Source of the DNA: a virus
Virus record (IMG/VR): IMGVR_UViG_3300005613_002492
Location: 1-40,738 of that record
Direction: 5' to 3' (one strand)
Length of the DNA stretch: 40,738 nt
Part shown: one piece after another, positions 1 through 40,738 of the stretch
How the letters are laid out: every line of letters starts with the position of its first letter
Position numbering within the stretch: position 1 is the first letter of the stretch
Notes under the pieces: model-generated
Database searches by the model: none
Told to the model about the DNA's origin: nothing
What the model saw: the letters and a program-made list of their open reading frames with translations, nothing else
Made by a program: the position numbers and the translations under genes

Positions 1-33
1 CGTTATCTACAATAGTTTCAGATACCATATCTG
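1..33. repeat. Terminal near-repeat, left copy
   Basis: Bases 1-33 match bases 40706-40738 at 31 of 33 positions; the differences are position 10 (C against G) and position 30 (T against A). Both copies encode the same stretch of the capsid protein in the same frame. This looks like the overlap left when a circular or permuted genome is assembled. The mismatches may reflect population variation or base errors at contig ends. Confidence 0.85.
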
Positions 34-214
34 TACCGACTACATAGTCAGACATCAAAGCATCATTCAAAAATGATAGAATATTTACTCGGTCACCTGG
101 TTTTTTGATATCACCTTCGTAGTCCCGATTAACGATACCAGGAGCTACAGCGTTTTGGTAAACTTTCTTCAGTACTCCTGAAGAAAACTGTTCACCGAAA
201 TTTGTTAATTGCAT
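1..214 (-). CDS. Major capsid protein, N-terminal part (gene continues at 40738)
   Basis: Reading the minus strand from an ATG at 214 down to position 1 gives 71 open codons with no stop. They begin MQLTNFGEQF and end TDMVSETIVDN. The reading frame at the other end of the window (39609-40738) starts with the nearly identical MVSETILDN and continues in the same phase, so the two pieces form one protein of about 436 residues cut by the contig ends. The segment DYEGDIKKPGDRVNI resembles the N-arm of P22-type HK97-fold coat proteins, which form the icosahedral shell. A GAAAGG site lies upstream and TAAAAAATAT directly before the ATG. The scaffold gene lies immediately upstream, the usual order. 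Family assignment is inference; the circular joining is seen in sequence. Confidence 0.82.
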   Translation of the reverse strand, partial: MQLTNFGEQFSSGVLKKVYQNAVAPGIVNRDYEGDIKKPGDRVNILSFLNDALMSDYVVGTDMVSETIVDN

Positions 215-249
215 ATATTTTTTACCTTTCTTAGCTCTTCTGCCGACCT

Positions 250-870
250 TTAGTCAACTATTTGGATTTGGTCTTTCATAATCATATCCTGATATTTTCT
301 AAAGTTGGTTTCACGAAGTAATTTAGCGTCAGCACTAGTCATCTTTCCGACAGTAGAAGGAGTCTTATCGCCACCCGTAGGACTTTCTAAGCCAGTACGT
401 TTAGGGGTAAGTAGTCCTTTTTCTACTTTGAACGCTTTAGCAGCTGTTTGTAGGCTCATGCCCTGATTTTCAGGGTCTAATAAGTATTCTTCAAACTCTG
501 CTTGGTGTTCGTTAATGTCAGGATTAGCAATTAAAACTTCCTTTTTAGCATTCTCTTTTTTGATTTCAGCTAATTCGGATTCTAATTGTTTGGTCCGTTC
601 ATTAAACTTTCGGTCTAATGCCTTGCCTTCGTCTGAAAACACTTCGTCATCAGAAGAGGTAGAGGATTCTTTTTGTTTAAGTAATTCTTCAAGCTCCCTT
701 CTTTTCTCTCGTTCCTCGTGTAAGGATTTGAGTAAAAGGTTTGGCTCGGTTTTATCACCAGCCTTAGCTTGAGTAGGTTCTACACCTTCCTCTTCAGGTG
801 TTAGTTCCTCGATGGATTCTGACTCCTGTCCCTGTGTCAAAGGGTCTTTAACGACTTCTTCATTTTGCAT
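250..870 (-). CDS. Capsid scaffolding protein
   Basis: A 206-residue protein starting at an ATG (MQNEEVVKD). An upstream TTG at 894 is open but has no supporting site. It is strongly charged and predicted helical: an acidic N-terminal third, then a coiled-coil stretch rich in E, K and L (about residues 45-120 from the upstream start), then a basic tail (FRKYQDMIMKDQ). That composition, its length and its place between portal and capsid genes are typical of phage scaffolding proteins, which co-assemble with coat protein into the procapsid and then leave or are degraded. No enzymatic motif is visible. The function is inferred from position and composition rather than a signature. Confidence 0.75.
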   Translation of the reverse strand: MQNEEVVKDPLTQGQESESIEELTPEEEGVEPTQAKAGDKTEPNLLLKSLHEEREKRRELEELLKQKESSTSSDDEVFSDEGKALDRKFNERTKQLESELAEIKKENAKKEVLIANPDINEHQAEFEEYLLDPENQGMSLQTAAKAFKVEKGLLTPKRTGLESPTGGDKTPSTVGKMTSADAKLLRETNFRKYQDMIMKDQIQIVD

Positions 871-902
871 ATTTTTAACGCCTATAGCAGGCAAATTAAT
901 TA

Positions 903-1070
903 TTAAAGTCTAGAGATTAAATTCTCTAAATCACTAATTCTTGTTATTCTCAATTCTTTTAACTTATCATATAAAGCTAAAAGCTCTTTTTTTGTTTTTT
1001 GTTCTGTGGTTTCTTCAACTGCAACTTCTTCAGTTACAATATCTTCCACAATTTTCTTTTTTCTTCCCAT
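903..1070 (-). CDS. Small charged protein, 55 aa
   Basis: A short ORF (MGRKKKIVEDIV... to ...LISRL, TAA stop). The N-terminus is lysine-rich, the middle glutamate/threonine-rich, and the C-terminal half (KKELLALYDKLKEL) a likely amphipathic helix. It fits neatly in the gap between the scaffold gene and the basic 76-residue gene, on the same strand. Without it this stretch would be empty in an otherwise closely packed operon. I do not recognise a family. It may be a head-assembly accessory protein, but only its position supports that. Confidence 0.6.
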   Translation of the reverse strand: MGRKKKIVEDIVTEEVAVEETTEQKTKKELLALYDKLKELRITRISDLENLISRL

Positions 1071-1084
1071 AAGTTTGTTGTTAA

Positions 1085-1315
1085 TTATCTTTTGACTCTT
1101 TTTATAAAGTCTTTTTTAATTTTTCTTTTAATTTCCATACTTCCAGCACTTGAGCTTAATCCACCAGGGTATCTTTTTTTAATTTCTCTTTGAACCCCCT
1201 CATTGATAGCTTTTCTTGTATTTCTCTTATTCTTTACAATTCCAGAAACATTTTTTACTGTTTCTCTAGCTCCCTGTAAGTTGTATTTTATTCTTTGAAA
1301 TGGTTGTGTTGGCAT
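1085..1315 (-). CDS. Small basic virion-cluster protein, 76 aa
   Basis: Starts at an ATG preceded by the A/T-rich ACAAAATAAAT context common in this block. The protein is very basic (many K and R, ending KKDFIKRVKR) with a central YPGGLSSSAGS segment. No family is recognised. The charge would suit nucleic-acid contact or head packaging, but that is speculation. It sits three bases from the upstream gene's end in the same operon as scaffold and capsid. Confidence 0.6.
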   Translation of the reverse strand: MPTQPFQRIKYNLQGARETVKNVSGIVKNKRNTRKAINEGVQREIKKRYPGGLSSSAGSMEIKRKIKKDFIKRVKR

Positions 1316-1317
1316 AT

Positions 1318-1662
1318 TTATTTTGTTAGTTGTTCTAATTGTTTCTCCATAGCCGTTCTGGTGGCTACAGGACCGTCTATAACACTTACTAAAGTCTTAT
1401 AAACTGTATGATAAGGGATTAATTGGGCTTTTCTAGCTTCATCTACTGCATAATCAGCCCATTTACTCTCAATTACACTCACTTGAGCTAGGCAATACTG
1501 TTTTAAATCATCTAAAGTCAGGTCTTTTTTAGCCAATCCAGCCTTATATTCGTTAAAAACATCCAATTCTGTCGGTGAACCATCAGGCATAGGCTCATTA
1601 CTAAGCTCGTCTGGGCTTTTAAAACCTCTTTTATGTAACCATTTGTTTAATAAATCGTGCAT
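1318..1662 (-). CDS. Hypothetical protein in head operon, 114 aa
   Basis: ATG start (MHDLLNKWLHKRGFKSPDEL) with AATAAAATAAAT directly upstream and no Shine-Dalgarno site. It is a soluble, mixed alpha-helical protein with no recognisable motif. The N-terminus reads like a short helical bundle followed by a proline/glycine-rich turn (MPDGSPTELD) and further helices. It ends next to the 76-residue basic protein and begins just after the XhlA-like gene, so it is co-transcribed with virion and lysis genes. The function is unknown. Confidence 0.6.
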   Translation of the reverse strand: MHDLLNKWLHKRGFKSPDELSNEPMPDGSPTELDVFNEYKAGLAKKDLTLDDLKQYCLAQVSVIESKWADYAVDEARKAQLIPYHTVYKTLVSVIDGPVATRTAMEKQLEQLTK

Positions 1663-1664
1663 AT

Positions 1665-1889
1665 TTATTTTATTAATTGAAAAACATAGCCAATTACACC
1701 TGAAAGAATAATCAAACCACCTGTTATAACCCCACGCCAGATTTCTAACTGTCCTGTTCTGTCTTCTAATTTGCCGATTCTACCATTAGTAGTGTCTTGT
1801 CTGTCGTGTACGCCTTTAAAACCAGACTCTATCTGTTTTTCAAGACTTTTTAGTAATTCTGTTAATGTTTGATTTGAATATTCGGTCAT
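1665..1889 (-). CDS. XhlA-like membrane protein (putative lysis accessory)
   Basis: A 74-residue protein from the ATG at 1889; a GTG three codons upstream at 1898 is also open and overlaps the previous gene. It has a soluble helical N-terminus (LTELLKSLEKQIESGFKGVHDRQ), a heptad-like linker (GRIGKLEDRTGQLEIW), and one hydrophobic span near the C-terminus (VITGGLIILSGVIGYVFQLI). This layout, a coiled coil then a single C-terminal membrane helix, matches haemolysin XhlA and similar holin-associated phage proteins. A role in host lysis or membrane anchoring of virion assembly is inferred. It sits between tail-fibre and head genes. Confidence 0.55.
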   Translation of the reverse strand: MTEYSNQTLTELLKSLEKQIESGFKGVHDRQDTTNGRIGKLEDRTGQLEIWRGVITGGLIILSGVIGYVFQLIK

Positions 1890-1890
1890 A

Positions 1891-3375
1891 CTATTCACTT
1901 AATTGTATATTATTACTTAAATTTAATACTTTGTTTTTTTGTAATGCCATTGTCTTAACAATGGGTTCAGACGCATCATAAGACACCACTTCTTTATATG
2001 TCTTAAATCCTGATTTAGAAATTTTTATTGTAAATGGTCCTCGTGGGTCAACTGGTTTTGAAGTTCCTACAACGTGATATTGTTCTCTAGTAATAAATTG
2101 TTCTGTAATATCCCCATTAGAATCTGTATTTGTATCAACTACCTTTGTTCCGTCAACATCATATATTGAAAGATTGGCACTATTTATTGGATTTCCTGAT
2201 TCATCTACAACATTTAAGTTAAATGATATTTTGTCATACAGATAACAATCATTTGAACCAGCTGCTAATATTGAAGAAAAAATAGAATCAATTAAGGTTA
2301 AAGATTGTGTACAACTAATAAAATATACTACCGCAGAACCTTCAGTATAAAGTCCTCTCGCTGTAGCTGATTGAGCACCAACTAACTGAAATACTCTTGA
2401 GCCACCTAACATATTTACATCAGTAAATGTTCCAGCACCACTACTAAAGGCGTTATCAAATTTAGTCATTGTAACCTTAGTCATTGAACAGTTAGCGCCA
2501 CTCAAAGGAATAAGGTTTCTAAATTTTGATATATTACAATTTATCAATGCTCCGGCACTATAATTTGCTCCAATGAAACCATAACTACCAGAATAATAAG
2601 AAGCATATATATAGCTAAAATTTGTACTATAAGCGTTAAGTGTTCCCCATACAATATTTGAAAGCCACGTATTACTAAAAATTAGATTGCATCCAGAGGC
2701 AGTCAACTGACTTCCTGATAAAGTTCCAAATTGCCAATTATAATTCGTGTTTGAATATAACGCATCTGCAAAAATAATAGTTTTATCTACATCTTCCCAA
2801 TACATAGCAGAATGTCCAACCAAATATGTATTAACCAAATAAACGTGTTCGCTAATCTTTTGTATAACACCCCACCCAGCGGCAACATCAGCATTATACA
2901 AATCAACAATAGAAAATTTATCACTAGAGGTACTACCAGAAAGTGTCAAAATACCATGTGCATCATTATATAAATCTAAATAACAATTATTACCAACACC
3001 AGATGTACCGTCATCAACAAAGGTAACAGTTCCACCAGAATTACAAGCAGCGTCTGTTGGCATATATCCAATAGGTGGAAAATATCCGTTTAGAAAACCG
3101 CCAGATGATGTAGCCCTAAATATTCTATAAGACACAGCCTCCCCAACTGGAATATCAAACGTAATGGTCATACTTTTATTTGTCGCATCAGCCGTTCCTG
3201 AAAACTCATCACTTGCTTTACTTTTCCCATACCATGAATAAGAAACTTGTGACCCTTTTGTTGCTACCACACGATAATAATAAGTTACCCCAGCAGTTAA
3301 GCTACCGCCCGCAGTTGGTGTTGCTACGCAGTTTATTGGTTTGCTTATATCTGTAAAACTATATCCTTTAGCCAT
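1891..3375 (-). CDS. Putative tail fibre or receptor-binding protein
   Basis: A 494-residue protein. Residues about 10-100 look like a fibronectin-type or Ig-like beta domain (VTYYYRVVATKGSQ, SYRIFRATSSGG). The middle (about 120-380) is rich in short beta strands, N, S, G, T and aromatics (YASYYSGSYGFIGANYSAGA), suggesting a beta-solenoid. Residues about 390-480 (VVDESGNPINSANLSIYDVDGT) resemble a carboxypeptidase-regulatory-like beta sandwich, common in adhesive proteins. The N-terminus overlaps the end of the upstream 81-residue gene by 8 bases. A surface-binding role is inferred from architecture; no enzymatic residues are seen. Confidence 0.6.
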   Translation of the reverse strand: MAKGYSFTDISKPINCVATPTAGGSLTAGVTYYYRVVATKGSQVSYSWYGKSKASDEFSGTADATNKSMTITFDIPVGEAVSYRIFRATSSGGFLNGYFPPIGYMPTDAACNSGGTVTFVDDGTSGVGNNCYLDLYNDAHGILTLSGSTSSDKFSIVDLYNADVAAGWGVIQKISEHVYLVNTYLVGHSAMYWEDVDKTIIFADALYSNTNYNWQFGTLSGSQLTASGCNLIFSNTWLSNIVWGTLNAYSTNFSYIYASYYSGSYGFIGANYSAGALINCNISKFRNLIPLSGANCSMTKVTMTKFDNAFSSGAGTFTDVNMLGGSRVFQLVGAQSATARGLYTEGSAVVYFISCTQSLTLIDSIFSSILAAGSNDCYLYDKISFNLNVVDESGNPINSANLSIYDVDGTKVVDTNTDSNGDITEQFITREQYHVVGTSKPVDPRGPFTIKISKSGFKTYKEVVSYDASEPIVKTMALQKNKVLNLSNNIQLSE

Positions 3376-3613
3376 TTAATTCATTTAATAAATCATTTAA
3401 CTTATCTATTTCAATTTGAATAGATGACATTCTTTGATAAAATGGGTGGTTTTCTTTTGCCCAAGCAATCAGTTCTGTGTCTTTAGGTTTTGGTTCTAAT
3501 AATACATCTTGTAAATCTTTTATTTCTTTTTTCAAAGCATTAACATCAATAACCCTTTCCTCGGTTTTTATTTCTTTGACTGTGTCTTTGTCTATTGTTT
3601 CGTATGTTATCAT
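3368..3613 (-). CDS. Small helical protein, 81 aa
   Basis: ATG start (MITYETIDKDTVKEIKTEER). Most of the protein is predicted coiled coil, with leucine/isoleucine heptads (VNALKKEIKDLQDVLL and IQIEIDKLNDLLNEL). It overlaps both neighbours by a few bases, showing tight translational coupling inside the fibre gene cluster. It could be a trimerising chaperone or connector for the fibres on either side, but no family is recognised. Confidence 0.6.
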   Translation of the reverse strand: MITYETIDKDTVKEIKTEERVIDVNALKKEIKDLQDVLLEPKPKDTELIAWAKENHPFYQRMSSIQIEIDKLNDLLNELNG

Positions 3614-4560
3614 ATAATTTCTTTATAAGAATAAGTAATTACTTTTCCAGCCGAAGCACAATAAGCATATATTTGTTGTGAAGCACCCATATTCATAGTT
3701 GCTTTTCCGTCTGGTGGTAATAAAATACCGTTAGCATTTGAATTAGCAAATCCCCAATACATATCTGCATCGCTTCCATTGTAAAGAATTAAAATATGTT
3801 TTTCTGTTGAAGCCGTAGTAGGAACTGCATAAGCTGTATTAGCGTTAGTTAGAGTAACGCTTCCATTGCTGCCACTTCCTACTGGATATATTGGTTCACC
3901 AAAGCTATCTACTGTATCACCATCACTATTTTCTATTTTAACTGACTTGTAACCCCTACTACCACCTGAAGTACCACCAAAATTAAAATCTACTGGCTTA
4001 CCCTTACTATCTCGCAGTTGAACTGGTAGCGGATTAGCAATATCAACTCCTGCTAATTCCATAACTCCCCGAACACTCATGTCCCCTTCTGGCCACTCAA
4101 AGTCCATTTTAGGTACATTTACCTCTACTTTAGCCTCTGGTACGTTCACAATAGGCGCTTTAAGCCCTTTAAACGCTGTTTTAAGCGTGTTTTCTATGCC
4201 TTTGGTATCAATGTTCACTTTAGCCTCTGGAACGCTTATATCGGGTATTTTTACCTCTGGAACTGTTATGTTCGGCACCTTAATTTCAGGCACATCAACC
4301 TTAACCGCCTTAATAGCTTCTGATACTGCCTGTATGCTTTTATCAAAGGACTTGCTCTGCTCTACTAAACTTGCATTTATTGTATTAAAAACTTGTTTAT
4401 TTATCTCGCTTTGTTCATATAAAGCCTCAAGCACAGGATTTACAGCCTGCTCTACTAAATCAACATTAAACTCGTGGTCTCTCTGTTGGGCTTCTTTAGC
4501 ACGTTTAATATCTAACGCCCTATCTAAGTCTTTATCTAATTGTCTTAATTGTTCTGACAT
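3610..4560 (-). CDS. Virion shaft protein with VPxxKVP repeats, 316 aa
   Basis: Residues 1-85 are helical and charged. Residues about 88-150 carry a repeating Val-Pro pattern (VPEIKVPNITVPEVKIP and further copies), likely an extended fibrous shaft. Residues 154-192 hold WPEGDM followed by NPLPVQLRDSKGKPVDF. The same block occurs in the 605-residue protein at 5694-7511, so the two are paralogues over this region. The C-terminal 100 residues form a beta-rich domain (TLTNANTAYAVPTTASTEKHILIL) like small head-decoration or fibre-tip domains. A structural role in the virion is inferred. The stop lies within four bases of the next gene's start. Confidence 0.6.
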   Translation of the reverse strand: MSEQLRQLDKDLDRALDIKRAKEAQQRDHEFNVDLVEQAVNPVLEALYEQSEINKQVFNTINASLVEQSKSFDKSIQAVSEAIKAVKVDVPEIKVPNITVPEVKIPDISVPEAKVNIDTKGIENTLKTAFKGLKAPIVNVPEAKVEVNVPKMDFEWPEGDMSVRGVMELAGVDIANPLPVQLRDSKGKPVDFNFGGTSGGSRGYKSVKIENSDGDTVDSFGEPIYPVGSGSNGSVTLTNANTAYAVPTTASTEKHILILYNGSDADMYWGFANSNANGILLPPDGKATMNMGASQQIYAYCASAGKVITYSYKEII

Positions 4561-4561
4561 A

Positions 4562-5692
4562 CTAGCCTACGCCTAAAGTTAATAAAGTTGGTATTACTGA
4601 TACTCCACCTGCTGCCGCACTATGTTCTATAACAAGTTTAGGGTCTTTAGTTGTTCCTGTATTATCAGTAAAATTAACATTTGTTTGAGACTGTTTATCT
4701 GTTCCTGTCCCTATACTACCGCCAGTATCTTCAATGTCGTGTCCCTCTCTTAATCCAAATCTTGCTATATTATATGTACCGTCAGCAACTAGGTATGCTA
4801 AACCAGTTGCATTAAAATTAAAATCATTATAAGCAGCGTTAGTCATTGATGTTATGTCCAAATCATCACTATATTTTGTTGTTCCGTAATTATTATAATC
4901 ATTATGAGTAAACGCCGTGTCACTATCATTAGTAGAATTTACTATAGCACCATAACTATCACTATCATTAACTTGGTCTAATTTATTATCCATATAAATA
5001 GATAATTTTGCACTATCTATTGTATCACCACTTGGCAATGTATATCTAAAATAGTAATAACTTCTACCAATAGCATAGCCCAAAGAAGTTAATGCCCTAA
5101 CTCCAAAACCTGTACCAGAATTAGCTTGTGTTGTTGTATTATCACCAATAATAGAAGCAGATTGATTGCGAACAGTTGACCAAGTATAACTCCAACCATA
5201 ATAATGGTTGCCGTCATTTACGTAAGTTCCTGTTCCTGCTTCTGAATAAACTGTTGTGGTAGTATTACCAATCTTACCTTTAATTATATTACTATCAATG
5301 AACTTTTGCTTTTTAACAGATATTGTATGCTCTAAAGATTGTAAAATAGCTTCTTTTGGGTCTTCTCTTAACTTTCTTACTTGATGTATTATGCCATCAC
5401 CATTGTCTTCGTCCCACTCTCTAACAATACTCCCATTAGGGTCATCAACTAAAATGGGTGGATTGATAAATATAAATCTTTCAATATCAACACTTCCGTC
5501 TTTACCAAAACCAATTTGTTTTTTTCCTTGCCAAGCACGAGCAAATACTTCTACACCACCTTCAATAGCTTTAATATCAACTATTTCAATATCAAACTTG
5601 TTTCGCTTTGTTTTTTTAACAGACTTAATCTTGGCAATTTCTTGCCCTTTTAAATCTGCTTTCTCTTTAGCTGTCTTTCCTTCTAAATTCAT
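4562..5692 (-). CDS. Virion protein with DNRLRE-like beta-sandwich, 376 aa
   Basis: Residues 1-135 form a separate, more charged domain (EIVDIKAIEGGVEVFARAWQ) that may attach it to the particle. From about 145 to 358 the sequence has the hallmarks of a DNRLRE/TGF-beta-propeptide-like beta domain: YYYFRYTLPSG at 212-222, SAKLSIYM, a long Asn/Asp/Thr-rich middle, and the closing PKLVIEHS at 351-358. Such domains occur in secreted adhesins and phage tail proteins. The gene lies among other fibre-like genes and uses the ATAATATG start context. A receptor-binding or decoration role is inferred. Confidence 0.55.
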   Translation of the reverse strand: MNLEGKTAKEKADLKGQEIAKIKSVKKTKRNKFDIEIVDIKAIEGGVEVFARAWQGKKQIGFGKDGSVDIERFIFINPPILVDDPNGSIVREWDEDNGDGIIHQVRKLREDPKEAILQSLEHTISVKKQKFIDSNIIKGKIGNTTTTVYSEAGTGTYVNDGNHYYGWSYTWSTVRNQSASIIGDNTTTQANSGTGFGVRALTSLGYAIGRSYYYFRYTLPSGDTIDSAKLSIYMDNKLDQVNDSDSYGAIVNSTNDSDTAFTHNDYNNYGTTKYSDDLDITSMTNAAYNDFNFNATGLAYLVADGTYNIARFGLREGHDIEDTGGSIGTGTDKQSQTNVNFTDNTGTTKDPKLVIEHSAAAGGVSVIPTLLTLGVG

Positions 5693-5693
5693 A

Positions 5694-7511
5694 TTATGAA
5701 CTTGCTTTAATAAATCCTGCTGTTATATCTACAGTTGTACCAGTAATGTCTTCCATATCAACAGTCCAACTAGCGTCTTGATGGTCTTGTGGTATCGCTT
5801 TACTAGGTGCTATACCTGCAGTTCCATTAGCTGGGACTTCTACTGTCATCTGTACTGTACCGCCTGTAGTCTGTCTAAAGTCTACTGCTACCGCTACATC
5901 ACTTTGGTTAGCACACATCACATAAACTAAATCGTGATAATATCCACTCTCACCAGCTAGTAAGGCTGTTTCTGTACCTGTAGTTAAACTTACATAAGCT
6001 GACTTACGACCACCTCTAACTGTAGTTTCTATCATTGGTTGTGGATTGTCGCTGTCATATTCAAGCCCTGCATTATTAGCAGGTACAGCGACCACGCTTC
6101 CAGTTAAGCCACTAACCGCTACTGTTCCGTCAACAGTGATACTTCCACCTGCGTCATCAATCGGTACAGGATTGCTAGTTGTATAAGCCACGCCAGAACT
6201 ATCTACTATATTAGCGCCTACTGTTCCGCTTACACCTGAGACGGCTACTGTACCATCTACTGTGAGAGAACCACCAGCGTCATCTATTGGAACTGGGTTA
6301 GAAGAAGAATATTGAACTCCTGAACTGTCTATTAGAGCTGATGCTACGCTGTTTGCTATACCTGATACAGCTACTGTGCCACTTACTGGTTGAGTTGCTT
6401 GCCAGAATGTACCAGTTACTGGAATTGAAGCGTTATCTACTGTAACATTATGACCATCAGGAAGTTGTCCTGCTACTAAAGCGGCTAAATCTCCTGCGGC
6501 TGTATCTGGTAAGGTAGCCATTTGTACTGGTGCTGGATTATCGCCATCATAAGCAATTCCATCTACATCAACAGGCACACTTGCAGTTGTAGCACTACCT
6601 CCAGAAGCAATGGTTACTGGTAAAGGATTAGAACCACTATAACCTACACCTGAACTATCAATGATACTAGCCGCTACGCTATTAGTAATACCACTTACAG
6701 CTACAGTCCCGCTTACAGCTACTGGTGTTGCTCTTAATTCTGCATCTGTAAGACCAGAGCCTCCAGTTTCAACAGATACTCTTAAACGATTATCAGAGTT
6801 TACTAAATCACTTGTAGAATAAGTTGTACCAAATTGACCAGTAACATTAGTTGACCATATCGCACCGCTAGCCTGAGCCACAGGAACGCTAGATGCTCTA
6901 AGTTCTGCGTCTGTTAGTCCGCTACCACCTGTTTCTACTGATACTTTTAATCTACCATCAGCATTCTGTAGTTCTGAGAAAGCAGACTGTGCATAACCCT
7001 TTATAGTAAAGAAGTCAGCCTTTCCACCACCCCCACCGCTAATGATAGAGCCACCAGCACTAACATCTACTGGGTTGCCTTTAGAGTCCCTAATTTGGAC
7101 AGAAAGGGGGTTGCTAGCATTGATTCCCTCCAAACTAACAGTACCTTTAATAGGCATATCTCCAGTTGGCCATTTCATCTGTGGAATGTTGATGTCGGGT
7201 ATTTTAATAGGTGGGACACTAACATTAGCGATAGGAGTCGGAACATAAACATCCGGACTTGATACATTCACGATAGGAGTAGGTACAGTAACTTTAGGCG
7301 CTTCTACTTGAATAACCTGTTTACTTAAGATGCCTTTTAAGATGCGTTCAGTAGCATCAGTTAAAGCAGGTGTTATTAACTTAGCTAAGTCAGTACCGAC
7401 AGCTTTAAGTAGCGTGTCTCTCTCACGATTAAGATTGAATTGTGGCTGGTCTAGCCTTTTACGGGCTAGTTTTTTATCCAGTGCTTTGTTTGTTTGGTCA
7501 AATATAGACAT
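5694..7511 (-). CDS. Repeat-rich virion fibre protein, 605 aa
   Basis: A charged helical N-terminus (1-65) is followed by a Val-Pro shaft (VEAPKVTVPTPIVNV and on, about 68-110). Next comes the block QMKWPTGDM ... NPLSVQIRDSKGNPVDV (111-150), shared with the 316-residue protein. Residues 186-265 hold two copies of a unit containing VSVETGGSGLTDAELRA. Residues about 269-494 hold four imperfect copies of a unit of roughly 32-42 residues, beginning TVAVSG and containing IDSSGVxYxxSNPxP, with inserts between the first two copies. The C-terminal 100 residues (SAYVSLTTGTETALLAG) form a beta-rich tip. The architecture suits a long trimeric fibre. It lies directly after the portal gene. Confidence 0.65.
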   Translation of the reverse strand: MSIFDQTNKALDKKLARKRLDQPQFNLNRERDTLLKAVGTDLAKLITPALTDATERILKGILSKQVIQVEAPKVTVPTPIVNVSSPDVYVPTPIANVSVPPIKIPDINIPQMKWPTGDMPIKGTVSLEGINASNPLSVQIRDSKGNPVDVSAGGSIISGGGGGKADFFTIKGYAQSAFSELQNADGRLKVSVETGGSGLTDAELRASSVPVAQASGAIWSTNVTGQFGTTYSTSDLVNSDNRLRVSVETGGSGLTDAELRATPVAVSGTVAVSGITNSVAASIIDSSGVGYSGSNPLPVTIASGGSATTASVPVDVDGIAYDGDNPAPVQMATLPDTAAGDLAALVAGQLPDGHNVTVDNASIPVTGTFWQATQPVSGTVAVSGIANSVASALIDSSGVQYSSSNPVPIDDAGGSLTVDGTVAVSGVSGTVGANIVDSSGVAYTTSNPVPIDDAGGSITVDGTVAVSGLTGSVVAVPANNAGLEYDSDNPQPMIETTVRGGRKSAYVSLTTGTETALLAGESGYYHDLVYVMCANQSDVAVAVDFRQTTGGTVQMTVEVPANGTAGIAPSKAIPQDHQDASWTVDMEDITGTTVDITAGFIKASS

Positions 7512-7514
7512 ATA

Positions 7515-9263
7515 TTAAGCGGTTAATTGGGCTAATTTCTCTTGAATACCTGCTTGAAGCTGTGCTTCTTCAGGAGTTACTTGTGGTTGTGCTGACTGTT
7601 GTGTCTGTCCTGTTTGTGCAGCCTGCTGTTGAGCCTCTTGTTGTTTCTTAGCACCCTCTTCAATCTGTCGCATTTCTTCAGGAGTTACATCTAACAAGTC
7701 AAGCATACGCTTCATAGCAATCTCTCTTAATGATAGGTTGTTAGGGTCTTGAGATGTAACAAATAGCCATTTCTGCATACTCTGAACATTAGCTTGCTCG
7801 GTTTCACTTGAACTTCTAACAATAGGTTTATAGCCATTCTTACTAACCCAATCTGAACTAAAGACTTTCTTAAAGTAAATCTTACCTGAAGCTGCTTCTT
7901 TATAGAGTTTGATGAACTTAGGCGCATTAGCGTGCATTAACTTATCCCATTTATCAGCTAACTCAGTCCAAGCCATACGATAGAACTTAGCCATACTTAA
8001 AGCCCTCTCTTGTGATTTACCTACTAATATCTCAATCTCGCCTAAAGTCTGGGTATTCTTCTCGCCTTGTCCTTTATCAATGCCAGTAGCACCAGTTCCA
8101 CGTTCAATCACACGAGTAACAGCGTTAATAGCGTTGAAAGTATCGTCTAATCCGCCAACTTCTACTGGTTTAAGTACTTTATTGATGTCATCTCCTGGAG
8201 GAGCAGGTAACATAGCGCCTGGTCCAGGGGTAAATGTCTGTGGTGTATAGCCTTGAATAGGCAAGAACCAGTGCATTTGGAAGTTCTTTAGAGTACGATT
8301 CTCTGCCATCTGTGAATACCAGACGTTTATCAGCTTATTACCTGGTCTTACTAGGTCAGCAACTGAATCTGGGTAGATATCATTAGTTTCGGGGTCTTCA
8401 CTCCAAATAACAAAAGGCCAGAAGTCTACACCAATAGCGTCTTCTAGTAATTCGTCCATTAAAACAATGGTATCTTCAGCATATACAACAACTCTACGTT
8501 CAAACTTCTGCTTATCTTTGTTCCAGCGTCTAGTAAAGTGTTCAGTTAGGTTAATAATGCGGTCTCCAGCTGCAAATACACTAAAATCATCAGCATCTAC
8601 ACCTAAAGCCTCTAATCTTTCCATCTTCTTACGCCATTCTTCTTCATTATTGTTAGTCTGGGTGATACCTGGAGGGCTATCAGCCCATACTTTTAGCTCA
8701 TCTTTACCTGATTTAAGGTATCTTTTGTCTGCTAGTATCTCTCTAACGCCTTTCATTATGTTCTGATGTATGACAAAGCGAGCAGTTTCTATGTTCCCTG
8801 TGGTCATAAGTGGGTCAACTAATACATCAAAGACATCAAGCACGTTAATCTTGACCCCTTCATCGGCTATATTTAGCTTTTTAACACTAAAACCGTACAA
8901 AAGTACGTTCTTCTTATCTAAGACATCTACTAACTCTAGCTTATTATCAATAGACATTTGATTCCATATCTCTTGATAGTAGAGTTCTTTCATCTCATCA
9001 CCGCTATTTTCTTTCCAGTCTACTTCTGGTGGGTCATCTATCTTAGACAATAGAGTTTTAATAGTTTCCTTCATCAAAGGAATGTTGATAGCCTGTCGCT
9101 GTGTTAAGCGGTTTGTGCGAACTTTGTTACGATATAGCTCGTAGTTATCATTCCAATCAGGATGCTTACGCAACTGGAGTTCAGCTCCAGCTTTCTTTTC
9201 CTTAGTTAGACGTACCATTTCTTCGTCTAATACCCAAGAGTTTGTGTTTAAATCGTATGGCAT
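7515..9263 (-). CDS. Portal protein
   Basis: A 582-residue protein directly downstream of the terminase pair. Portal features visible: an N-terminal helical region, the central wing/stem region with VLLYGFSVKKLNIADEG and INVLDVFDVLVDP (about residues 115-150), conserved GNKLINVWYSQMAENR (about 310), a proline/glycine-rich tunnel-loop-like segment (TFTPGPGAMLPAPPGDD), then long C-terminal helices ending in a glutamine-rich tail. The portal forms the dodecameric ring through which DNA is packaged and ejected. The size and motifs resemble P22-like or other podovirus portals, though the exact family is not certain. The gene has its own promoter and an intrinsic terminator just upstream. Confidence 0.85.
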   Translation of the reverse strand: MPYDLNTNSWVLDEEMVRLTKEKKAGAELQLRKHPDWNDNYELYRNKVRTNRLTQRQAINIPLMKETIKTLLSKIDDPPEVDWKENSGDEMKELYYQEIWNQMSIDNKLELVDVLDKKNVLLYGFSVKKLNIADEGVKINVLDVFDVLVDPLMTTGNIETARFVIHQNIMKGVREILADKRYLKSGKDELKVWADSPPGITQTNNNEEEWRKKMERLEALGVDADDFSVFAAGDRIINLTEHFTRRWNKDKQKFERRVVVYAEDTIVLMDELLEDAIGVDFWPFVIWSEDPETNDIYPDSVADLVRPGNKLINVWYSQMAENRTLKNFQMHWFLPIQGYTPQTFTPGPGAMLPAPPGDDINKVLKPVEVGGLDDTFNAINAVTRVIERGTGATGIDKGQGEKNTQTLGEIEILVGKSQERALSMAKFYRMAWTELADKWDKLMHANAPKFIKLYKEAASGKIYFKKVFSSDWVSKNGYKPIVRSSSETEQANVQSMQKWLFVTSQDPNNLSLREIAMKRMLDLLDVTPEEMRQIEEGAKKQQEAQQQAAQTGQTQQSAQPQVTPEEAQLQAGIQEKLAQLTA

Positions 9264-9281
9264 AGTTTTAAAATAAAAGAA

Positions 9282-9300
9282 CAGAAGTATAGGACTTCTG
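9282..9300 (-). terminator. Intrinsic terminator/attenuator in portal leader
   Basis: On the minus strand CAGAAGT and ACTTCTG form a 7-bp stem with a 5-base loop, followed by TTCTTTTATTTT. A second hairpin (CTCG/CGAG, 9301-9314) lies just before it. The stem lies between the consensus promoter at 9332-9361 and the portal ATG at 9263, so it would stop most transcripts before the late genes unless antitermination occurs. Confidence 0.65.
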
Positions 9301-9331
9301 CTCGTTGTTGCGAGGTTGTTTAATTGTCTAC

Positions 9332-9361
9332 ATTATACACTATTGCGTTGTAATCTGTCAA
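9332..9361 (-). promoter_or_regulatory. Near-consensus sigma70 promoter for the portal/late operon
   Basis: On the minus strand TTGACA (9361-9356) and TATAAT (9337-9332) are both perfect matches, separated by 18 bases. The predicted start is near 9325, about 60 bases before the portal ATG. The -35 box overlaps the stop region of the upstream 68-residue gene. Confidence 0.75.
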
Positions 9362-9564
9362 GTCTTAAAGTTTCTCCAAGCCATATAATCTAATCTGACT
9401 GCTTGAAAATCCCCGTTCTTATCAAAATGTATGCTAGTTGAGCCATTTCTCATACCTAATAAGCCACCTGTAGTCAGTAAAGCTGCAAAGATATTGTTGA
9501 TTTTATCAACTTCTTGCTTGGTAAAAGTTTCTTCAGTTTCTAATTCAAATATAAGTTTGTTCAT
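9358..9564 (-). CDS. Small hypothetical protein between terminase and portal, 68 aa
   Basis: It starts MNKLIFELETEETFTKQEVD. Its start codon overlaps the last codons of the large terminase gene, indicating translational coupling. It is predicted helix then strand, with no recognised motif; LLTTGGLLGMRNGSTSIHFDKNG suggests a compact alpha/beta fold. The position between terminase and portal is often occupied by small head-assembly or packaging accessories. The function is not known. Confidence 0.6.
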   Translation of the reverse strand: MNKLIFELETEETFTKQEVDKINNIFAALLTTGGLLGMRNGSTSIHFDKNGDFQAVRLDYMAWRNFKT

Positions 9565-10751
9565 ACTCCAATTTCAGAATAATAATTTGGGAGAGGTTGT
9601 GTTTGTTCAGGCATCTTAAAAGTAGGCTTTCTAATCAACTGAACCAAAGCATATCTTACAGCATCCATTGGGTCTGAGAAGTCGTGAGAAGGAACATTAA
9701 GTATGTTTCCGTCTTTATCTGTGTCCCACAAATAGTTTCTATAAGCCTTTATTACATTTACACTTCTCTTAGTCATACTGATAGTTTGGTCTTGTACTAG
9801 CTGTATACCATTTCTAACGCTATCAGCTCCCTTTTCACTACCTATTATATTTACTCCGGCTAATTTAATCTCAGCTATGCTCTTAGGCTCTGCACTGTCT
9901 GCTACTGTGAGTATGCCAGGTGTCTCTTGAGCTAGAATGGTATCAGCTATCTTACTGTTAAGCATATGAGTACCATAAGCTATCTCATCTATAATATATC
10001 CGCCCTGATAATAATATATAGCTACAATAACAGTAGGGTCATTACTATAACCAAAGTCTATTCCATATCTCTCTAATCTAGCGTGTTTAGGTACTTCTTC
10101 TACAATATCCCAGTCTTTATATATCTTGCCTTCTACCTCACCTAATTGTCCTAAGCCGTATACTTTCCACCAGCCTTTACGATTCTGTCTACTCTCTATT
10201 GAATCTATAGTTGCTTGGTCTAAAGCTTCACAATCCTTATAAGTTAGTATGATATGGTCACAATCTCTACTAGGTAATACTTCTGTATAAAACCAGAACT
10301 CATTAGTCGGATTCCAATCTAAGTATACAAAATCTCTAGTACGAACTTCTAATTGGTCAAAAGCATCTAAGGTTATATTGTTAGCCTCATTTATAAATAA
10401 TCTATCACGTCTAGCACCTCTTAGCTTATCAGCCTGGTCTGCTCCAAAGAACTCCATTTGACTGCCTGTTTCAAAAGTATATATCTGGTCTGTAGCATTC
10501 CATCTATCTCGCTTCCAGTAATGATGCTCTTGCATTATATTCTTAAAATCTCTAATAGCACCACGTTTTAAATGGGGAGTACTCTCAGAAACTACACTAG
10601 TTAACTTCTTAACTTTATCAGTTTGAGAAAGAGCTATTAAGTATAACAGTATTGAAATAGTCTTAGATGCTGATGTTCCGCCTTGTACTGCTCTAATTTT
10701 CTTGTTCAATGCTATTATCTTTTTCGTTGCTGTTGTTTCGTAAAATGGCAT
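9561..10751 (-). CDS. terL: Terminase large subunit
   Basis: A 396-residue packaging motor. The ATPase domain has a Walker-A-type loop GGTSASKT at 24-31 and Walker B LFINEA at 118-123. The C-terminal RNase H-like nuclease domain has the expected acidic residues in IDFGYSND (Asp232), VADSAEP (Asp285) and HDFSDPMDAVRYAL (Asp357, Asp362). It cuts concatemeric phage DNA and drives it through the portal. The motif set resembles the PBSX/phage_terminase_3 type. It overlaps the small subunit gene by 59 bases in a different frame, so the pair is translated together. Confidence 0.93.
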   Translation of the reverse strand: MPFYETTATKKIIALNKKIRAVQGGTSASKTISILLYLIALSQTDKVKKLTSVVSESTPHLKRGAIRDFKNIMQEHHYWKRDRWNATDQIYTFETGSQMEFFGADQADKLRGARRDRLFINEANNITLDAFDQLEVRTRDFVYLDWNPTNEFWFYTEVLPSRDCDHIILTYKDCEALDQATIDSIESRQNRKGWWKVYGLGQLGEVEGKIYKDWDIVEEVPKHARLERYGIDFGYSNDPTVIVAIYYYQGGYIIDEIAYGTHMLNSKIADTILAQETPGILTVADSAEPKSIAEIKLAGVNIIGSEKGADSVRNGIQLVQDQTISMTKRSVNVIKAYRNYLWDTDKDGNILNVPSHDFSDPMDAVRYALVQLIRKPTFKMPEQTQPLPNYYSEIGV

Positions 10752-11106
10752 TGTCTAAAGATATTATTGGTTGAGGTAGTTCTTTACCACCTGTAGTTAA
10801 ATCAACTCTGTCTCCGAACTTCTCTCTATTTAGTCTTGATAATGTAAACTTAGTTAAGTCTGCTTTAATTTTATCATCTTCTCCACCTAATAGATTGTCT
10901 AGGTTTTTTAAGGCTTTTACTACCAACTTATTATCTCTTACATTTTCCGACAGCCAATCTAAATCTTTAGAAAGAATAGTTTTAGCGTAATCTTCGGTAA
11001 AACCAGCCTGAATAGCACTCTGATAAGCATTACTAAAAGTCTTACTCTTTGGGTCTAAGTAATTCTTTAAGAACTGAGATTGTCTTGGTGTTAATTCGTC
11101 TGTCAT
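10693..11106 (-). CDS. terS: Terminase small subunit
   Basis: A 137-residue protein with the classic N-terminal opening TPRQSQFLKNYLDPKSKTFSNAYQSAIQAGF and YAKTILS (residues about 6-46), a helix-turn-helix that binds packaging sites. A helical oligomerisation region and an acidic/polar tail follow. It recognises phage DNA and recruits the large subunit. Its ATG overlaps the stop of a 30-residue membrane micro-ORF (ATGA), and its 3' end overlaps terL. Confidence 0.88.
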   Translation of the reverse strand: MTDELTPRQSQFLKNYLDPKSKTFSNAYQSAIQAGFTEDYAKTILSKDLDWLSENVRDNKLVVKALKNLDNLLGGEDDKIKADLTKFTLSRLNREKFGDRVDLTTGGKELPQPIISLDNAILRNNSNEKDNSIEQEN

Positions 11107-11195
11107 GTTAGTTTATGTAAATACCAACCAGCTAATCCTCCTAATACAAAGGATATAACTAATAACCATATAATTAATTTCTCAGTATTGCTCAT
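11103..11195 (-). CDS. Micro-ORF, 30-aa single-span membrane peptide
   Basis: Reads MSNTEKLIIWLLVISFVLG then GLAGWYLHKLT and a TGA stop. One hydrophobic span (LIIWLLVISFVLGGLAGWYL) covers most of it. The start overlaps the stop of the 23-residue micro-ORF (ATGA) and its stop overlaps the terS ATG (ATGA), so it belongs to an unbroken chain of coupled genes. Holin-like or membrane-tether roles are possible; no family is recognised. Confidence 0.6.
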   Translation of the reverse strand: MSNTEKLIIWLLVISFVLGGLAGWYLHKLT

Positions 11196-11263
11196 GTTAA
11201 GTTAGTATACCAGCCATCACCTTGTAGTTCTTTGACTGGATTGTTTGTTAATATATATATCAT
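11192..11263 (-). CDS. Micro-ORF, 23 aa
   Basis: Begins MIYILTNNPVKELQ and ends GDGWYTNLT, then TGA. It shares ATGA overlaps with the gene before it (11260-11667) and the micro-ORF after it. The exact packing argues that it is translated, if only to carry ribosomes through to terS. No family or motif is recognised. Confidence 0.45.
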   Translation of the reverse strand: MIYILTNNPVKELQGDGWYTNLT

Positions 11264-11667
11264 AGTTTTTTCATATAATCCTTCACCATTTCAGCTAGTT
11301 CTCTTAATGATTCTAAGGTTTGTTCTATACCATCAAATCCATTAGGCTCTTCAGCTGTTGGTTTAGCGCCATAAACTTCTCTATCTAATCCAGCAATCTG
11401 TAGTTCTAATCTGTCTCTTTCTGCTTCTAATTTAGTCTGTTCATCTTTAATTCTTTCTATATCTCCTTTAGGTAGTTCATTCTTTTCTTTAGCTTTTTCA
11501 TATTTCTCTTGGATTACAGGTATTTGAGCCTTGATGTTGTCGTAGTTTTGGCGTATTTCTTCCCTTATTTCAAGAGTCTTAAATCTCTTAAACTCTTGGT
11601 CAAGGATTGCATATTTTACGCTTTGTAGTTTTCTTTTGAAGTATTTATACTCCTTACTTTTAAACAT
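11260..11667 (-). CDS. Coiled-coil protein upstream of terminase, 135 aa
   Basis: Starts MFKSKEYKYFKRKLQ. The sequence is strongly helical with heptad patterns over about residues 25-95 (IREEIRQNYDNIKAQIPVI and DEQTKLEAERDRLELQIAGL) and a C-terminal helix ending MVKDYMKKL. It contains no catalytic motif. It separates the carbohydrate gene block from the packaging genes and is coupled to the following micro-ORF. The function is unknown. Confidence 0.6.
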   Translation of the reverse strand: MFKSKEYKYFKRKLQSVKYAILDQEFKRFKTLEIREEIRQNYDNIKAQIPVIQEKYEKAKEKNELPKGDIERIKDEQTKLEAERDRLELQIAGLDREVYGAKPTAEEPNGFDGIEQTLESLRELAEMVKDYMKKL

Positions 11668-11671
11668 AGAG

Positions 11672-12301
11672 TTAGTTGTTAATTCTTATAGGCGGTTTCG
11701 CCTTGATATAATAAGCGTGTTTAGTTTGTAAGCCTTTGTCCCAAGCATCTTTTGGCATCTTCATAATAACTATATCATAAAATCCATTCTTTTTCAATAG
11801 CTTAATCCAATTATGAGCAAAGTATCCTGTTCTTAAATATATATAAAGTCGTTTATACCACTTAGGTTCATAGAACTCAAACAATACTACCTGCTTTCTT
11901 GGTATACGCTTTAACTCTTTTAGGCATTTCTTTATCTTAAATGGTCCAACATAAATATAAGTCATATCAGCTAATAATACATCACAAGACTTGTCTGACA
12001 TTAAAAGGTCTTCAGCTGAACCTACTCTAAATATACCGCCCTTAAAGGTTTTCTCACAAAACTCAATAGCATCTTTGTTGACATCTACTCCACCTAACTG
12101 CTTATTGCCTAGTACAGATATAATATTCTTTAGATTAGCACCACCACCCACACCTATTTCCATTAAAGAGTGCCATTCAAAGGTATTAAGTACTGTTGCT
12201 AGTATATATCTATGCGGATGATTCCAAGTTGAAAGATAAGACTTGTCCCAATCTATAGACCTATTTTTCCAGTATTTAGTTTGTGATTTTGTTGTTTTCA
12301 T
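11672..12301 (-). CDS. Class I SAM-dependent methyltransferase
   Basis: The ATG at 12301 overlaps the stop of the preceding gene (ATGA); a TTG four codons earlier is less likely. About 209 residues. The SAM-binding motif I is MEIGVGGG, followed by LGGVDVNKDAIEFCEK (motif post-I acidic Asp) and VLLADMTYI in the position of motif IV. It belongs broadly to the Methyltransf_11/25 type. Next to glycosyltransferase-like genes and a nucleotide-sugar pathway, a likely job is methylating the sugar or glycan. The actual acceptor is not visible from sequence. Confidence 0.75.
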   Translation of the reverse strand: MKTTKSQTKYWKNRSIDWDKSYLSTWNHPHRYILATVLNTFEWHSLMEIGVGGGANLKNIISVLGNKQLGGVDVNKDAIEFCEKTFKGGIFRVGSAEDLLMSDKSCDVLLADMTYIYVGPFKIKKCLKELKRIPRKQVVLFEFYEPKWYKRLYIYLRTGYFAHNWIKLLKKNGFYDIVIMKMPKDAWDKGLQTKHAYYIKAKPPIRINN

Positions 12302-13215
12302 CTTCTTAACCAATTATAAAGTTGACTATAATATCTTAGTTTCTTTTGTACTTTAAAAGGAAGTTTCCTTAATAATATCTTACGTAGGCTCTTTTTTAAC
12401 TTTAATATATCAACATTCTCTAAACCAAATGTCCTTATAAACCCCCTATCTACTCTTTCACCTTTAAACGGATGTTCGTAATAGGTACTAATATTCTCAG
12501 AGTGAGTGCCAACAAGAAAGCCTCTTTTGTCAATCTGCTTATAATTAAGGCAGTCTTTAACCCATTCATGGCTAGGAAGCGGTGTGCCAACAGGATAACC
12601 AGGTATTGCTACCTTAGTAGCTGTATAATTAGCGTGGTCAAGTGGTTCTATGAATATCTCTTTAGGAAATTTAATAGTATAGAAGGGCGGGTTTGTTTTA
12701 GGGTTATATTCTGAAACATCTAAATTAAAGTAATTACAGATATATCCGTGCTTATATCCGACTGCTTCATAGTTCTCTAACTCTCTCTGTATCTCATCTA
12801 CTGCACCAGCATAATAACAGTCGTCTGAGGGTTGTATAGTCATATAAACATAATCTACATCACCAATATCATCTAACAACTCACCAATAGTGTTGTGTAA
12901 ATTACCTACTAGCCTAGACTTAGCTTCTTCTAACGGATATTTATCGTCGTAAAAACAAATTCCACTAAAAGTAAATATATATCTTAGTCCTGCTTCTGTT
13001 AAATAATCGGCTAAATCAATTACTAAGGGATGGTTGCGTTGAGCCTGGGTAAAGCTAATCCAAACTGTAAAGTTCTGATTAGTCTGTGCTTGTAGACTAG
13101 GCACAACAAACTGTTTAAATATTTTAAGTCTGTTCTTAAACCAGCGTTCTCCTCTAAATCCACCATATAAGCCTAAACCTGTAAAAGGTACATACATGTA
13201 ATGTTTTATGTCCAT
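12298..13215 (-). CDS. Putative rhamnosyltransferase-like glycosyltransferase
   Basis: 305 residues. The segment FKQFVVPSLQAQTNQNFTVWISF (about 33-55) matches the start of the putative rhamnosyl transferase family, where several residues after it a sugar-nucleotide fold begins. The stretch VDYVYMTIQPSDDCYYAGAVDEI contains an acidic cluster in the place of the DxD metal-binding motif of GT-A enzymes. The C-terminus is basic and may contact membrane. It overlaps both neighbours, consistent with one operon. Family recognition is moderate; donor and acceptor are unknown. Confidence 0.6.
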   Translation of the reverse strand: MDIKHYMYVPFTGLGLYGGFRGERWFKNRLKIFKQFVVPSLQAQTNQNFTVWISFTQAQRNHPLVIDLADYLTEAGLRYIFTFSGICFYDDKYPLEEAKSRLVGNLHNTIGELLDDIGDVDYVYMTIQPSDDCYYAGAVDEIQRELENYEAVGYKHGYICNYFNLDVSEYNPKTNPPFYTIKFPKEIFIEPLDHANYTATKVAIPGYPVGTPLPSHEWVKDCLNYKQIDKRGFLVGTHSENISTYYEHPFKGERVDRGFIRTFGLENVDILKLKKSLRKILLRKLPFKVQKKLRYYSQLYNWLRR

Positions 13216-14012
13216 GGGTATTTGTTTAAATTGTTAAGATAATACTCTCTACCTTCTTTGTTAGGTTCTTTTGGTATATTGCCTATATTTTCAGGGAGTA
13301 TAGTATGCGGATAAGGAATAATAGATACTGGCCATTGTTCCATCAATACACTTTTGGCTACAATTTCACTAAATCCTTCTAGCGGTATCATCCTAATACA
13401 ACCTTGCATTTCGGCTATCTCTTTATTCATTTGTTCTTTAGGAACTCTCCCATGTATTATAACATTTTTATTCAATGTTTTAAATGGCTTTGTATTGCCG
13501 TAAAGGTGAAACTCTAAGTCTGAATTTTTACTAGCTATCTTATCAATTTCATACCAACCATAAAGTTCAAAGTCATCTCCACTTACACTTGCATAAAACT
13601 TACCGTTAGGCTTATAACTTGGTTTTATCTTATTAACGTCTCCTAAATAAGATGGAGTTAGAACAGATTCTATTCCCATTTCTGCTAAGGCTTGTCTCTC
13701 TGGTTCGTTTTCACACCAATTCTCGCAGTTCTCATTAAGCCATTTAGCTATTCCTTTATTATCTATCCTTATATCACCTGTATCGTCTAACCAGTAACCA
13801 TTCTGCAGGTGGCGAATATCCGAACCACACCAAAAAACATACCGCTTTCCTTTGTGTCGCCAAATACTGTAGAAATCAGGCAATCCATAACAACCAACAA
13901 ATACAGTAGCCTGACCAATATCCATTTTAGGATTATAAGTCTCTAAATTCCAGGCTTCTTGAAAGGTTCTCTCAAATCCTCCGCCTAATGATGGTGCTAC
14001 TCTTATCTTCAT
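13206..14012 (-). CDS. GT-B-like glycosyltransferase
   Basis: I chose the ATG at 14012 (MKIRVAPSLGGGFERT), preceded by CTAAAAATATG context. An upstream GTG at 14042 is open but would run through a terminator-like hairpin. About 268 residues. GT-B features: an N-terminal Rossmann-like half with VFVGCYGLPDFYSIW and RYVFWCGSDIRHL, and a C-terminal half with FHLYGNTKPF, VIIHGRVPKEQM and GCIRMIPLEGFSEIVAKSVLMEQWPV, the usual glycine/glutamate donor-binding region of GT4-like enzymes. It likely transfers the sugar made by the neighbouring genes. The final residues overlap the next gene by 10 bases. Confidence 0.6.
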   Translation of the reverse strand: MKIRVAPSLGGGFERTFQEAWNLETYNPKMDIGQATVFVGCYGLPDFYSIWRHKGKRYVFWCGSDIRHLQNGYWLDDTGDIRIDNKGIAKWLNENCENWCENEPERQALAEMGIESVLTPSYLGDVNKIKPSYKPNGKFYASVSGDDFELYGWYEIDKIASKNSDLEFHLYGNTKPFKTLNKNVIIHGRVPKEQMNKEIAEMQGCIRMIPLEGFSEIVAKSVLMEQWPVSIIPYPHTILPENIGNIPKEPNKEGREYYLNNLNKYPWT

Positions 14013-14024
14013 ATTTTTAGAAAA

Positions 14025-14047
14025 GGGGAGCATTTTAAACACTCCCC
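14025..14047 (-). terminator. GGGGAG/CTCCCC hairpin with short T-run
   Basis: On the minus strand GGGGAG and CTCCCC pair across an 11-base loop and are followed by TTTTCT. The hairpin lies between the Gfo/Idh gene and the GT-B gene, immediately before the latter's ATG. It could terminate or merely punctuate the transcript. Confidence 0.5.
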
Positions 14048-14054
14048 GTGTTAA

Positions 14055-14831
14055 TCATTTAGACATCAAATACAAATCATGCACTAATTTTAATGATTTG
14101 TACGCTTCTTTTAGGGGAATACCATTACCATCAATGAAATGCAAATAAGCATCTTTGTGTAGGTCTTCATAAGACAAGTTGTCTTTGTTGGATAGATTGA
14201 TTTCTTTACCATCTACCAAAATACTACGATTTGCTTTCTCTCGGCTATCAACAATTTCAATATGGAAAGTACCGCTACCATTTTCAAATAACACTTTACC
14301 TGTAGCCAAAGCATCTGTAATGCTAACATTTTCAATATATTTTGGTTTTCCAAGCAAAAAAATCAAAAGGTCAATATAGTGGATTCCAAGATTAAATAAG
14401 ATTCCACCAGATTTAACAAAGTTACCTTTCCAACTATCCCAATAATGCTCATCTCTGAACATAACAGCTTTAACAAAAACATCCTTTGCTTTCAAATTCC
14501 TTAAAGCGGGATGGTACCTTAATTGTAAAACAGTATTAACCCCATCAAGGTTTTTGATTCCGTTAATGCTTAATGGTTTTTCACAAAGAACTCTTTTACC
14601 ACGCAGCAATGCTTCTCTTGCCATTGTGGCGTGCAAATAATTTGGCGTGCAAATTACAACAACATCAATATTTTCAAAATCAGGATGATTATACATCTCT
14701 AACCAATCAGAAAAATCAGGTTTTTTGTCTAAATCATTATCACAAGTTAAATAAACTTCGTGACCTAAATCTTCTATTGCTTTTTTATGACGATGGTAAA
14801 TGAAACCTTTGCCAATTATTGCAAATTTCAT
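14055..14831 (-). CDS. Gfo/Idh/MocA-family nucleotide-sugar oxidoreductase (WlbA/WbpB-like)
   Basis: 258 residues. The N-terminal Rossmann fold has FAIIGKGFIYHRH, a glycine-containing NAD-binding turn that keeps the Y-x-R-H of UDP-GlcNAc(A) 3-dehydrogenases. CEKPL at 83-87 carries the conserved lysine of the family, and GIHYIDLLIFLLGKP holds the catalytic-region histidine/aspartate. The family oxidises sugar hydroxyls, commonly making a 3-keto sugar for an aminotransferase, which fits the DegT gene nearby. Unlike most neighbours it has a clear AAAGGAG site 6-7 bases before ATG and is bounded by spacers on both sides, hinting at separate acquisition. Confidence 0.8.
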   Translation of the reverse strand: MKFAIIGKGFIYHRHKKAIEDLGHEVYLTCDNDLDKKPDFSDWLEMYNHPDFENIDVVVICTPNYLHATMAREALLRGKRVLCEKPLSINGIKNLDGVNTVLQLRYHPALRNLKAKDVFVKAVMFRDEHYWDSWKGNFVKSGGILFNLGIHYIDLLIFLLGKPKYIENVSITDALATGKVLFENGSGTFHIEIVDSREKANRSILVDGKEINLSNKDNLSYEDLHKDAYLHFIDGNGIPLKEAYKSLKLVHDLYLMSK

Positions 14832-14867
14832 GATATTCTCCTTTCTATGATTAATTATTATTATCCA

Positions 14868-15296
14868 TTATGGATTTTTTACTAAGTTTATAAATTCTAC
14901 CAGTACTGGATGTGGTTTAACTTTGCTTGATTGGTATTCAGGGTGAAACTGGGTAGTTATAATCTTTCCGCTTCTGAATGTATCAGGATAATCCTTTACC
15001 TTGTATTCGTGCCAATAACTTTCATTATTATGCAATCCAACATTTAACTCTGGTAATTTCTCTAACTCATATCCGTTGAATATAGCCATTATCTGATGTC
15101 CAAAACATATTCCCAATAACGGTATATCGTCTGCTATAGCCTTTCCAACTACTTTAAGGGCTTCATCTACCATTTCCTTTTTGTTCTCTCCTGGCCAAGA
15201 GCCAGCTATTATATAACCCTCATAACTTTCCCAGTTAGAATCAATCTCATCTAAAGCCCTGGTTAAACTTGTTTTAAAATCACCGTATATTTCCAT
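14868..15296 (-). CDS. Class I glutamine amidotransferase (glutaminase) subunit
   Basis: 142 residues, shorter than the roughly 190-200 of complete class I GATase domains; the missing part is at the N-terminus. The nucleophile elbow LGICFGHQ gives Cys64, and QFHPE gives His118 and Glu120, so the Cys-His-Glu triad is intact. The form resembles the CTP-synthase/HisH glutaminases. The gene overlaps the N-acetyl sugar amidotransferase gene by 17 bases; such enzymes need ammonia from a partner glutaminase, so the two very likely act as a complex. Confidence 0.82.
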   Translation of the reverse strand: MEIYGDFKTSLTRALDEIDSNWESYEGYIIAGSWPGENKKEMVDEALKVVGKAIADDIPLLGICFGHQIMAIFNGYELEKLPELNVGLHNNESYWHEYKVKDYPDTFRSGKIITTQFHPEYQSSKVKPHPVLVEFINLVKNP

Positions 15297-16293
15297 TTTT
15301 TATTATATTAGCTATTTTAGGATACCAATCTTCTTGTTTAAAGTCGCTGTGTTCGTGCTTAGGATAATTCATTATGTGCTTAAACAGCGTCTTAGGATAC
15401 TCTGGCTTCTTCTCTAATATTTTAAGGGCTTTGTCCCTAGTAATTATTCCAGCTACTATCAGACTTGATAGGTGGGCTTTACGTTTATCAATCCCCCATT
15501 TCTTCGGTAAATAATAGTTTTGAAACCATTTAGTAAACTCTGACTCTTCGTGTTTATCGCCATAATCTTCCCAACCATACTCTTTAATCAGCATTTTTTT
15601 AGCTTCAATCGGATTGTAATCAAGATAATCTAGTAAGTAAACAGTTTCAATTCCGTATGTATGCTTATAATCGTTCCATAACCAAGTACTACAAAGCGGT
15701 AATCCTTCTAATTCTTCGTTCCAAACCGTTTTGTAAACATCTTTAATATGTTCTACATCTCTGGCTTGATAACCCCAACTCTCTGGCATAATACTCTCTC
15801 CGACTGCGTTTCCGCCTGATAATATCCATTTAATACCATATTCTTGAGCCAGTTTATAGGTTGTAGCCATTATAATATGGTCGGTTGGTATCTCTATATT
15901 TTTAAGTCCAGCCATCACAAAGGCTTTCTGTAGCTTGTTAAACTTGTCTAAGTCTATGGTCTCTCTGTAAAATGGTACTTTTAGTTTTTCTACTATCTTT
16001 AAAATATTCTCATCACTTACTCTTGTATTCCAGCCATTATCAACACTAAAACAAAAAGGTCTAAGCCCACGTTTAACAGCTTCGTGTAAAACTGTACTAC
16101 TATCTATCCCACCAGAAAGACCGATAATACAATCGTATTTATCTCCTTTGATTTGTCCAAGCATGGATGACAAATCTAAGTCTTTGGTTTCTTCTAGTGA
16201 TTGTTTAGCTCTTTCGCAGAAATTACAACCGTCTTTAGTAAACTCTATTTCTTCTGCGGTTTCATCCATCACACATTTACTGCATGTTTTCAT
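15280..16293 (-). CDS. N-acetyl sugar amidotransferase (PseA/WbpG-like)
   Basis: 337 residues. An N-terminal zinc-ribbon pair (CSKC at 4-7 and CNFC at 23-26) is followed by the PP-loop ATP pyrophosphatase motif GLSGGIDSSTVLH (about 58-70) and the downstream SGGNAVGESIMPESWGYQARD. These define the family that turns an acetamido group on a sugar into an acetamidino group, as in pseudaminic or B-band O-antigen sugars. Ammonia would come from the adjacent glutaminase. No HisF-like partner is seen. It overlaps the DegT gene by 17 bases. Confidence 0.88.
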   Translation of the reverse strand: MKTCSKCVMDETAEEIEFTKDGCNFCERAKQSLEETKDLDLSSMLGQIKGDKYDCIIGLSGGIDSSTVLHEAVKRGLRPFCFSVDNGWNTRVSDENILKIVEKLKVPFYRETIDLDKFNKLQKAFVMAGLKNIEIPTDHIIMATTYKLAQEYGIKWILSGGNAVGESIMPESWGYQARDVEHIKDVYKTVWNEELEGLPLCSTWLWNDYKHTYGIETVYLLDYLDYNPIEAKKMLIKEYGWEDYGDKHEESEFTKWFQNYYLPKKWGIDKRKAHLSSLIVAGIITRDKALKILEKKPEYPKTLFKHIMNYPKHEHSDFKQEDWYPKIANIIKNGNIR

Positions 16294-17404
16294 AACTTTT
16301 GATTGTTTTAATTATATAATCAACTTCAGCTACAGATAACTCAGGATATATTGGAAGTCTAGCTTGTTCTCTAGCCAATTTTTCAGTTACAGGCAAGCTA
16401 GTGTCTAAAACTTCATAACCTTTTAGCTTATGATTAGGAATAGTATCTCTAATTAAAAGTTCAATTCCATTATCATTCATATATTTTTTAAATTTGTCCC
16501 TGTCCTTAACTCTGATTATAAACTCTTGCCAAGTTTCTCCACTCTTGCGACTAGGAAGTATAATGTCTAGATTTCTTAATCCTCTAAGATATTTTTCAGC
16601 AATTATTTCTCTAGCTTTAATAATCCAATTAATATCTTTAAACTTTACATTCAACATAGCGGCTTGGATATTATCCATACGAGTATTGTGTCCAAAATCC
16701 CAAGTTTCTGGTTCTGGCAACTCTACACCCAATAAAGCATTTTGTGTTATGTTCCAATGATTTCTAAGTAGTAAAATAAGTTCGTAAACATCTTTCCGAT
16801 TTGTAACTATCGCACCATTATCACCCCAACCACCCATCATCTTAGGGGATATAAAAGAAAAAGTACCAACATCACCAAAAGTTCCAGCCATTTTAGAGTT
16901 TTGTGTACTACCTAATGCCTGACAAGCATCTTCAATAATAGGAAGCCCAATTTGCTTTAAGGCATTCATATCAACCATAACTCCTGATAAATGAATTGGA
17001 AGTATAGCTACAGTTTTATCAGTAATAGCCTTTTTAACTAAATCAACATTCATTACACAGGTTTCTTCATCTACATCTACTAGTACTGGCTTCAACCCTG
17101 CGTGTATAATCTCCTGTATGGGCGCTATAAAGACATGTGAGACCGTAATTATCTCATCTCCATCCTTCCATCCATTTATCTTCTTTAACGCCTCTATGGA
17201 CAATTTAAGGGCATCCGTACCAGAATTGACAGCTACTGCATATTTAGCACCAGTAAACTCGCATAAGTTATTTTCAAATTTATCTACATCTTCTCGTAAA
17301 ACAAAGTCACCATTCTCCATACATTTTTGAAAAGCTGTGTTTAAATCGTCTTTTCTCATCTGATAATACCTGCGATATGAATTATTTATAAAATTTACTT
17401 TCAT
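16277..17404 (-). CDS. DegT/DnrJ/EryC1-type PLP sugar aminotransferase
   Basis: 375 residues, the usual length. Visible motifs: AVNSGTDALKLSI (about 58-70) for the PLP phosphate, EDACQALG at 158-165 for the aspartate contacting PLP, and TFSFISPKMMGGWGDNGAIV with the PLP-binding lysine at about 188. These enzymes move an amino group from glutamate to a keto-sugar nucleotide. Substrate would be the 4-keto sugar from the PglF-like dehydratase or the 3-keto sugar from the Gfo/Idh enzyme. The stop and start overlap on both sides indicate co-translation. Confidence 0.9.
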   Translation of the reverse strand: MKVNFINNSYRRYYQMRKDDLNTAFQKCMENGDFVLREDVDKFENNLCEFTGAKYAVAVNSGTDALKLSIEALKKINGWKDGDEIITVSHVFIAPIQEIIHAGLKPVLVDVDEETCVMNVDLVKKAITDKTVAILPIHLSGVMVDMNALKQIGLPIIEDACQALGSTQNSKMAGTFGDVGTFSFISPKMMGGWGDNGAIVTNRKDVYELILLLRNHWNITQNALLGVELPEPETWDFGHNTRMDNIQAAMLNVKFKDINWIIKAREIIAEKYLRGLRNLDIILPSRKSGETWQEFIIRVKDRDKFKKYMNDNGIELLIRDTIPNHKLKGYEVLDTSLPVTEKLAREQARLPIYPELSVAEVDYIIKTIKSYENMQ

Positions 17405-18213
17405 ATGATATAAAAATTATCTTTTTTAATTGCTCTCTCCTTTTCTTCTTTTGTCATTAATTGTTCGGTTAATGTTTCCCCTGGTCTAATCCCTATAATC
17501 TTTGTCGGATAGCCAGGATAATATTTTTCTTTAAAATCCATTATGTTTACAGGTTCACCCATATCAAGTATATAAATCTGTCCGTTCTTTCCTTCTTGAG
17601 CTTTAATTACAAGTTTACAAGCATCAGGTATGGTCATCATATAACGGGTCATATTAGGGTCGGTTATAGTTATTGGTTGTCCTTCCTTTACTTGCCTTTC
17701 CCATATCTCTAATACACTTCCCGAACTTGCTAATACGTTTCCAAATCTTACAGCTACAAATTGTTCTCCAGCCCTAGTTATAAGTCCTTCAGCACACTTC
17801 TTAGTTATCCCCATTATACAGTTAGCATTTACCACCTTATCGGTAGAGATGAAGACAAACTTCTCTAAACATTCCCAACGCTTTGCTTCCGATATTAAAT
17901 TAGCTGTTCCTTGTATGTTAGTGTCTATGGCTTCTTGTGGGTATTCTTCGCTTGGAGTTACATTTTTTAAGGCGGCGGTATGAAATATCACTTGCGGTTT
18001 AAAGTCTTCAAATACATCAGCTAAAGTTTCTTTGTTCCGAATATCACCAGTCCTACTATAAACCCAATATCCCTTTTCTCTTAACTGTTCTCTTAACTGA
18101 TACGTCTTGGTTTCGTCTATGTCTATTAAAAATATTTTATTGTCAGGTGCAAGTTGTCTAGCAAGTTCACTGCCAATACTCCCTGCTCCAGTTATTAAAA
18201 TTCTTTTCTTCAT
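17401..18213 (-). CDS. SDR nucleotide-sugar 4,6-dehydratase (CapD/PglF-like)
   Basis: 270 residues. The Rossmann NAD(P) motif is GAGSIGSE at 9-16. The active site STDKVVNANCIMGITKK (123-139) has Thr-Asp-Lys and a Met where most SDRs have Tyr, the pattern known from PglF/CapD UDP-GlcNAc 4,6-dehydratases. Only the catalytic domain is present, without the membrane segments of full CapD. It would make a 4-keto-6-deoxy sugar for the DegT aminotransferase. The start is ATG; it is the first of five overlapping or closely spaced sugar genes. Confidence 0.87.
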   Translation of the reverse strand: MKKRILITGAGSIGSELARQLAPDNKIFLIDIDETKTYQLREQLREKGYWVYSRTGDIRNKETLADVFEDFKPQVIFHTAALKNVTPSEEYPQEAIDTNIQGTANLISEAKRWECLEKFVFISTDKVVNANCIMGITKKCAEGLITRAGEQFVAVRFGNVLASSGSVLEIWERQVKEGQPITITDPNMTRYMMTIPDACKLVIKAQEGKNGQIYILDMGEPVNIMDFKEKYYPGYPTKIIGIRPGETLTEQLMTKEEKERAIKKDNFYII

Positions 18214-18240
18214 TTTAGTAAATATTTTTTTATATCATCT

Positions 18241-19251
18241 TTATAATCTTATAAAAGCTGCGCCTTTTGTTTTTAATGATTTATTTAATTCTTTTTCGTT
18301 TTTAGGAAATTCTACCCTTATGTTTGGTAGATTTTTAAGCAAGTCCCATTCATTTTCTAACCCCAAGAAATTATGACTAAACCCTAAGAAATCTGCCGCA
18401 CCTGTTCCTATAATTTTTACATCTAACTTGTTATAACACACCTCATCTCTTATAAATTCATACGGTCTACATATAGCAAAAACCGCACCGCTGTATACAT
18501 AGGGTTTCTTTCCTCCTAAAGCCAAACCAGCGGCCACTCCTACCATATTTTGTTCAGCCACACCACAATTTATATATTGCTCTGGGTATTTTTCAATAAA
18601 TGGTTCTAACTTATTATAGCCCAAATCTCCTGTTAAGAGCATAATATCCTTATCTGTCTCTGCTAATTTCATTAGAGCTTTTACAAAATCTACTCTTAAA
18701 TCAACTTTCCATTTAATAAACTCTACTACCTGTTCTTTAGTATTGTTTTTAATACCGTACTTCTTATGAAAATCATTATGGCATTTTTTACAAAAAGTTA
18801 TTCCGTTGTTTATATCCAATCGCAAATCCTTGTTTTCAGCAAAATTTGTTAAATGATGGGCGTGTAATTTGTCACCAACACTCTTACATTTCTGACAAAT
18901 ATATTTATCTCTTTTATAAATATTATTACGCCACAACTTGTATTCCACACTTTTTCTAATCTTTTCATTTGTCGGAGTAATTCCGCCTTTCCAAGAATGA
19001 CATTGTTCTCCTCTAGGAGTATTTTCTTTTGTCCTTAATGATATTTTTCTTCTTATTTCCGCCGAATGTTTATGATATGTTTTTTGTCGTGGTAACTTTC
19101 CTTGGCATACCCGACTACAAGTTCGTGCTGTTTCTTCTCTATATTTTCTAACAGTATATTCTTTGCCACAAATCTCACATTCTTTTTTAATGTGTTCTTT
19201 TTTATTCCAGGAACTAAAACCTTTAACAAATTGTCCTTTTTTATTTCTCAT
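18241..19251 (-). CDS. HNH endonuclease fused to transketolase pyrimidine-binding domain
   Basis: One uninterrupted 336-residue frame. Residues 1-50 carry a small Cys-rich unit (CEIC, TCSRVC); 85-90 the CHSWKGG motif common in HNH homing enzymes; 119-157 the HNH core with CxxC (119, 122), His132-His133 and CKKCHNDFH (154-161). From about 183 the sequence becomes the C-half of transketolase: DLRVDFVKALMKLAETDKD, GDLG at 198-201 and the catalytic Glu223 in NCGVAEQNM. The usual transketolase C-terminal domain is absent after the pyrimidine domain. The start overlaps the stop of the transketolase N-half (ATGA). Both halves look intact, so this seems to be an endonuclease inserted at the junction. 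Confidence 0.82.
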   Translation of the reverse strand: MRNKKGQFVKGFSSWNKKEHIKKECEICGKEYTVRKYREETARTCSRVCQGKLPRQKTYHKHSAEIRRKISLRTKENTPRGEQCHSWKGGITPTNEKIRKSVEYKLWRNNIYKRDKYICQKCKSVGDKLHAHHLTNFAENKDLRLDINNGITFCKKCHNDFHKKYGIKNNTKEQVVEFIKWKVDLRVDFVKALMKLAETDKDIMLLTGDLGYNKLEPFIEKYPEQYINCGVAEQNMVGVAAGLALGGKKPYVYSGAVFAICRPYEFIRDEVCYNKLDVKIIGTGAADFLGFSHNFLGLENEWDLLKNLPNIRVEFPKNEKELNKSLKTKGAAFIRL

Positions 19252-19898
19252 AATTCACTTAATGCTTGATTTAATTGTTCTTCTGTAAGATTACAGTAAT
19301 GCGAATGCACCGAATCTTCTAGAAAAGACACCCCTGCTCCTTTAATAGTTTTTACATTTTCAAAATTAGGAAATGTTTTCTTATAAAAATCAAAAGCAGT
19401 ATCTAAATTAAGTACATTATTAGTTCTATCAAGAGCCTGTATTCCATTATTATCACAAATTACATATAGATTATTAAGTTTATGTTGTCCAGCAAAAAGA
19501 GCCGCTTCATAAGTTACACCCTCATTTAATTGTCCATCTGATATTAAACAATAAACATTTCTATTTCTATCAGCTAGTGCTAAACCGACAGCCACTGATA
19601 AGCCCATACCGACAGAGCCTATACTATGTATAACTCCTGGTACTTCCTTAGAACACTCTGGATATTGTCTTAAATACTCTACTAACTTTTCTTTAGAAAA
19701 ATATCCCAATTCTGCCAAAATGGCATAGTAGCAAGAACTTCCACTGGCTTTAGAAAACAAAAAAACATCATCAGGTTTGATGACGTTATCAAATAAATCA
19801 ATTAGTATATCTACACAAGATAAAGCACTGCCTAGATGGCAAGCTCCTGCTTTGAATGATGACTGTAATATATCTCTTTGTATTTGTTTTTTATTCAT
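19248..19898 (-). CDS. Transketolase N-terminal half (thiamine diphosphate-binding)
   Basis: 216 residues, somewhat short for a split transketolase N subunit (commonly about 270). Conserved features: CHLGSALSCVDIL (about 19-31), IHSIGSVGMGLSVAVGLALA, and the ThDP/metal motif SDGQLNEG ... CDNNGIQ, where the usual GDG is SDG. It ends in HSHYCNLTEEQLNQAL, the normal end of this half. With the fused C half it could form a ketol-transferring enzyme that extends or branches a sugar. Within a phage sugar operon it is unusual. A repeated leader motif (TTAATCATAAACC) precedes the ATG. Confidence 0.85.
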   Translation of the reverse strand: MNKKQIQRDILQSSFKAGACHLGSALSCVDILIDLFDNVIKPDDVFLFSKASGSSCYYAILAELGYFSKEKLVEYLRQYPECSKEVPGVIHSIGSVGMGLSVAVGLALADRNRNVYCLISDGQLNEGVTYEAALFAGQHKLNNLYVICDNNGIQALDRTNNVLNLDTAFDFYKKTFPNFENVKTIKGAGVSFLEDSVHSHYCNLTEEQLNQALSEL

Positions 19899-19919
19899 AG
19901 GTTTATGATTAACTTCATA

Positions 19920-20219
19920 CTAGCATAATTTTAGCTTTTTTGCAAGTTTATACAACCAATGTGATTTTATTTTTGTAAGTTTGTATTCTAATCTATTTAA
20001 TTCTGCATTTAATCTATCTATCTCCATTTGATATTCTTCTGTTGGTATTGCATTGTCTCCATAAACCATCTTAATAAATTCAAAGCGTATCTGTGAATTC
20101 ACCCAAGCAATTCTATTGTTTATAGGCACTTTTGTATTATCTAAATTCTTTCTAGCTTTAGTCATCACTTTTTTTATGTTTTTTTTATTAAGCATTATTT
20201 CGTCTGTAACTTTTTTCAT
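19920..20219 (-). CDS. Small helical basic protein, 99 aa
   Basis: ATG start (MKKVTDEIMLNKKNIKKVMTK). It is basic and helical with a C-terminal coiled coil (EYQMEIDRLNAELNRLEYKL). It lies between the DNA methyltransferase and the sugar genes, on the same strand. The leader TTTAACCATAAATAAACC precedes it, almost the same as the leader of the next upstream gene. No family is recognised. Confidence 0.55.
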   Translation of the reverse strand: MKKVTDEIMLNKKNIKKVMTKARKNLDNTKVPINNRIAWVNSQIRFEFIKMVYGDNAIPTEEYQMEIDRLNAELNRLEYKLTKIKSHWLYKLAKKLKLC

Positions 20220-20232
20220 GGTTTATTTATGG

Positions 20233-20874
20233 TTAAAGTAAAGTTTGTTGTCTTAGTCTTTGTCTAGCAATTTCACAGTATTTTTCACTTATATCAATTC
20301 CTATAAATCTGCGGTTTAAGTCTTGTGCGGCTTTAGTGGTAGTCCCAGAACCATTAAACGGGTCAAATATAATATCAGTTTCTTTTACACTACCTCTAAG
20401 TAATAACTTTTTCCAGAACTTAATTGGTTTAGGGCAACTATGTTCTTCTTTTAGCCATTTTTCTGTTGTTTCAATATGTTCAATACTATCTGGTCTTAAA
20501 CCCAATTTATTTTCTAAATATGGGTCATTGCCATAAGCCAATATTGGCTGCCAAGTAGTAAATCCCCAACTATTCATACCAGCTCCAGATTTTATAAACC
20601 AAGCTAAAATCCATTTTGGTTTTGGATAAATAAATAAGTTTGTATGACCAGTAGTAATCAAAACCCTCTTACTTACCCTTAAAATCTCTGGCATAACTTT
20701 GTCTATCATTTTTTTAAGATTTTCTGGTGTATCATCATAAGTATCATAATTCCAGCCAACTCCATAAGGTGGGTCAGTCAAAACTAAATCCACACACTTA
20801 TCAGGCATTTGTTTCATGAACTCTAAACAGTCGGCTTGATGAACTTTATTTATTATGTCTTCTATTTTATACAT
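20233..20874 (-). CDS. DNA methyltransferase (DPPY-type, beta order)
   Basis: 213 residues. The catalytic motif IV TDPPYGVGWN is at about 33-42. The SAM-binding motif I region FDPFNGSGTTTKAA and IGIDISEKYCEIARQRL is near the C-terminus, so the order (IV before I) is that of beta-class N6-adenine or N4-cytosine methyltransferases (N6_N4_Mtase family). It is short but holds all core motifs; the target-recognition region is small. No partner nuclease is adjacent, so it likely protects phage DNA from host restriction. The leader TTTAACCATAAACC precedes the ATG. Confidence 0.9.
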   Translation of the reverse strand: MYKIEDIINKVHQADCLEFMKQMPDKCVDLVLTDPPYGVGWNYDTYDDTPENLKKMIDKVMPEILRVSKRVLITTGHTNLFIYPKPKWILAWFIKSGAGMNSWGFTTWQPILAYGNDPYLENKLGLRPDSIEHIETTEKWLKEEHSCPKPIKFWKKLLLRGSVKETDIIFDPFNGSGTTTKAAQDLNRRFIGIDISEKYCEIARQRLRQQTLL

Positions 20875-20889
20875 GGTTTATGGTTAAAG

Positions 20890-21339
20890 TTATTTTTTTG
20901 TTATTTCTCCTAGTCTTTCCATTTTTTGTCCTTCAATTCTATCCATTTGATGACCGCAAATAGCTTCTTTTCGTTCTTCTTTCGGTAACTGTTTATATTT
21001 ATTCTCCCACTCCCATTCAGTTGGTACTTTATCCAAAGCTACTTCTGGATAATATTGCGGGTCTATTCTAACTGGTTTACCATCAAACATAGCTGTAGCA
21101 TCTACCCAACTACCAAAATGCTTTTTAACTCTAACACCATCATGTAATACGCCTGTTTCTTGACCTTCTTTAATATCAGGGCTTTCTTCTGGGAAAACCA
21201 TAACCATTCTTTTTTGAACAACTATACCAAGTCTGTTAATAGCTACAGATTTGTCATCTGGGGTATTAGCAATAACTTTAGCCTCATCTTCAGTTATTCT
21301 AATATTTTTATCTTCGTTTGTTATTTTTAATATGAACAT
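20890..21339 (-). CDS. Hypothetical protein, 149 aa
   Basis: ATG overlaps the stop of the replication-protein gene (TAATG), so the two are coupled. The N-terminal half looks beta-rich (FILKITNEDKNIRITEDEAKV and GIVVQKRMVMVFPEE), the C-terminal half helical and charged (PTEWEWENKYKQLPKEERKE). A CGHQMDRIEGQKMERLG tail follows. No family or catalytic motif is recognised. Its coupling to a replication initiator suggests a role in early DNA metabolism, but this is only context. Confidence 0.6.
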   Translation of the reverse strand: MFILKITNEDKNIRITEDEAKVIANTPDDKSVAINRLGIVVQKRMVMVFPEESPDIKEGQETGVLHDGVRVKKHFGSWVDATAMFDGKPVRIDPQYYPEVALDKVPTEWEWENKYKQLPKEERKEAICGHQMDRIEGQKMERLGEITKK

Positions 21340-22079
21340 TAGATTATTATTGGTTTATTAATATTTTCTTTATCTTTATATATTTTTAAAGCACCTAACT
21401 TTTCTTTCAACTGATATGGGGTGGTTATAACTGGCGTGTAAGGTTTGCCTTGAACTGAACAGGCGTATTCTGTAATCCGTTTTAAATCATCTAGTGGGTA
21501 TTTATCTAAAAGTTCTTTAACAGCTAGGCGTGATGTTTTATTTCCATAGTTGATTGTTGGATTAACTGAATTATAGAATATATCAAATATTTGATTAATT
21601 TCATCTGTGTCGCCTTTAGGCGTAATAGAATCTAAATCTAAATCCAAATCAGAGTCAGAGTCAGAGTCTAATGCTGATACCCCTTTAGTATCCCTTATAA
21701 GGGGTATAGTGTCTGGGCTAATTTTAGCTATTTTATCCAATATAGACTTTGGTACTTCTTTTTTTGCGTTTTCTATGCCAATTTTTACTTTTGAACTACC
21801 ACGAGCATACTGATGCTTGACAAAATTAACAATATATACCCAATTATTAATATAGTGAATCTTATTAGCTGTTTCAAATCTGTTAAAAACTTTTAATATC
21901 ATTTCTTTATCAATTCCAGTTTCAAAAGCCATAAGACGCAAGGGCAATTCATAAATACCAGCAATATTAGTATGCTCGTTTGTAAGCAAATAAAGGAATA
22001 ATAATTTCTCAATAGGGTCAAGTTCTATAACCCAACTATCGTTCCAAATCTTTGTGTTTATAAATCTGTTTTTTGCCAT
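21339..22079 (-). CDS. Replication-initiator-like protein
   Basis: 246 residues. The N-terminal 110 residues (FINTKIWNDSWVIELDPIEKLLFLYLLTNEHTNIAGIYELP) match the winged-helix domain seen in phage replisome organisers and O-like replication proteins. A low-complexity linker of Ser-Asp and Leu-Asp (about 138-151) follows, then a C-terminal domain (FDIFYNSVNPTINYGNKTSR ... LKRITEYACSVQGKPYTPVI) like the conserved phage replication C-terminal domain that contacts host helicase or loader. The gene likely starts phage DNA replication. It is preceded by a strong promoter, a small leader ORF and a terminator-like structured RNA. Confidence 0.72.
   Translation of the reverse strand: MAKNRFINTKIWNDSWVIELDPIEKLLFLYLLTNEHTNIAGIYELPLRLMAFETGIDKEMILKVFNRFETANKIHYINNWVYIVNFVKHQYARGSSKVKIGIENAKKEVPKSILDKIAKISPDTIPLIRDTKGVSALDSDSDSDLDLDLDSITPKGDTDEINQIFDIFYNSVNPTINYGNKTSRLAVKELLDKYPLDDLKRITEYACSVQGKPYTPVITTPYQLKEKLGALKIYKDKENINKPIII
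21628..21707. repeat. Hexamer repeats and palindrome inside replication gene (candidate origin)
   Basis: Bases about 21629-21660 are built from repeated hexamers close to TCTAAA and AGAGTC, encoding the Asp-Ser/Asp-Leu linker. Just beyond, ATACCCCTT (21677-21685) and AAGGGGTAT (21699-21707) form a perfect 9-bp stem, with the palindrome CCCTTATAAGGG (21692-21703) overlapping its right side. Lambdoid phages keep origin iterons inside the initiator gene at this same inter-domain point. That this is an origin here is inference. Confidence 0.4.
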
Positions 22080-22081
22080 AA

Positions 22082-22204
22082 TTATGTCATTAAAAAAACC
22101 GAGAGGCTTGGAAAGTGCCTATCCCTACAGATAGGGACTACAGGTTGGTTACTGTATCTTTCCAAACCTTTCGGTTCTTTTAATAATATCTGTATTTTAG
22201 GCAT
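22082..22204 (-). CDS. Putative 40-aa leader peptide of the replication gene
   Basis: Starts with ATG after AAAAAAAAT, the start context common in this genome, and reads MPKIQILLKEPKGLERYSN on to ...SLSVFLMT and TAA, stopping three bases before the replication gene's ATG. It runs through the whole structured leader, so ribosomes on it would open the stems. Coding is plausible but unproven; the composition is not distinctive. Confidence 0.35.
   Translation of the reverse strand: MPKIQILLKEPKGLERYSNQPVVPICRDRHFPSLSVFLMT
22092..22182 (-). promoter_or_regulatory. Three-way-junction leader ending in terminator (attenuator candidate)
   Basis: On the minus strand AAAAGAACCGAAAGGTTTGG (from 22182) pairs with the segment ending CCAAGCCTCTCGGTTTTTTT (to 22092), about 24 positions with one mismatch and two G-U pairs. 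Inside lie two hairpins, CTATC/GATAG (22120-22135) and TACAG/CTGTA (22139-22155). The 3' arm runs into seven T's directly before the replication gene. The layout is that of a riboswitch or attenuator. Confidence 0.6.
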
Positions 22205-22227
22205 ATTTTTTTTATAAGTACACAAGC

Positions 22228-22256
22228 ATTATAGCACTATTTTTTAAAAACATCAA
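22228..22256 (-). promoter_or_regulatory. Sigma70 promoter for the replication gene leader
   Basis: On the minus strand TTGATG (22256-22251), a 17-base spacer, and TATAAT (22233-22228), with TG one base before the -10 (extended -10). Predicted start near 22221, giving a leader of about 140 bases before the replication ATG. Confidence 0.7.
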
Positions 22257-22268
22257 GTAAGTTATCCA

Positions 22269-22448
22269 CTATTTATCCAGATTATTCATAGCTGTAAAAA
22301 TCTTGTTCTCTTCTTGTTTTATCCAGCCGATTACTTCATCTTGTTTTTTGGTTAGCTCGTTTTTTCTAGCCTGAATTTTATCCAAAATCTTACGATACTT
22401 GTATATCTTTTTGTTGCTTTTTTCTACTTGTTTTATTGTTTCTTCCAT
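22269..22448 (-). CDS. Small coiled-coil protein, 59 aa
   Basis: Reads MEETIKQVEKSNKKIYKYRK then ILDKIQARKNELTKKQDEVI and ends MNNLDK with TAG. It is highly helical and lysine/glutamate-rich. It sits between the 80-residue membrane protein and the promoter of the replication gene, on the same strand as both. No family is recognised; coding is supported by length, position and amphipathic pattern. Confidence 0.55.
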   Translation of the reverse strand: MEETIKQVEKSNKKIYKYRKILDKIQARKNELTKKQDEVIGWIKQEENKIFTAMNNLDK

Positions 22449-22466
22449 ATTATTAGGGGTTAATTG

Positions 22467-22709
22467 TTATTCACAAATAGAATTTTCTTCAATTTCATTT
22501 CTTATTTGATTATCAATATGTAATTGTGTACCAGCCCAAAAATAACCCTCACAAAAACCAAATTGATATTTATTTTTATTGTATTGTTTACATTCTTCAT
22601 ATTGTGTTTCTGGATAGGCTACTGGATAATTCAAAACAAACCAAGCTACTAAAGTAATTAGACAAATAGATAATGTTGATACAAAAATCGTTTTTATTAT
22701 ATTATTCAT
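22467..22709 (-). CDS. Membrane-anchored or secreted small Cys-containing protein, 80 aa
   Basis: An N-terminal hydrophobic segment (IIKTIFVSTLSICLITLVAW, residues 4-23) acts as signal anchor. The outer part holds three cysteines (YEECKQYN, FGFCEGYFW, NSICE) that could form disulfides outside the cytoplasm. It lies after another small membrane protein. Superinfection exclusion or envelope modification are possible jobs for early phage membrane proteins, but nothing here proves it. Confidence 0.55.
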   Translation of the reverse strand: MNNIIKTIFVSTLSICLITLVAWFVLNYPVAYPETQYEECKQYNKNKYQFGFCEGYFWAGTQLHIDNQIRNEIEENSICE

Positions 22710-22713
22710 TTTA

Positions 22714-22908
22714 TTATAAATTAATTGTTAATGCTATATGAAACACAGCTATTAAAATAAGTAAAAATAATGCTAATCCAAACTGCAAAGTAATGAACGC
22801 CCATAAAAAGCCTACTAGCAAAGCTATGAATACTATCCATAGTATAATACCTGATATTGTATTTAGGATAATCATTATGTTTTCTGGGATTGGGTCGTTT
22901 AGTTTCAT
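22714..22908 (-). CDS. Two-span small membrane protein, 64 aa
   Basis: After a short polar N-terminus (MKLNDPIPEN) come two hydrophobic stretches (IMIILNTISGIILWIVFIAL and LLVGFLWAFITLQFGLALFL and on to the end). A weak AGAGG site precedes the ATG. It lies directly downstream of the pseudoknotted RNA candidate and before the 80-residue membrane protein. It is holin-like in size but placed among control genes; no family is recognised. Confidence 0.55.
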   Translation of the reverse strand: MKLNDPIPENIMIILNTISGIILWIVFIALLVGFLWAFITLQFGLALFLLILIAVFHIALTINL

Positions 22909-22943
22909 ACCTCTTATATTTAATTATTTAGTTTATTTAGTAA

Positions 22944-23175
22944 TTAACTTAATCTTGGTTAGGTAAGGATTTATTAATAAATAAGTTGAAACCCACTCAA
23001 TTACGGATTTGCACCGCTGTGCCACTATAGGAATAATTGGCGTTTTATTTCAACTTTTTGTATCCACCTGGTTTATCTATTAACTACACCCTACAAAGCA
23101 ATCCAATGTACATTTGGCTACTAACTACTAATTTTGTATGCGTTATTATTCCGCCACTAACCAAGATAAAATTAA
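22944..23175 (-). ncRNA. Structured RNA candidate with closing stem and pseudoknot
   Basis: A 319-base gene-free stretch holds a 232-base element. Its ends, TTAACTTAATCTTGGTTAG (22944-22962) and its partner at 23157-23175, pair over 19 positions with two mismatches. Inside, AAGTTGAAA/TTTCAACTT (22983-22991 with 23048-23056) and GGAATAAT/ATTATTCC (23030-23037 with 23145-23152) cross each other, forming a pseudoknot. A GCAC/GTGC hairpin (23011-23022) and CCAATG/CATTTGG (23103-23117) add to it. On the minus strand a TATAAT at 23188-23183 would start transcription at the first base of the closing stem. No known RNA family is recognised. The strand is inferred. Confidence 0.5.
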
Positions 23176-23191
23176 CTACATTATTATACTA

Positions 23192-23208
23192 AAAATTGAA
23201 TAGGATAT
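23192..23208. repeat. 17-bp perfect inverted repeat, left copy
   Basis: AAAATTGAATAGGATAT, exactly the reverse complement of 23574-23590. The pair brackets the small gene at 23228-23557. The match stops cleanly at both ends. Confidence 0.9.
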
Positions 23209-23227
23209 TTTAATTAGCTAATTAAAT

Positions 23228-23557
23228 TTATTTATGGGCGATAGCTTCTTTCAAAGCATTTACTGATTTTTCTGTAATATCATCTGCCATACTACCAATG
23301 CCGTGCATTGAACTTTGCACATAGATGCTAGCAAATTTTTCTGCAAGTGATTGAGCAAGTTGATAATTTGATATGGCTGTTAAGCTTGCTGTTTCGTCTG
23401 TATAATTTGCTCTGTAAAAATCTTTTGTTTTTTTAGGTATTAAACCTAAGTCGGATAAAGTATATCCAAACGCTTTAGCGATTTTACGAGCCAGTGCTGG
23501 GTCAATCAAACTTCTTGAATACTCCAACATAAGTTCCATAGCTTTAGCTTTAGTCAT
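23228..23557 (-). CDS. Putative small regulator at the early/late switch, 109 aa
   Basis: I prefer the ATG at 23557 (MTKAKAMELMLEYSRSLIDP), which has AAAGGA upstream; an ATG at 23575 is also open. The segment LARKIAKAFGYTLSDLGLI could be a helix-turn-helix, followed by a helical C-terminal half (YQLAQSLAEKFASIYVQSS). It is the first gene after the minus-facing member of the divergent promoter pair, the normal seat of a phage repressor or Cro-like protein. A perfect inverted repeat flanks it. DNA binding is inferred, not shown by a clear family match. Confidence 0.5.
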   Translation of the reverse strand: MTKAKAMELMLEYSRSLIDPALARKIAKAFGYTLSDLGLIPKKTKDFYRANYTDETASLTAISNYQLAQSLAEKFASIYVQSSMHGIGSMADDITEKSVNALKEAIAHK

Positions 23558-23573
23558 ATAGTTGTGTCCTTTC

Positions 23574-23590
23574 ATATCCTATTCAATTTT
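23574..23590. repeat. 17-bp perfect inverted repeat, right copy
   Basis: ATATCCTATTCAATTTT, reverse complement of 23192-23208. It lies in the 5' leader of the small regulator gene, between its promoter and its ATG. Confidence 0.9.
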
Positions 23591-23608
23591 CAATGTACTT
23601 GTAAATAC

Positions 23609-23637
23609 ACTATAGCATACTTTAATAATTATTGCAA
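23609..23637 (-). promoter_or_regulatory. Minus-facing divergent promoter
   Basis: On the minus strand TTGCAA (23637-23632), 17-base spacer, TATAGT (23614-23609), followed by GTATTTACAAG. It drives the small gene at 23228-23557 and probably the RNA candidate and membrane proteins beyond. Confidence 0.7.
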
Positions 23638-23670
23638 TATTAGCTTGTGGATAACTTTGTATAAAAACTA

Positions 23671-23699
23671 TTGCATTTATTTAATAGTTATGCTATACT
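23671..23699 (+). promoter_or_regulatory. Plus-facing divergent promoter of the early operon
   Basis: TTGCAT (23671-23676), 17-base spacer, TATACT (23694-23699), then GTATTCACAAG. It matches the minus-facing promoter closely from TATGCTATA through ACAAG, so one regulator could bind both. It drives the genes from 23821 onward. Confidence 0.75.
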
Positions 23700-23719
23700 G
23701 TATTCACAAGGTTAAAAGA

Positions 23720-23793
23720 GTGGCTAAGATAATAAGTAAAGGCAAACCCCGAAAGGGTAAAATAAAATAACCCAATACTTATTATCTAGCCAC
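23720..23793 (+). promoter_or_regulatory. Early-operon leader hairpin with two competing inner hairpins
   Basis: GTGGCTAAGATAATAAGTA (23720-23738) pairs with TACTTATTATCTAGCCAC (23776-23793): 18 bp with one bulged A. Inside, CCC-CGAA-GGG (around 23748-23756) competes with GGGT/ACCC (around 23755-23773) for the same G's. It lies about 13 bases after the expected transcription start and 27 bases before the first early ATG. No T-run follows, so it is not a simple terminator. Confidence 0.65.
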
Positions 23794-23820
23794 CTCGCCT
23801 TAACTATTAACCCCAATAAT

Positions 23821-24075
23821 ATGAACACTTATCAAATACACAACAAACAAATTATGGAAGGTGTTACAGATTTTAGAAACTGGCAACACCTACCAACAGG
23901 CATACTAAGATGTGTAGCCTGCGGTCAACACAACATTACAGCACCTATTATGAATTACTTTAACTGGGATGGCTCACGATTTACTTGCCGCAAATGCCAA
24001 GACGAAAATAAAGAACCATTTGACGAAAAAGCATTCATACTTGATAAACATTATTTAGCAACTAACATAAACTAA
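23821..24075 (+). CDS. Zinc-ribbon protein, first early gene, 84 aa
   Basis: Two CxxC pairs (CVAC at 31-34 and CRKC at 56-59) with a 21-residue spacing predict a zinc ribbon. The N-terminus is polar and helical (MNTYQIHNKQIMEGVTDFRN). The start is ATG after CCCAATAAT with no Shine-Dalgarno site. As the first gene of the early transcript it may be a transcription or takeover factor, but no family is recognised. Confidence 0.65.
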   Translation: MNTYQIHNKQIMEGVTDFRNWQHLPTGILRCVACGQHNITAPIMNYFNWDGSRFTCRKCQDENKEPFDEKAFILDKHYLATNIN

Positions 24076-24076
24076 T

Positions 24077-24247
24077 ATGAAAAAAATAGACTTTGAAGAA
24101 TATTTACAAGATATATTTATGACTAGCTATGGTGGAATAAAAGAAACTTTAGATGATGCTTTTGAAGGCTGGTTGCAACAATTAGACGTACAGGAACTTA
24201 TAGATTATGGACAGCGTTATGCTGAATTTATTTCTTATCAAAAATAA
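24077..24247 (+). CDS. Small acidic early protein, 56 aa
   Basis: Reads MKKIDFEEYLQDIFMTSYGG then IKETLDDAFEGWLQQLDVQE to ...FISYQK, TAA. It is acidic and helical, with ATG one base after the previous stop (TAATATG). Position and spacing in the early operon support coding. Small acidic early proteins are often inhibitors or DNA mimics, but nothing specific shows this. Confidence 0.6.
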   Translation: MKKIDFEEYLQDIFMTSYGGIKETLDDAFEGWLQQLDVQELIDYGQRYAEFISYQK

Positions 24248-24291
24248 GCCGAACAACAAATAGAAGATTATTTAATTAACTAAAAAAATAT

Positions 24292-24903
24292 ATGATTACA
24301 GAAAACATCAAAGTAGAAAAAAAGGAAGCTCAAGAGTTTCCACCATTACCAAAAGATGTCTATGAAGTAGAGTTACTTGATATTACATCTAAAACTAATC
24401 CAACTTACGACACAAGAAACAAACCAGAAGCCGAACAAATTATGGAAACAGTATTAAGTTTTCAATTCACATTATTAGAAGGTATGGACAAAGATGGAAG
24501 CCTAAGAGGTAGAAATGTCTGGGCTAACTTTATTCCTACTTACCTATATATCGGTAGTAAAAATGGAAAAAACAAACTTTATAAAATCTTAGAAGCATTA
24601 CTAGGCAGAGATTTAACACCGAAAGAAGAAGCTACTATTGATACAGACTACCTTAATAGTTTAATCGGTAAACATTGCCGAATATCAGTAGAATCTAGAA
24701 CTAAAGATGATAAGACTTTTGATAACATTACAGACTGGTTACCTACTAAGACCAAACAAGAACCTTTAACATCTGAAGAAAAAGAAAAGTCAGCGGTTAA
24801 GAAAGACGACCTACCATCTACAGACCATCTTACAAACCCTGTAACTGGCGAACCTGTAGAACATAAAGAAGAAGAAATAAATCCTGATGATATTCCTTGG
24901 TAA
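24292..24903 (+). CDS. Single-stranded-DNA-binding-like protein (DUF669/SSB type)
   Basis: 203 residues. The N-terminal part FPPLPKDVYEVELLDITSKT, the middle LSFQFTLLEGMDKDGSLRGRNVW and the helix KNGKNKLYKILEALLG follow the pattern of phage OB-fold ssDNA-binding proteins of the DUF669 type. From about residue 155 the protein is a flexible charged linker ending in DDIPW, very like the acidic DDIPF tip by which bacterial SSB recruits partners. It likely coats single strands during phage replication. The start is ATG after CTAAAAAAATAT. Confidence 0.72.
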   Translation: MITENIKVEKKEAQEFPPLPKDVYEVELLDITSKTNPTYDTRNKPEAEQIMETVLSFQFTLLEGMDKDGSLRGRNVWANFIPTYLYIGSKNGKNKLYKILEALLGRDLTPKEEATIDTDYLNSLIGKHCRISVESRTKDDKTFDNITDWLPTKTKQEPLTSEEKEKSAVKKDDLPSTDHLTNPVTGEPVEHKEEEINPDDIPW

Positions 24904-24926
24904 TCCCCCTTTTAACAATTAGCTCG

Positions 24927-24973
24927 GACTTGGGATTTGAGATATTAAAGACGCCTATATCTGACCCCAAGTC
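24927..24973 (+). terminator. Hairpin between SSB-like and lysozyme-like genes
   Basis: GACTTGGG (24927-24934) pairs with CCCAAGTC (24966-24973), and inside it AGATAT (24940-24945) with ATATCT (24957-24962). No T-run follows, only GGGCAATTATAATT. It may act as a weak terminator, a processing site or a leader structure for the next gene. Confidence 0.4.
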
Positions 24974-25003
24974 TGGGCAATTATAATTAACAAAAACAAA
25001 TAT

Positions 25004-25567
25004 ATGAAAAACAAAAAAAGAAATAAAATCGGACAATTCACATCATTAGCCTCTTATTGGAATAAAAACCGATATAGATGGCTTACACTCGTTTCTGTGA
25101 CGATTATAGCTTATTCTGCTATATTCTTCAGTTCAGACCTATTACAGGGCTTATATCGCAACGTAGAGCCTTATACAGGCAACGTAGCCCAAGCCGAGAG
25201 TACAGACAAAGTAATAGAAGAAATATGCAGTCTGCCTTATGTAGATTGCGGAACTACTGAAGAAAGAAAGATTAAAGAGTGGATTTATAATAGATGGCTA
25301 CAAAATACAGATGAAGAAACAGCTAGAAAGGCTATGCGGATTGTAGGAGAATGTGAAAATAGAGATTGGAATCCTGATGTAGTAGTTTTAGAACCAAATA
25401 ATACTTATAGCTGTGGAATATTCCAAATAAATAGCGTACATATTCCAGCTAGATTATCTAACGACCAATGCTTAGACTATCAACATAATACTGATGTCGC
25501 AATTCAAATTTATCTAGAACAGGGATTTTCCCCATGGACATGCAGTCGGATACTTGATATTAAATAG
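25004..25567 (+). CDS. Membrane-anchored lysozyme/lytic-transglycosylase-like protein
   Basis: 187 residues. A basic N-terminus (KNKKRNKIGQF) is followed by one hydrophobic span (about 25-42, RWLTLVSVTIIAYSAIFF) and an AQA-type site near 62-64. The exported part has the SLT/lysozyme fold marks: a candidate catalytic Glu in IVGECENRDW (about 113-122), SCGIFQINSVH at 136-146, an Asp/Asn-rich helix and GFSPW at 174-178. It would cut peptidoglycan from the outside of the membrane. Its place in the early operon, away from the late lysis genes, is unusual. Confidence 0.75.
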   Translation: MKNKKRNKIGQFTSLASYWNKNRYRWLTLVSVTIIAYSAIFFSSDLLQGLYRNVEPYTGNVAQAESTDKVIEEICSLPYVDCGTTEERKIKEWIYNRWLQNTDEETARKAMRIVGECENRDWNPDVVVLEPNNTYSCGIFQINSVHIPARLSNDQCLDYQHNTDVAIQIYLEQGFSPWTCSRILDIK

Positions 25568-25582
25568 TTAACTTGGTATGAT
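25554..25582 (+). promoter_or_regulatory. Promoter for the HNH gene
   Basis: TTGATA (25554-25559), 17-base spacer, TATGAT (25577-25582); a second -10-like TATAAT lies at 25588-25593. It overlaps the stop of the lysozyme-like gene and lies 28 bases before the HNH ATG, so the endonuclease can be expressed on its own. Confidence 0.55.
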
Positions 25583-25609
25583 ATAGGTATAATCACAAAT
25601 AAATTATTT

Positions 25610-26113
25610 ATGTGGAAAGATATAAAAGGATTTGAGAAACTTTATCAAATATCAAATAAAGGTCAGATAAAATCATTAACAAAAAAAAGAGGTTTTTATC
25701 AAGCCAAAGAGATGATTTTAAAACAAAAAATAACAAAGTTTGGTTATGCAAATATTACTTTATTAAAAAACAATAAACCAAGTTTTTGTGTAGTTCATCG
25801 TTTAGTAGCAGAAACATTTATACCAAATCCAGAAAACAAACCACAAGTTAATCATAAAGATGGAAATAAATTAAATAATCATGTTTCTAATTTAGAATGG
25901 TGTACTTGCTCAGAAAACATGAAACATGCTTATAAAAATAATTTAAGAGATAGTCATGGAGAAAATCACTCTCAAAATAAATTAACAAATAAAGATATTA
26001 TAAATATTAGAAAAAGCAAAGAAAAGGGTTGTAATTTATCTAAAAAGTATAGTGTTTCTCGTTCTTCTATAAGCAGAATAAGAAAAGGAAATAGTTGGAA
26101 GCATCTATTATAA
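25610..26113 (+). CDS. HNH homing endonuclease (NUMOD4-HNH type)
   Basis: 167 residues. It opens with WKDIKGFEKLYQISNKGQIKS, a clear NUMOD4 DNA-binding motif, then the HNH core VHRLVAETFIPNP ... VNHKDGNKLNNHVSNLEWCT (about 65-105). A C-terminal helix-turn-helix (NKDIINIRKSKEKGCNLSKKYSVS) finishes it. Such free-standing enzymes cut unoccupied sites and spread. It carries its own promoter and is more AT-rich than its neighbours, as expected for a mobile gene. Confidence 0.9.
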   Translation: MWKDIKGFEKLYQISNKGQIKSLTKKRGFYQAKEMILKQKITKFGYANITLLKNNKPSFCVVHRLVAETFIPNPENKPQVNHKDGNKLNNHVSNLEWCTCSENMKHAYKNNLRDSHGENHSQNKLTNKDIINIRKSKEKGCNLSKKYSVSRSSISRIRKGNSWKHLL

Positions 26114-26125
26114 CAATCAACTAAT

Positions 26126-26476
26126 ATGAGCAAAAGAATAGAATATTGGAAAACACAAGGATATACCGATGAACAAATAGAATGTCATTTGCAATTTGAA
26201 AGAAACAAAGCCAAAAAACAAAGAGAAAGACGAAAAAGGAACAATGTTGAAAATCAAGAAATTATAAAAAAGATAAAGGATGATTTGCTTGGAAAAACAT
26301 TTGATTTAGCAGGTAGAAAAATAACAGTTATATCTTTACGACCAACAGTTGACGGAGTAGGTTGTTGGATAAAATACAATAAAATATTTGAAGATGGTAG
26401 TTCTGGAGATTTTAGAGAGTTTATACATTTTAGCGATTATAACAAAGAAGAAATATTAGAATCGATTACTTACTAG
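26126..26476 (+). CDS. Hypothetical early protein, 116 aa
   Basis: A basic helical N-terminus (MSKRIEYWKTQGYTDEQIEC, then KAKKQRERRKRNN) is followed by a more beta-rich C-terminal half (FDLAGRKITVISLRPTVDGVG). The opening half resembles a DNA- or RNA-contacting helix pair. No family is recognised. The gene lies between the HNH gene and a GC-rich hairpin. Confidence 0.55.
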   Translation: MSKRIEYWKTQGYTDEQIECHLQFERNKAKKQRERRKRNNVENQEIIKKIKDDLLGKTFDLAGRKITVISLRPTVDGVGCWIKYNKIFEDGSSGDFREFIHFSDYNKEEILESITY

Positions 26477-26478
26477 GT

Positions 26479-26537
26479 GCTGGTAAAGGAGGTGTGCCTA
26501 TAGCTAAGTAGGGGGAGGGAAACTTCCCCCCACCAGC
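26479..26537 (+). promoter_or_regulatory. GC-rich nested hairpin in early operon
   Basis: GCTGGT (26479-26484) pairs with ACCAGC (26532-26537), enclosing GGGGGA/TCCCCC (26511-26516 with 26525-26530). The G/C tracts stand out in this AT-rich genome. No T-run follows, and the next ATG is 22 bases on. Probably a transcript-stability or translation-control structure. Confidence 0.5.
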
Positions 26538-26558
26538 CTAATTATTAAATAAGAGCAT

Positions 26559-26777
26559 ATGAATAAAAACGAAGCATTAGTTAGACAATTTGTTAGAAAC
26601 AGAGTTGCTGATATTTTGCTAGAATTTGCTGGTATTAAAGTAGACCCCCAAGAAGTAATTGACAAAATTAATAGTGATATAATAAATGAATTTGTAGAGA
26701 TAGCTAAAAAAGAAGTTGATGAATTTTTAAAAGACCTTAGTAAAGCAATAAAAAATGAAAATAGAAGTAGACAATAG
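26559..26777 (+). CDS. Small helical early protein, 72 aa
   Basis: MNKNEALVRQFVRNRVADIL and on; entirely helical with alternating charges, ending KNENRSRQ. It overlaps the next gene by 23 bases. The ATG follows AAGAGCAT with no clear ribosome site. No family is recognised; it may be a small oligomerising or DNA-associated factor. Confidence 0.55.
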   Translation: MNKNEALVRQFVRNRVADILLEFAGIKVDPQEVIDKINSDIINEFVEIAKKEVDEFLKDLSKAIKNENRSRQ

Positions 26778-27111
26778 ATTTATAGGTGAACTCTTAGAAG
26801 ACAAAAAGCTGTTTTATAAAAAGGTTGTAGAGAGTAAACACCTATTCAAGAAAGAAGACGCTTGGGCTATTGATGCTCAGAAGTTTAAAGATGTTATAGA
26901 ACCTAAGTGTACCTTTGTTCTTATAACCGACGAGCATGGTACTAACTATCTAACACTAACTGAGATTTTTAATAAAAAGGGAGTGTACTATCATTTTAAA
27001 CCCCACCGCTCTCAGATATTCTTGCCTAGACGCTACTTTGTAAAAACACTCAAGGCTATGACAGCAGAAGAGATAAAACAATATTTTAAAATTAACCATA
27101 TAGGAATATGA
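26755..27111 (+). CDS. Hypothetical early protein, 118 aa
   Basis: ATG start (MKIEVDNRFIGELLEDKKLF) inside the end of the previous gene. The protein is mixed alpha/beta with DAWAIDAQKFKDVIEPKCTFVLI and a basic aromatic stretch (YYHFKPHRSQIFLPRRYFVK). Overlaps at both ends show an operon. No motif is recognised. Confidence 0.55.
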   Translation: MKIEVDNRFIGELLEDKKLFYKKVVESKHLFKKEDAWAIDAQKFKDVIEPKCTFVLITDEHGTNYLTLTEIFNKKGVYYHFKPHRSQIFLPRRYFVKTLKAMTAEEIKQYFKINHIGI

Positions 27112-27332
27112 ATCAAATAGAAAAAGCACTTAAAATAAGAGATGATATAGCTAAGGAATATGGCTTAAGCCTTAAAGACTTGGTTGGAAACTCACCTGCT
27201 AGAAAGTTTACCCGAGCTAGATATAATGCTTGGGCTAGAACCAGAGCCGAAACCGACCTAACTCTAAAAGAGATAGGCGAACTTTATAATCGTACTGAAT
27301 CTACTGTTTTAGTAGGGTTAAAGAAAGTATGA
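27108..27332 (+). CDS. Stand-alone DnaA domain-IV-like DNA-binding protein
   Basis: 74 residues. From about 30 to 73 the sequence (RKFTRARYNAWARTRAETDL, LTLKEIGELYNRTESTVLVG) follows DnaA domain IV: a basic helix with RxxxxxxAR-type pattern, the LTLxEIGxxxxR helix-turn-helix and a TEST/STV recognition turn in place of DHTTV. It keeps the DNA-binding part of the bacterial initiator without its ATPase. It may bind DnaA boxes on phage or host DNA, to help replication or compete with host DnaA. The start overlaps the previous stop (ATGA). Confidence 0.72.
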   Translation: MNQIEKALKIRDDIAKEYGLSLKDLVGNSPARKFTRARYNAWARTRAETDLTLKEIGELYNRTESTVLVGLKKV

Positions 27333-27673
27333 AAAACAAACTAGCCTATTTTAGGAAGAAAGCAGACCGTTTAATGCAGGATTATTTTACTAAAAAGTAT
27401 CCTAATTGTGAGATGTGCGGAAAACCAGTATCTTGTATGCACCACTTTCATCCAAAATCTGTATCATCAGCCTTGCGTTATTACGAACCAAATTTAATAC
27501 CTGTCTGTAATGGTTGCCATTTAGGATTTCATTCTCAAAGGTCAGCACAAATGGCTAGTAGATTAATTGCCAAGCGTGGTGTAGAGTGGTCAAACGATTT
27601 GCTTAAAAAGAAAGAACAAATAATAAAAACCAATCAAACTTATTATAAAGAAATAATAGATAAATATGTATAG
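27329..27673 (+). CDS. HNH/NinG-like nuclease, 114 aa
   Basis: ATG overlaps the DnaA-like stop. A zinc-and-HNH core is visible: CEMC (27-30), CMHHFHPKS (36-44, the His-His of HNH), LIPVCNGCHLGFHSQ (56-70) with the second CxxC. The C-terminus is a lysine-rich helix. Lambda NinG and related phage recombination nucleases share this layout and this place in the early operon. A structure-specific nuclease role in recombination is inferred. Confidence 0.7.
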   Translation: MKNKLAYFRKKADRLMQDYFTKKYPNCEMCGKPVSCMHHFHPKSVSSALRYYEPNLIPVCNGCHLGFHSQRSAQMASRLIAKRGVEWSNDLLKKKEQIIKTNQTYYKEIIDKYV

Positions 27674-27983
27674 AGCAAAAGGAAATTATAGACCAAATGT
27701 TATATCAGCAAAACAATCAGGTTATGATACTTATGGTGAAAAAGTTGATATAATTACTAAAAAATATAGAACTAGTGGTCATTTTAGAACTACAGCAATA
27801 GACCTGTGCGATACTTGTTTAAAGGAAATCAGAATATATAAAAAAGGACTTTATTTAAGAAAAAAAGGTTGGAGGAATATATGCTTTAATTGTTGGTTTG
27901 AAAAAGGCAAACCAGATTGTAAAGAAAATAAACTTTTGTTAGAATTTAAATTTAAAAAACAAAATGATATTCCAAATACCTAG
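27666..27983 (+). CDS. Basic zinc-finger-like early protein, 105 aa
   Basis: Overlaps the previous gene by 8 bases. Cysteines in LCDTCLKEI and ICFNCWFEKG (spaced CxxC ... CxxC) predict a zinc ribbon in a very basic protein. The N-terminal third (MYRAKGNYRPNVISAKQSGY) is polar. No named family is recognised; nucleic-acid binding is likely from charge and metal site. Confidence 0.55.
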   Translation: MYRAKGNYRPNVISAKQSGYDTYGEKVDIITKKYRTSGHFRTTAIDLCDTCLKEIRIYKKGLYLRKKGWRNICFNCWFEKGKPDCKENKLLLEFKFKKQNDIPNT

Positions 27984-28005
27984 CACCATATCAAAAATAA
28001 CCACA

Positions 28006-28326
28006 ATGGCTAATAAGTCTTTGCGGTTAACAATAGATACACAGGAAGCAATAAGCCCAGAAGCTATGAGTAGGCTTATGGACTTGTTTGATGATTATGG
28101 TTGGTTTACTTTCTCTAAAGAAGAAGTAAAAGCCGAGGACTTAGTTAATCTGCCTAAAATAGAACCTAAAGGAAAGGTAAGTCTAGCTCAAGAACTTAGG
28201 CAATCAATTTGGACACTAGGTCTTAAGAACGGACACTATGAAGCAGACGAAAAGAAAGAGGCTGAAGAGTTTTATAAACAGCAAATGAGAAAATTAATTG
28301 AATTTGTAAACAGTAAGATTATATAA
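28006..28326 (+). CDS. Last early gene, hypothetical 106 aa
   Basis: I chose the ATG at 28006 (MANKSLRLTIDTQEAISPEA) because the upstream open segment from 27964 overlaps the previous gene and looks unlike a normal N-terminus. The protein is acidic to neutral and helical, with PKGKVSLAQELRQSIWTLGL and a coiled tail. It ends the plus-strand operon and its stop overlaps the stop of the convergent M23 gene by 8 bases. No family is recognised. Confidence 0.55.
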   Translation: MANKSLRLTIDTQEAISPEAMSRLMDLFDDYGWFTFSKEEVKAEDLVNLPKIEPKGKVSLAQELRQSIWTLGLKNGHYEADEKKEAEEFYKQQMRKLIEFVNSKII

Positions 28327-29068
28327 GCAAACCTAGTCGTTCACCTCTTGGTGTTATTTCTGGTACTTCTTCTATTACATAGTCTTCAAACTCACCATAC
28401 AAGCGCTTAAATGTTTTACCTGAGTTGATTGGATAATATATCCCATCAGCTCCTTTTTGATATATGGCACTATCGCCAACTTCTTTATAAAATTTCATTT
28501 CGTTTTGTCTTAGTTTATCAAGCTCACCAAAAGTCCAACGAACTTTAGGGAGAAATTGCTCTGGGTCTATATACCCAAAAAATCCATTATTATAATCTGG
28601 TATTTTTCCAGCTACATAAGGACGTATTCCAAAATGTAAATGATGACCAGTTGAAAAACCTGTACTATCTCCATAACCTATAATCTCGCCACGTTTAACT
28701 CTCTGCCTAGCCTTTACAACCTTACTGTCTAAGTGTCCGAATACTAAGTCTAGGAATACATTTTTACCATCTATTGATTTAACATCTGTATAAGCTCTAA
28801 CATATATCCCATAGCCCTCTTTATCGTTAGTAGTGTCTTGAATATCCATATCAATAGGAGCTACAATCGGAGTTCCTTTTTTGTAGGCTATATCAAGTCC
28901 ATTATGACCTTTCATACCAAACTTTTCATACATAGCTGGATTACCAGCAAAGCTCTGTGTCCATTGTACGTTCCATTGTGGTAGGTTAGATAAATCAGCA
29001 GGTAGTCCATTCCAAACAACACCATCTTTGATGGGTAGTATCATTGGAAATGTTTGTGCTAAATTCAT
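28319..29068 (-). CDS. M23-family metallopeptidase (probable endolysin)
   Basis: 249 residues with an intact lysostaphin-type zinc site: GHNGLD gives His55 and Asp59, FGHLD gives His112, and the HLH motif in GHHLHFGI gives His143 and His145. It would cut peptide cross-links in peptidoglycan. No signal peptide or membrane span is obvious, so it needs a holin or particle delivery. The C-terminal about 80 residues (YYPINSGKTFKRLYGEFED) may bind the wall or particle. The ATG follows AATTAAAATAT, and a hairpin separates it from the upstream HNH gene. Confidence 0.85.
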   Translation of the reverse strand: MNLAQTFPMILPIKDGVVWNGLPADLSNLPQWNVQWTQSFAGNPAMYEKFGMKGHNGLDIAYKKGTPIVAPIDMDIQDTTNDKEGYGIYVRAYTDVKSIDGKNVFLDLVFGHLDSKVVKARQRVKRGEIIGYGDSTGFSTGHHLHFGIRPYVAGKIPDYNNGFFGYIDPEQFLPKVRWTFGELDKLRQNEMKFYKEVGDSAIYQKGADGIYYPINSGKTFKRLYGEFEDYVIEEVPEITPRGERLGLLI

Positions 29069-29089
29069 ATATTTTAATTTTAGGTAGGA

Positions 29090-29110
29090 GGGAGAACATT
29101 ATGCTCTCCC
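29090..29110 (-). terminator. GGGAGA/TCTCCC hairpin
   Basis: GGGAGA and TCTCCC (29090-29095, 29105-29110) form a stem around a 9-base loop. It lies between the HNH stop and the M23 start. There is no clear T-run on the minus side; it resembles the GGGGAG/CTCCCC hairpin at 14025-14047. Confidence 0.45.
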
Positions 29111-29353
29111 TTAAATACCAGCACCCGCCAATAAACCTCTACGAGATTGAACCTCTTGTTCAGTCTTATTCCAAAATTCGTTTATATAACGGTGGCAACG
29201 CTGACAAAGGATAGTCTTATTTATGAGTAGATTTCTACCCTTTGTTCCTTTAGGTAGGATGTGATGAAGTGTTAGGTCCTCGGTTGTTCCGCAGATACGG
29301 CATTTCTGGTCTCTTTCCAACACTAGACGTTTGTGTTTTTTTATTCTTGCCAT
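29111..29353 (-). CDS. Small HNH endonuclease, 80 aa
   Basis: The compact HNH fold is visible: CRICGTTEDLTLHHILPKG (CxxC and His-His, residues about 17-35) and TILCQRCHRYINEFW (second CxxC plus His). A basic N-terminus (ARIKKHKRLVLERDQ) contacts DNA. It could be a packaging-associated HNH, but it is far from terminase, or a free nuclease. AGGGGG precedes the ATG. Confidence 0.85.
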   Translation of the reverse strand: MARIKKHKRLVLERDQKCRICGTTEDLTLHHILPKGTKGRNLLINKTILCQRCHRYINEFWNKTEQEVQSRRGLLAGAGI

Positions 29354-29362
29354 ACAGCCCCC

Positions 29363-29560
29363 TTAGTGTTTTTTGATACCAGTAACGATTCTATACCAAG
29401 TTCCTTTTGGAACAAAGTAGGTCGTCATAAGTCCACAGCCCTTTTTACCGACTAAAGTAAGCCGACAGGTTGTAGAAAAAATGTCTGATTCACCAGAATA
29501 AATAAGTTCAATTAAGTGGTAAGTATCTCGCTGACACCTTTCGCAATGATATATCTGCAT
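29363..29560 (-). CDS. Small zinc-ribbon protein, 65 aa
   Basis: CERCQRDTYHLIELI at the N-terminus and a second Cys pair (TTCRLTLVGKKGCGLM) suggest a small zinc site. A strong AAGGAGG lies just before the ATG. It is one of a set of small genes sharing this start signal and differs from the SD-less late genes. Its relation to the next gene (both start with a Cys-pair ribbon ending in a hydrophobic strand) hints at duplication. Confidence 0.6.
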   Translation of the reverse strand: MQIYHCERCQRDTYHLIELIYSGESDIFSTTCRLTLVGKKGCGLMTTYFVPKGTWYRIVTGIKKH

Positions 29561-29775
29561 TAGATACCTCCTTCCGAAGTTGGTTTGTCATCACGAGTAC
29601 GTAAACATAATTCAAGAAAAGCATCTTTACCAACAACCATATGGCGTTTATTATCGCAGTCTAATTCAAGACAAATAGCGGTTAAATAAACAACGTATTT
29701 CACTTGCTGACAATGAATGATATGTAGGGTATTTTTATGACACCCTACACAATAAAGCTTGCGTAAAAGTATCAT
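29560..29775 (-). CDS. Small zinc-ribbon-like protein, 71 aa
   Basis: I chose the ATG at 29775 (MILLRKLYCVGCHKNTLHII), which has AAAGGAG at proper spacing, over the one five codons upstream. CVGCHKNT parallels CERCQRDT of the following gene and ICLELDCDN gives two further Cys, so the two look like diverged copies. The stop overlaps the next gene's start by one base. The function is unknown. Confidence 0.6.
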   Translation of the reverse strand: MILLRKLYCVGCHKNTLHIIHCQQVKYVVYLTAICLELDCDNKRHMVVGKDAFLELCLRTRDDKPTSEGGI

Positions 29776-29786
29776 AATAACTCCTT

Positions 29787-30098
29787 TCAATCAAAGATGA
29801 TTTGAATATTGTGCTTAACAGCGTAGTTGTATTCCCGAATAGCACCTTTGGATTCGTACCAACTTTTCATCATTACAATGATGTCGCACCGAGAAAGTAT
29901 CTCAATATCACCAGCCATAAAGCCTTCATAGTCAACGTCTTTTACAAACATTGTGTTTGTATGCGGACAAATAACTGTATAGCCTTTATGCCAATACTTT
30001 TCAGCCACTTCAGCAGCTAATTTAATATTGGTAAGTTCTTCGGCTTGGGTTTTGGCTGTGTACTTTCCTGAAATGTAAACAACAATTTTCCTGCTCAT
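29787..30098 (-). CDS. DUF4406/nucleoside deoxyribosyltransferase-like protein
   Basis: The ATG at 30098 (MSRKIVVYISGKYTAKT) has an ideal AAAGGAGG at the right spacing; the upstream start at 30119 is inside a hairpin and less likely. 103 residues. VYISGKYTA, the helix after it, and GDIEILSRCDIIVMMKSWYESKGAIREYNYA match the DUF4406 family, related in fold to nucleoside 2-deoxyribosyltransferases, with the SxGA/E region near Glu. A role in nucleotide handling is inferred. Confidence 0.75.
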   Translation of the reverse strand: MSRKIVVYISGKYTAKTQAEELTNIKLAAEVAEKYWHKGYTVICPHTNTMFVKDVDYEGFMAGDIEILSRCDIIVMMKSWYESKGAIREYNYAVKHNIQIIFD

Positions 30099-30113
30099 AG
30101 CAACCTCCTTTAT

Positions 30114-30131
30114 AGCCACATCCTTGTGGCT
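30114..30131 (-). promoter_or_regulatory. Hairpin just upstream of the DUF4406 ribosome site
   Basis: AGCCACA and TGTGGCT (30114-30120, 30125-30131) pair perfectly around a 4-base loop that reads AGGA on the minus strand. It lies 8 bases from the real AAAGGAGG and may tune translation or end the preceding small gene's transcript. The 41 bases beyond it (30132-30172) show nothing else. Confidence 0.45.
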
Positions 30132-30172
30132 GGTTTGTTACAGCGAAAAGTGAATGTTGTGAGAATCAGCTC

Positions 30173-30277
30173 TCAGCTGCATAAGAGCCTGCCCATTTGG
30201 TATAACAACCTGTCAAAACGACGCATTGGTCTGCCGACTATTTTGTCTTGACCAATATATTCATCAAACTTTTTCAT
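30173..30277 (-). CDS. Small basic ORF, 34 aa
   Basis: MKKFDEYIGQDKIVGRPMRR then FDRLLYQMGRLLCS and TGA. A strong AGGAGGT lies before the ATG and a good promoter (30324-30352) just upstream, so it is likely the first translated unit of this cassette. It is basic and helical; no family is recognised. Confidence 0.5.
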   Translation of the reverse strand: MKKFDEYIGQDKIVGRPMRRFDRLLYQMGRLLCS

Positions 30278-30323
30278 CACATACCTCCTATTCTGTTGTG
30301 AATGTACGATTATTTATATCTAT

Positions 30324-30352
30324 ATAATACCATATTTTATCATAAAAATCAA
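30324..30352 (-). promoter_or_regulatory. Promoter of the SD-rich accessory cassette
   Basis: On the minus strand TTGATT (30352-30347), 17-base spacer, TATTAT (30329-30324). It sits at the end of the 34-residue membrane micro-ORF and reads toward the small genes at 30277-29111. Confidence 0.55.
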
Positions 30353-30453
30353 ATGATTAACCACAATATTATAGCAATAATTATGATTGCAATTATTTTT
30401 GCTCCTATATCTTTGGGTTGTTTCCAGCCCATTTTTTCAGCCTTGTTTATCAT
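30349..30453 (-). CDS. Micro membrane protein, 34 aa
   Basis: MINKAEKMGWKQPKDIGAKI then IAIIIIAIILWLII and TGA: a polar start followed by one very hydrophobic helix. The ATG overlaps the previous stop (ATGA). Together with the 58-residue protein before it, it could form a holin pair near the lysis enzymes. No family is recognised. Confidence 0.5.
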   Translation of the reverse strand: MINKAEKMGWKQPKDIGAKIIAIIIIAIILWLII

Positions 30454-30626
30454 TTATTCAAAAAGTTGTTTTCTGAATTTCCCTTGTTAGAAAAGTAAAA
30501 TGTGAAAGCCATACCAGCTAAAACCATAAAGTCTTTAGGCTCTAACTTACCTAGAAAGAAACCTGCACAAGCTGATAGTGCTAATAGTACGAATACTATT
30601 TTACTTGCTGATTGTAATATTTGCAT
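30450..30626 (-). CDS. Small membrane protein, 58 aa (holin-like)
   Basis: MQILQSASKIVFVLLALSAC then AGFFLGKLEPKDFMVLAGMA, FTFYFSNKGN and a polar tail. Two hydrophobic spans separated by a short GKLEPKDF turn give a holin-like topology. The ATG follows AAAAATAT. It lies at the end of the late operon and near the M23 peptidase, as a holin would, but sequence alone does not prove the role. Confidence 0.55.
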   Translation of the reverse strand: MQILQSASKIVFVLLALSACAGFFLGKLEPKDFMVLAGMAFTFYFSNKGNSENNFLNK

Positions 30627-30645
30627 ATATTTTTAGTTAATGCTC

Positions 30646-30771
30646 TTGACAATTTTTAATAATTGGTGTAAAGATAAAGTATGAATACTATATAAAATCA
30701 TGACTTTAATATTGCTTTTAATATTGTTTATAATTATTGTTAGATATTCCGACAACATAGATGGATTTTAG
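30646..30771 (+). other. Possible plus-strand promoter and 23-aa membrane micro-ORF
   Basis: A perfect TTGACA (30646-30651) is followed 17 bases later by TAAAGA, a weak -10. Downstream, 30700-30771 reads MTLILLLILFIIIVRYSDN and ends DGF, TAG, on the plus strand while all neighbours are minus. It could equally be the start of an antisense transcript into 30768-31988. Nothing else is seen in 30627-30767. Confidence 0.3.
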
Positions 30772-31988
30772 TCTTTATTATCTAACCAATCTAATATTTT
30801 AAGTCCAGTTAATGCTGCTGGAATTTGTCCAACGCTTATTGCTCTCTGTATATTTTTTGATAAATCATTATAAATTATTGCTCTACTGCTTCTAAATCCA
30901 GGATTGGTTAAAATCTTTTTAAGTATAGTTAATTGAATACTACTACCAACACCATCTTTTGCTAGTCCTCCAAACAATACTACATAATCACTTAATCCTA
31001 AAAACTCCTTATTACCAAGCCTTCCCAAAGACCTTTCCAATACAGCATTTAATTTTAATAATTTACTATCTCTCGCATTTAGTTTTGATACTTCTGGTAC
31101 GGCATCAGCTATTAATTCTTTCATGCCGTGGGCTAATGATTTTTTAGCTTCAATACTTACACTACTCAATTTTTGATAAGCATTTCGCACTTCTGTTTGT
31201 GTAGCCCTTTTGATTTTTTGAGCGTCTTCTATTGGTATGTTTTTACCAAACTTATTTTTAAGATTTTTCACTGAATTAACGACATTATCAGTAAATTTTT
31301 TAGCTAAATCTGTATCGTCAGCTACGTGTTTGAAATAATCTACCATTTCATCGCTAAATGACAAAAGTCTATCTGCATCTACTGTTTTACCTTTACCAGC
31401 ACCATCTATAATGATTTTATCAATATCATCAGTAATATCATCTATTAGATTTACTACTTTTTGCCGCCCACCCTCTGTTATTCTTATTCCTTCGTTTAAA
31501 CCTGTCTTTACAACATCTGGTGCTTTTTTAAGTTCAGCAGCAGTTGGTTTTAAAACTCTTGTATATAATTTTTCAGCTCTACTGGCTAACAATTTACTTA
31601 TAGGCGATGCAAAAGGTTTTGTAACTCCACTTATAATCTTTTTACCAACACCCAAACCAAATCCCTCTAATGCTGTGACACCTAAAGTTTTTAATGTTTC
31701 TTTTGGTGTTGCGGTTAAATCGTCTAAGGTTTCTATTCCTTTTTGTTGTATATCCTTACCAGCTAAACCGCTTGCTGCAATCAAGCCACCACCAAGTCTA
31801 GTAATCCTACTATCTTGTGGATATAAAAAATTACTAACTTGTTCTAATATTGGTACTTTAAAAGGAGTTTGCCCTATTTTAGTTTTGGTCGGTTGTTGAC
31901 CAATTTGTGTAGGAGTTACGCCTTTTGTGCTTTTGTTTTGCTCCGCCATCGCCCTTAGATTGTCTAGGCGTTGTTGTGTTAATACCAT
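30768..31988 (-). CDS. Putative internal virion/ejection protein, 406 aa
   Basis: A Gln/Thr/Lys-rich N-terminus is followed by small-residue-rich hydrophobic stretches (ITRLGGGLIAASGLAG, LGVTALEGFGLGVGKKIISG) and long helices (residues about 130-310). No catalytic motif is seen. Helical, glycine/alanine-rich proteins next to a transglycosylase or peptidase-bearing large protein are typical of podovirus ejection proteins that leave the capsid with the DNA. The gene follows the 871-residue protein by 4 bases in the same operon. The role is inferred. Confidence 0.5.
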   Translation of the reverse strand: MVLTQQRLDNLRAMAEQNKSTKGVTPTQIGQQPTKTKIGQTPFKVPILEQVSNFLYPQDSRITRLGGGLIAASGLAGKDIQQKGIETLDDLTATPKETLKTLGVTALEGFGLGVGKKIISGVTKPFASPISKLLASRAEKLYTRVLKPTAAELKKAPDVVKTGLNEGIRITEGGRQKVVNLIDDITDDIDKIIIDGAGKGKTVDADRLLSFSDEMVDYFKHVADDTDLAKKFTDNVVNSVKNLKNKFGKNIPIEDAQKIKRATQTEVRNAYQKLSSVSIEAKKSLAHGMKELIADAVPEVSKLNARDSKLLKLNAVLERSLGRLGNKEFLGLSDYVVLFGGLAKDGVGSSIQLTILKKILTNPGFRSSRAIIYNDLSKNIQRAISVGQIPAALTGLKILDWLDNKD

Positions 31989-31992
31989 ATAT

Positions 31993-34608
31993 TTATACTA
32001 ATAAATTATAAACTTGTTTAGCTGGTATATAATTACCATTTCTATCTTTAACAGTAATATCTAAGTGAGAACCATCACCACCACCCTGAGCAATTACTTT
32101 GCCAGTATTTCCACCCAACCCAACCAAACTTCCAGCATTTACTTTTTGACCTTTTTTAACTTTAAAGCCATCTAAATGTGATAACCAGTATTCTCTACCA
32201 TCACTACCTTTAATTTTTATCTGATTTCCAAAACCGCCATTACTACCTACTGCAATTACAGTACCTGATACTGGACTATATACAGGGTCTCCTTTTTTCA
32301 AATCTACATCTAATCCCCATTTCCAATAAGGGCTTCCGTTCATACCAGTAATTGCACCATAATTACTTAAATAGTTTTTTGACATACTTAGGTCTTTATT
32401 AAAATCACCTGATAAAAGTTTCTTCTGTACTTGTGCATCCGTTAAGTTGGGATTATTATTAGCAATATCTTCTATTACATCAATGTATTCAGGATAAGTT
32501 TTTATAAAATCTTCAAGTGTGTTGAATGATTGAGTTATTTCTGGTAATTTATTTTCATTGTCAAACTCATCTAGTAAATTAATAACATCAGGAGTTAAAA
32601 TATTTTCAATGTTTAGTCCATAATTATCAGCCTGTGTTTTGATTCTTCTCGCATAGTTCAGTTGTTCTGCTTCATAACCTTTTAATAATTGTTGAGATAA
32701 ATTATAAAAGTTTTGTAATTCTGATTGAGTAACACCAGCACCACCTCTTTGAAGTTTCTCTATTGTACCTTTCATTCTCTGAGCTAAAGATTGTCCATCA
32801 CCAGAACGAGCATATTCACTTTCTCTAACCACAGAAGTTGGGTCAAGTAATTTTTGAAAAGTAACCAACACTGCTTGTGACGGAGCATTATTGCTCGTAC
32901 CATCAAATCCTGCCTGGACAGCTGCTTTATAGCCCTGTTCCATTATTCCAATTTGTCTTTGGGCTGACCTAGAATCCTTTGCATATTGTTCAAAATTACC
33001 AGCAAGTTTTACTTCCATTTCTATCTTATCTTGTCCGGTTAGAACTGATTTTGGTATTTGACCAAACGCCTCTCCTTTTGTAGTACCAAAAGGCACTCCA
33101 AGAGCAGCTGCTTCAGTTGGTGATAAAAGCTCATTTAATTCATTATCACTTAGAAACTCTAACTCTTTAATAGCTTGGTCCATTAATTTGAATTCTAGAG
33201 ATTGGTCCATCTCTTGTTGCCACCTGTTTTGGGTCATACTTTGAGAAGCTACAAATTGAGCCTGACTAACTGCGGTTTCGTATAAGTTTTGTGAAAGGTT
33301 AAATTGTCCTGTTAGATTACCGATTTTACCTTCATACTTACCTTCTATACTTTGAATGCGTCTAAGTCTTATACCTTCAGTCAGCCAAGGATTATCGTTT
33401 ATATCTCGGATTTCTTCGTCTTTTTTATCATTTAGCTCTCTTAACTCTTTAGCATAGCTTTCAGCTTGAGCTTTAGCACTAATAGCACCACTATCTAATA
33501 AGGATTGTTGAAAAACATCTTTAAACTGTGCCTTTGGTTCTTGTTCAGGGTCAATTTCTATATTATTATCAGCTAACAATTTATCTACTTGTTGTTGTTT
33601 TTCATCTCTAACCTCTGGTGCTTCATAACCATAATTTTCTTGAGCATATTGTAGGTTTTCTAAATCAGTTTCGTTAGCAGTTCCTTGGGCTGCTCTTTGG
33701 GCCGCCGCATCTAAACCTGTTCTCTGTTCTGGAGTTAGTGCATCTGTAGCATTTATAGTAGTAGCACCGCCACCTGGCAAAGGTGCATTATTAGTAGCAT
33801 AATTCCAGTTAGCAATATCTGTAGGTGTCCAAGTTCCAGTATCTGGTCTATTGCTTAAAAGTTTTTGTATACTTGCCTGTTGGGCTGGGTCTAAACCCGC
33901 TTTAAAAGGAATATCACCACTAGCAACTGCATTAGTTACATTATCTCCTGATGGATTATCTACTCCTACAGGTGGAGCTACTAATTCACCAGAAACGCCT
34001 GGAGTAGTAGAATTACCATAAAACAAATTGACAGGGTTTATTCCAGCTGCTCTGGCTTTGGCTTCTATTTCTTCTTTTGAGCCAGTAAAGGTTTGTTGGG
34101 GGATATTAGCATCACCTTTGAAAGTAGCTGTTAGTTGTCCACCTGTTGCTTGTACTCCACCTGCTTGTGCTATTCTTTCAGCCTCTAACCTAGCAGCACC
34201 CTCACCACCAGTTGAAGCTAATGCAGCCTGTTGTTGTTCTGGAGTAACGGTCGCACCGAATCTAGTATCTTCTGGATTAAGGTTGTGGTGTTCTATAACA
34301 TCAGCTTTTTGCTGTGGTGTTAAATATCTAAAAGCTTCATCTTTTGTAAAACTACTTTTGCCAACTGGTGCAAGTCCACCCATAGGGTCAAAGCCTATAA
34401 CTCCACCAAAATTGTATTTAAAATCAGGTCTACCAGCTTCTGCTGATGCTTGTGGATTTGCATTACCTAAATAATTTACAGTACCACCACTAATATCGTA
34501 AATATCATCACCTAGTGATATTTTTTGACCTTCATATTCTTTTAAGAAATCTGGGTTATCTATTTGAAGCCCTGAATTTCTTAATGCTTGTAATTTATCT
34601 ACTGCCAT
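31993..34608 (-). CDS. Large virion protein with degenerate C-terminal M23 domain, 871 aa
   Basis: Residues 1-330 are Ala/Gly/Gln/Pro-rich and low-complexity; 330-740 are mostly long helices (AESYAKELRELNDKKDEEIR and others), as in internal or tape-measure-like proteins. Residues about 751-871 are an M23 fold: YWKWGLDVD, LSHLDGF and GSHLDITV. The HxxxD first ligand is Lys763 instead of His (Asp767 kept), and HxH has become His848-Leu-Asp850. Two canonical zinc ligands are thus altered, so normal peptidase activity is doubtful; a wall-binding or structural role is more likely. The start is ATG after AAAAATAT. Confidence 0.75.
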   Translation of the reverse strand: MAVDKLQALRNSGLQIDNPDFLKEYEGQKISLGDDIYDISGGTVNYLGNANPQASAEAGRPDFKYNFGGVIGFDPMGGLAPVGKSSFTKDEAFRYLTPQQKADVIEHHNLNPEDTRFGATVTPEQQQAALASTGGEGAARLEAERIAQAGGVQATGGQLTATFKGDANIPQQTFTGSKEEIEAKARAAGINPVNLFYGNSTTPGVSGELVAPPVGVDNPSGDNVTNAVASGDIPFKAGLDPAQQASIQKLLSNRPDTGTWTPTDIANWNYATNNAPLPGGGATTINATDALTPEQRTGLDAAAQRAAQGTANETDLENLQYAQENYGYEAPEVRDEKQQQVDKLLADNNIEIDPEQEPKAQFKDVFQQSLLDSGAISAKAQAESYAKELRELNDKKDEEIRDINDNPWLTEGIRLRRIQSIEGKYEGKIGNLTGQFNLSQNLYETAVSQAQFVASQSMTQNRWQQEMDQSLEFKLMDQAIKELEFLSDNELNELLSPTEAAALGVPFGTTKGEAFGQIPKSVLTGQDKIEMEVKLAGNFEQYAKDSRSAQRQIGIMEQGYKAAVQAGFDGTSNNAPSQAVLVTFQKLLDPTSVVRESEYARSGDGQSLAQRMKGTIEKLQRGGAGVTQSELQNFYNLSQQLLKGYEAEQLNYARRIKTQADNYGLNIENILTPDVINLLDEFDNENKLPEITQSFNTLEDFIKTYPEYIDVIEDIANNNPNLTDAQVQKKLLSGDFNKDLSMSKNYLSNYGAITGMNGSPYWKWGLDVDLKKGDPVYSPVSGTVIAVGSNGGFGNQIKIKGSDGREYWLSHLDGFKVKKGQKVNAGSLVGLGGNTGKVIAQGGGDGSHLDITVKDRNGNYIPAKQVYNLLV

Positions 34609-34617
34609 ATATTTTTA

Positions 34618-35340
34618 TTAAAATTGATTTTCACTCCAAAAACGTCTATCAGCTCTACCACTATAATCTTCATCAACAACTGGAAACCAATTATACTGAC
34701 CACCTCTTTCTAGGGTAGTTTGGTATTTGTGCTGTTCATCTAAGACCCTTTGCCATACTTCATCTAGCTTTTGTACGGCTCTTTGGTCGTGTAATTCTGC
34801 TTCGTTCATTAAATGCTCACGACGTTTTAAATAACTTGTCATCTTCTCTACTATAGCTTCGTTGCCTTCTCTGTCCCAATCAGTAAATACTGGCTTATGG
34901 TCTTCATCTGTTAAGTCAATAGCTGGTTGGTATTGTCCATAACATACAGTCGTACCGCTTAATCCAGCACTCTGATTGATAAACATAGTTCTACCATAAT
35001 CTGTATATACTTTATCGGTAGCATCTGGTGTTTCTTCTTTAAGGATTTGGTAGTCTTCAAACCTTAACTTAGTAAGTCGTTTACCGCCAACTGTAACTAT
35101 TCTAAAACTATCTGCTTTGTAGCCTTCAAAATAGTATTCGTCGCCATTAGCACCGCCACCAGTTGTAAAGGTAGTTTCTACCCTACCTTCGGTAAATGGC
35201 CATTTATGATAAGCCGAAGCCCAAATATTAGACTCTGCATACCAATTAGTAAGCATAGCATCAGTTATGAAACCGTCAGTAGTAGTACGATTATTTCGTA
35301 CTAATACTTCGGTGAATATATTGTTTCTAGTATCTAACAT
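34618..35340 (-). CDS. Putative tail accessory/adaptor protein, 240 aa
   Basis: Residues 1-60 (NIFTEVLVRNNRTTTDGFIT, MLTNWYAESNIWASAYHKWPF) resemble phage head-tail adaptor or tail tubular proteins; a beta-rich middle and a long charged C-terminal helix (IVEKMTSYLKRREHLMNEAE) follow. It is found between the 871-residue protein and the mini metallopeptidase. P22-like adaptor function is inferred from size and neighbourhood only. It overlaps the upstream gene by 14 bases. Confidence 0.5.
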   Translation of the reverse strand: MLDTRNNIFTEVLVRNNRTTTDGFITDAMLTNWYAESNIWASAYHKWPFTEGRVETTFTTGGGANGDEYYFEGYKADSFRIVTVGGKRLTKLRFEDYQILKEETPDATDKVYTDYGRTMFINQSAGLSGTTVCYGQYQPAIDLTDEDHKPVFTDWDREGNEAIVEKMTSYLKRREHLMNEAELHDQRAVQKLDEVWQRVLDEQHKYQTTLERGGQYNWFPVVDEDYSGRADRRFWSENQF

Positions 35341-35662
35341 ATTGTTTATTTATATAATCTTTAAAATAAGGCGTTAATCTTATAATTTCTTCTTCCGTTT
35401 CATTCGTATAATAATAATGCAGTAACTCGTGAGCTAATACATCTTCAAAATCTACTGCATCTTCACTTATATATACATCTTTCTGCTGATATGTTTTGTA
35501 TGTTTTTACTATAGTACAACCCTCTAAACCTTCACATTGTTCTGGCATTTCTTTCACTATATTAACAGGCACATCTAACCAAGCGTATTTATTTAAAATA
35601 GTATTTTGTAGGGTTGTGAACCCTGTTAGTATTAAAATTGTTATTAAGATTATGTACCTCAT
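35327..35662 (-). CDS. Miniature secreted HExxH metallopeptidase, 111 aa
   Basis: A hydrophobic N-terminus (MRYIILITILILTGFTTLQ) is a signal peptide or anchor. The zincin motif is VLAHELLHYYY (His78, Glu79, His82), with acidic residues at about 88-92 (NETEEEI) that could supply the third ligand. Two cysteines (QCEGLEGC) could pair outside the cytoplasm. At 111 residues it is very small for a metallopeptidase. It is embedded between tailspike and adaptor genes, overlapping both, so it may process virion or envelope proteins. The substrate is unknown. Confidence 0.7.
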   Translation of the reverse strand: MRYIILITILILTGFTTLQNTILNKYAWLDVPVNIVKEMPEQCEGLEGCTIVKTYKTYQQKDVYISEDAVDFEDVLAHELLHYYYTNETEEEIIRLTPYFKDYINKQYVRY

Positions 35663-37134
35663 ATTTTTCTTGGTGTTACTAATAAAGCATCTATCACACC
35701 ATTGCTATCATCTGTTGTATAAGCCTCTAGTGCAATAGCAAAAGCCATATCGCCCGTAGCCGCCTTCATTGCTATACCCGCTGTAGTAAATGTTCCTAAA
35801 TAATCCCCCACTGCTATATCTGTAGTTCCATCTACTGTTAATTGTGTAGTTTTGCCTTCTTGTAAAATTATTGCTACACCATTATTAATAGCATTATTCA
35901 TTAACACTCCCCAAACAAAATCATCTCCCTGTGTTGTTGTTGTTGTAATTTCTTCTCCACTTGCAACCGCCTTTATTACAATAACATTTCCAGCAGTTAA
36001 AGAGCCACCAGAAGTATTTTTCATTTTAATTATTTTTCTATCATAAGTATTATTTTGTATACTAGAACCACTACTTACTACAGAATCAGAAATATAAGTA
36101 AAGCTACCAGCTGGTATATCTAAATCTCCTGCTGTATTACTACCAAGAAAGGGGTTGACAATAGATATTGTATCAGTATTATTTATCATTTGAAATCCAT
36201 AACCAGTATTACCAGTTGATTCACAAGAAACAAAGGTAGAATAATCATTATTCATTTCAAATCCATCATCTCCATTAGATGTTGATGTGCAATTAAAAAA
36301 CTTCAGATTTGTTGCGTCCAACTCAAAACCCTTATTTGTGTTATCTATTGATAAACAATTTATAATTGTACCATAAGCAGTGCCAATACCACCAGCATCA
36401 TCTTGGTCAAAATCAAATCCATCATCTCCGTTGGTATCAGCAATTAAATTAGATAATATAAAATAGTTAGTTGGTCTAGTTGCTTCTCCTCCTAAAGATA
36501 TAAAACCTTTACCAGTATTATTATCAGACAACAGATTGGTTATATTAAAATTCTGACTATGTTTCCACCTAATACCAGACTGGTTACAACTTGTTACTCT
36601 AACATTTTCCATATTCCAAAAATCACAATAATCTAGGTCTATACCAGCAGTATTATTAGAATTTTGTAATGTAAAATTTTTTAATTCAAAATTTGTTAAA
36701 GGAACACTAGATGTGCCAGTATAAGTAATTCCATTAGCAGAACCATTAAATTCAAGTATTGTTTTATCTTTACCAACACCAATAATAGAAACTCTATCTT
36801 TTCCAACTATTTCGTAATCTATATTATGAGTTCCTGCTTCTAAATATAGATTACCACCATCAGAAGATAATGAATCTATTGCGTTTTGTATATTTTCTCC
36901 AGCTTTTATAGTCTTAGTTCTAACGCCTAAATAAACATTAGGAAGCTCTACATTACCAATTTCTATTTCACCATTTTTACCAAATCTATAACCATTTTTA
37001 TTTTTAATAAAATCAGAAAAAATATCTTCTCTAACCTGCCATCTATCATTTACTTTTTCAAAAGGAGAATCAGCAGGCTTTGTGTCTGGTATTTCAAACT
37101 GTTTATGTATTTTTGTTTCTGCCTGTTTTGCCAT
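35659..37134 (-). CDS. Parallel beta-helix tailspike/fibre protein, 491 aa
   Basis: Residues about 75-345 are a right-handed parallel beta-helix: VGVRTKTIKAGENIQNAIDSL and SSDGGNLYLEAGTHNI open it as in pectate-lyase-like tailspikes, followed by repeated rungs (GKGFISLGGEA, DDGFDFDQDD, KGFELDATN, DDGFEMNND, GYGFQMINN). The C-terminal about 120 residues form a separate beta domain (KNTSGGSLTAGNVIVIKAVAS) like head-fibre domains. Such proteins bind or cleave surface glycans. I cannot see the catalytic residues. The sugar block of this phage makes glycan binding a natural fit. Confidence 0.75.
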   Translation of the reverse strand: MAKQAETKIHKQFEIPDTKPADSPFEKVNDRWQVREDIFSDFIKNKNGYRFGKNGEIEIGNVELPNVYLGVRTKTIKAGENIQNAIDSLSSDGGNLYLEAGTHNIDYEIVGKDRVSIIGVGKDKTILEFNGSANGITYTGTSSVPLTNFELKNFTLQNSNNTAGIDLDYCDFWNMENVRVTSCNQSGIRWKHSQNFNITNLLSDNNTGKGFISLGGEATRPTNYFILSNLIADTNGDDGFDFDQDDAGGIGTAYGTIINCLSIDNTNKGFELDATNLKFFNCTSTSNGDDGFEMNNDYSTFVSCESTGNTGYGFQMINNTDTISIVNPFLGSNTAGDLDIPAGSFTYISDSVVSSGSSIQNNTYDRKIIKMKNTSGGSLTAGNVIVIKAVASGEEITTTTTQGDDFVWGVLMNNAINNGVAIILQEGKTTQLTVDGTTDIAVGDYLGTFTTAGIAMKAATGDMAFAIALEAYTTDDSNGVIDALLVTPRKI

Positions 37135-37136
37135 AT

Positions 37137-38720
37137 TTATTCGTCTATTACTTCGTAGTCAATGATTATAGGAAGCCCTACTGTAAGTAACTCACTACCA
37201 CTCCATTTCAACTCTAACCAGAAGTTATTATAACCGCTGACATCATCTAGTCTGTAAACTATCTGTCTTTTACCAGAAAAGTTAGTGCTGTTAATTGTAG
37301 TAAGTGTTTTGGTAGTTCCACCATCATCTAAGTAGATTGTAGGGATAAGTGTCATATTAGCCGCCACTGCTTGAGCTAGAGGTATTCTAATTCTAGTTAT
37401 TTTAAAATGCTGTCCTACTCTATAAAAAGGACTCCACCAGTTATTGCCGTTAGTATAATTAGTTCCTTGTTTATCTAGTCCGTGTGATACGCCAGTTGAG
37501 CCATCACCTGCCTGTGTCCAGCCTATAATCGGCACAAAGAAGCCATTAGATACATTATCGGCTACATTAACCGCAGTTACGCAAGTAGAACTGTTACCGC
37601 CTGTTGCTTTCATTACATTGAACATTCCATTTCCTAATATACGTTTTTGTAGTCCAGTTGAATAAACACAACCAGCACTCTCAGGGACTGTAGTATAGTT
37701 GCCGATTAAAACTCTATTTAAAACTCCGTCTATAGCACCCTGTAGGCAAGGTTCGCCTGTTTCCGAATAATAGATTTCTTCAAAACTATATCCACCTACA
37801 AAGCGTGAAACTCTAAAGCCCTGATTATCTATGTTGCCTGATACTACATAAAGTATACCATTAACATTTTTCATAGCTGTAATCAAAGTATCAGGGAACT
37901 CACACCATACTATCTGATTGACATTAGTAGATACAGTGTCCCAAAAAGCTATTTTAGCTCTCTTTTGTCTGGAAGCTGAGTTATCGCCTTCATAAAAAGC
38001 TATTGCTAAATCGCTACCATAACTCTCAATGCTAGTTGGCCATAAACCATAGCCAACATTTAAAGCATCATAAGTAGAACCGTTATTAGTATCACCCTCA
38101 ACACTTGTCTTAGAAGTCTGTATGTAGTGGATAGAACCTGTATTGCCGATAACATCACCGATATATAAACGACCATCTGAGTGTCTGCAAGTAGGGTGGT
38201 TTGGTATTAAAAGATTATTTTTGTAAGTAGTCGGATAAATAGTATTAGTAAGAGCAGTCAAGCTAAGCGTACCTGTCCAATAAGTACCATTCCAAAATTC
38301 ATCACTAGCACTTAATGGACCATATCTAGCTACATCTGTTGGTCCAACAAAGTACATATAATTATCATAGTAGTCCATACCCTTGCTTCCAGCTAGAGTT
38401 CCATGGTCAGACATAGCAGTTACAGTAGTCATATCAGGCGTTATGGTGTAGGCGCTGCCATTAGCGTCTTGTACGTATGTAAAGCTGGTCTTAGGATTTC
38501 CTTTAATCCAAAGTGGTGCTGATGTAATAGTAGTACCGCTAAACTTCTCACTAGCAGTTGGTCTGATTAAACCTGATGCTACAGTAGAATAAATAGTATC
38601 ATCATCATCTATTGGCTGGGCTGGGTCTATTCCTAAAGACGCTCTAAACTGACCCTCTGACCCAAAATGGGTTGTAGGGGATATTCCACCTAGTATGTTG
38701 TCTATGGTAATTCTTGGCAT
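37137..38720 (-). CDS. Beta-rich tail protein (nozzle-like), 527 aa
   Basis: Starts MPRITIDNILGGISPTTHFG, a typical N-terminus of podovirus-type tail tube/nozzle proteins. The middle has repeated beta blades with YDNYMYFVGPTDVARYGPLS, DGRLYIGDVIGNTGSIHYIQ and NVNGILYVVSGNIDNQGFRV, consistent with a beta-propeller, as known for P22 gp10-like nozzles. A C-terminal beta-sandwich (FKITRIRIPLAQAVAANMTL) ends the protein. The position among tail genes agrees. The family is inferred from pattern. Confidence 0.6.
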   Translation of the reverse strand: MPRITIDNILGGISPTTHFGSEGQFRASLGIDPAQPIDDDDTIYSTVASGLIRPTASEKFSGTTITSAPLWIKGNPKTSFTYVQDANGSAYTITPDMTTVTAMSDHGTLAGSKGMDYYDNYMYFVGPTDVARYGPLSASDEFWNGTYWTGTLSLTALTNTIYPTTYKNNLLIPNHPTCRHSDGRLYIGDVIGNTGSIHYIQTSKTSVEGDTNNGSTYDALNVGYGLWPTSIESYGSDLAIAFYEGDNSASRQKRAKIAFWDTVSTNVNQIVWCEFPDTLITAMKNVNGILYVVSGNIDNQGFRVSRFVGGYSFEEIYYSETGEPCLQGAIDGVLNRVLIGNYTTVPESAGCVYSTGLQKRILGNGMFNVMKATGGNSSTCVTAVNVADNVSNGFFVPIIGWTQAGDGSTGVSHGLDKQGTNYTNGNNWWSPFYRVGQHFKITRIRIPLAQAVAANMTLIPTIYLDDGGTTKTLTTINSTNFSGKRQIVYRLDDVSGYNNFWLELKWSGSELLTVGLPIIIDYEVIDE

Positions 38721-38737
38721 ATTAGTATTTAAACTTA

Positions 38738-39535
38738 TTAGTACTCAAATTTATCCCAGTCACATTTGAAATACTTACCCCTCATGTGATATTTGTCTGC
38801 TTTCGTTAATTGCATTTTTTTCCAATTTAATTCTTTAATTAATTTAATAAATAATTTATAAATTCTTTCATCTTCTAATATTAGCAAAAGTATTCTCTTT
38901 AACAGTCGCTGTCTTTCTTTCATATCGCCGATAACTTCAGCATTTTCTAGTTCGGTTAAGGCTAGACTGAATATTCTCTCTGGTTTTATCCACCATCTAG
39001 GTCTAAATATACCGAATAACCATTGAACTCTAAACCGATAAGCATCATCTTCCTGTAATATAAAGCATAACATCTCTTTTAATGGTCGGATTATATCACT
39101 TTCACTCTCTAAGGTAGTCATAGCTCGCCATAATTCCTTTACTGGCATAACCATTTTATCTGGTGGGATAGCATCATACTTAACCTTGTCCCAAAATTCA
39201 GTTAAACCAGTGCGTAATTTCTGCTTTATATTGGCTATAACCTGCTCGTGTGGTACTCCATTTTCCAATTCGTACCAACTGTCATTGAATATCTGATTCT
39301 TTATCTGATGTTTTAATGGGGATAGCGAACCAAATAGACTATGTCCTCTAGGATAACCAGGAAATACCTCGTCTTCTCCATCCATATGCATGACTGTAGC
39401 ACCGTCCTTGTTGGTAGTTACCTTAGCACTAACAGCATCACTGAATCGCCAGTACTTGACCATCGGCATTGTATCGGGTCTTTTGCGTAATAATTTAAAG
39501 AACTTTCTTTTTATCCATCTTTTTGTGTAATACAT
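38738..39535 (-). CDS. Conserved-looking phage protein after capsid gene, 265 aa
   Basis: ATG start (MYYTKRWIKRKFFKLLRKRP). A basic N-terminus is followed by FSDAVSAKVTTNKDGATVMH and a helical C-terminal half rich in Trp, Arg and Leu (FRVQWLFGIFRPRWWIKPER, RQRLLKRILLLILEDERIYK). No motif is recognised. The place after the major capsid gene is often held by head-completion or connector proteins. A structured RNA element separates it from the capsid gene. Confidence 0.55.
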   Translation of the reverse strand: MYYTKRWIKRKFFKLLRKRPDTMPMVKYWRFSDAVSAKVTTNKDGATVMHMDGEDEVFPGYPRGHSLFGSLSPLKHQIKNQIFNDSWYELENGVPHEQVIANIKQKLRTGLTEFWDKVKYDAIPPDKMVMPVKELWRAMTTLESESDIIRPLKEMLCFILQEDDAYRFRVQWLFGIFRPRWWIKPERIFSLALTELENAEVIGDMKERQRLLKRILLLILEDERIYKLFIKLIKELNWKKMQLTKADKYHMRGKYFKCDWDKFEY

Positions 39536-39536
39536 A

Positions 39537-39600
39537 AACTCATTTGTAAACGCTCGGCTGGGCTAAAGGCGTTTACTCTAAAGCCCAACCAAAACGAGTT
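39537..39600 (-). promoter_or_regulatory. Alternative-stem RNA element downstream of capsid gene
   Basis: Three stems: outer AACTCATTT/AAACGAGTT (39537-39545, 39592-39600), GTAAACGC/GCGTTTAC (39546-39553, 39569-39576) and GGCTGGGCT/AGCCCAACC (39556-39564, 39582-39590). The last two interleave. On the minus strand the imperfect pairs become G-U. The connecting loop is only 2 bases, too short to span the 9-bp stem, so they probably alternate rather than coexist. It fills nearly the whole gap after the capsid stop. Confidence 0.6.
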
Positions 39601-39608
39601 AATTAAAA

Positions 39609-40738
39609 CTAGTAGTTGCCAAATAGAATAGCACCTAATTTACGTCCGTATGAAGTTACTAATGCTCCATATAGATATAAACCTTGATACTTCTTAGCAA
39701 ACTGGTCTTCAGCATCAATTACACGACTCTCAGACCATTTATCAGCATAAGTGATAAAGCCTTTGTGTCCTGCAACAATGAAGTAACCATTTGAACTAGC
39801 TGTAAAGTCACCAGAACCAGTTGAATGACCAGCACGTAGTGATAGGCGTGAGCCTGCAGCAACGTGAATGTCAAAGCCACCAATTCTCATAATCTTACCA
39901 TTTGTAACTGTGCCTTTATACATCTCGGCAATTCCTGTTGGCTGAGTTTCACTAGCTTGTAAAAGCATAGTTTTAATCTCTGGTGGAATTACTAAGTATC
40001 TATCCATTTCAGGTACTTCATTCTGATTTAATTTCTCAGCAAGTAAAGTAACTTGGTCATAGATAGAAGCAGCAGATACAGCAGTAGCTAGAGCAGCTTG
40101 GATTTCCCAACCTAAACCATCTTGTGTACCAGATGCTAGGATAGCAGCGTTGCCATCACCAGTCTTAGGGAAAGTAATACCATCACCACCGTAAACACCA
40201 CGCAAAGTGTAACCTTCTTGGAAGTCACTACCAGTTGTTTCGCCATCCCACTCTGTTAGAGATGCAGATGTTGAACTTGCAACAGCAGTAATCTTATACC
40301 AAGGAGTTACAAAAGTAGCAGATGAACGCAAACGGAAGCCTTTACCTACATCAGTGGCCTCGAAACCACCAAATGCGATAGTACCATCACCTTGTTCTAC
40401 ACCAGTAGCATTACCTGCGGTAACACTTTCTGAGAACATCAATGTTACAGTACCACCAGTAGCAGTTGTAACGATAGAGGCGGCAGTTTGAACATTACCA
40501 GCAACTTTTACGTTAACACCTACCCAAGAACCAGCCTTTGCATCTACAGCCTTGTCTAAAACGTAAGCATCAACTTCTCGTTCTAATACAGCAGCTCTAT
40601 TTGTTAAAAGATTTTCAACAACATTGCCACCATAAGTAAACAAATCTTCCAATCTGTCTAGTGAGAAGTTAAAGTATTTGCGTTTTTCAACATCCAAAGT
40701 GTCTTCGTTATCTAGAATAGTTTCAGATACCATAACTG
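39609..40738 (-). CDS. Major capsid protein, main part (continues at 214-1)
   Basis: The frame from the window end down to TAG at 39609-39611 gives 374 residues from an internal Met (VSETILDN). Joined to the 71 residues at 1-214 it makes about 436. Regions seen: a helical segment (FNFSLDRLEDLFTYGGNVVE ... AVLEREVDAYVLDKAV), like the spine helix and E-loop region of HK97-fold coats; a beta-rich insertion (about 90-180 here); and a C-terminal P-domain (MDRYLVIPPEIKTMLLQASE, GGFDIHVAAGSRLSLRAG, GFITYADKWSESRVIDAEDQ). Coat-protein identity rests on this pattern, the adjacent scaffold gene and length. Confidence 0.83.
   Translation of the reverse strand, partial: VMVSETILDNEDTLDVEKRKYFNFSLDRLEDLFTYGGNVVENLLTNRAAVLEREVDAYVLDKAVDAKAGSWVGVNVKVAGNVQTAASIVTTATGGTVTLMFSESVTAGNATGVEQGDGTIAFGGFEATDVGKGFRLRSSATFVTPWYKITAVASSTSASLTEWDGETTGSDFQEGYTLRGVYGGDGITFPKTGDGNAAILASGTQDGLGWEIQAALATAVSAASIYDQVTLLAEKLNQNEVPEMDRYLVIPPEIKTMLLQASETQPTGIAEMYKGTVTNGKIMRIGGFDIHVAAGSRLSLRAGHSTGSGDFTASSNGYFIVAGHKGFITYADKWSESRVIDAEDQFAKKYQGLYLYGALVTSYGRKLGAILFGNY
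40706..40738. repeat. Terminal near-repeat, right copy
   Basis: Matches 1-33 at 31 of 33 bases; see the left copy. It encodes the junction of the capsid protein, where the two versions differ by Ile-Val against Ile-Leu and by a base just before the internal ATG. Confidence 0.85.

Follow-up and report, generated by a model that had tools for sequence, protein, structure and literature searches.

3-Acetamidino sugars are made by the WbpB/WbpE/WbpD/WbpG-HisH-HisF route, encoded in O-antigen loci such as that of Pseudomonas aeruginosa O5. Among viruses, Mimivirus has a nine-gene glycosylation cluster in which a 4,6-dehydratase, a PLP aminotransferase, glycosyltransferases and sugar modifiers lie together, with a rare amino sugar (UDP-viosamine) that is found in the virion fibres (PMC4691112). 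The locus described here resembles that cluster in this gene content and in its predicted rare amino sugar, but Mimivirus has a protist host and a giant genome, and the available part of the Mimivirus report mentions neither an amidotransferase nor a transketolase (PMC4691112). Mycobacteriophages bear glycans on their capsid and tail-tube proteins (summarised in PMC12619734), a virion glycosylation that the uncultured phage family studied here may share; in this family, however, a nucleotide-sugar pathway lies beside the transferases, and the acceptor is putative. Split-gene transketolases are carried by the miharamycin and amipurimycin clusters, where the transketolase reaction is itself unproven (PMC12247030).

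The window, which is the whole stretch of 40,738 nucleotides of viral DNA analysed here (IMG/VR record IMGVR_UViG_3300005613_002492), contains ten closely packed open ORFs on the minus strand (11672-19898). These genes share one strand, overlap and adjoin the packaging genes, and every named gene except gt2 gave a significant Pfam or NCBIfam match. The cassette features described below are all on the minus strand. A DNA-methyltransferase-like ORF (20233-20874) is located upstream of the cassette. A small charged conserved protein (11260..11667) accompanies the cassette in relatives and gave no PHROG match; it has an N-terminal hydrophobic helix in several relatives, which is absent from the window copy, and no membrane-helix-like stretch was found in the window cassette.

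Five enzymes are predicted to build the amino sugar. The sdr product (17401-18213; Pfam Polysacc_synt_2, E 9e-81) is a UDP-GlcNAc 4,6-dehydratase-type SDR of the PglF/FlaA1/CapE family, with WlaL (5bju, E 3e-75) as its best solved relative and conserved TDK/MxxxK residues. The DegT-family PLP sugar aminotransferase (16277-17404; Pfam DegT, E 6e-84) scored higher against QdtB (312 bits), 2oga (305) and WbpE (283) than against 2fn6 (143) and ArnB, so that by profile it is nearer to C3 aminotransferases than to PseC; its presumed PLP lysine, Lys188, is invariant. The gfo product (14055-14831; Pfam GFO_IDH_MocA) is a Gfo/Idh/MocA sugar 3-dehydrogenase with WbpB (3o9z/3oa2, E 9e-44) as its best solved relatives, the next family following at 2e-18. 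The WbuX-family N-acetyl sugar amidotransferase (15280-16293) matched NCBIfam TIGR03573 above cut-off (211.6 bits), and its SGGxDS PP-loop and four Cys are invariant across 17 sequences. The class-I glutaminase (14868-15296; Pfam GATase) appears from its family profile, which matched CTP synthases best (E 2e-25), to be of the CTP-synthase type and not HisH, and is presumed to donate ammonia to WbuX. Its Cys64 and His118 are invariant and Glu120 is nearly so. Where present it directly follows wbuX, and it is absent from three relatives with wbuX beside gt2; the window copy is about 21 residues shorter than its relatives after the catalytic Cys.

Two further genes encode a putative split transketolase. 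For tkN, the thiamine-diphosphate (PP) subunit (19248-19898; Pfam Transketolase_N), the family profile had as its best solved relative 6yak, the N-terminal component of a split transketolase (E 1e-70); G122, D149 and N151 are invariant among 12 relatives and D121 is nearly so. The Pyr-domain subunit tkC (18241-18717; Pfam Transket_pyr) retains an invariant Glu55, read as the catalytic Glu, so that the ThDP/metal residues and the catalytic Glu expected of a PP and Pyr pair are predicted to be in place. In the alignment with 6yaj, a chain of 341 residues, its family profile covers residues 35-191 and ends there: the third, C-terminal transketolase domain is missing in all relatives examined, in most of which the subunit has 154-169 aa, being shorter where cut or truncated. 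The pair resembles that of the miharamycin and amipurimycin clusters, as far as the available part of the paper describes them, in being a two-subunit transketolase beside keto-sugar enzymes, but differs in the absent third domain (PMC12247030). An HNH endonuclease gene (18718-19251; Pfam HNH and PHROG HNH families) is inserted between tkN and tkC; its start codon overlaps the stop of tkN, and its frame continues into tkC, yielding an HNH-C subunit fusion. Some relatives have HNH ORFs at other cassette sites and others have none, a variable presence consistent with a homing endonuclease. A group I intron enclosing the HNH genes was rejected, as no Rfam match was obtained, and a search of viral sequences with the fusion as query found no relatives.

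The earlier note, written from the sequence of this window, had named this gene set and judged that the mix is not a known pathway. All of its genes are present in open frames on the minus strand, and its 3-dehydrogenase-like enzyme could be narrowed to a WbpB-like one by matches to solved structures. Its split transketolase stands with both subunits, but the ORF given to one of them (18241-19251) also holds the HNH endonuclease. It had missed this fusion, the absent third transketolase domain, the CTP-synthase-like glutaminase and the two evolutionary halves described below. The judgement on novelty is not supported as it stands, because the WbpB-like, WbpE/QdtB-like and WbuX/WbpG enzymes, with the LbH acetyltransferase of relatives, match the known 3-acetamidino-sugar route. 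Judged by family and motif, part of the phage route corresponds to the WbpB/E/D/G pathway: candidates for a WbpB-type 3-dehydrogenase, a WbpE-type C3 aminotransferase, a WbuX/WbpG amidotransferase and a class-I glutaminase occur in the window, and 19 of 22 related contigs have an LbH acetyltransferase family. The phage route differs in its CTP-synthase-like glutaminase, in a 4,6-dehydratase-type SDR that takes the place of the 6-dehydrogenase, in the added split transketolase and in having no PF01943 flippase. A motif scan of the window detected no WbpD-type LbH acetyltransferase, and among the cassette ORFs Pfam and NCBIfam gave neither this enzyme nor HisF; a bacterial locus (L038), read from its ORFs, has both HisH and HisF.

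The transferase half consists of three genes. The gt1 product (12298-13215), of the PF11316 family, matched Pfam Rhamno_transf above cut-off over a short stretch only; its AlphaFold model (pLDDT 86) gave a glycosyltransferase (6p61) and the UGGT catalytic domain as best Foldseek matches at modest TM, which suggests a GT-A-like fold. The gt2 product (13206-14042, with a likely true start at 14012) had no Pfam or NCBIfam match, and was identified from its predicted fold as a probable GT-B (GT4-like) glycosyltransferase: its model (pLDDT 92) aligned to BshA with Z 17.9 over 254 residues at rmsd 3.5 (VIA/structure comparison), and its Z values against SenB and further GT-B enzymes were similar. 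The mt product (11672-12313) is a SAM-dependent methyltransferase, whose nearest named family, the pseudaminic-acid-associated methylase, scored below cut-off. With gt1 and gt2, the phage genome encodes glycosyltransferases, as a virion glycosylation system would.

More than 20 diverged IMG/VR contigs have the block next to the same portal gene (terL/portal), and the clustering, same-strand packing and catalytic residues are repeated in more than 20 independent contigs, far beyond chance. The gt1 and mt genes occur in 22 of 22 contigs and are as universal as portal, although these contigs were partly chosen by cassette genes. The view of the earlier note that the cassette is phage-borne and of amino/amidino-sugar type is borne out, the genes being open and clustered in most relatives. 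An assembly chimera or a recent transfer was rejected on three grounds: the neighbourhood is repeated in more than 20 contigs from many metagenomes, the amidotransferase gene of one record (G319) spans both record ends, from which a circular map is inferred, and the GC and GC3 of the cassette resemble those of flanking phage genes. Its statement that so complete a set is rare in phages holds for the cultured-phage records searched, which gave no match to the amidotransferase, one glycosyltransferase or portal, but in this uncultured family the set is the rule. A scan of a genome collection, which depends on exact matches to short peptides and overlooks distant relatives, gave no more than a single phage-like contig, in an Elusimicrobia MAG, and two bacterial loci with 34-35% identity, of which L038, read from its ORFs, is O-antigen-type. 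With this outcome, an origin from a standard O-antigen locus was rejected. Assignment to an Elusimicrobia host was not supported, as portal occurred in 1 of 294 genomes of the phylum, the MAG itself. No published report of this cassette was found in the openly accessible literature searched.

The cassette falls into two evolutionary halves: the glycosyltransferases and the methyltransferase follow the capsid, unlike the transketolase, SDR, aminotransferase and glutaminase. Distances of gt1, gt2 and mt correlated with those of the major capsid protein (r 0.87, 0.84 and 0.84), and did so when controlled for portal (0.74, 0.68 and 0.72; p 0.0005), beside 0.06 and 0.04 for sdr and tkC. The capsid co-variation could reflect a shared, vertically inherited backbone; for a neutral control, no identified non-structural gene was common to enough contigs. 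By these results, donor-sugar genes are exchanged among phages and attachment genes evolve with the capsid, and virion decoration is favoured over the other uses proposed in the note, receptor change and exclusion. We tentatively propose, at close to even chances, that the phage encodes in this block a glycosylation system whose donor sugar can be exchanged and whose target is probably the virion.

The main rival of virion glycosylation is modification of the host envelope, in which the phage sugar would be put on lipid-linked or LPS glycans of the host and alter receptors or exclude other phages. We consider it rather unlikely, though a serious contender. Related enzymes do occur in the O-antigen-type locus, several relatives carry the hydrophobic helix on the small accompanying protein, and PF02397 phosphoglycosyl transferases, enzymes which as a rule initiate lipid-linked surface glycans, are encoded just upstream of tkN in 5 of 16 long relatives. 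However, only one of the five has a membrane helix, the other four lacking an anchor; the window cassette encodes no membrane protein, the PF01943 flippase is absent from the 16 long records, an integrase in only 2 of these gives little sign of lysogenic conversion, and the capsid gene and the transferase genes vary together. The PF02397 genes, the missing LbH enzyme of the window, its short glutaminase and the glutaminase-less relatives were counted against the glycosylation reading.

Pentose-phosphate genes of cyanophages are thought to support host metabolism, and the transketolase, a pentose-phosphate enzyme, could similarly feed, with the glutaminase, host pentose-phosphate or nucleotide metabolism, the sugar genes being incidental. 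Although tkN and tkC do co-vary with each other (r 0.78) and at most at 0.26 with other well-sampled cassette genes, this is very improbable: they stand at the head of the sugar operon, the relatives examined all lack the third domain, and the glutaminase, where present, keeps its place after wbuX. Attachment of the sugar to phage DNA is very improbable. Phage glycosyltransferases often act on DNA, as summarised in one report (PMC12619734), and the DNA-methyltransferase-like ORF lies upstream, but no thymidylate-synthase-family enzyme (PF00303) was found in any of the 16 long records, so there is no obvious modified base to glycosylate.

In the proposed virion glycosylation system, we infer that UDP-GlcNAc would be converted to a rare UDP-amino sugar in the following order. 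The SDR would give a 4-keto-6-deoxy sugar, into which a 3-amino group would be introduced by the WbpB-like dehydrogenase together with the DegT enzyme; WbuX, served by the CTP-synthase-like glutaminase, would then turn the N-acetyl into an acetamidino group. More speculatively, a keto sugar may receive a two-carbon branch from the split transketolase. The GT-B and GT-A-like enzymes and the methyltransferase would, presumably late in infection, attach and methylate the sugar; the most likely acceptor is a virion protein, for instance that of the capsid, where the sugar might serve shielding or adsorption. A fuller version is unlikely to hold in all its parts: that this widespread family carries on its capsid a branched, amidino-bearing 6-deoxy amino sugar, hitherto unknown and produced by phage enzymes, that a minimal two-domain transketolase acts on a nucleotide sugar, that a CTP-synthase-derived glutaminase serves the amidotransferase, and that donor-sugar genes are swapped like serotype genes, with attachment genes evolving alongside the capsid. 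The proposed glycosylation system would give phages a pathway like that of giant viruses, from common UDP-GlcNAc to a rare sugar with the transferases that attach it, to which around 8 kb is given in records of about 40 kb. That the attachment module is conserved and the sugar module exchangeable suggests that phages have their own form of the serotype switching seen in bacteria. With its minimal enzymes, the cassette could also be used to ask if a transketolase is able to branch keto sugars, and if an N-acetyl-sugar amidotransferase can be served by a glutaminase of the CTP-synthase type.

Promoter-like sites did not exceed chance, and the terminator-like ones numbered 13 against 7.5 expected (sd 2.9), about twice expectation, so both kinds were kept out of the evidence. 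One of the latter, a putative terminator hairpin with a T-run (14025..14047), separates gfo from the likely true ATG of gt2 (14012).

Within the window, a 40,738-base IMG/VR virus record, the minus strand carries the sugar block (11672-19898) upstream of the terminase genes. Its open reading frames overlap or are at most 36 bases apart, with GC and GC3 close to those of neighbouring phage genes. The order of transcription is tkN (the PP subunit of transketolase), an HNH endonuclease fused to tkC (the Pyr subunit), SDR dehydratase, DegT aminotransferase, WbuX, glutaminase, Gfo/Idh protein, GT-B enzyme (gt2), GT-A-like protein (gt1) and methyltransferase (mt), and no membrane-helix-like stretch was found in any cassette ORF. 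The surrounding phage genes include the portal (7515-9263), the large terminase (9561-10751), a presumed small terminase named from its position (terS, 10693-11106) and the major capsid protein (39609-40733). At 9279-9361, just before the portal gene, the minus strand has a perfect TTGACA-18-TATAAT promoter match and, after it, a terminator-like hairpin.

The enzyme names were sharpened by profile searches against solved structures, in which the SDR is closest to WlaL/PglF, the Gfo protein to WbpB, and the aminotransferase to C3 aminotransferases (QdtB, WbpE) rather than PseC. Profile searches also matched the glutaminase to the CTP synthase glutaminase domain rather than HisH, and both transketolase subunits to the split transketolase of Carboxydothermus, in which the tkC match ends at residue 191 of 341; the third transketolase domain is thus absent. 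No sequence-family match was obtained for gt2, but its predicted model shows it to be a GT-B enzyme (Z 17.9 against BshA). The gt1 protein belongs to PF11316, and its match to a GT-A-like fold is weaker. Among the catalytic residues, the presumed PLP lysine, the TDK/MxxxK residues of the SDR, the Cys and His of the glutaminase, the ThDP-binding residues with the catalytic Glu, and the PP-loop SGGxDS are kept across relatives.

This set resembles the WbpB/E/D/G route to bacterial 3-acetamidino sugars, since dehydrogenase, aminotransferase and amidotransferase are all present in the window. It differs in that no acetyltransferase was found there, including the LbH family present in 19 of 22 contigs, and in that a CTP-synthase-type glutaminase replaces HisH/HisF, with no HisF among the cassette genes. 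We infer the substrates, reaction order, product and acceptor of the cassette enzymes; they probably make a 6-deoxy HexNAc bearing a 3-amino or acetamidino group, which may also carry a two-carbon branch. A review (PMC12247030) describes split-gene transketolases for which keto-sugar branching has been proposed but not demonstrated.

Searches with WbuX, gt1 and the portal located the cassette in more than 20 IMG/VR contigs. Among 29 portal-bearing records, several cassette-negative ones being fragments cut near the portal, WbuX occurs in 20, tkC in 19 and gt1 in 21; the cassette is absent in L047 and L090 despite about 10 kb upstream of the portal. WbuX, gt1 and portal had no match among about 50,000 cultured-phage records, in which the terminase does match. 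WbuX is split over both contig ends of the related record G319, suggesting a circular map, and an integrase is present in 2 of 16 long records.

The cassette falls into two halves in its covariation with portal and capsid. In pairwise protein distances, gt1, gt2, mt, WbuX and a small protein (11260-11667) correlate with the portal at r 0.56-0.78 and with the major capsid protein at r 0.71-0.87, and tkN, tkC, SDR, aminotransferase and glutaminase show little or no correlation with either (r ≤0.30), in comparisons made post hoc on contigs partly chosen by cassette genes, with saturating p-distances. The tkN and tkC distances covary with each other (r 0.78). With the portal controlled, the capsid correlation is 0.74 for gt1, 0.68 for gt2 and 0.72 for mt (p 0.0005), against 0.06 for SDR and 0.04 for tkC; the Mantel tests are coarse and lack a neutral control, as no identified replication gene is common to enough records. 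Between the window and the related record G003, identity is 74% for portal, 68% for gt1 and 76% for SDR, and 39% for the aminotransferase and 31% for tkN.

The best supported reading is a phage-encoded glycosylation system that combines an exchangeable donor sugar with a conserved attachment module, a variant of the already known class of virus-encoded autonomous glycosylation. Its most likely target is the virion, and the main rival is that the cassette modifies the host envelope. Homologues of window 3610-4560, such as L002:13291-14631 in a relative, lie downstream of the portal and carry proline-spaced repeats (IPEIKVPEVKVP); these proteins are possible fibres or glycan acceptors.

The small protein that covaries with capsid and glycosyltransferases is conserved and charged, lies between mt and terS, and has an N-terminal hydrophobic helix in relatives L002, L004, L005 and L006 that is absent in the window copy. 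Large terminases of differing types occupy one site in the phage family (L002, L004, L007, L015 and others) and do not follow portal or capsid; the terminase seems to have been swapped between lineages.

Other parts of the cassette vary. The Gfo dehydrogenase alternates with a second SDR, and a PF02397 phosphoglycosyl transferase lies just upstream of tkN in 5 of 16 long records. In four of these five proteins (L131:1771-2256, L133:1884-2366, L134:2105-2611, L135:1608-2102) the D-E dyad is kept but the N-terminal membrane helix is missing, and no clear trace of it is seen upstream; a soluble form would be unusual for an enzyme class that is normally bound to the membrane. An unrelated phage, L013, also encodes an anchorless PF02397 protein with the dyad kept (14315-14785), within a region (9995-19812) holding WbuX, a DegT enzyme, a methyltransferase and a two-subunit ThDP enzyme, E1 alpha/beta-like by reading of its sequence. 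This region is a sugar cassette of similar kind that was assembled independently, and the recurrence suggests that the ThDP enzyme is part of the sugar pathway.

The window's tkN stop codon and HNH start codon overlap, and no stop interrupts the HNH frame on its way into tkC; starting from the first in-frame ATG past the junction, the tkC domain would lose about a dozen residues at its start relative to relatives, in most of which tkN and tkC adjoin without HNH. In the related record L004, HNH ORFs lie at the tkN/tkC junction and within wbuX, the latter (L004:9259-10855) in frame with about the first 37 wbuX codons. No Rfam intron was found in the window or L004, including around the interrupted wbuX. 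HNH ORFs also separate gt1 and mt in L003 and mt and gt1 in L010, and another HNH-like ORF, named by reading, lies between gt2 and gt1 in L002. A second HNH endonuclease gene, of other PHROG families, is located on the plus strand of the window (25610-26113).

Follow-up and report, generated by a model that had tools for sequence, protein, structure and literature searches.

What RNA, if any, is encoded in the gene-free gap at positions 22909-23227 of a 40.7-kb virus record, and what such an RNA might do for the phage, is the question addressed here; the whole record, whose 33-bp ends are nearly identical, is referred to as the window. A first-pass annotation, made from the letters alone, had placed in this gap a minus-strand structured RNA with a closing stem, two crossing internal stems and a TATAAT box placed for its transcription, and had suggested that it could be a regulatory RNA, a riboswitch for the downstream membrane-protein genes, or a decoy for host factors. 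The gap and each of these elements do exist. The closing stem (22944-22962/23157-23175) covers 19 positions with two mismatches (of 100 dinucleotide-shuffled versions of the gap, one has such a stem), the 9-bp stem AAGTTGAAA/TTTCAACTT lies near 23056-23048 with 22991-22983, the 8-bp stem GGAATAAT/ATTATTCC joins 23152-23145 with 23037-23030, and the minus-strand TATAAT predicts an RNA start near 23176. The minus-strand fold reaches -64 kcal/mol (z -4.1; 1 of 200 shuffles is as low) and that of the plus strand is unremarkable (z -1.7); a coarse scan of 338 stretches of the window puts it among the top 15, with others more extreme.

What held of this proposal is the minus-strand structured RNA, which relatives in other phages support with strong covariation; the proposed fold did not, the architecture being learned from those relatives instead. 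When G-U pairs are allowed, a crossing pair of helices of at least 8 bp appears in 296 of 300 shuffles, and a crossing 8 x 9 bp pair restricted to Watson-Crick pairs appears in 2.2% of shuffles. No compensatory changes are seen in the crossing stems, the relatives keeping GGAATAGG with no matching strand conserved in the insertion, as judged from the sequences. The pseudoknot is unsupported because its strand GGAATAAT is part of a D arm shared with the relatives.

Relatives of the RNA in other phages

Direct BLAST with the window RNA against phages, plasmids and 77 related records returned chance matches only, and guessed DNA patterns returned nothing, or chance matches in coding DNA. A terminase scan gave 317 relatives, with 80 of the 317 listed, and 33 loci came from a capsid scan; scans with neighbouring genes found no close relative with the region, and one relative (L003) without the RNA. 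Leader pseudoknots in L003 and G016 were considered as homologues and dropped, sequence and context being unsupportive.

A covariance model for which the window RNA was the sole input (R1) yielded a single, borderline match, in record G055 (E 0.07). The two RNAs have AGTGGCGGAATA in common immediately inward of the 5' arm and AAATCCTT[AG]CCT immediately inward of the 3' arm. The closing stem of G055, AAAAGCTAGAG/CTCTAGCTTTT, pairs throughout although it differs entirely from the ATCTTGGTTAG/CTAACCAAGAT of the window. A motif scan and its follow-ups added G024, G044 (two copies), G010 and G043, and BLAST searches started from G044a and G010 located the shared 5' block in cultured phages, within gaps that carry no annotation. 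Eight annotated Firmicutes phages carry the RNA in such gaps, with no tRNA call there, namely Lactiplantibacillus phages Gut-P1 and H1-Guo, Lactobacillus phage Lenus, Bacillus phage KLEB27-1, Lacticaseibacillus phage R24.2, Weissella phage WC29P3, Enterococcus phage 21C1 and Latilactobacillus phage TMW 1.1386 P1, the last with a compact RNA of 80 nt. In all eight, no more than one mismatch interrupts the 7-bp acceptor stem, the D block is letter-identical, and a 6-bp T stem and the loop TGCAAAT are present. Enterococcus phages EA1 and EfV12 and Listeria phage PSA are members confirmed by model, and Enterococcus phage phiFL2A carries a shortened copy with a weak match (E 0.001). With the 21C1 RNA as query, matches at E<=1 come from 106 phage records, an upper bound since many of these matches cover the T arm alone; the family is seen in about 20 phage genomes, from phages of Enterococcus, Listeria, Lactobacillus and Bacillus as well as uncultured phages.

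A further probable member lies at L095:10949-11043 on the minus strand (record G029; 23.4 bits, E 0.004 with the family model R2 described below). In L200 and L207, a second conserved tRNA-like block (GATTAAGATAACGGTAGTCTATCGGGGTGCGCACAG...GGTTCGACTCC), unannotated as a tRNA, follows just downstream of the family member.

A tRNA-like architecture and its covariation

The members share a layout of a 7-bp acceptor stem, the D-arm block TGGCGGAATAGGTAGACGC, a variable middle (28-105 nt in the relatives), a 6-bp T stem and the loop TGCAAAT. From the letters of the D arm we take this order of acceptor, TGGCGGAATAGGTAGACGC, T stem and T loop to be tRNA-Leu-like, and no anticodon arm is recognised in the family. 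Across 14 members, 99.6% of pair cells hold and 12 of the 16 core pairs change on both sides, in an alignment that leans toward structure because its blocks were cut by hand, the middle and the insertion being left out. In that alignment, 65 cells are changed on both sides as against 18.5 in shuffles, and control pairing falls to 72% of cells in shuffles and to 34-53% when the strands are slid. An uncut MAFFT alignment of five members agrees, with 99% paired and eight pairs changed on both sides.

The T loop is interrupted in the window and in five other copies (G055, G024, both of G044, and G010) by an insertion of 48-116 nt, always at the same place and absent from the compact members; a point between positions 55 and 56 fits all members. 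The loops of these five other copies read TG-[ACTATACGAG...CTCGT]-CAAAT, with G for the final T in G055, and excising the insertion restores TGCAAAT, the loop of the compact members, in four members. Since ACGAG and CTCGT pair, the insertion extends the T arm by a hairpin. The insertion motif is absent elsewhere in 380 genomes, and one match in a small-genome bacterium was set aside as Nudix coding sequence.

The window copy as a very probable member of the family

The window RNA is very probably a divergent member of this phage tRNA-like family, as judged by comparison with the other members. All 16 core pairs are intact, its acceptor stem is unique among the members compared, and as elsewhere in the family the 7-bp acceptor stem directly abuts the 6-bp T stem on the 3' side, the closing stem continuing outwards to 22952/23167 (Table 1). 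A model (R2) that combines G043 with six members from Firmicutes phages, the window being excluded, matches the window at 21.8 bits with an E of 1.1e-5 per 1 kb with filters off, which corresponds to roughly 4e-4 for the window; its ends are exactly those assigned by hand, the T-loop insertion being bridged. With default speed filters (1 Mb, E<=1) the same model misses the window copy. Its E values for the metagenomic members run from 9e-7 to 2e-12, apart from 0.03 for the second copy of G044. A strict descriptor, composed once the family had been defined, hits 15 distinct places in 4.5 Mb of strands; every one is a member, the window copy included, and three shuffles give no hit.

Against TGGCGGAATAGGTAGACGC, the window D arm retains the stem and TGGCGGAATA and has lost the D-loop GG and two further bases, and the T loop retains UG and UAAAU around an insertion whose sequence differs from that of the relatives. 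Within this insertion, at 23004-23016, lies a second T-arm-like hairpin, CGG-TGCAAAT-CCG. The D-loop GG and T-loop C56 make the elbow pair of tRNAs. The window copy has neither, nor does it carry the TGACTATACGAG/CTCGT motif found in its closest relatives; it may therefore have decayed, or may use another tertiary contact.

Table 1. Parts of the tRNA-like RNA of the window and its flanks (window coordinates)
Feature	Position	Strand	Basis or remark
Whole tRNA-like RNA, 208 nt	22956-23163	minus	5' end 23163; R2 match at the same ends; descriptor scan
Acceptor-like stem, 5' strand TGGTTAG	23157-23163	minus	Partner strand 22956-22962; both sides change at 6 of 7 pairs in 14 members
Acceptor-like stem, 3' strand CTAACCA	22956-22962	minus	Same covariation, 14 members
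D-arm-like TG-GCG-GAATAATAA-CGC	23140-23156	minus	Aligned to family TGGCGGAATAGGTAGACGC; without the GG (G18G19) of other members
Variable middle, at the position of the tRNA anticodon and variable arms	23095-23139	minus	No anticodon arm recognised
T stem, 5' strand GTAGGG	23089-23094	minus	Partner strand 22963-22968; covariation at 5 of 6 pairs in the family
T stem, 3' strand CCTTAC, preceded by TAAAT	22963-22968	minus	Covariation
T-loop insertion, about 113-116 nt, long hairpin	22974-23086	minus	After TG, before TAAAT; fold
TATAAT, candidate -10 box	23183-23188	minus	Seen in the sequence
Gene for 64-aa membrane protein	22714-22908	minus	ORF; starts 47 nt after the RNA

Comparison with known RNAs

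No match to the gap RNA was found in Rfam 15, in keeping with the first reading, and the family as a whole is absent from that release and blank in annotated genomes. ARAGORN calls no ordinary tRNA on the window RNA, and neither ARAGORN nor the Rfam tRNA model gives a call at 22940-23185; likewise, no covariance-model match to tmRNA was found in the window, the ARAGORN tmRNA search also being negative. The likeness to tRNA-Leu lies in the 7-bp acceptor stem, the D arm TGGCGGAAT-GG-..CGC, the T stem, and T-loop letters near UUCAAAU, whereas the phage RNA differs in having no recognised anticodon arm, a 13-bp stack of acceptor and T stem and, in some members, the T-loop insertion. GOLLD and ROOL are structured phage RNAs often found near tRNA genes. 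They differ from the phage tRNA-like RNA in being far larger, and there is no Rfam match to either. Structures of both are given in PMC12286853. By description, the closest RNA is YrlA, a bacterial Y RNA, which is small, has a tRNA-like domain of D, T and acceptor arms, and has ends that form a stem (PMC8394870). Identity with YrlA was dropped, its model RF02553 giving no match in six records, and no phage-encoded Ro60/TROVE gene was found in 15 phage records. Transfer-messenger RNA also has a tRNA-like acceptor stem and T arm and adjoins the family member in Enterococcus phage 21C1, but the phage RNA has an intact D stem rather than a tmRNA D loop, and no tag reading frame is seen. Group I intron, RNase P and tmRNA were dropped as identities, there being no Rfam match and the size being wrong. 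No description of the family was found in the open-access literature, coverage of which was partial, so that an earlier description elsewhere is possible.

Other structured sites in the window and in related phages

In 1.04 Mb of related phages, strong crossing helices occur at 46 places in non-coding DNA, against 5.8 per shuffle, at -14 kcal/mol, and at 32 against 1.6 when both helices reach -15 kcal/mol or better; the coding DNA of the same scan has no such excess. The clearest case stands directly behind the major capsid gene (39609-40733) on the minus strand of the window, where a compact H-type pseudoknot occupies 39539-39598 and ORF 38738-39535 comes next. In it, TGGGCT/AGCCCA crosses GTAAACGC/GCGTTTAC, and the outer stem that encloses it, CTCGTTT/AAATGAG, abuts the start of the next gene. 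By eye, the same architecture recurs behind the capsid gene, with different stems, at most distinct related loci (G005, G012, G016, G021, G023, L141, L143, L145, L149, L152 and others), its core often being CCTGACGGA...CGTCAGG. It has no Rfam match and, from the sequences compared, looks like an undescribed covarying RNA motif.

Several further structures belong to the control region of the window or have counterparts in related records. On the minus strand, 22087-22194 folds into a very stable Y-shaped hairpin (z -5.9) that ends in CGGTTTTTTT just before the start of a DnaD-like gene and has a TATAAT upstream, and terminator-like pseudoknots stand just before a gene start in L003 (1250-1358) and L132 (1886-1987); these three are possible attenuators. 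A 24-nt inverted repeat (23185-23208 and 23574-23597) brackets ORF 23228-23575, which has a single relative, about 50% identical; that relative, in L003, lies between the arms of a 27-nt inverted repeat of unrelated sequence (3522-3548 and 3899-3925), so the mRNA ends may pair around the gene. At 23598-23710, divergent, near-identical promoter-like sequences, ATGCTATA[GC]TGTATT[CT]ACAAG, make up a 42-nt inverted repeat with a DnaA-box-like TTATCCACA between them. On the plus strand, the leader of the rightward operon contains a long hairpin at 23718-23796 (z -5.3), which encloses ACCCCGAAAGGGT and a second ACCC.

Possible functions of the tRNA-like RNA

The contexts of the members bear on what the RNA may do. 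Family members stand among phage tRNA genes in Gut-P1 and Lenus, after the phage tmRNA in 21C1, and between a late activator and a terminase gene in phiFL2A, while terminator-like hairpins lie 3' of the member in KLEB27-1 and WC29P3. The relatives precede no homologous gene, and these tRNA, tmRNA, late-gene and terminator settings therefore favour a free RNA over the leader of a single gene; they also leave the proposed riboswitch for the membrane genes without support. The copy in the window has no terminator and lies ahead of a membrane-protein operon, which suits a leader as well as a free RNA; a processing role is conceivable there too.

In the mechanism that we favour, the RNA would be transcribed from its own -10 box or by read-through from the upstream gene, and its two ends would form the acceptor-like stem, followed by a D arm of the tRNA-Leu type, with the T arm stacked on the acceptor. 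Folded into a tRNA elbow and acceptor helix, it would be bound by host factors that recognise this shape and do not read the anticodon; it would occupy a host tRNA-binding protein such as a tRNA-processing or tRNA-targeting enzyme, and would itself be incapable of decoding. Such a mimic or decoy would rank first among the functions and a processing signal second, and of the three early proposals the host-factor decoy appears the most compatible with the analysis. The location of members among phage tRNAs and tmRNA (Gut-P1, Lenus, 21C1) and the terminator-like hairpins of KLEB27-1 and WC29P3 support mimicry, although taken alone we put this role at somewhat less than even odds. Overall, a family of tRNA-like RNAs combined with a mimic or decoy mechanism is the best explanation, with a probability of about 0.7.

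RNase P needs no more of a substrate than an acceptor stem and a T arm, and the fold could accordingly be a processing signal, cut by RNase P and the tRNA-maturation enzymes to trim polycistronic phage transcripts, with no further job as an RNA; in the window, such a cut would free the mRNA of the membrane-protein operon. The short distance from the window copy to the ORF start (Table 1) and the placement of members in intergenic DNA or among tRNAs, that of phiFL2A included, agree with this, but several members are apparently followed by a terminator, needless for a processing site, and the letters of the D arm and T loop are conserved far beyond what RNase P needs, which makes it a rather unlikely account. 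An RNA that acts in cis as leader of the membrane-protein operon, in the manner of a riboswitch or attenuator, and owes its tRNA-like form to descent only, is a little less likely again: the RNA does lie just upstream of ORF 22714-22908, and other operons of the control region start with strongly folded leaders (22087-22194, z -5.9; 23700-23825, z -5.3), yet it has neither a terminator nor pairing with the start site, and no homologous gene lies downstream in the relatives.

The loss of the D-loop GG, C56 and the conserved internal-loop motif would be expected of a functionless relic of the family, but the intact core pairs, an acceptor stem unlike that of any other member and a fold energy far below that of shuffles render decay of the window copy improbable. 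Least probable is a working tRNA-Leu, unusual or intron-bearing, in which the insertion and the odd middle would be removed or tolerated. The tRNA-Leu-like D arm and the 7-nt TGCAAAT loop left by excision in four members speak for it; against it, the compact members without an insertion receive no tRNA call either, the window and G055 yield nothing but implausible predictions even with introns allowed, the middle of 28-105 nt has no anticodon arm in common, and T stem and acceptor add up to 13 bp, with acceptor pairing that extends by varying lengths.

Returning to the mimic or decoy, a wider form of it would make the family a widespread, as yet undescribed class of phage RNAs that copy the elbow and acceptor of tRNA without the anticodon and act in trans as decoys for a host protein that handles tRNAs or targets them in defence. 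In the window's lineage, the T-loop insertion would then serve as an extra module for protein binding; we regard this form as speculative and, for now, doubtful. Mimicry of tRNA is known from tmRNA, from Y RNAs and from the ends of plant-virus RNAs. The candidate in the window is tied to a real RNA class only via distant homologues with very little sequence in common, and because cultured phages carry members, the function is directly testable. Phages, it appears, carry tRNA mimics that current annotation misses.

Follow-up and report, generated by a model that had tools for sequence, protein, structure and literature searches.

Candidate cistron clamps: covarying leader–trailer helices around small phage genes

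The analysed window is the whole 40,738-nucleotide (nt) stretch of the virus record IMGVR_UViG_3300005613_002492 from IMG/VR (positions 1–40,738), and the feature considered here lies at 23,192–23,590. The sequence AAAATTGAATAGGATAT is found at 23192–23208 on the plus strand and as its exact reverse complement at 23574–23590; no third copy occurs in the window, even with up to 3 mismatches allowed. The perfect 17-bp inverted pair of the preliminary description is therefore exact and unique in the window, and its two other placements also held, in that the arms enclose a 109-residue gene (open reading frame (ORF) at 23228–23557, minus strand) and leave the promoter-like site (23637–23609) outside. 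On the minus strand, which corresponds to the mRNA of the gene, the pair is 24 nt long, comprising 21 Watson–Crick pairs, 2 G–U pairs and 1 mismatch, the 5′ arm ending 16 nt before the ATG and the 3′ arm starting 19 nt after the stop codon. In the order of the message, the parts of the unit are as follows.

23632–23637, minus strand: −35-like hexamer TTGCAA, outside the arms (pattern match only)
23609–23614, minus strand: −10-like hexamer TATAGT, TG-extended, with a 17-nt spacer (pattern match only)
23574–23597, minus strand: 5′ arm, TACATTGAAAATTGAATAGGATAT, in the mRNA leader, with its perfect core at 23574–23590
23567–23572, minus strand: AAAGGA, Shine–Dalgarno (SD)-like, adjoining the 5′ arm and unpaired (from sequence and folding)
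23228–23557, minus strand: ORF of 109 amino acids, MTKAKAMELM...EAIAHK, with no family match and one homolog (L004, 50%)
23209–23226, minus strand: small hairpin TTTAATTAGCTAATTAAA between the stop codon and the 3′ arm (from sequence, folding and alignment)
23185–23208, minus strand: 3′ arm, ATATCCTATTCAATTTTTAGTATA, with its perfect core at 23192–23208

The two hexamers form a putative sigma-70-like promoter, TTGCAA-17-TATAGT with an extended TG. The ORF, with its ATG at 23557 and stop at 23228, encodes a protein with charged segments that returned no match in PHROGs, Pfam (significant matches) or PDB searches, and its AlphaFold model (pLDDT 61) was too poor for a structure search. Nothing relevant came from searching the window with Rfam and ARAGORN or for tmRNA; neither a known antitoxin RNA family nor an antisense RNA was seen in it.

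Several neighbouring features merit description in their own right. Directly after the 3′ arm, a structured RNA of approximately 260 nt (22930–23190, minus strand; folding z −4.05) contains the tRNA-like pieces GTGGCGGAATAATAACGC and GCGGTGCAAATCCGT without an Rfam or ARAGORN match, and part of the 3′ arm could pair instead with its flank, a possible switch. An RNA of similar look is present in L051, a locus that was considered as a clamped gene and rejected as a structured RNA. On the other side of the gene, divergent promoter-like sequences at 23598–23639 and 23669–23710 form an imperfect 42-nt inverted repeat, both with GTATTYACAAG downstream of the −10. Elsewhere in the window, hairpin-rich intergenic RNA at 22122–22180 has the terminator-like ending CCGAGAGGCTTGGAAAG...CTTTCCAAACCTTTCGG TTCTTTT; an HNH endonuclease domain is joined to a transketolase pyrimidine-binding domain at 18241–19898 (minus strand) beside the N-terminal half of a transketolase, perhaps because a homing endonuclease split the gene; and a sugar biosynthesis cassette occupies 12298–18213 (minus strand), comprising DegT aminotransferase, Polysacc_synt_2 epimerase, GFO/IDH/MocA oxidoreductase, QueC-like and rhamnosyltransferase-like genes.

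No other perfect inverted pair spanning up to 1 kb in the window reaches the 17 nt of this one, the runner-up being 12 nt. When the whole window was shuffled 300 times by a Markov model matched to local composition, 4 shuffles contained a pair of at least 17, and the probability of finding such a pair blindly is approximately 1 in 75, or about 1%. A helix equally good within 60 nt of the start and stop of the gene was obtained in 0 of 10,000 shuffles. The earlier statement that the pair is unlikely by chance thus stands for its position near the gene, but across the whole window it is less extreme than had been implied.

The sole homolog found for the 109-residue protein (50% identity) is encoded at a locus among the viral contigs, L004, where the gene neighbours differ from those of the window. 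Further homologs were found neither in annotated phage records or viral contigs beyond L004 nor in the sampled genomes of the likely host group (379 and 45), and a tblastn search of plasmids with the L004 homolog returned no more than weak, partial matches in Rhodococcus. L004 carries a 27-nt inverted pair at the same two places, with gaps of 16 nt to the ATG and 13 nt from the stop, and 0 of 10,000 shuffles matched it; its arm sequences are unlike those of the window. The gene has its own promoter-like site (TTGACA-17-TATACT), a counterpart of the TTTAATTAGCTAATTAAA hairpin (a similar TAATT..AATTA) and a terminator-like hairpin after the arms.

MAFFT, which is blind to pairing, aligned the 5′ arms of the window and L004 without gaps; a 2-nt gap that it placed in the 3′ arm was removed, and changes were counted on the ungapped 23-nt register common to both helices. 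Eight of the 23 positions in the 5′ arm have changed, and all 8 changes are compensated in the 3′ arm, while slid registers gave 0–1 compensated changes and none of 200,000 column permutations reached 8. As read from the alignment, this is strong covariation, though drawn from two sequences in this family. Conservation of the pair in relatives, proposed as a check in the preliminary description, here takes the form of pairing kept with different letters, the changes being matched between the arms. Because the L004 homolog carries the arms and the covariation, chance is ruled out as the origin of the pair, the roughly 1% blind probability notwithstanding.

The architecture is not confined to this family. 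A first scan of start/stop pairs, in loci chosen by terminase or capsid similarity, flagged L077, where an unrelated 108-residue gene is bracketed by an 18-bp pair with gaps of 17 and 10 nt; the terminase of this phage shares 67% identity with that of the window. At such a score and geometry approximately 0.03 cases are expected by chance; since L077 could still be a chance case, its homolog L137 (43% identity) was tested and found to carry a 26-nt pair with gaps of 17 and 20 nt. Between the two, the stretch from arm to ATG is nearly identical, and the arms have diverged in both length and sequence, the two sides changing together. L186, a shorter relative of L077 recovered by profile search (E ~5e-4, two-sequence profile), has a perfect 12-bp pair with gaps of 23 and 7 nt. 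The second family thus offers three testable sequences, each with private arms; a further homolog, in genome G428 (L225), is uninformative on arms because the contig ends before the 3′ flank. In L137, the clamped gene has a long hairpin (AATTAGTTTTTCTTCACC...GGTGAAGGAAAATT; 3365–3450) immediately following its 3′ arm.

An extended scan covered 212 loci (2.7 Mb, 23,972 start/stop pairs), with the expectation taken from swapped flanks, and returned 8 pairs scoring at least 39 against 0.4 expected. Two of the eight are one palindrome artefact (L095, rejected despite its high score because the arm is itself a palindrome), and L004 and L137 had entered through homology. Newly found were two adjacent small putative cistrons at L205, each with its own private arms (26 and 30 nt), the two stems being separated by 6 nt. 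Five reference phages, lambda, T7 and P22 included, held nothing above a score of 33. Neighbourhoods differ among the units, and in L077 and L137 the gene is perhaps inside an operon, so that the unit may not always be a whole mRNA. A member of the second family lies in a 1.1-Mb genome, and the sampled genomes of the group are mostly 0.4–1.1 Mb; these small sizes, the sole basis for the assignment, suggest Patescibacteria as the host group. The recurrence around unrelated genes, as judged from a small number of loci, is the new part of the present findings.

Full-length folds computed without constraints form the enclosing helix in the window, L004, L137 and L205, where both stems close side by side, and the predicted mean pairing probability of the arms is 0.84–0.97 in four units. 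The helix stands 16–17 nt before the ATG and 10–20 nt after the stop (four units). Predicted SD accessibility with and without the 3′ arm is 0.82/0.81, 0.42/0.45, 0.57/0.60 and 0.62/0.42 in four units, and in L137 the SD region is predicted to be more open when the 3′ arm is present. According to these models, the 3′ arm would never lower SD accessibility appreciably.

Complementary arms are expected under RNA and DNA readings alike, and covariation taken alone would also fit a hairpin at the DNA level. An intramolecular pairing between 5′ and 3′ untranslated regions (UTRs) calls for a leader and a 3′ flank that are complementary on the message strand, which is what is found, and the pairing is kept by compensatory change (8 of 8 here, and in the second family too). 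On the message strand, G–U pairs number 2 in the window, 3 in L004 and 2 in L137, against 1, 1 and 0 A–C juxtapositions; this excess (7 to 2) favours RNA, although it is suggestive only. The preliminary description had offered two readings, an invertible DNA segment and an RNA stem joining the leader and the 3′ end of the message. The RNA stem receives strong support from the covariation with L004 and from the like arrangement at other loci, while the longer arm, the placement relative to the ribosome footprint and the recurrence had been missed. In an invertible segment, recombination between the arms would flip the gene away from its promoter, as perfect inverted repeats around a gene with the promoter outside would suggest. 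We nevertheless prefer an mRNA helix because of the G–U pairs on the message strand, the placement at start and stop, and the change of both arms, in step, between homologs. The arms of L004, L137 and L205 are moreover imperfect, with G–U positions, and the gene keeps one orientation, co-directional with DnaD-like and terminase genes in both the window and L004. As had been noted at the outset, no invertase is recognised, and neither an integrase nor an invertase is among the PHROGs or Pfam matches of the scanned proteins, though a host enzyme could still act; altogether, inversion is scarcely credible.

Arms acting as DNA-level protein-binding sites (an operator pair with looping) or as the ends of a mobile cassette (terminal inverted repeats) are a somewhat less remote prospect, still improbable. 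Units of promoter, arms and gene do occur in different neighbourhoods with arms ending near the cassette edges, and the protein of L004 gives a weak match to HTH_3 that stays below threshold. Yet homologous genes carry different arms, unlike terminal repeats or operators recognised by a single protein family; the two adjacent L205 cistrons each have private arms; and the arm sequence is absent elsewhere in the window, which rejects an operator or dispersed repeat. That the arms are the two strands of an RNA helix is, in our judgement, very likely. Within RNA, the finished 3′ end could fold onto the leader and block ribosome loading, with protein made only from nascent or trimmed message, and the 5′ arm indeed ends beside the SD. 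Such silencing has precedents in icaR, where 5′–3′ pairing has effects through RNase III and on ribosome loading, and in hok (PMC3868564). Here, AAAGGA lies outside the helix with its predicted accessibility unchanged when the 3′ arm is removed, and in four units the arms stop 16–17 nt before the ATG, as if avoiding the ribosome site. Sequestration of the SD or start by a 3′ element, as in icaR and hok, is not predicted, the SD and AUG lying outside the helix; nor was the combination of small hydrophobic toxin and antisense RNA typical of type I toxin–antitoxin systems seen. A helix standing next to the SD might still get in the way of 30S landing; self-silencing nonetheless appears unlikely.

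We therefore return to an RNA helix, long-range and conserved, within the mRNA of the gene itself; we term it a cistron clamp, meaning a long-range stem that encloses the SD, ORF and stop. Once the 3′ arm has been transcribed, the message would close into a loop holding all three. Separated by 16 nt from the ATG downstream of its 5′ arm and by 19 nt from the stop upstream of its 3′ arm, the helix would not need to be melted by initiating or terminating ribosomes, and the cistron would stay translatable; that ribosomes could use it unmelted argues against simple SD masking and for a structural or processing role. Duplexes of 24–27 bp would be long enough for RNase III and would thus act like a pre-rRNA leader–trailer stem. 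The nearly perfect duplex of at least 20 bp expected of an RNase III stem is seen in five units (24, 27, 26, 26 and 30 nt), L077 (18) and L186 (12) falling short in length. A clamp would mark its cistron for excision from longer transcripts, protect or set its ends and half-life, and insulate it from its neighbours. As SD accessibility is nearly independent of the 3′ arm, our analysis favours processing, stability or insulation, taken together, over silencing of the hok/icaR type. Taken with its role, the clamp seems to us on balance probable, the pairing being well supported and the function inferred. The broader proposition is an even call: that clamps recur in phages, probably including phages of Patescibacteria, around small genes of unrelated families, as private, covarying leader–trailer helices that avoid the ribosome site, the message being a closed loop or excised, rRNA-like, from polycistronic transcripts.

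Should the pairing form in cells, it would provide a simple rule by which phage messages that are closed into loops or excised could be recognised from sequence, and would make the roles of RNase III and circular mRNA folding in phage gene control directly testable. It also illustrates that what textbooks take as the mark of an invertible segment can belong to RNA instead.

Phase-variable invertible segments such as hin and gin likewise have a gene bracketed by inverted repeats; here no recombinase was found, and the arms vary between homologs and contain G–U positions. The precursors of 16S and 23S rRNA have leader–trailer processing stems cut by RNase III, and the likeness extends to a long helix flanking the RNA to be released, to a sequence that varies while pairing is kept and to possible side-by-side arrangement (compare L205). 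The RNA enclosed here is instead a protein-coding cistron, and RNase III cleavage is presumed by analogy. The product of hok is a toxic peptide, and an antisense RNA accompanies it; the short phage or plasmid message resembles ours in that the 3′ end pairs near the 5′ end, and differs in that our gene encodes a 109-residue protein with a predicted accessible start region and no antisense RNA seen. Few examples of long-range pairing over a whole bacterial cistron are known; in these, the SD is usually covered by a short motif. A non-exhaustive literature search yielded icaR of Staphylococcus aureus and, through it, hok, discussed beside icaR as a fold-back precedent (PMC3868564), with nothing comparable in phages. 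The icaR mRNA is the closer parallel, as a 3′ UTR element pairs with its own leader across the whole ORF and forms an RNase III substrate; there, a 7-nt UCCCCUG motif pairs with the SD itself (PMC3868564). The present helix spans 24–27 nt, spares the SD and begins near the stop codon, and its private arms covary. It is full-length, lies just beyond ribosome reach, is maintained through compensatory changes and recurs around small phage genes of unrelated families, even adjacent ones.
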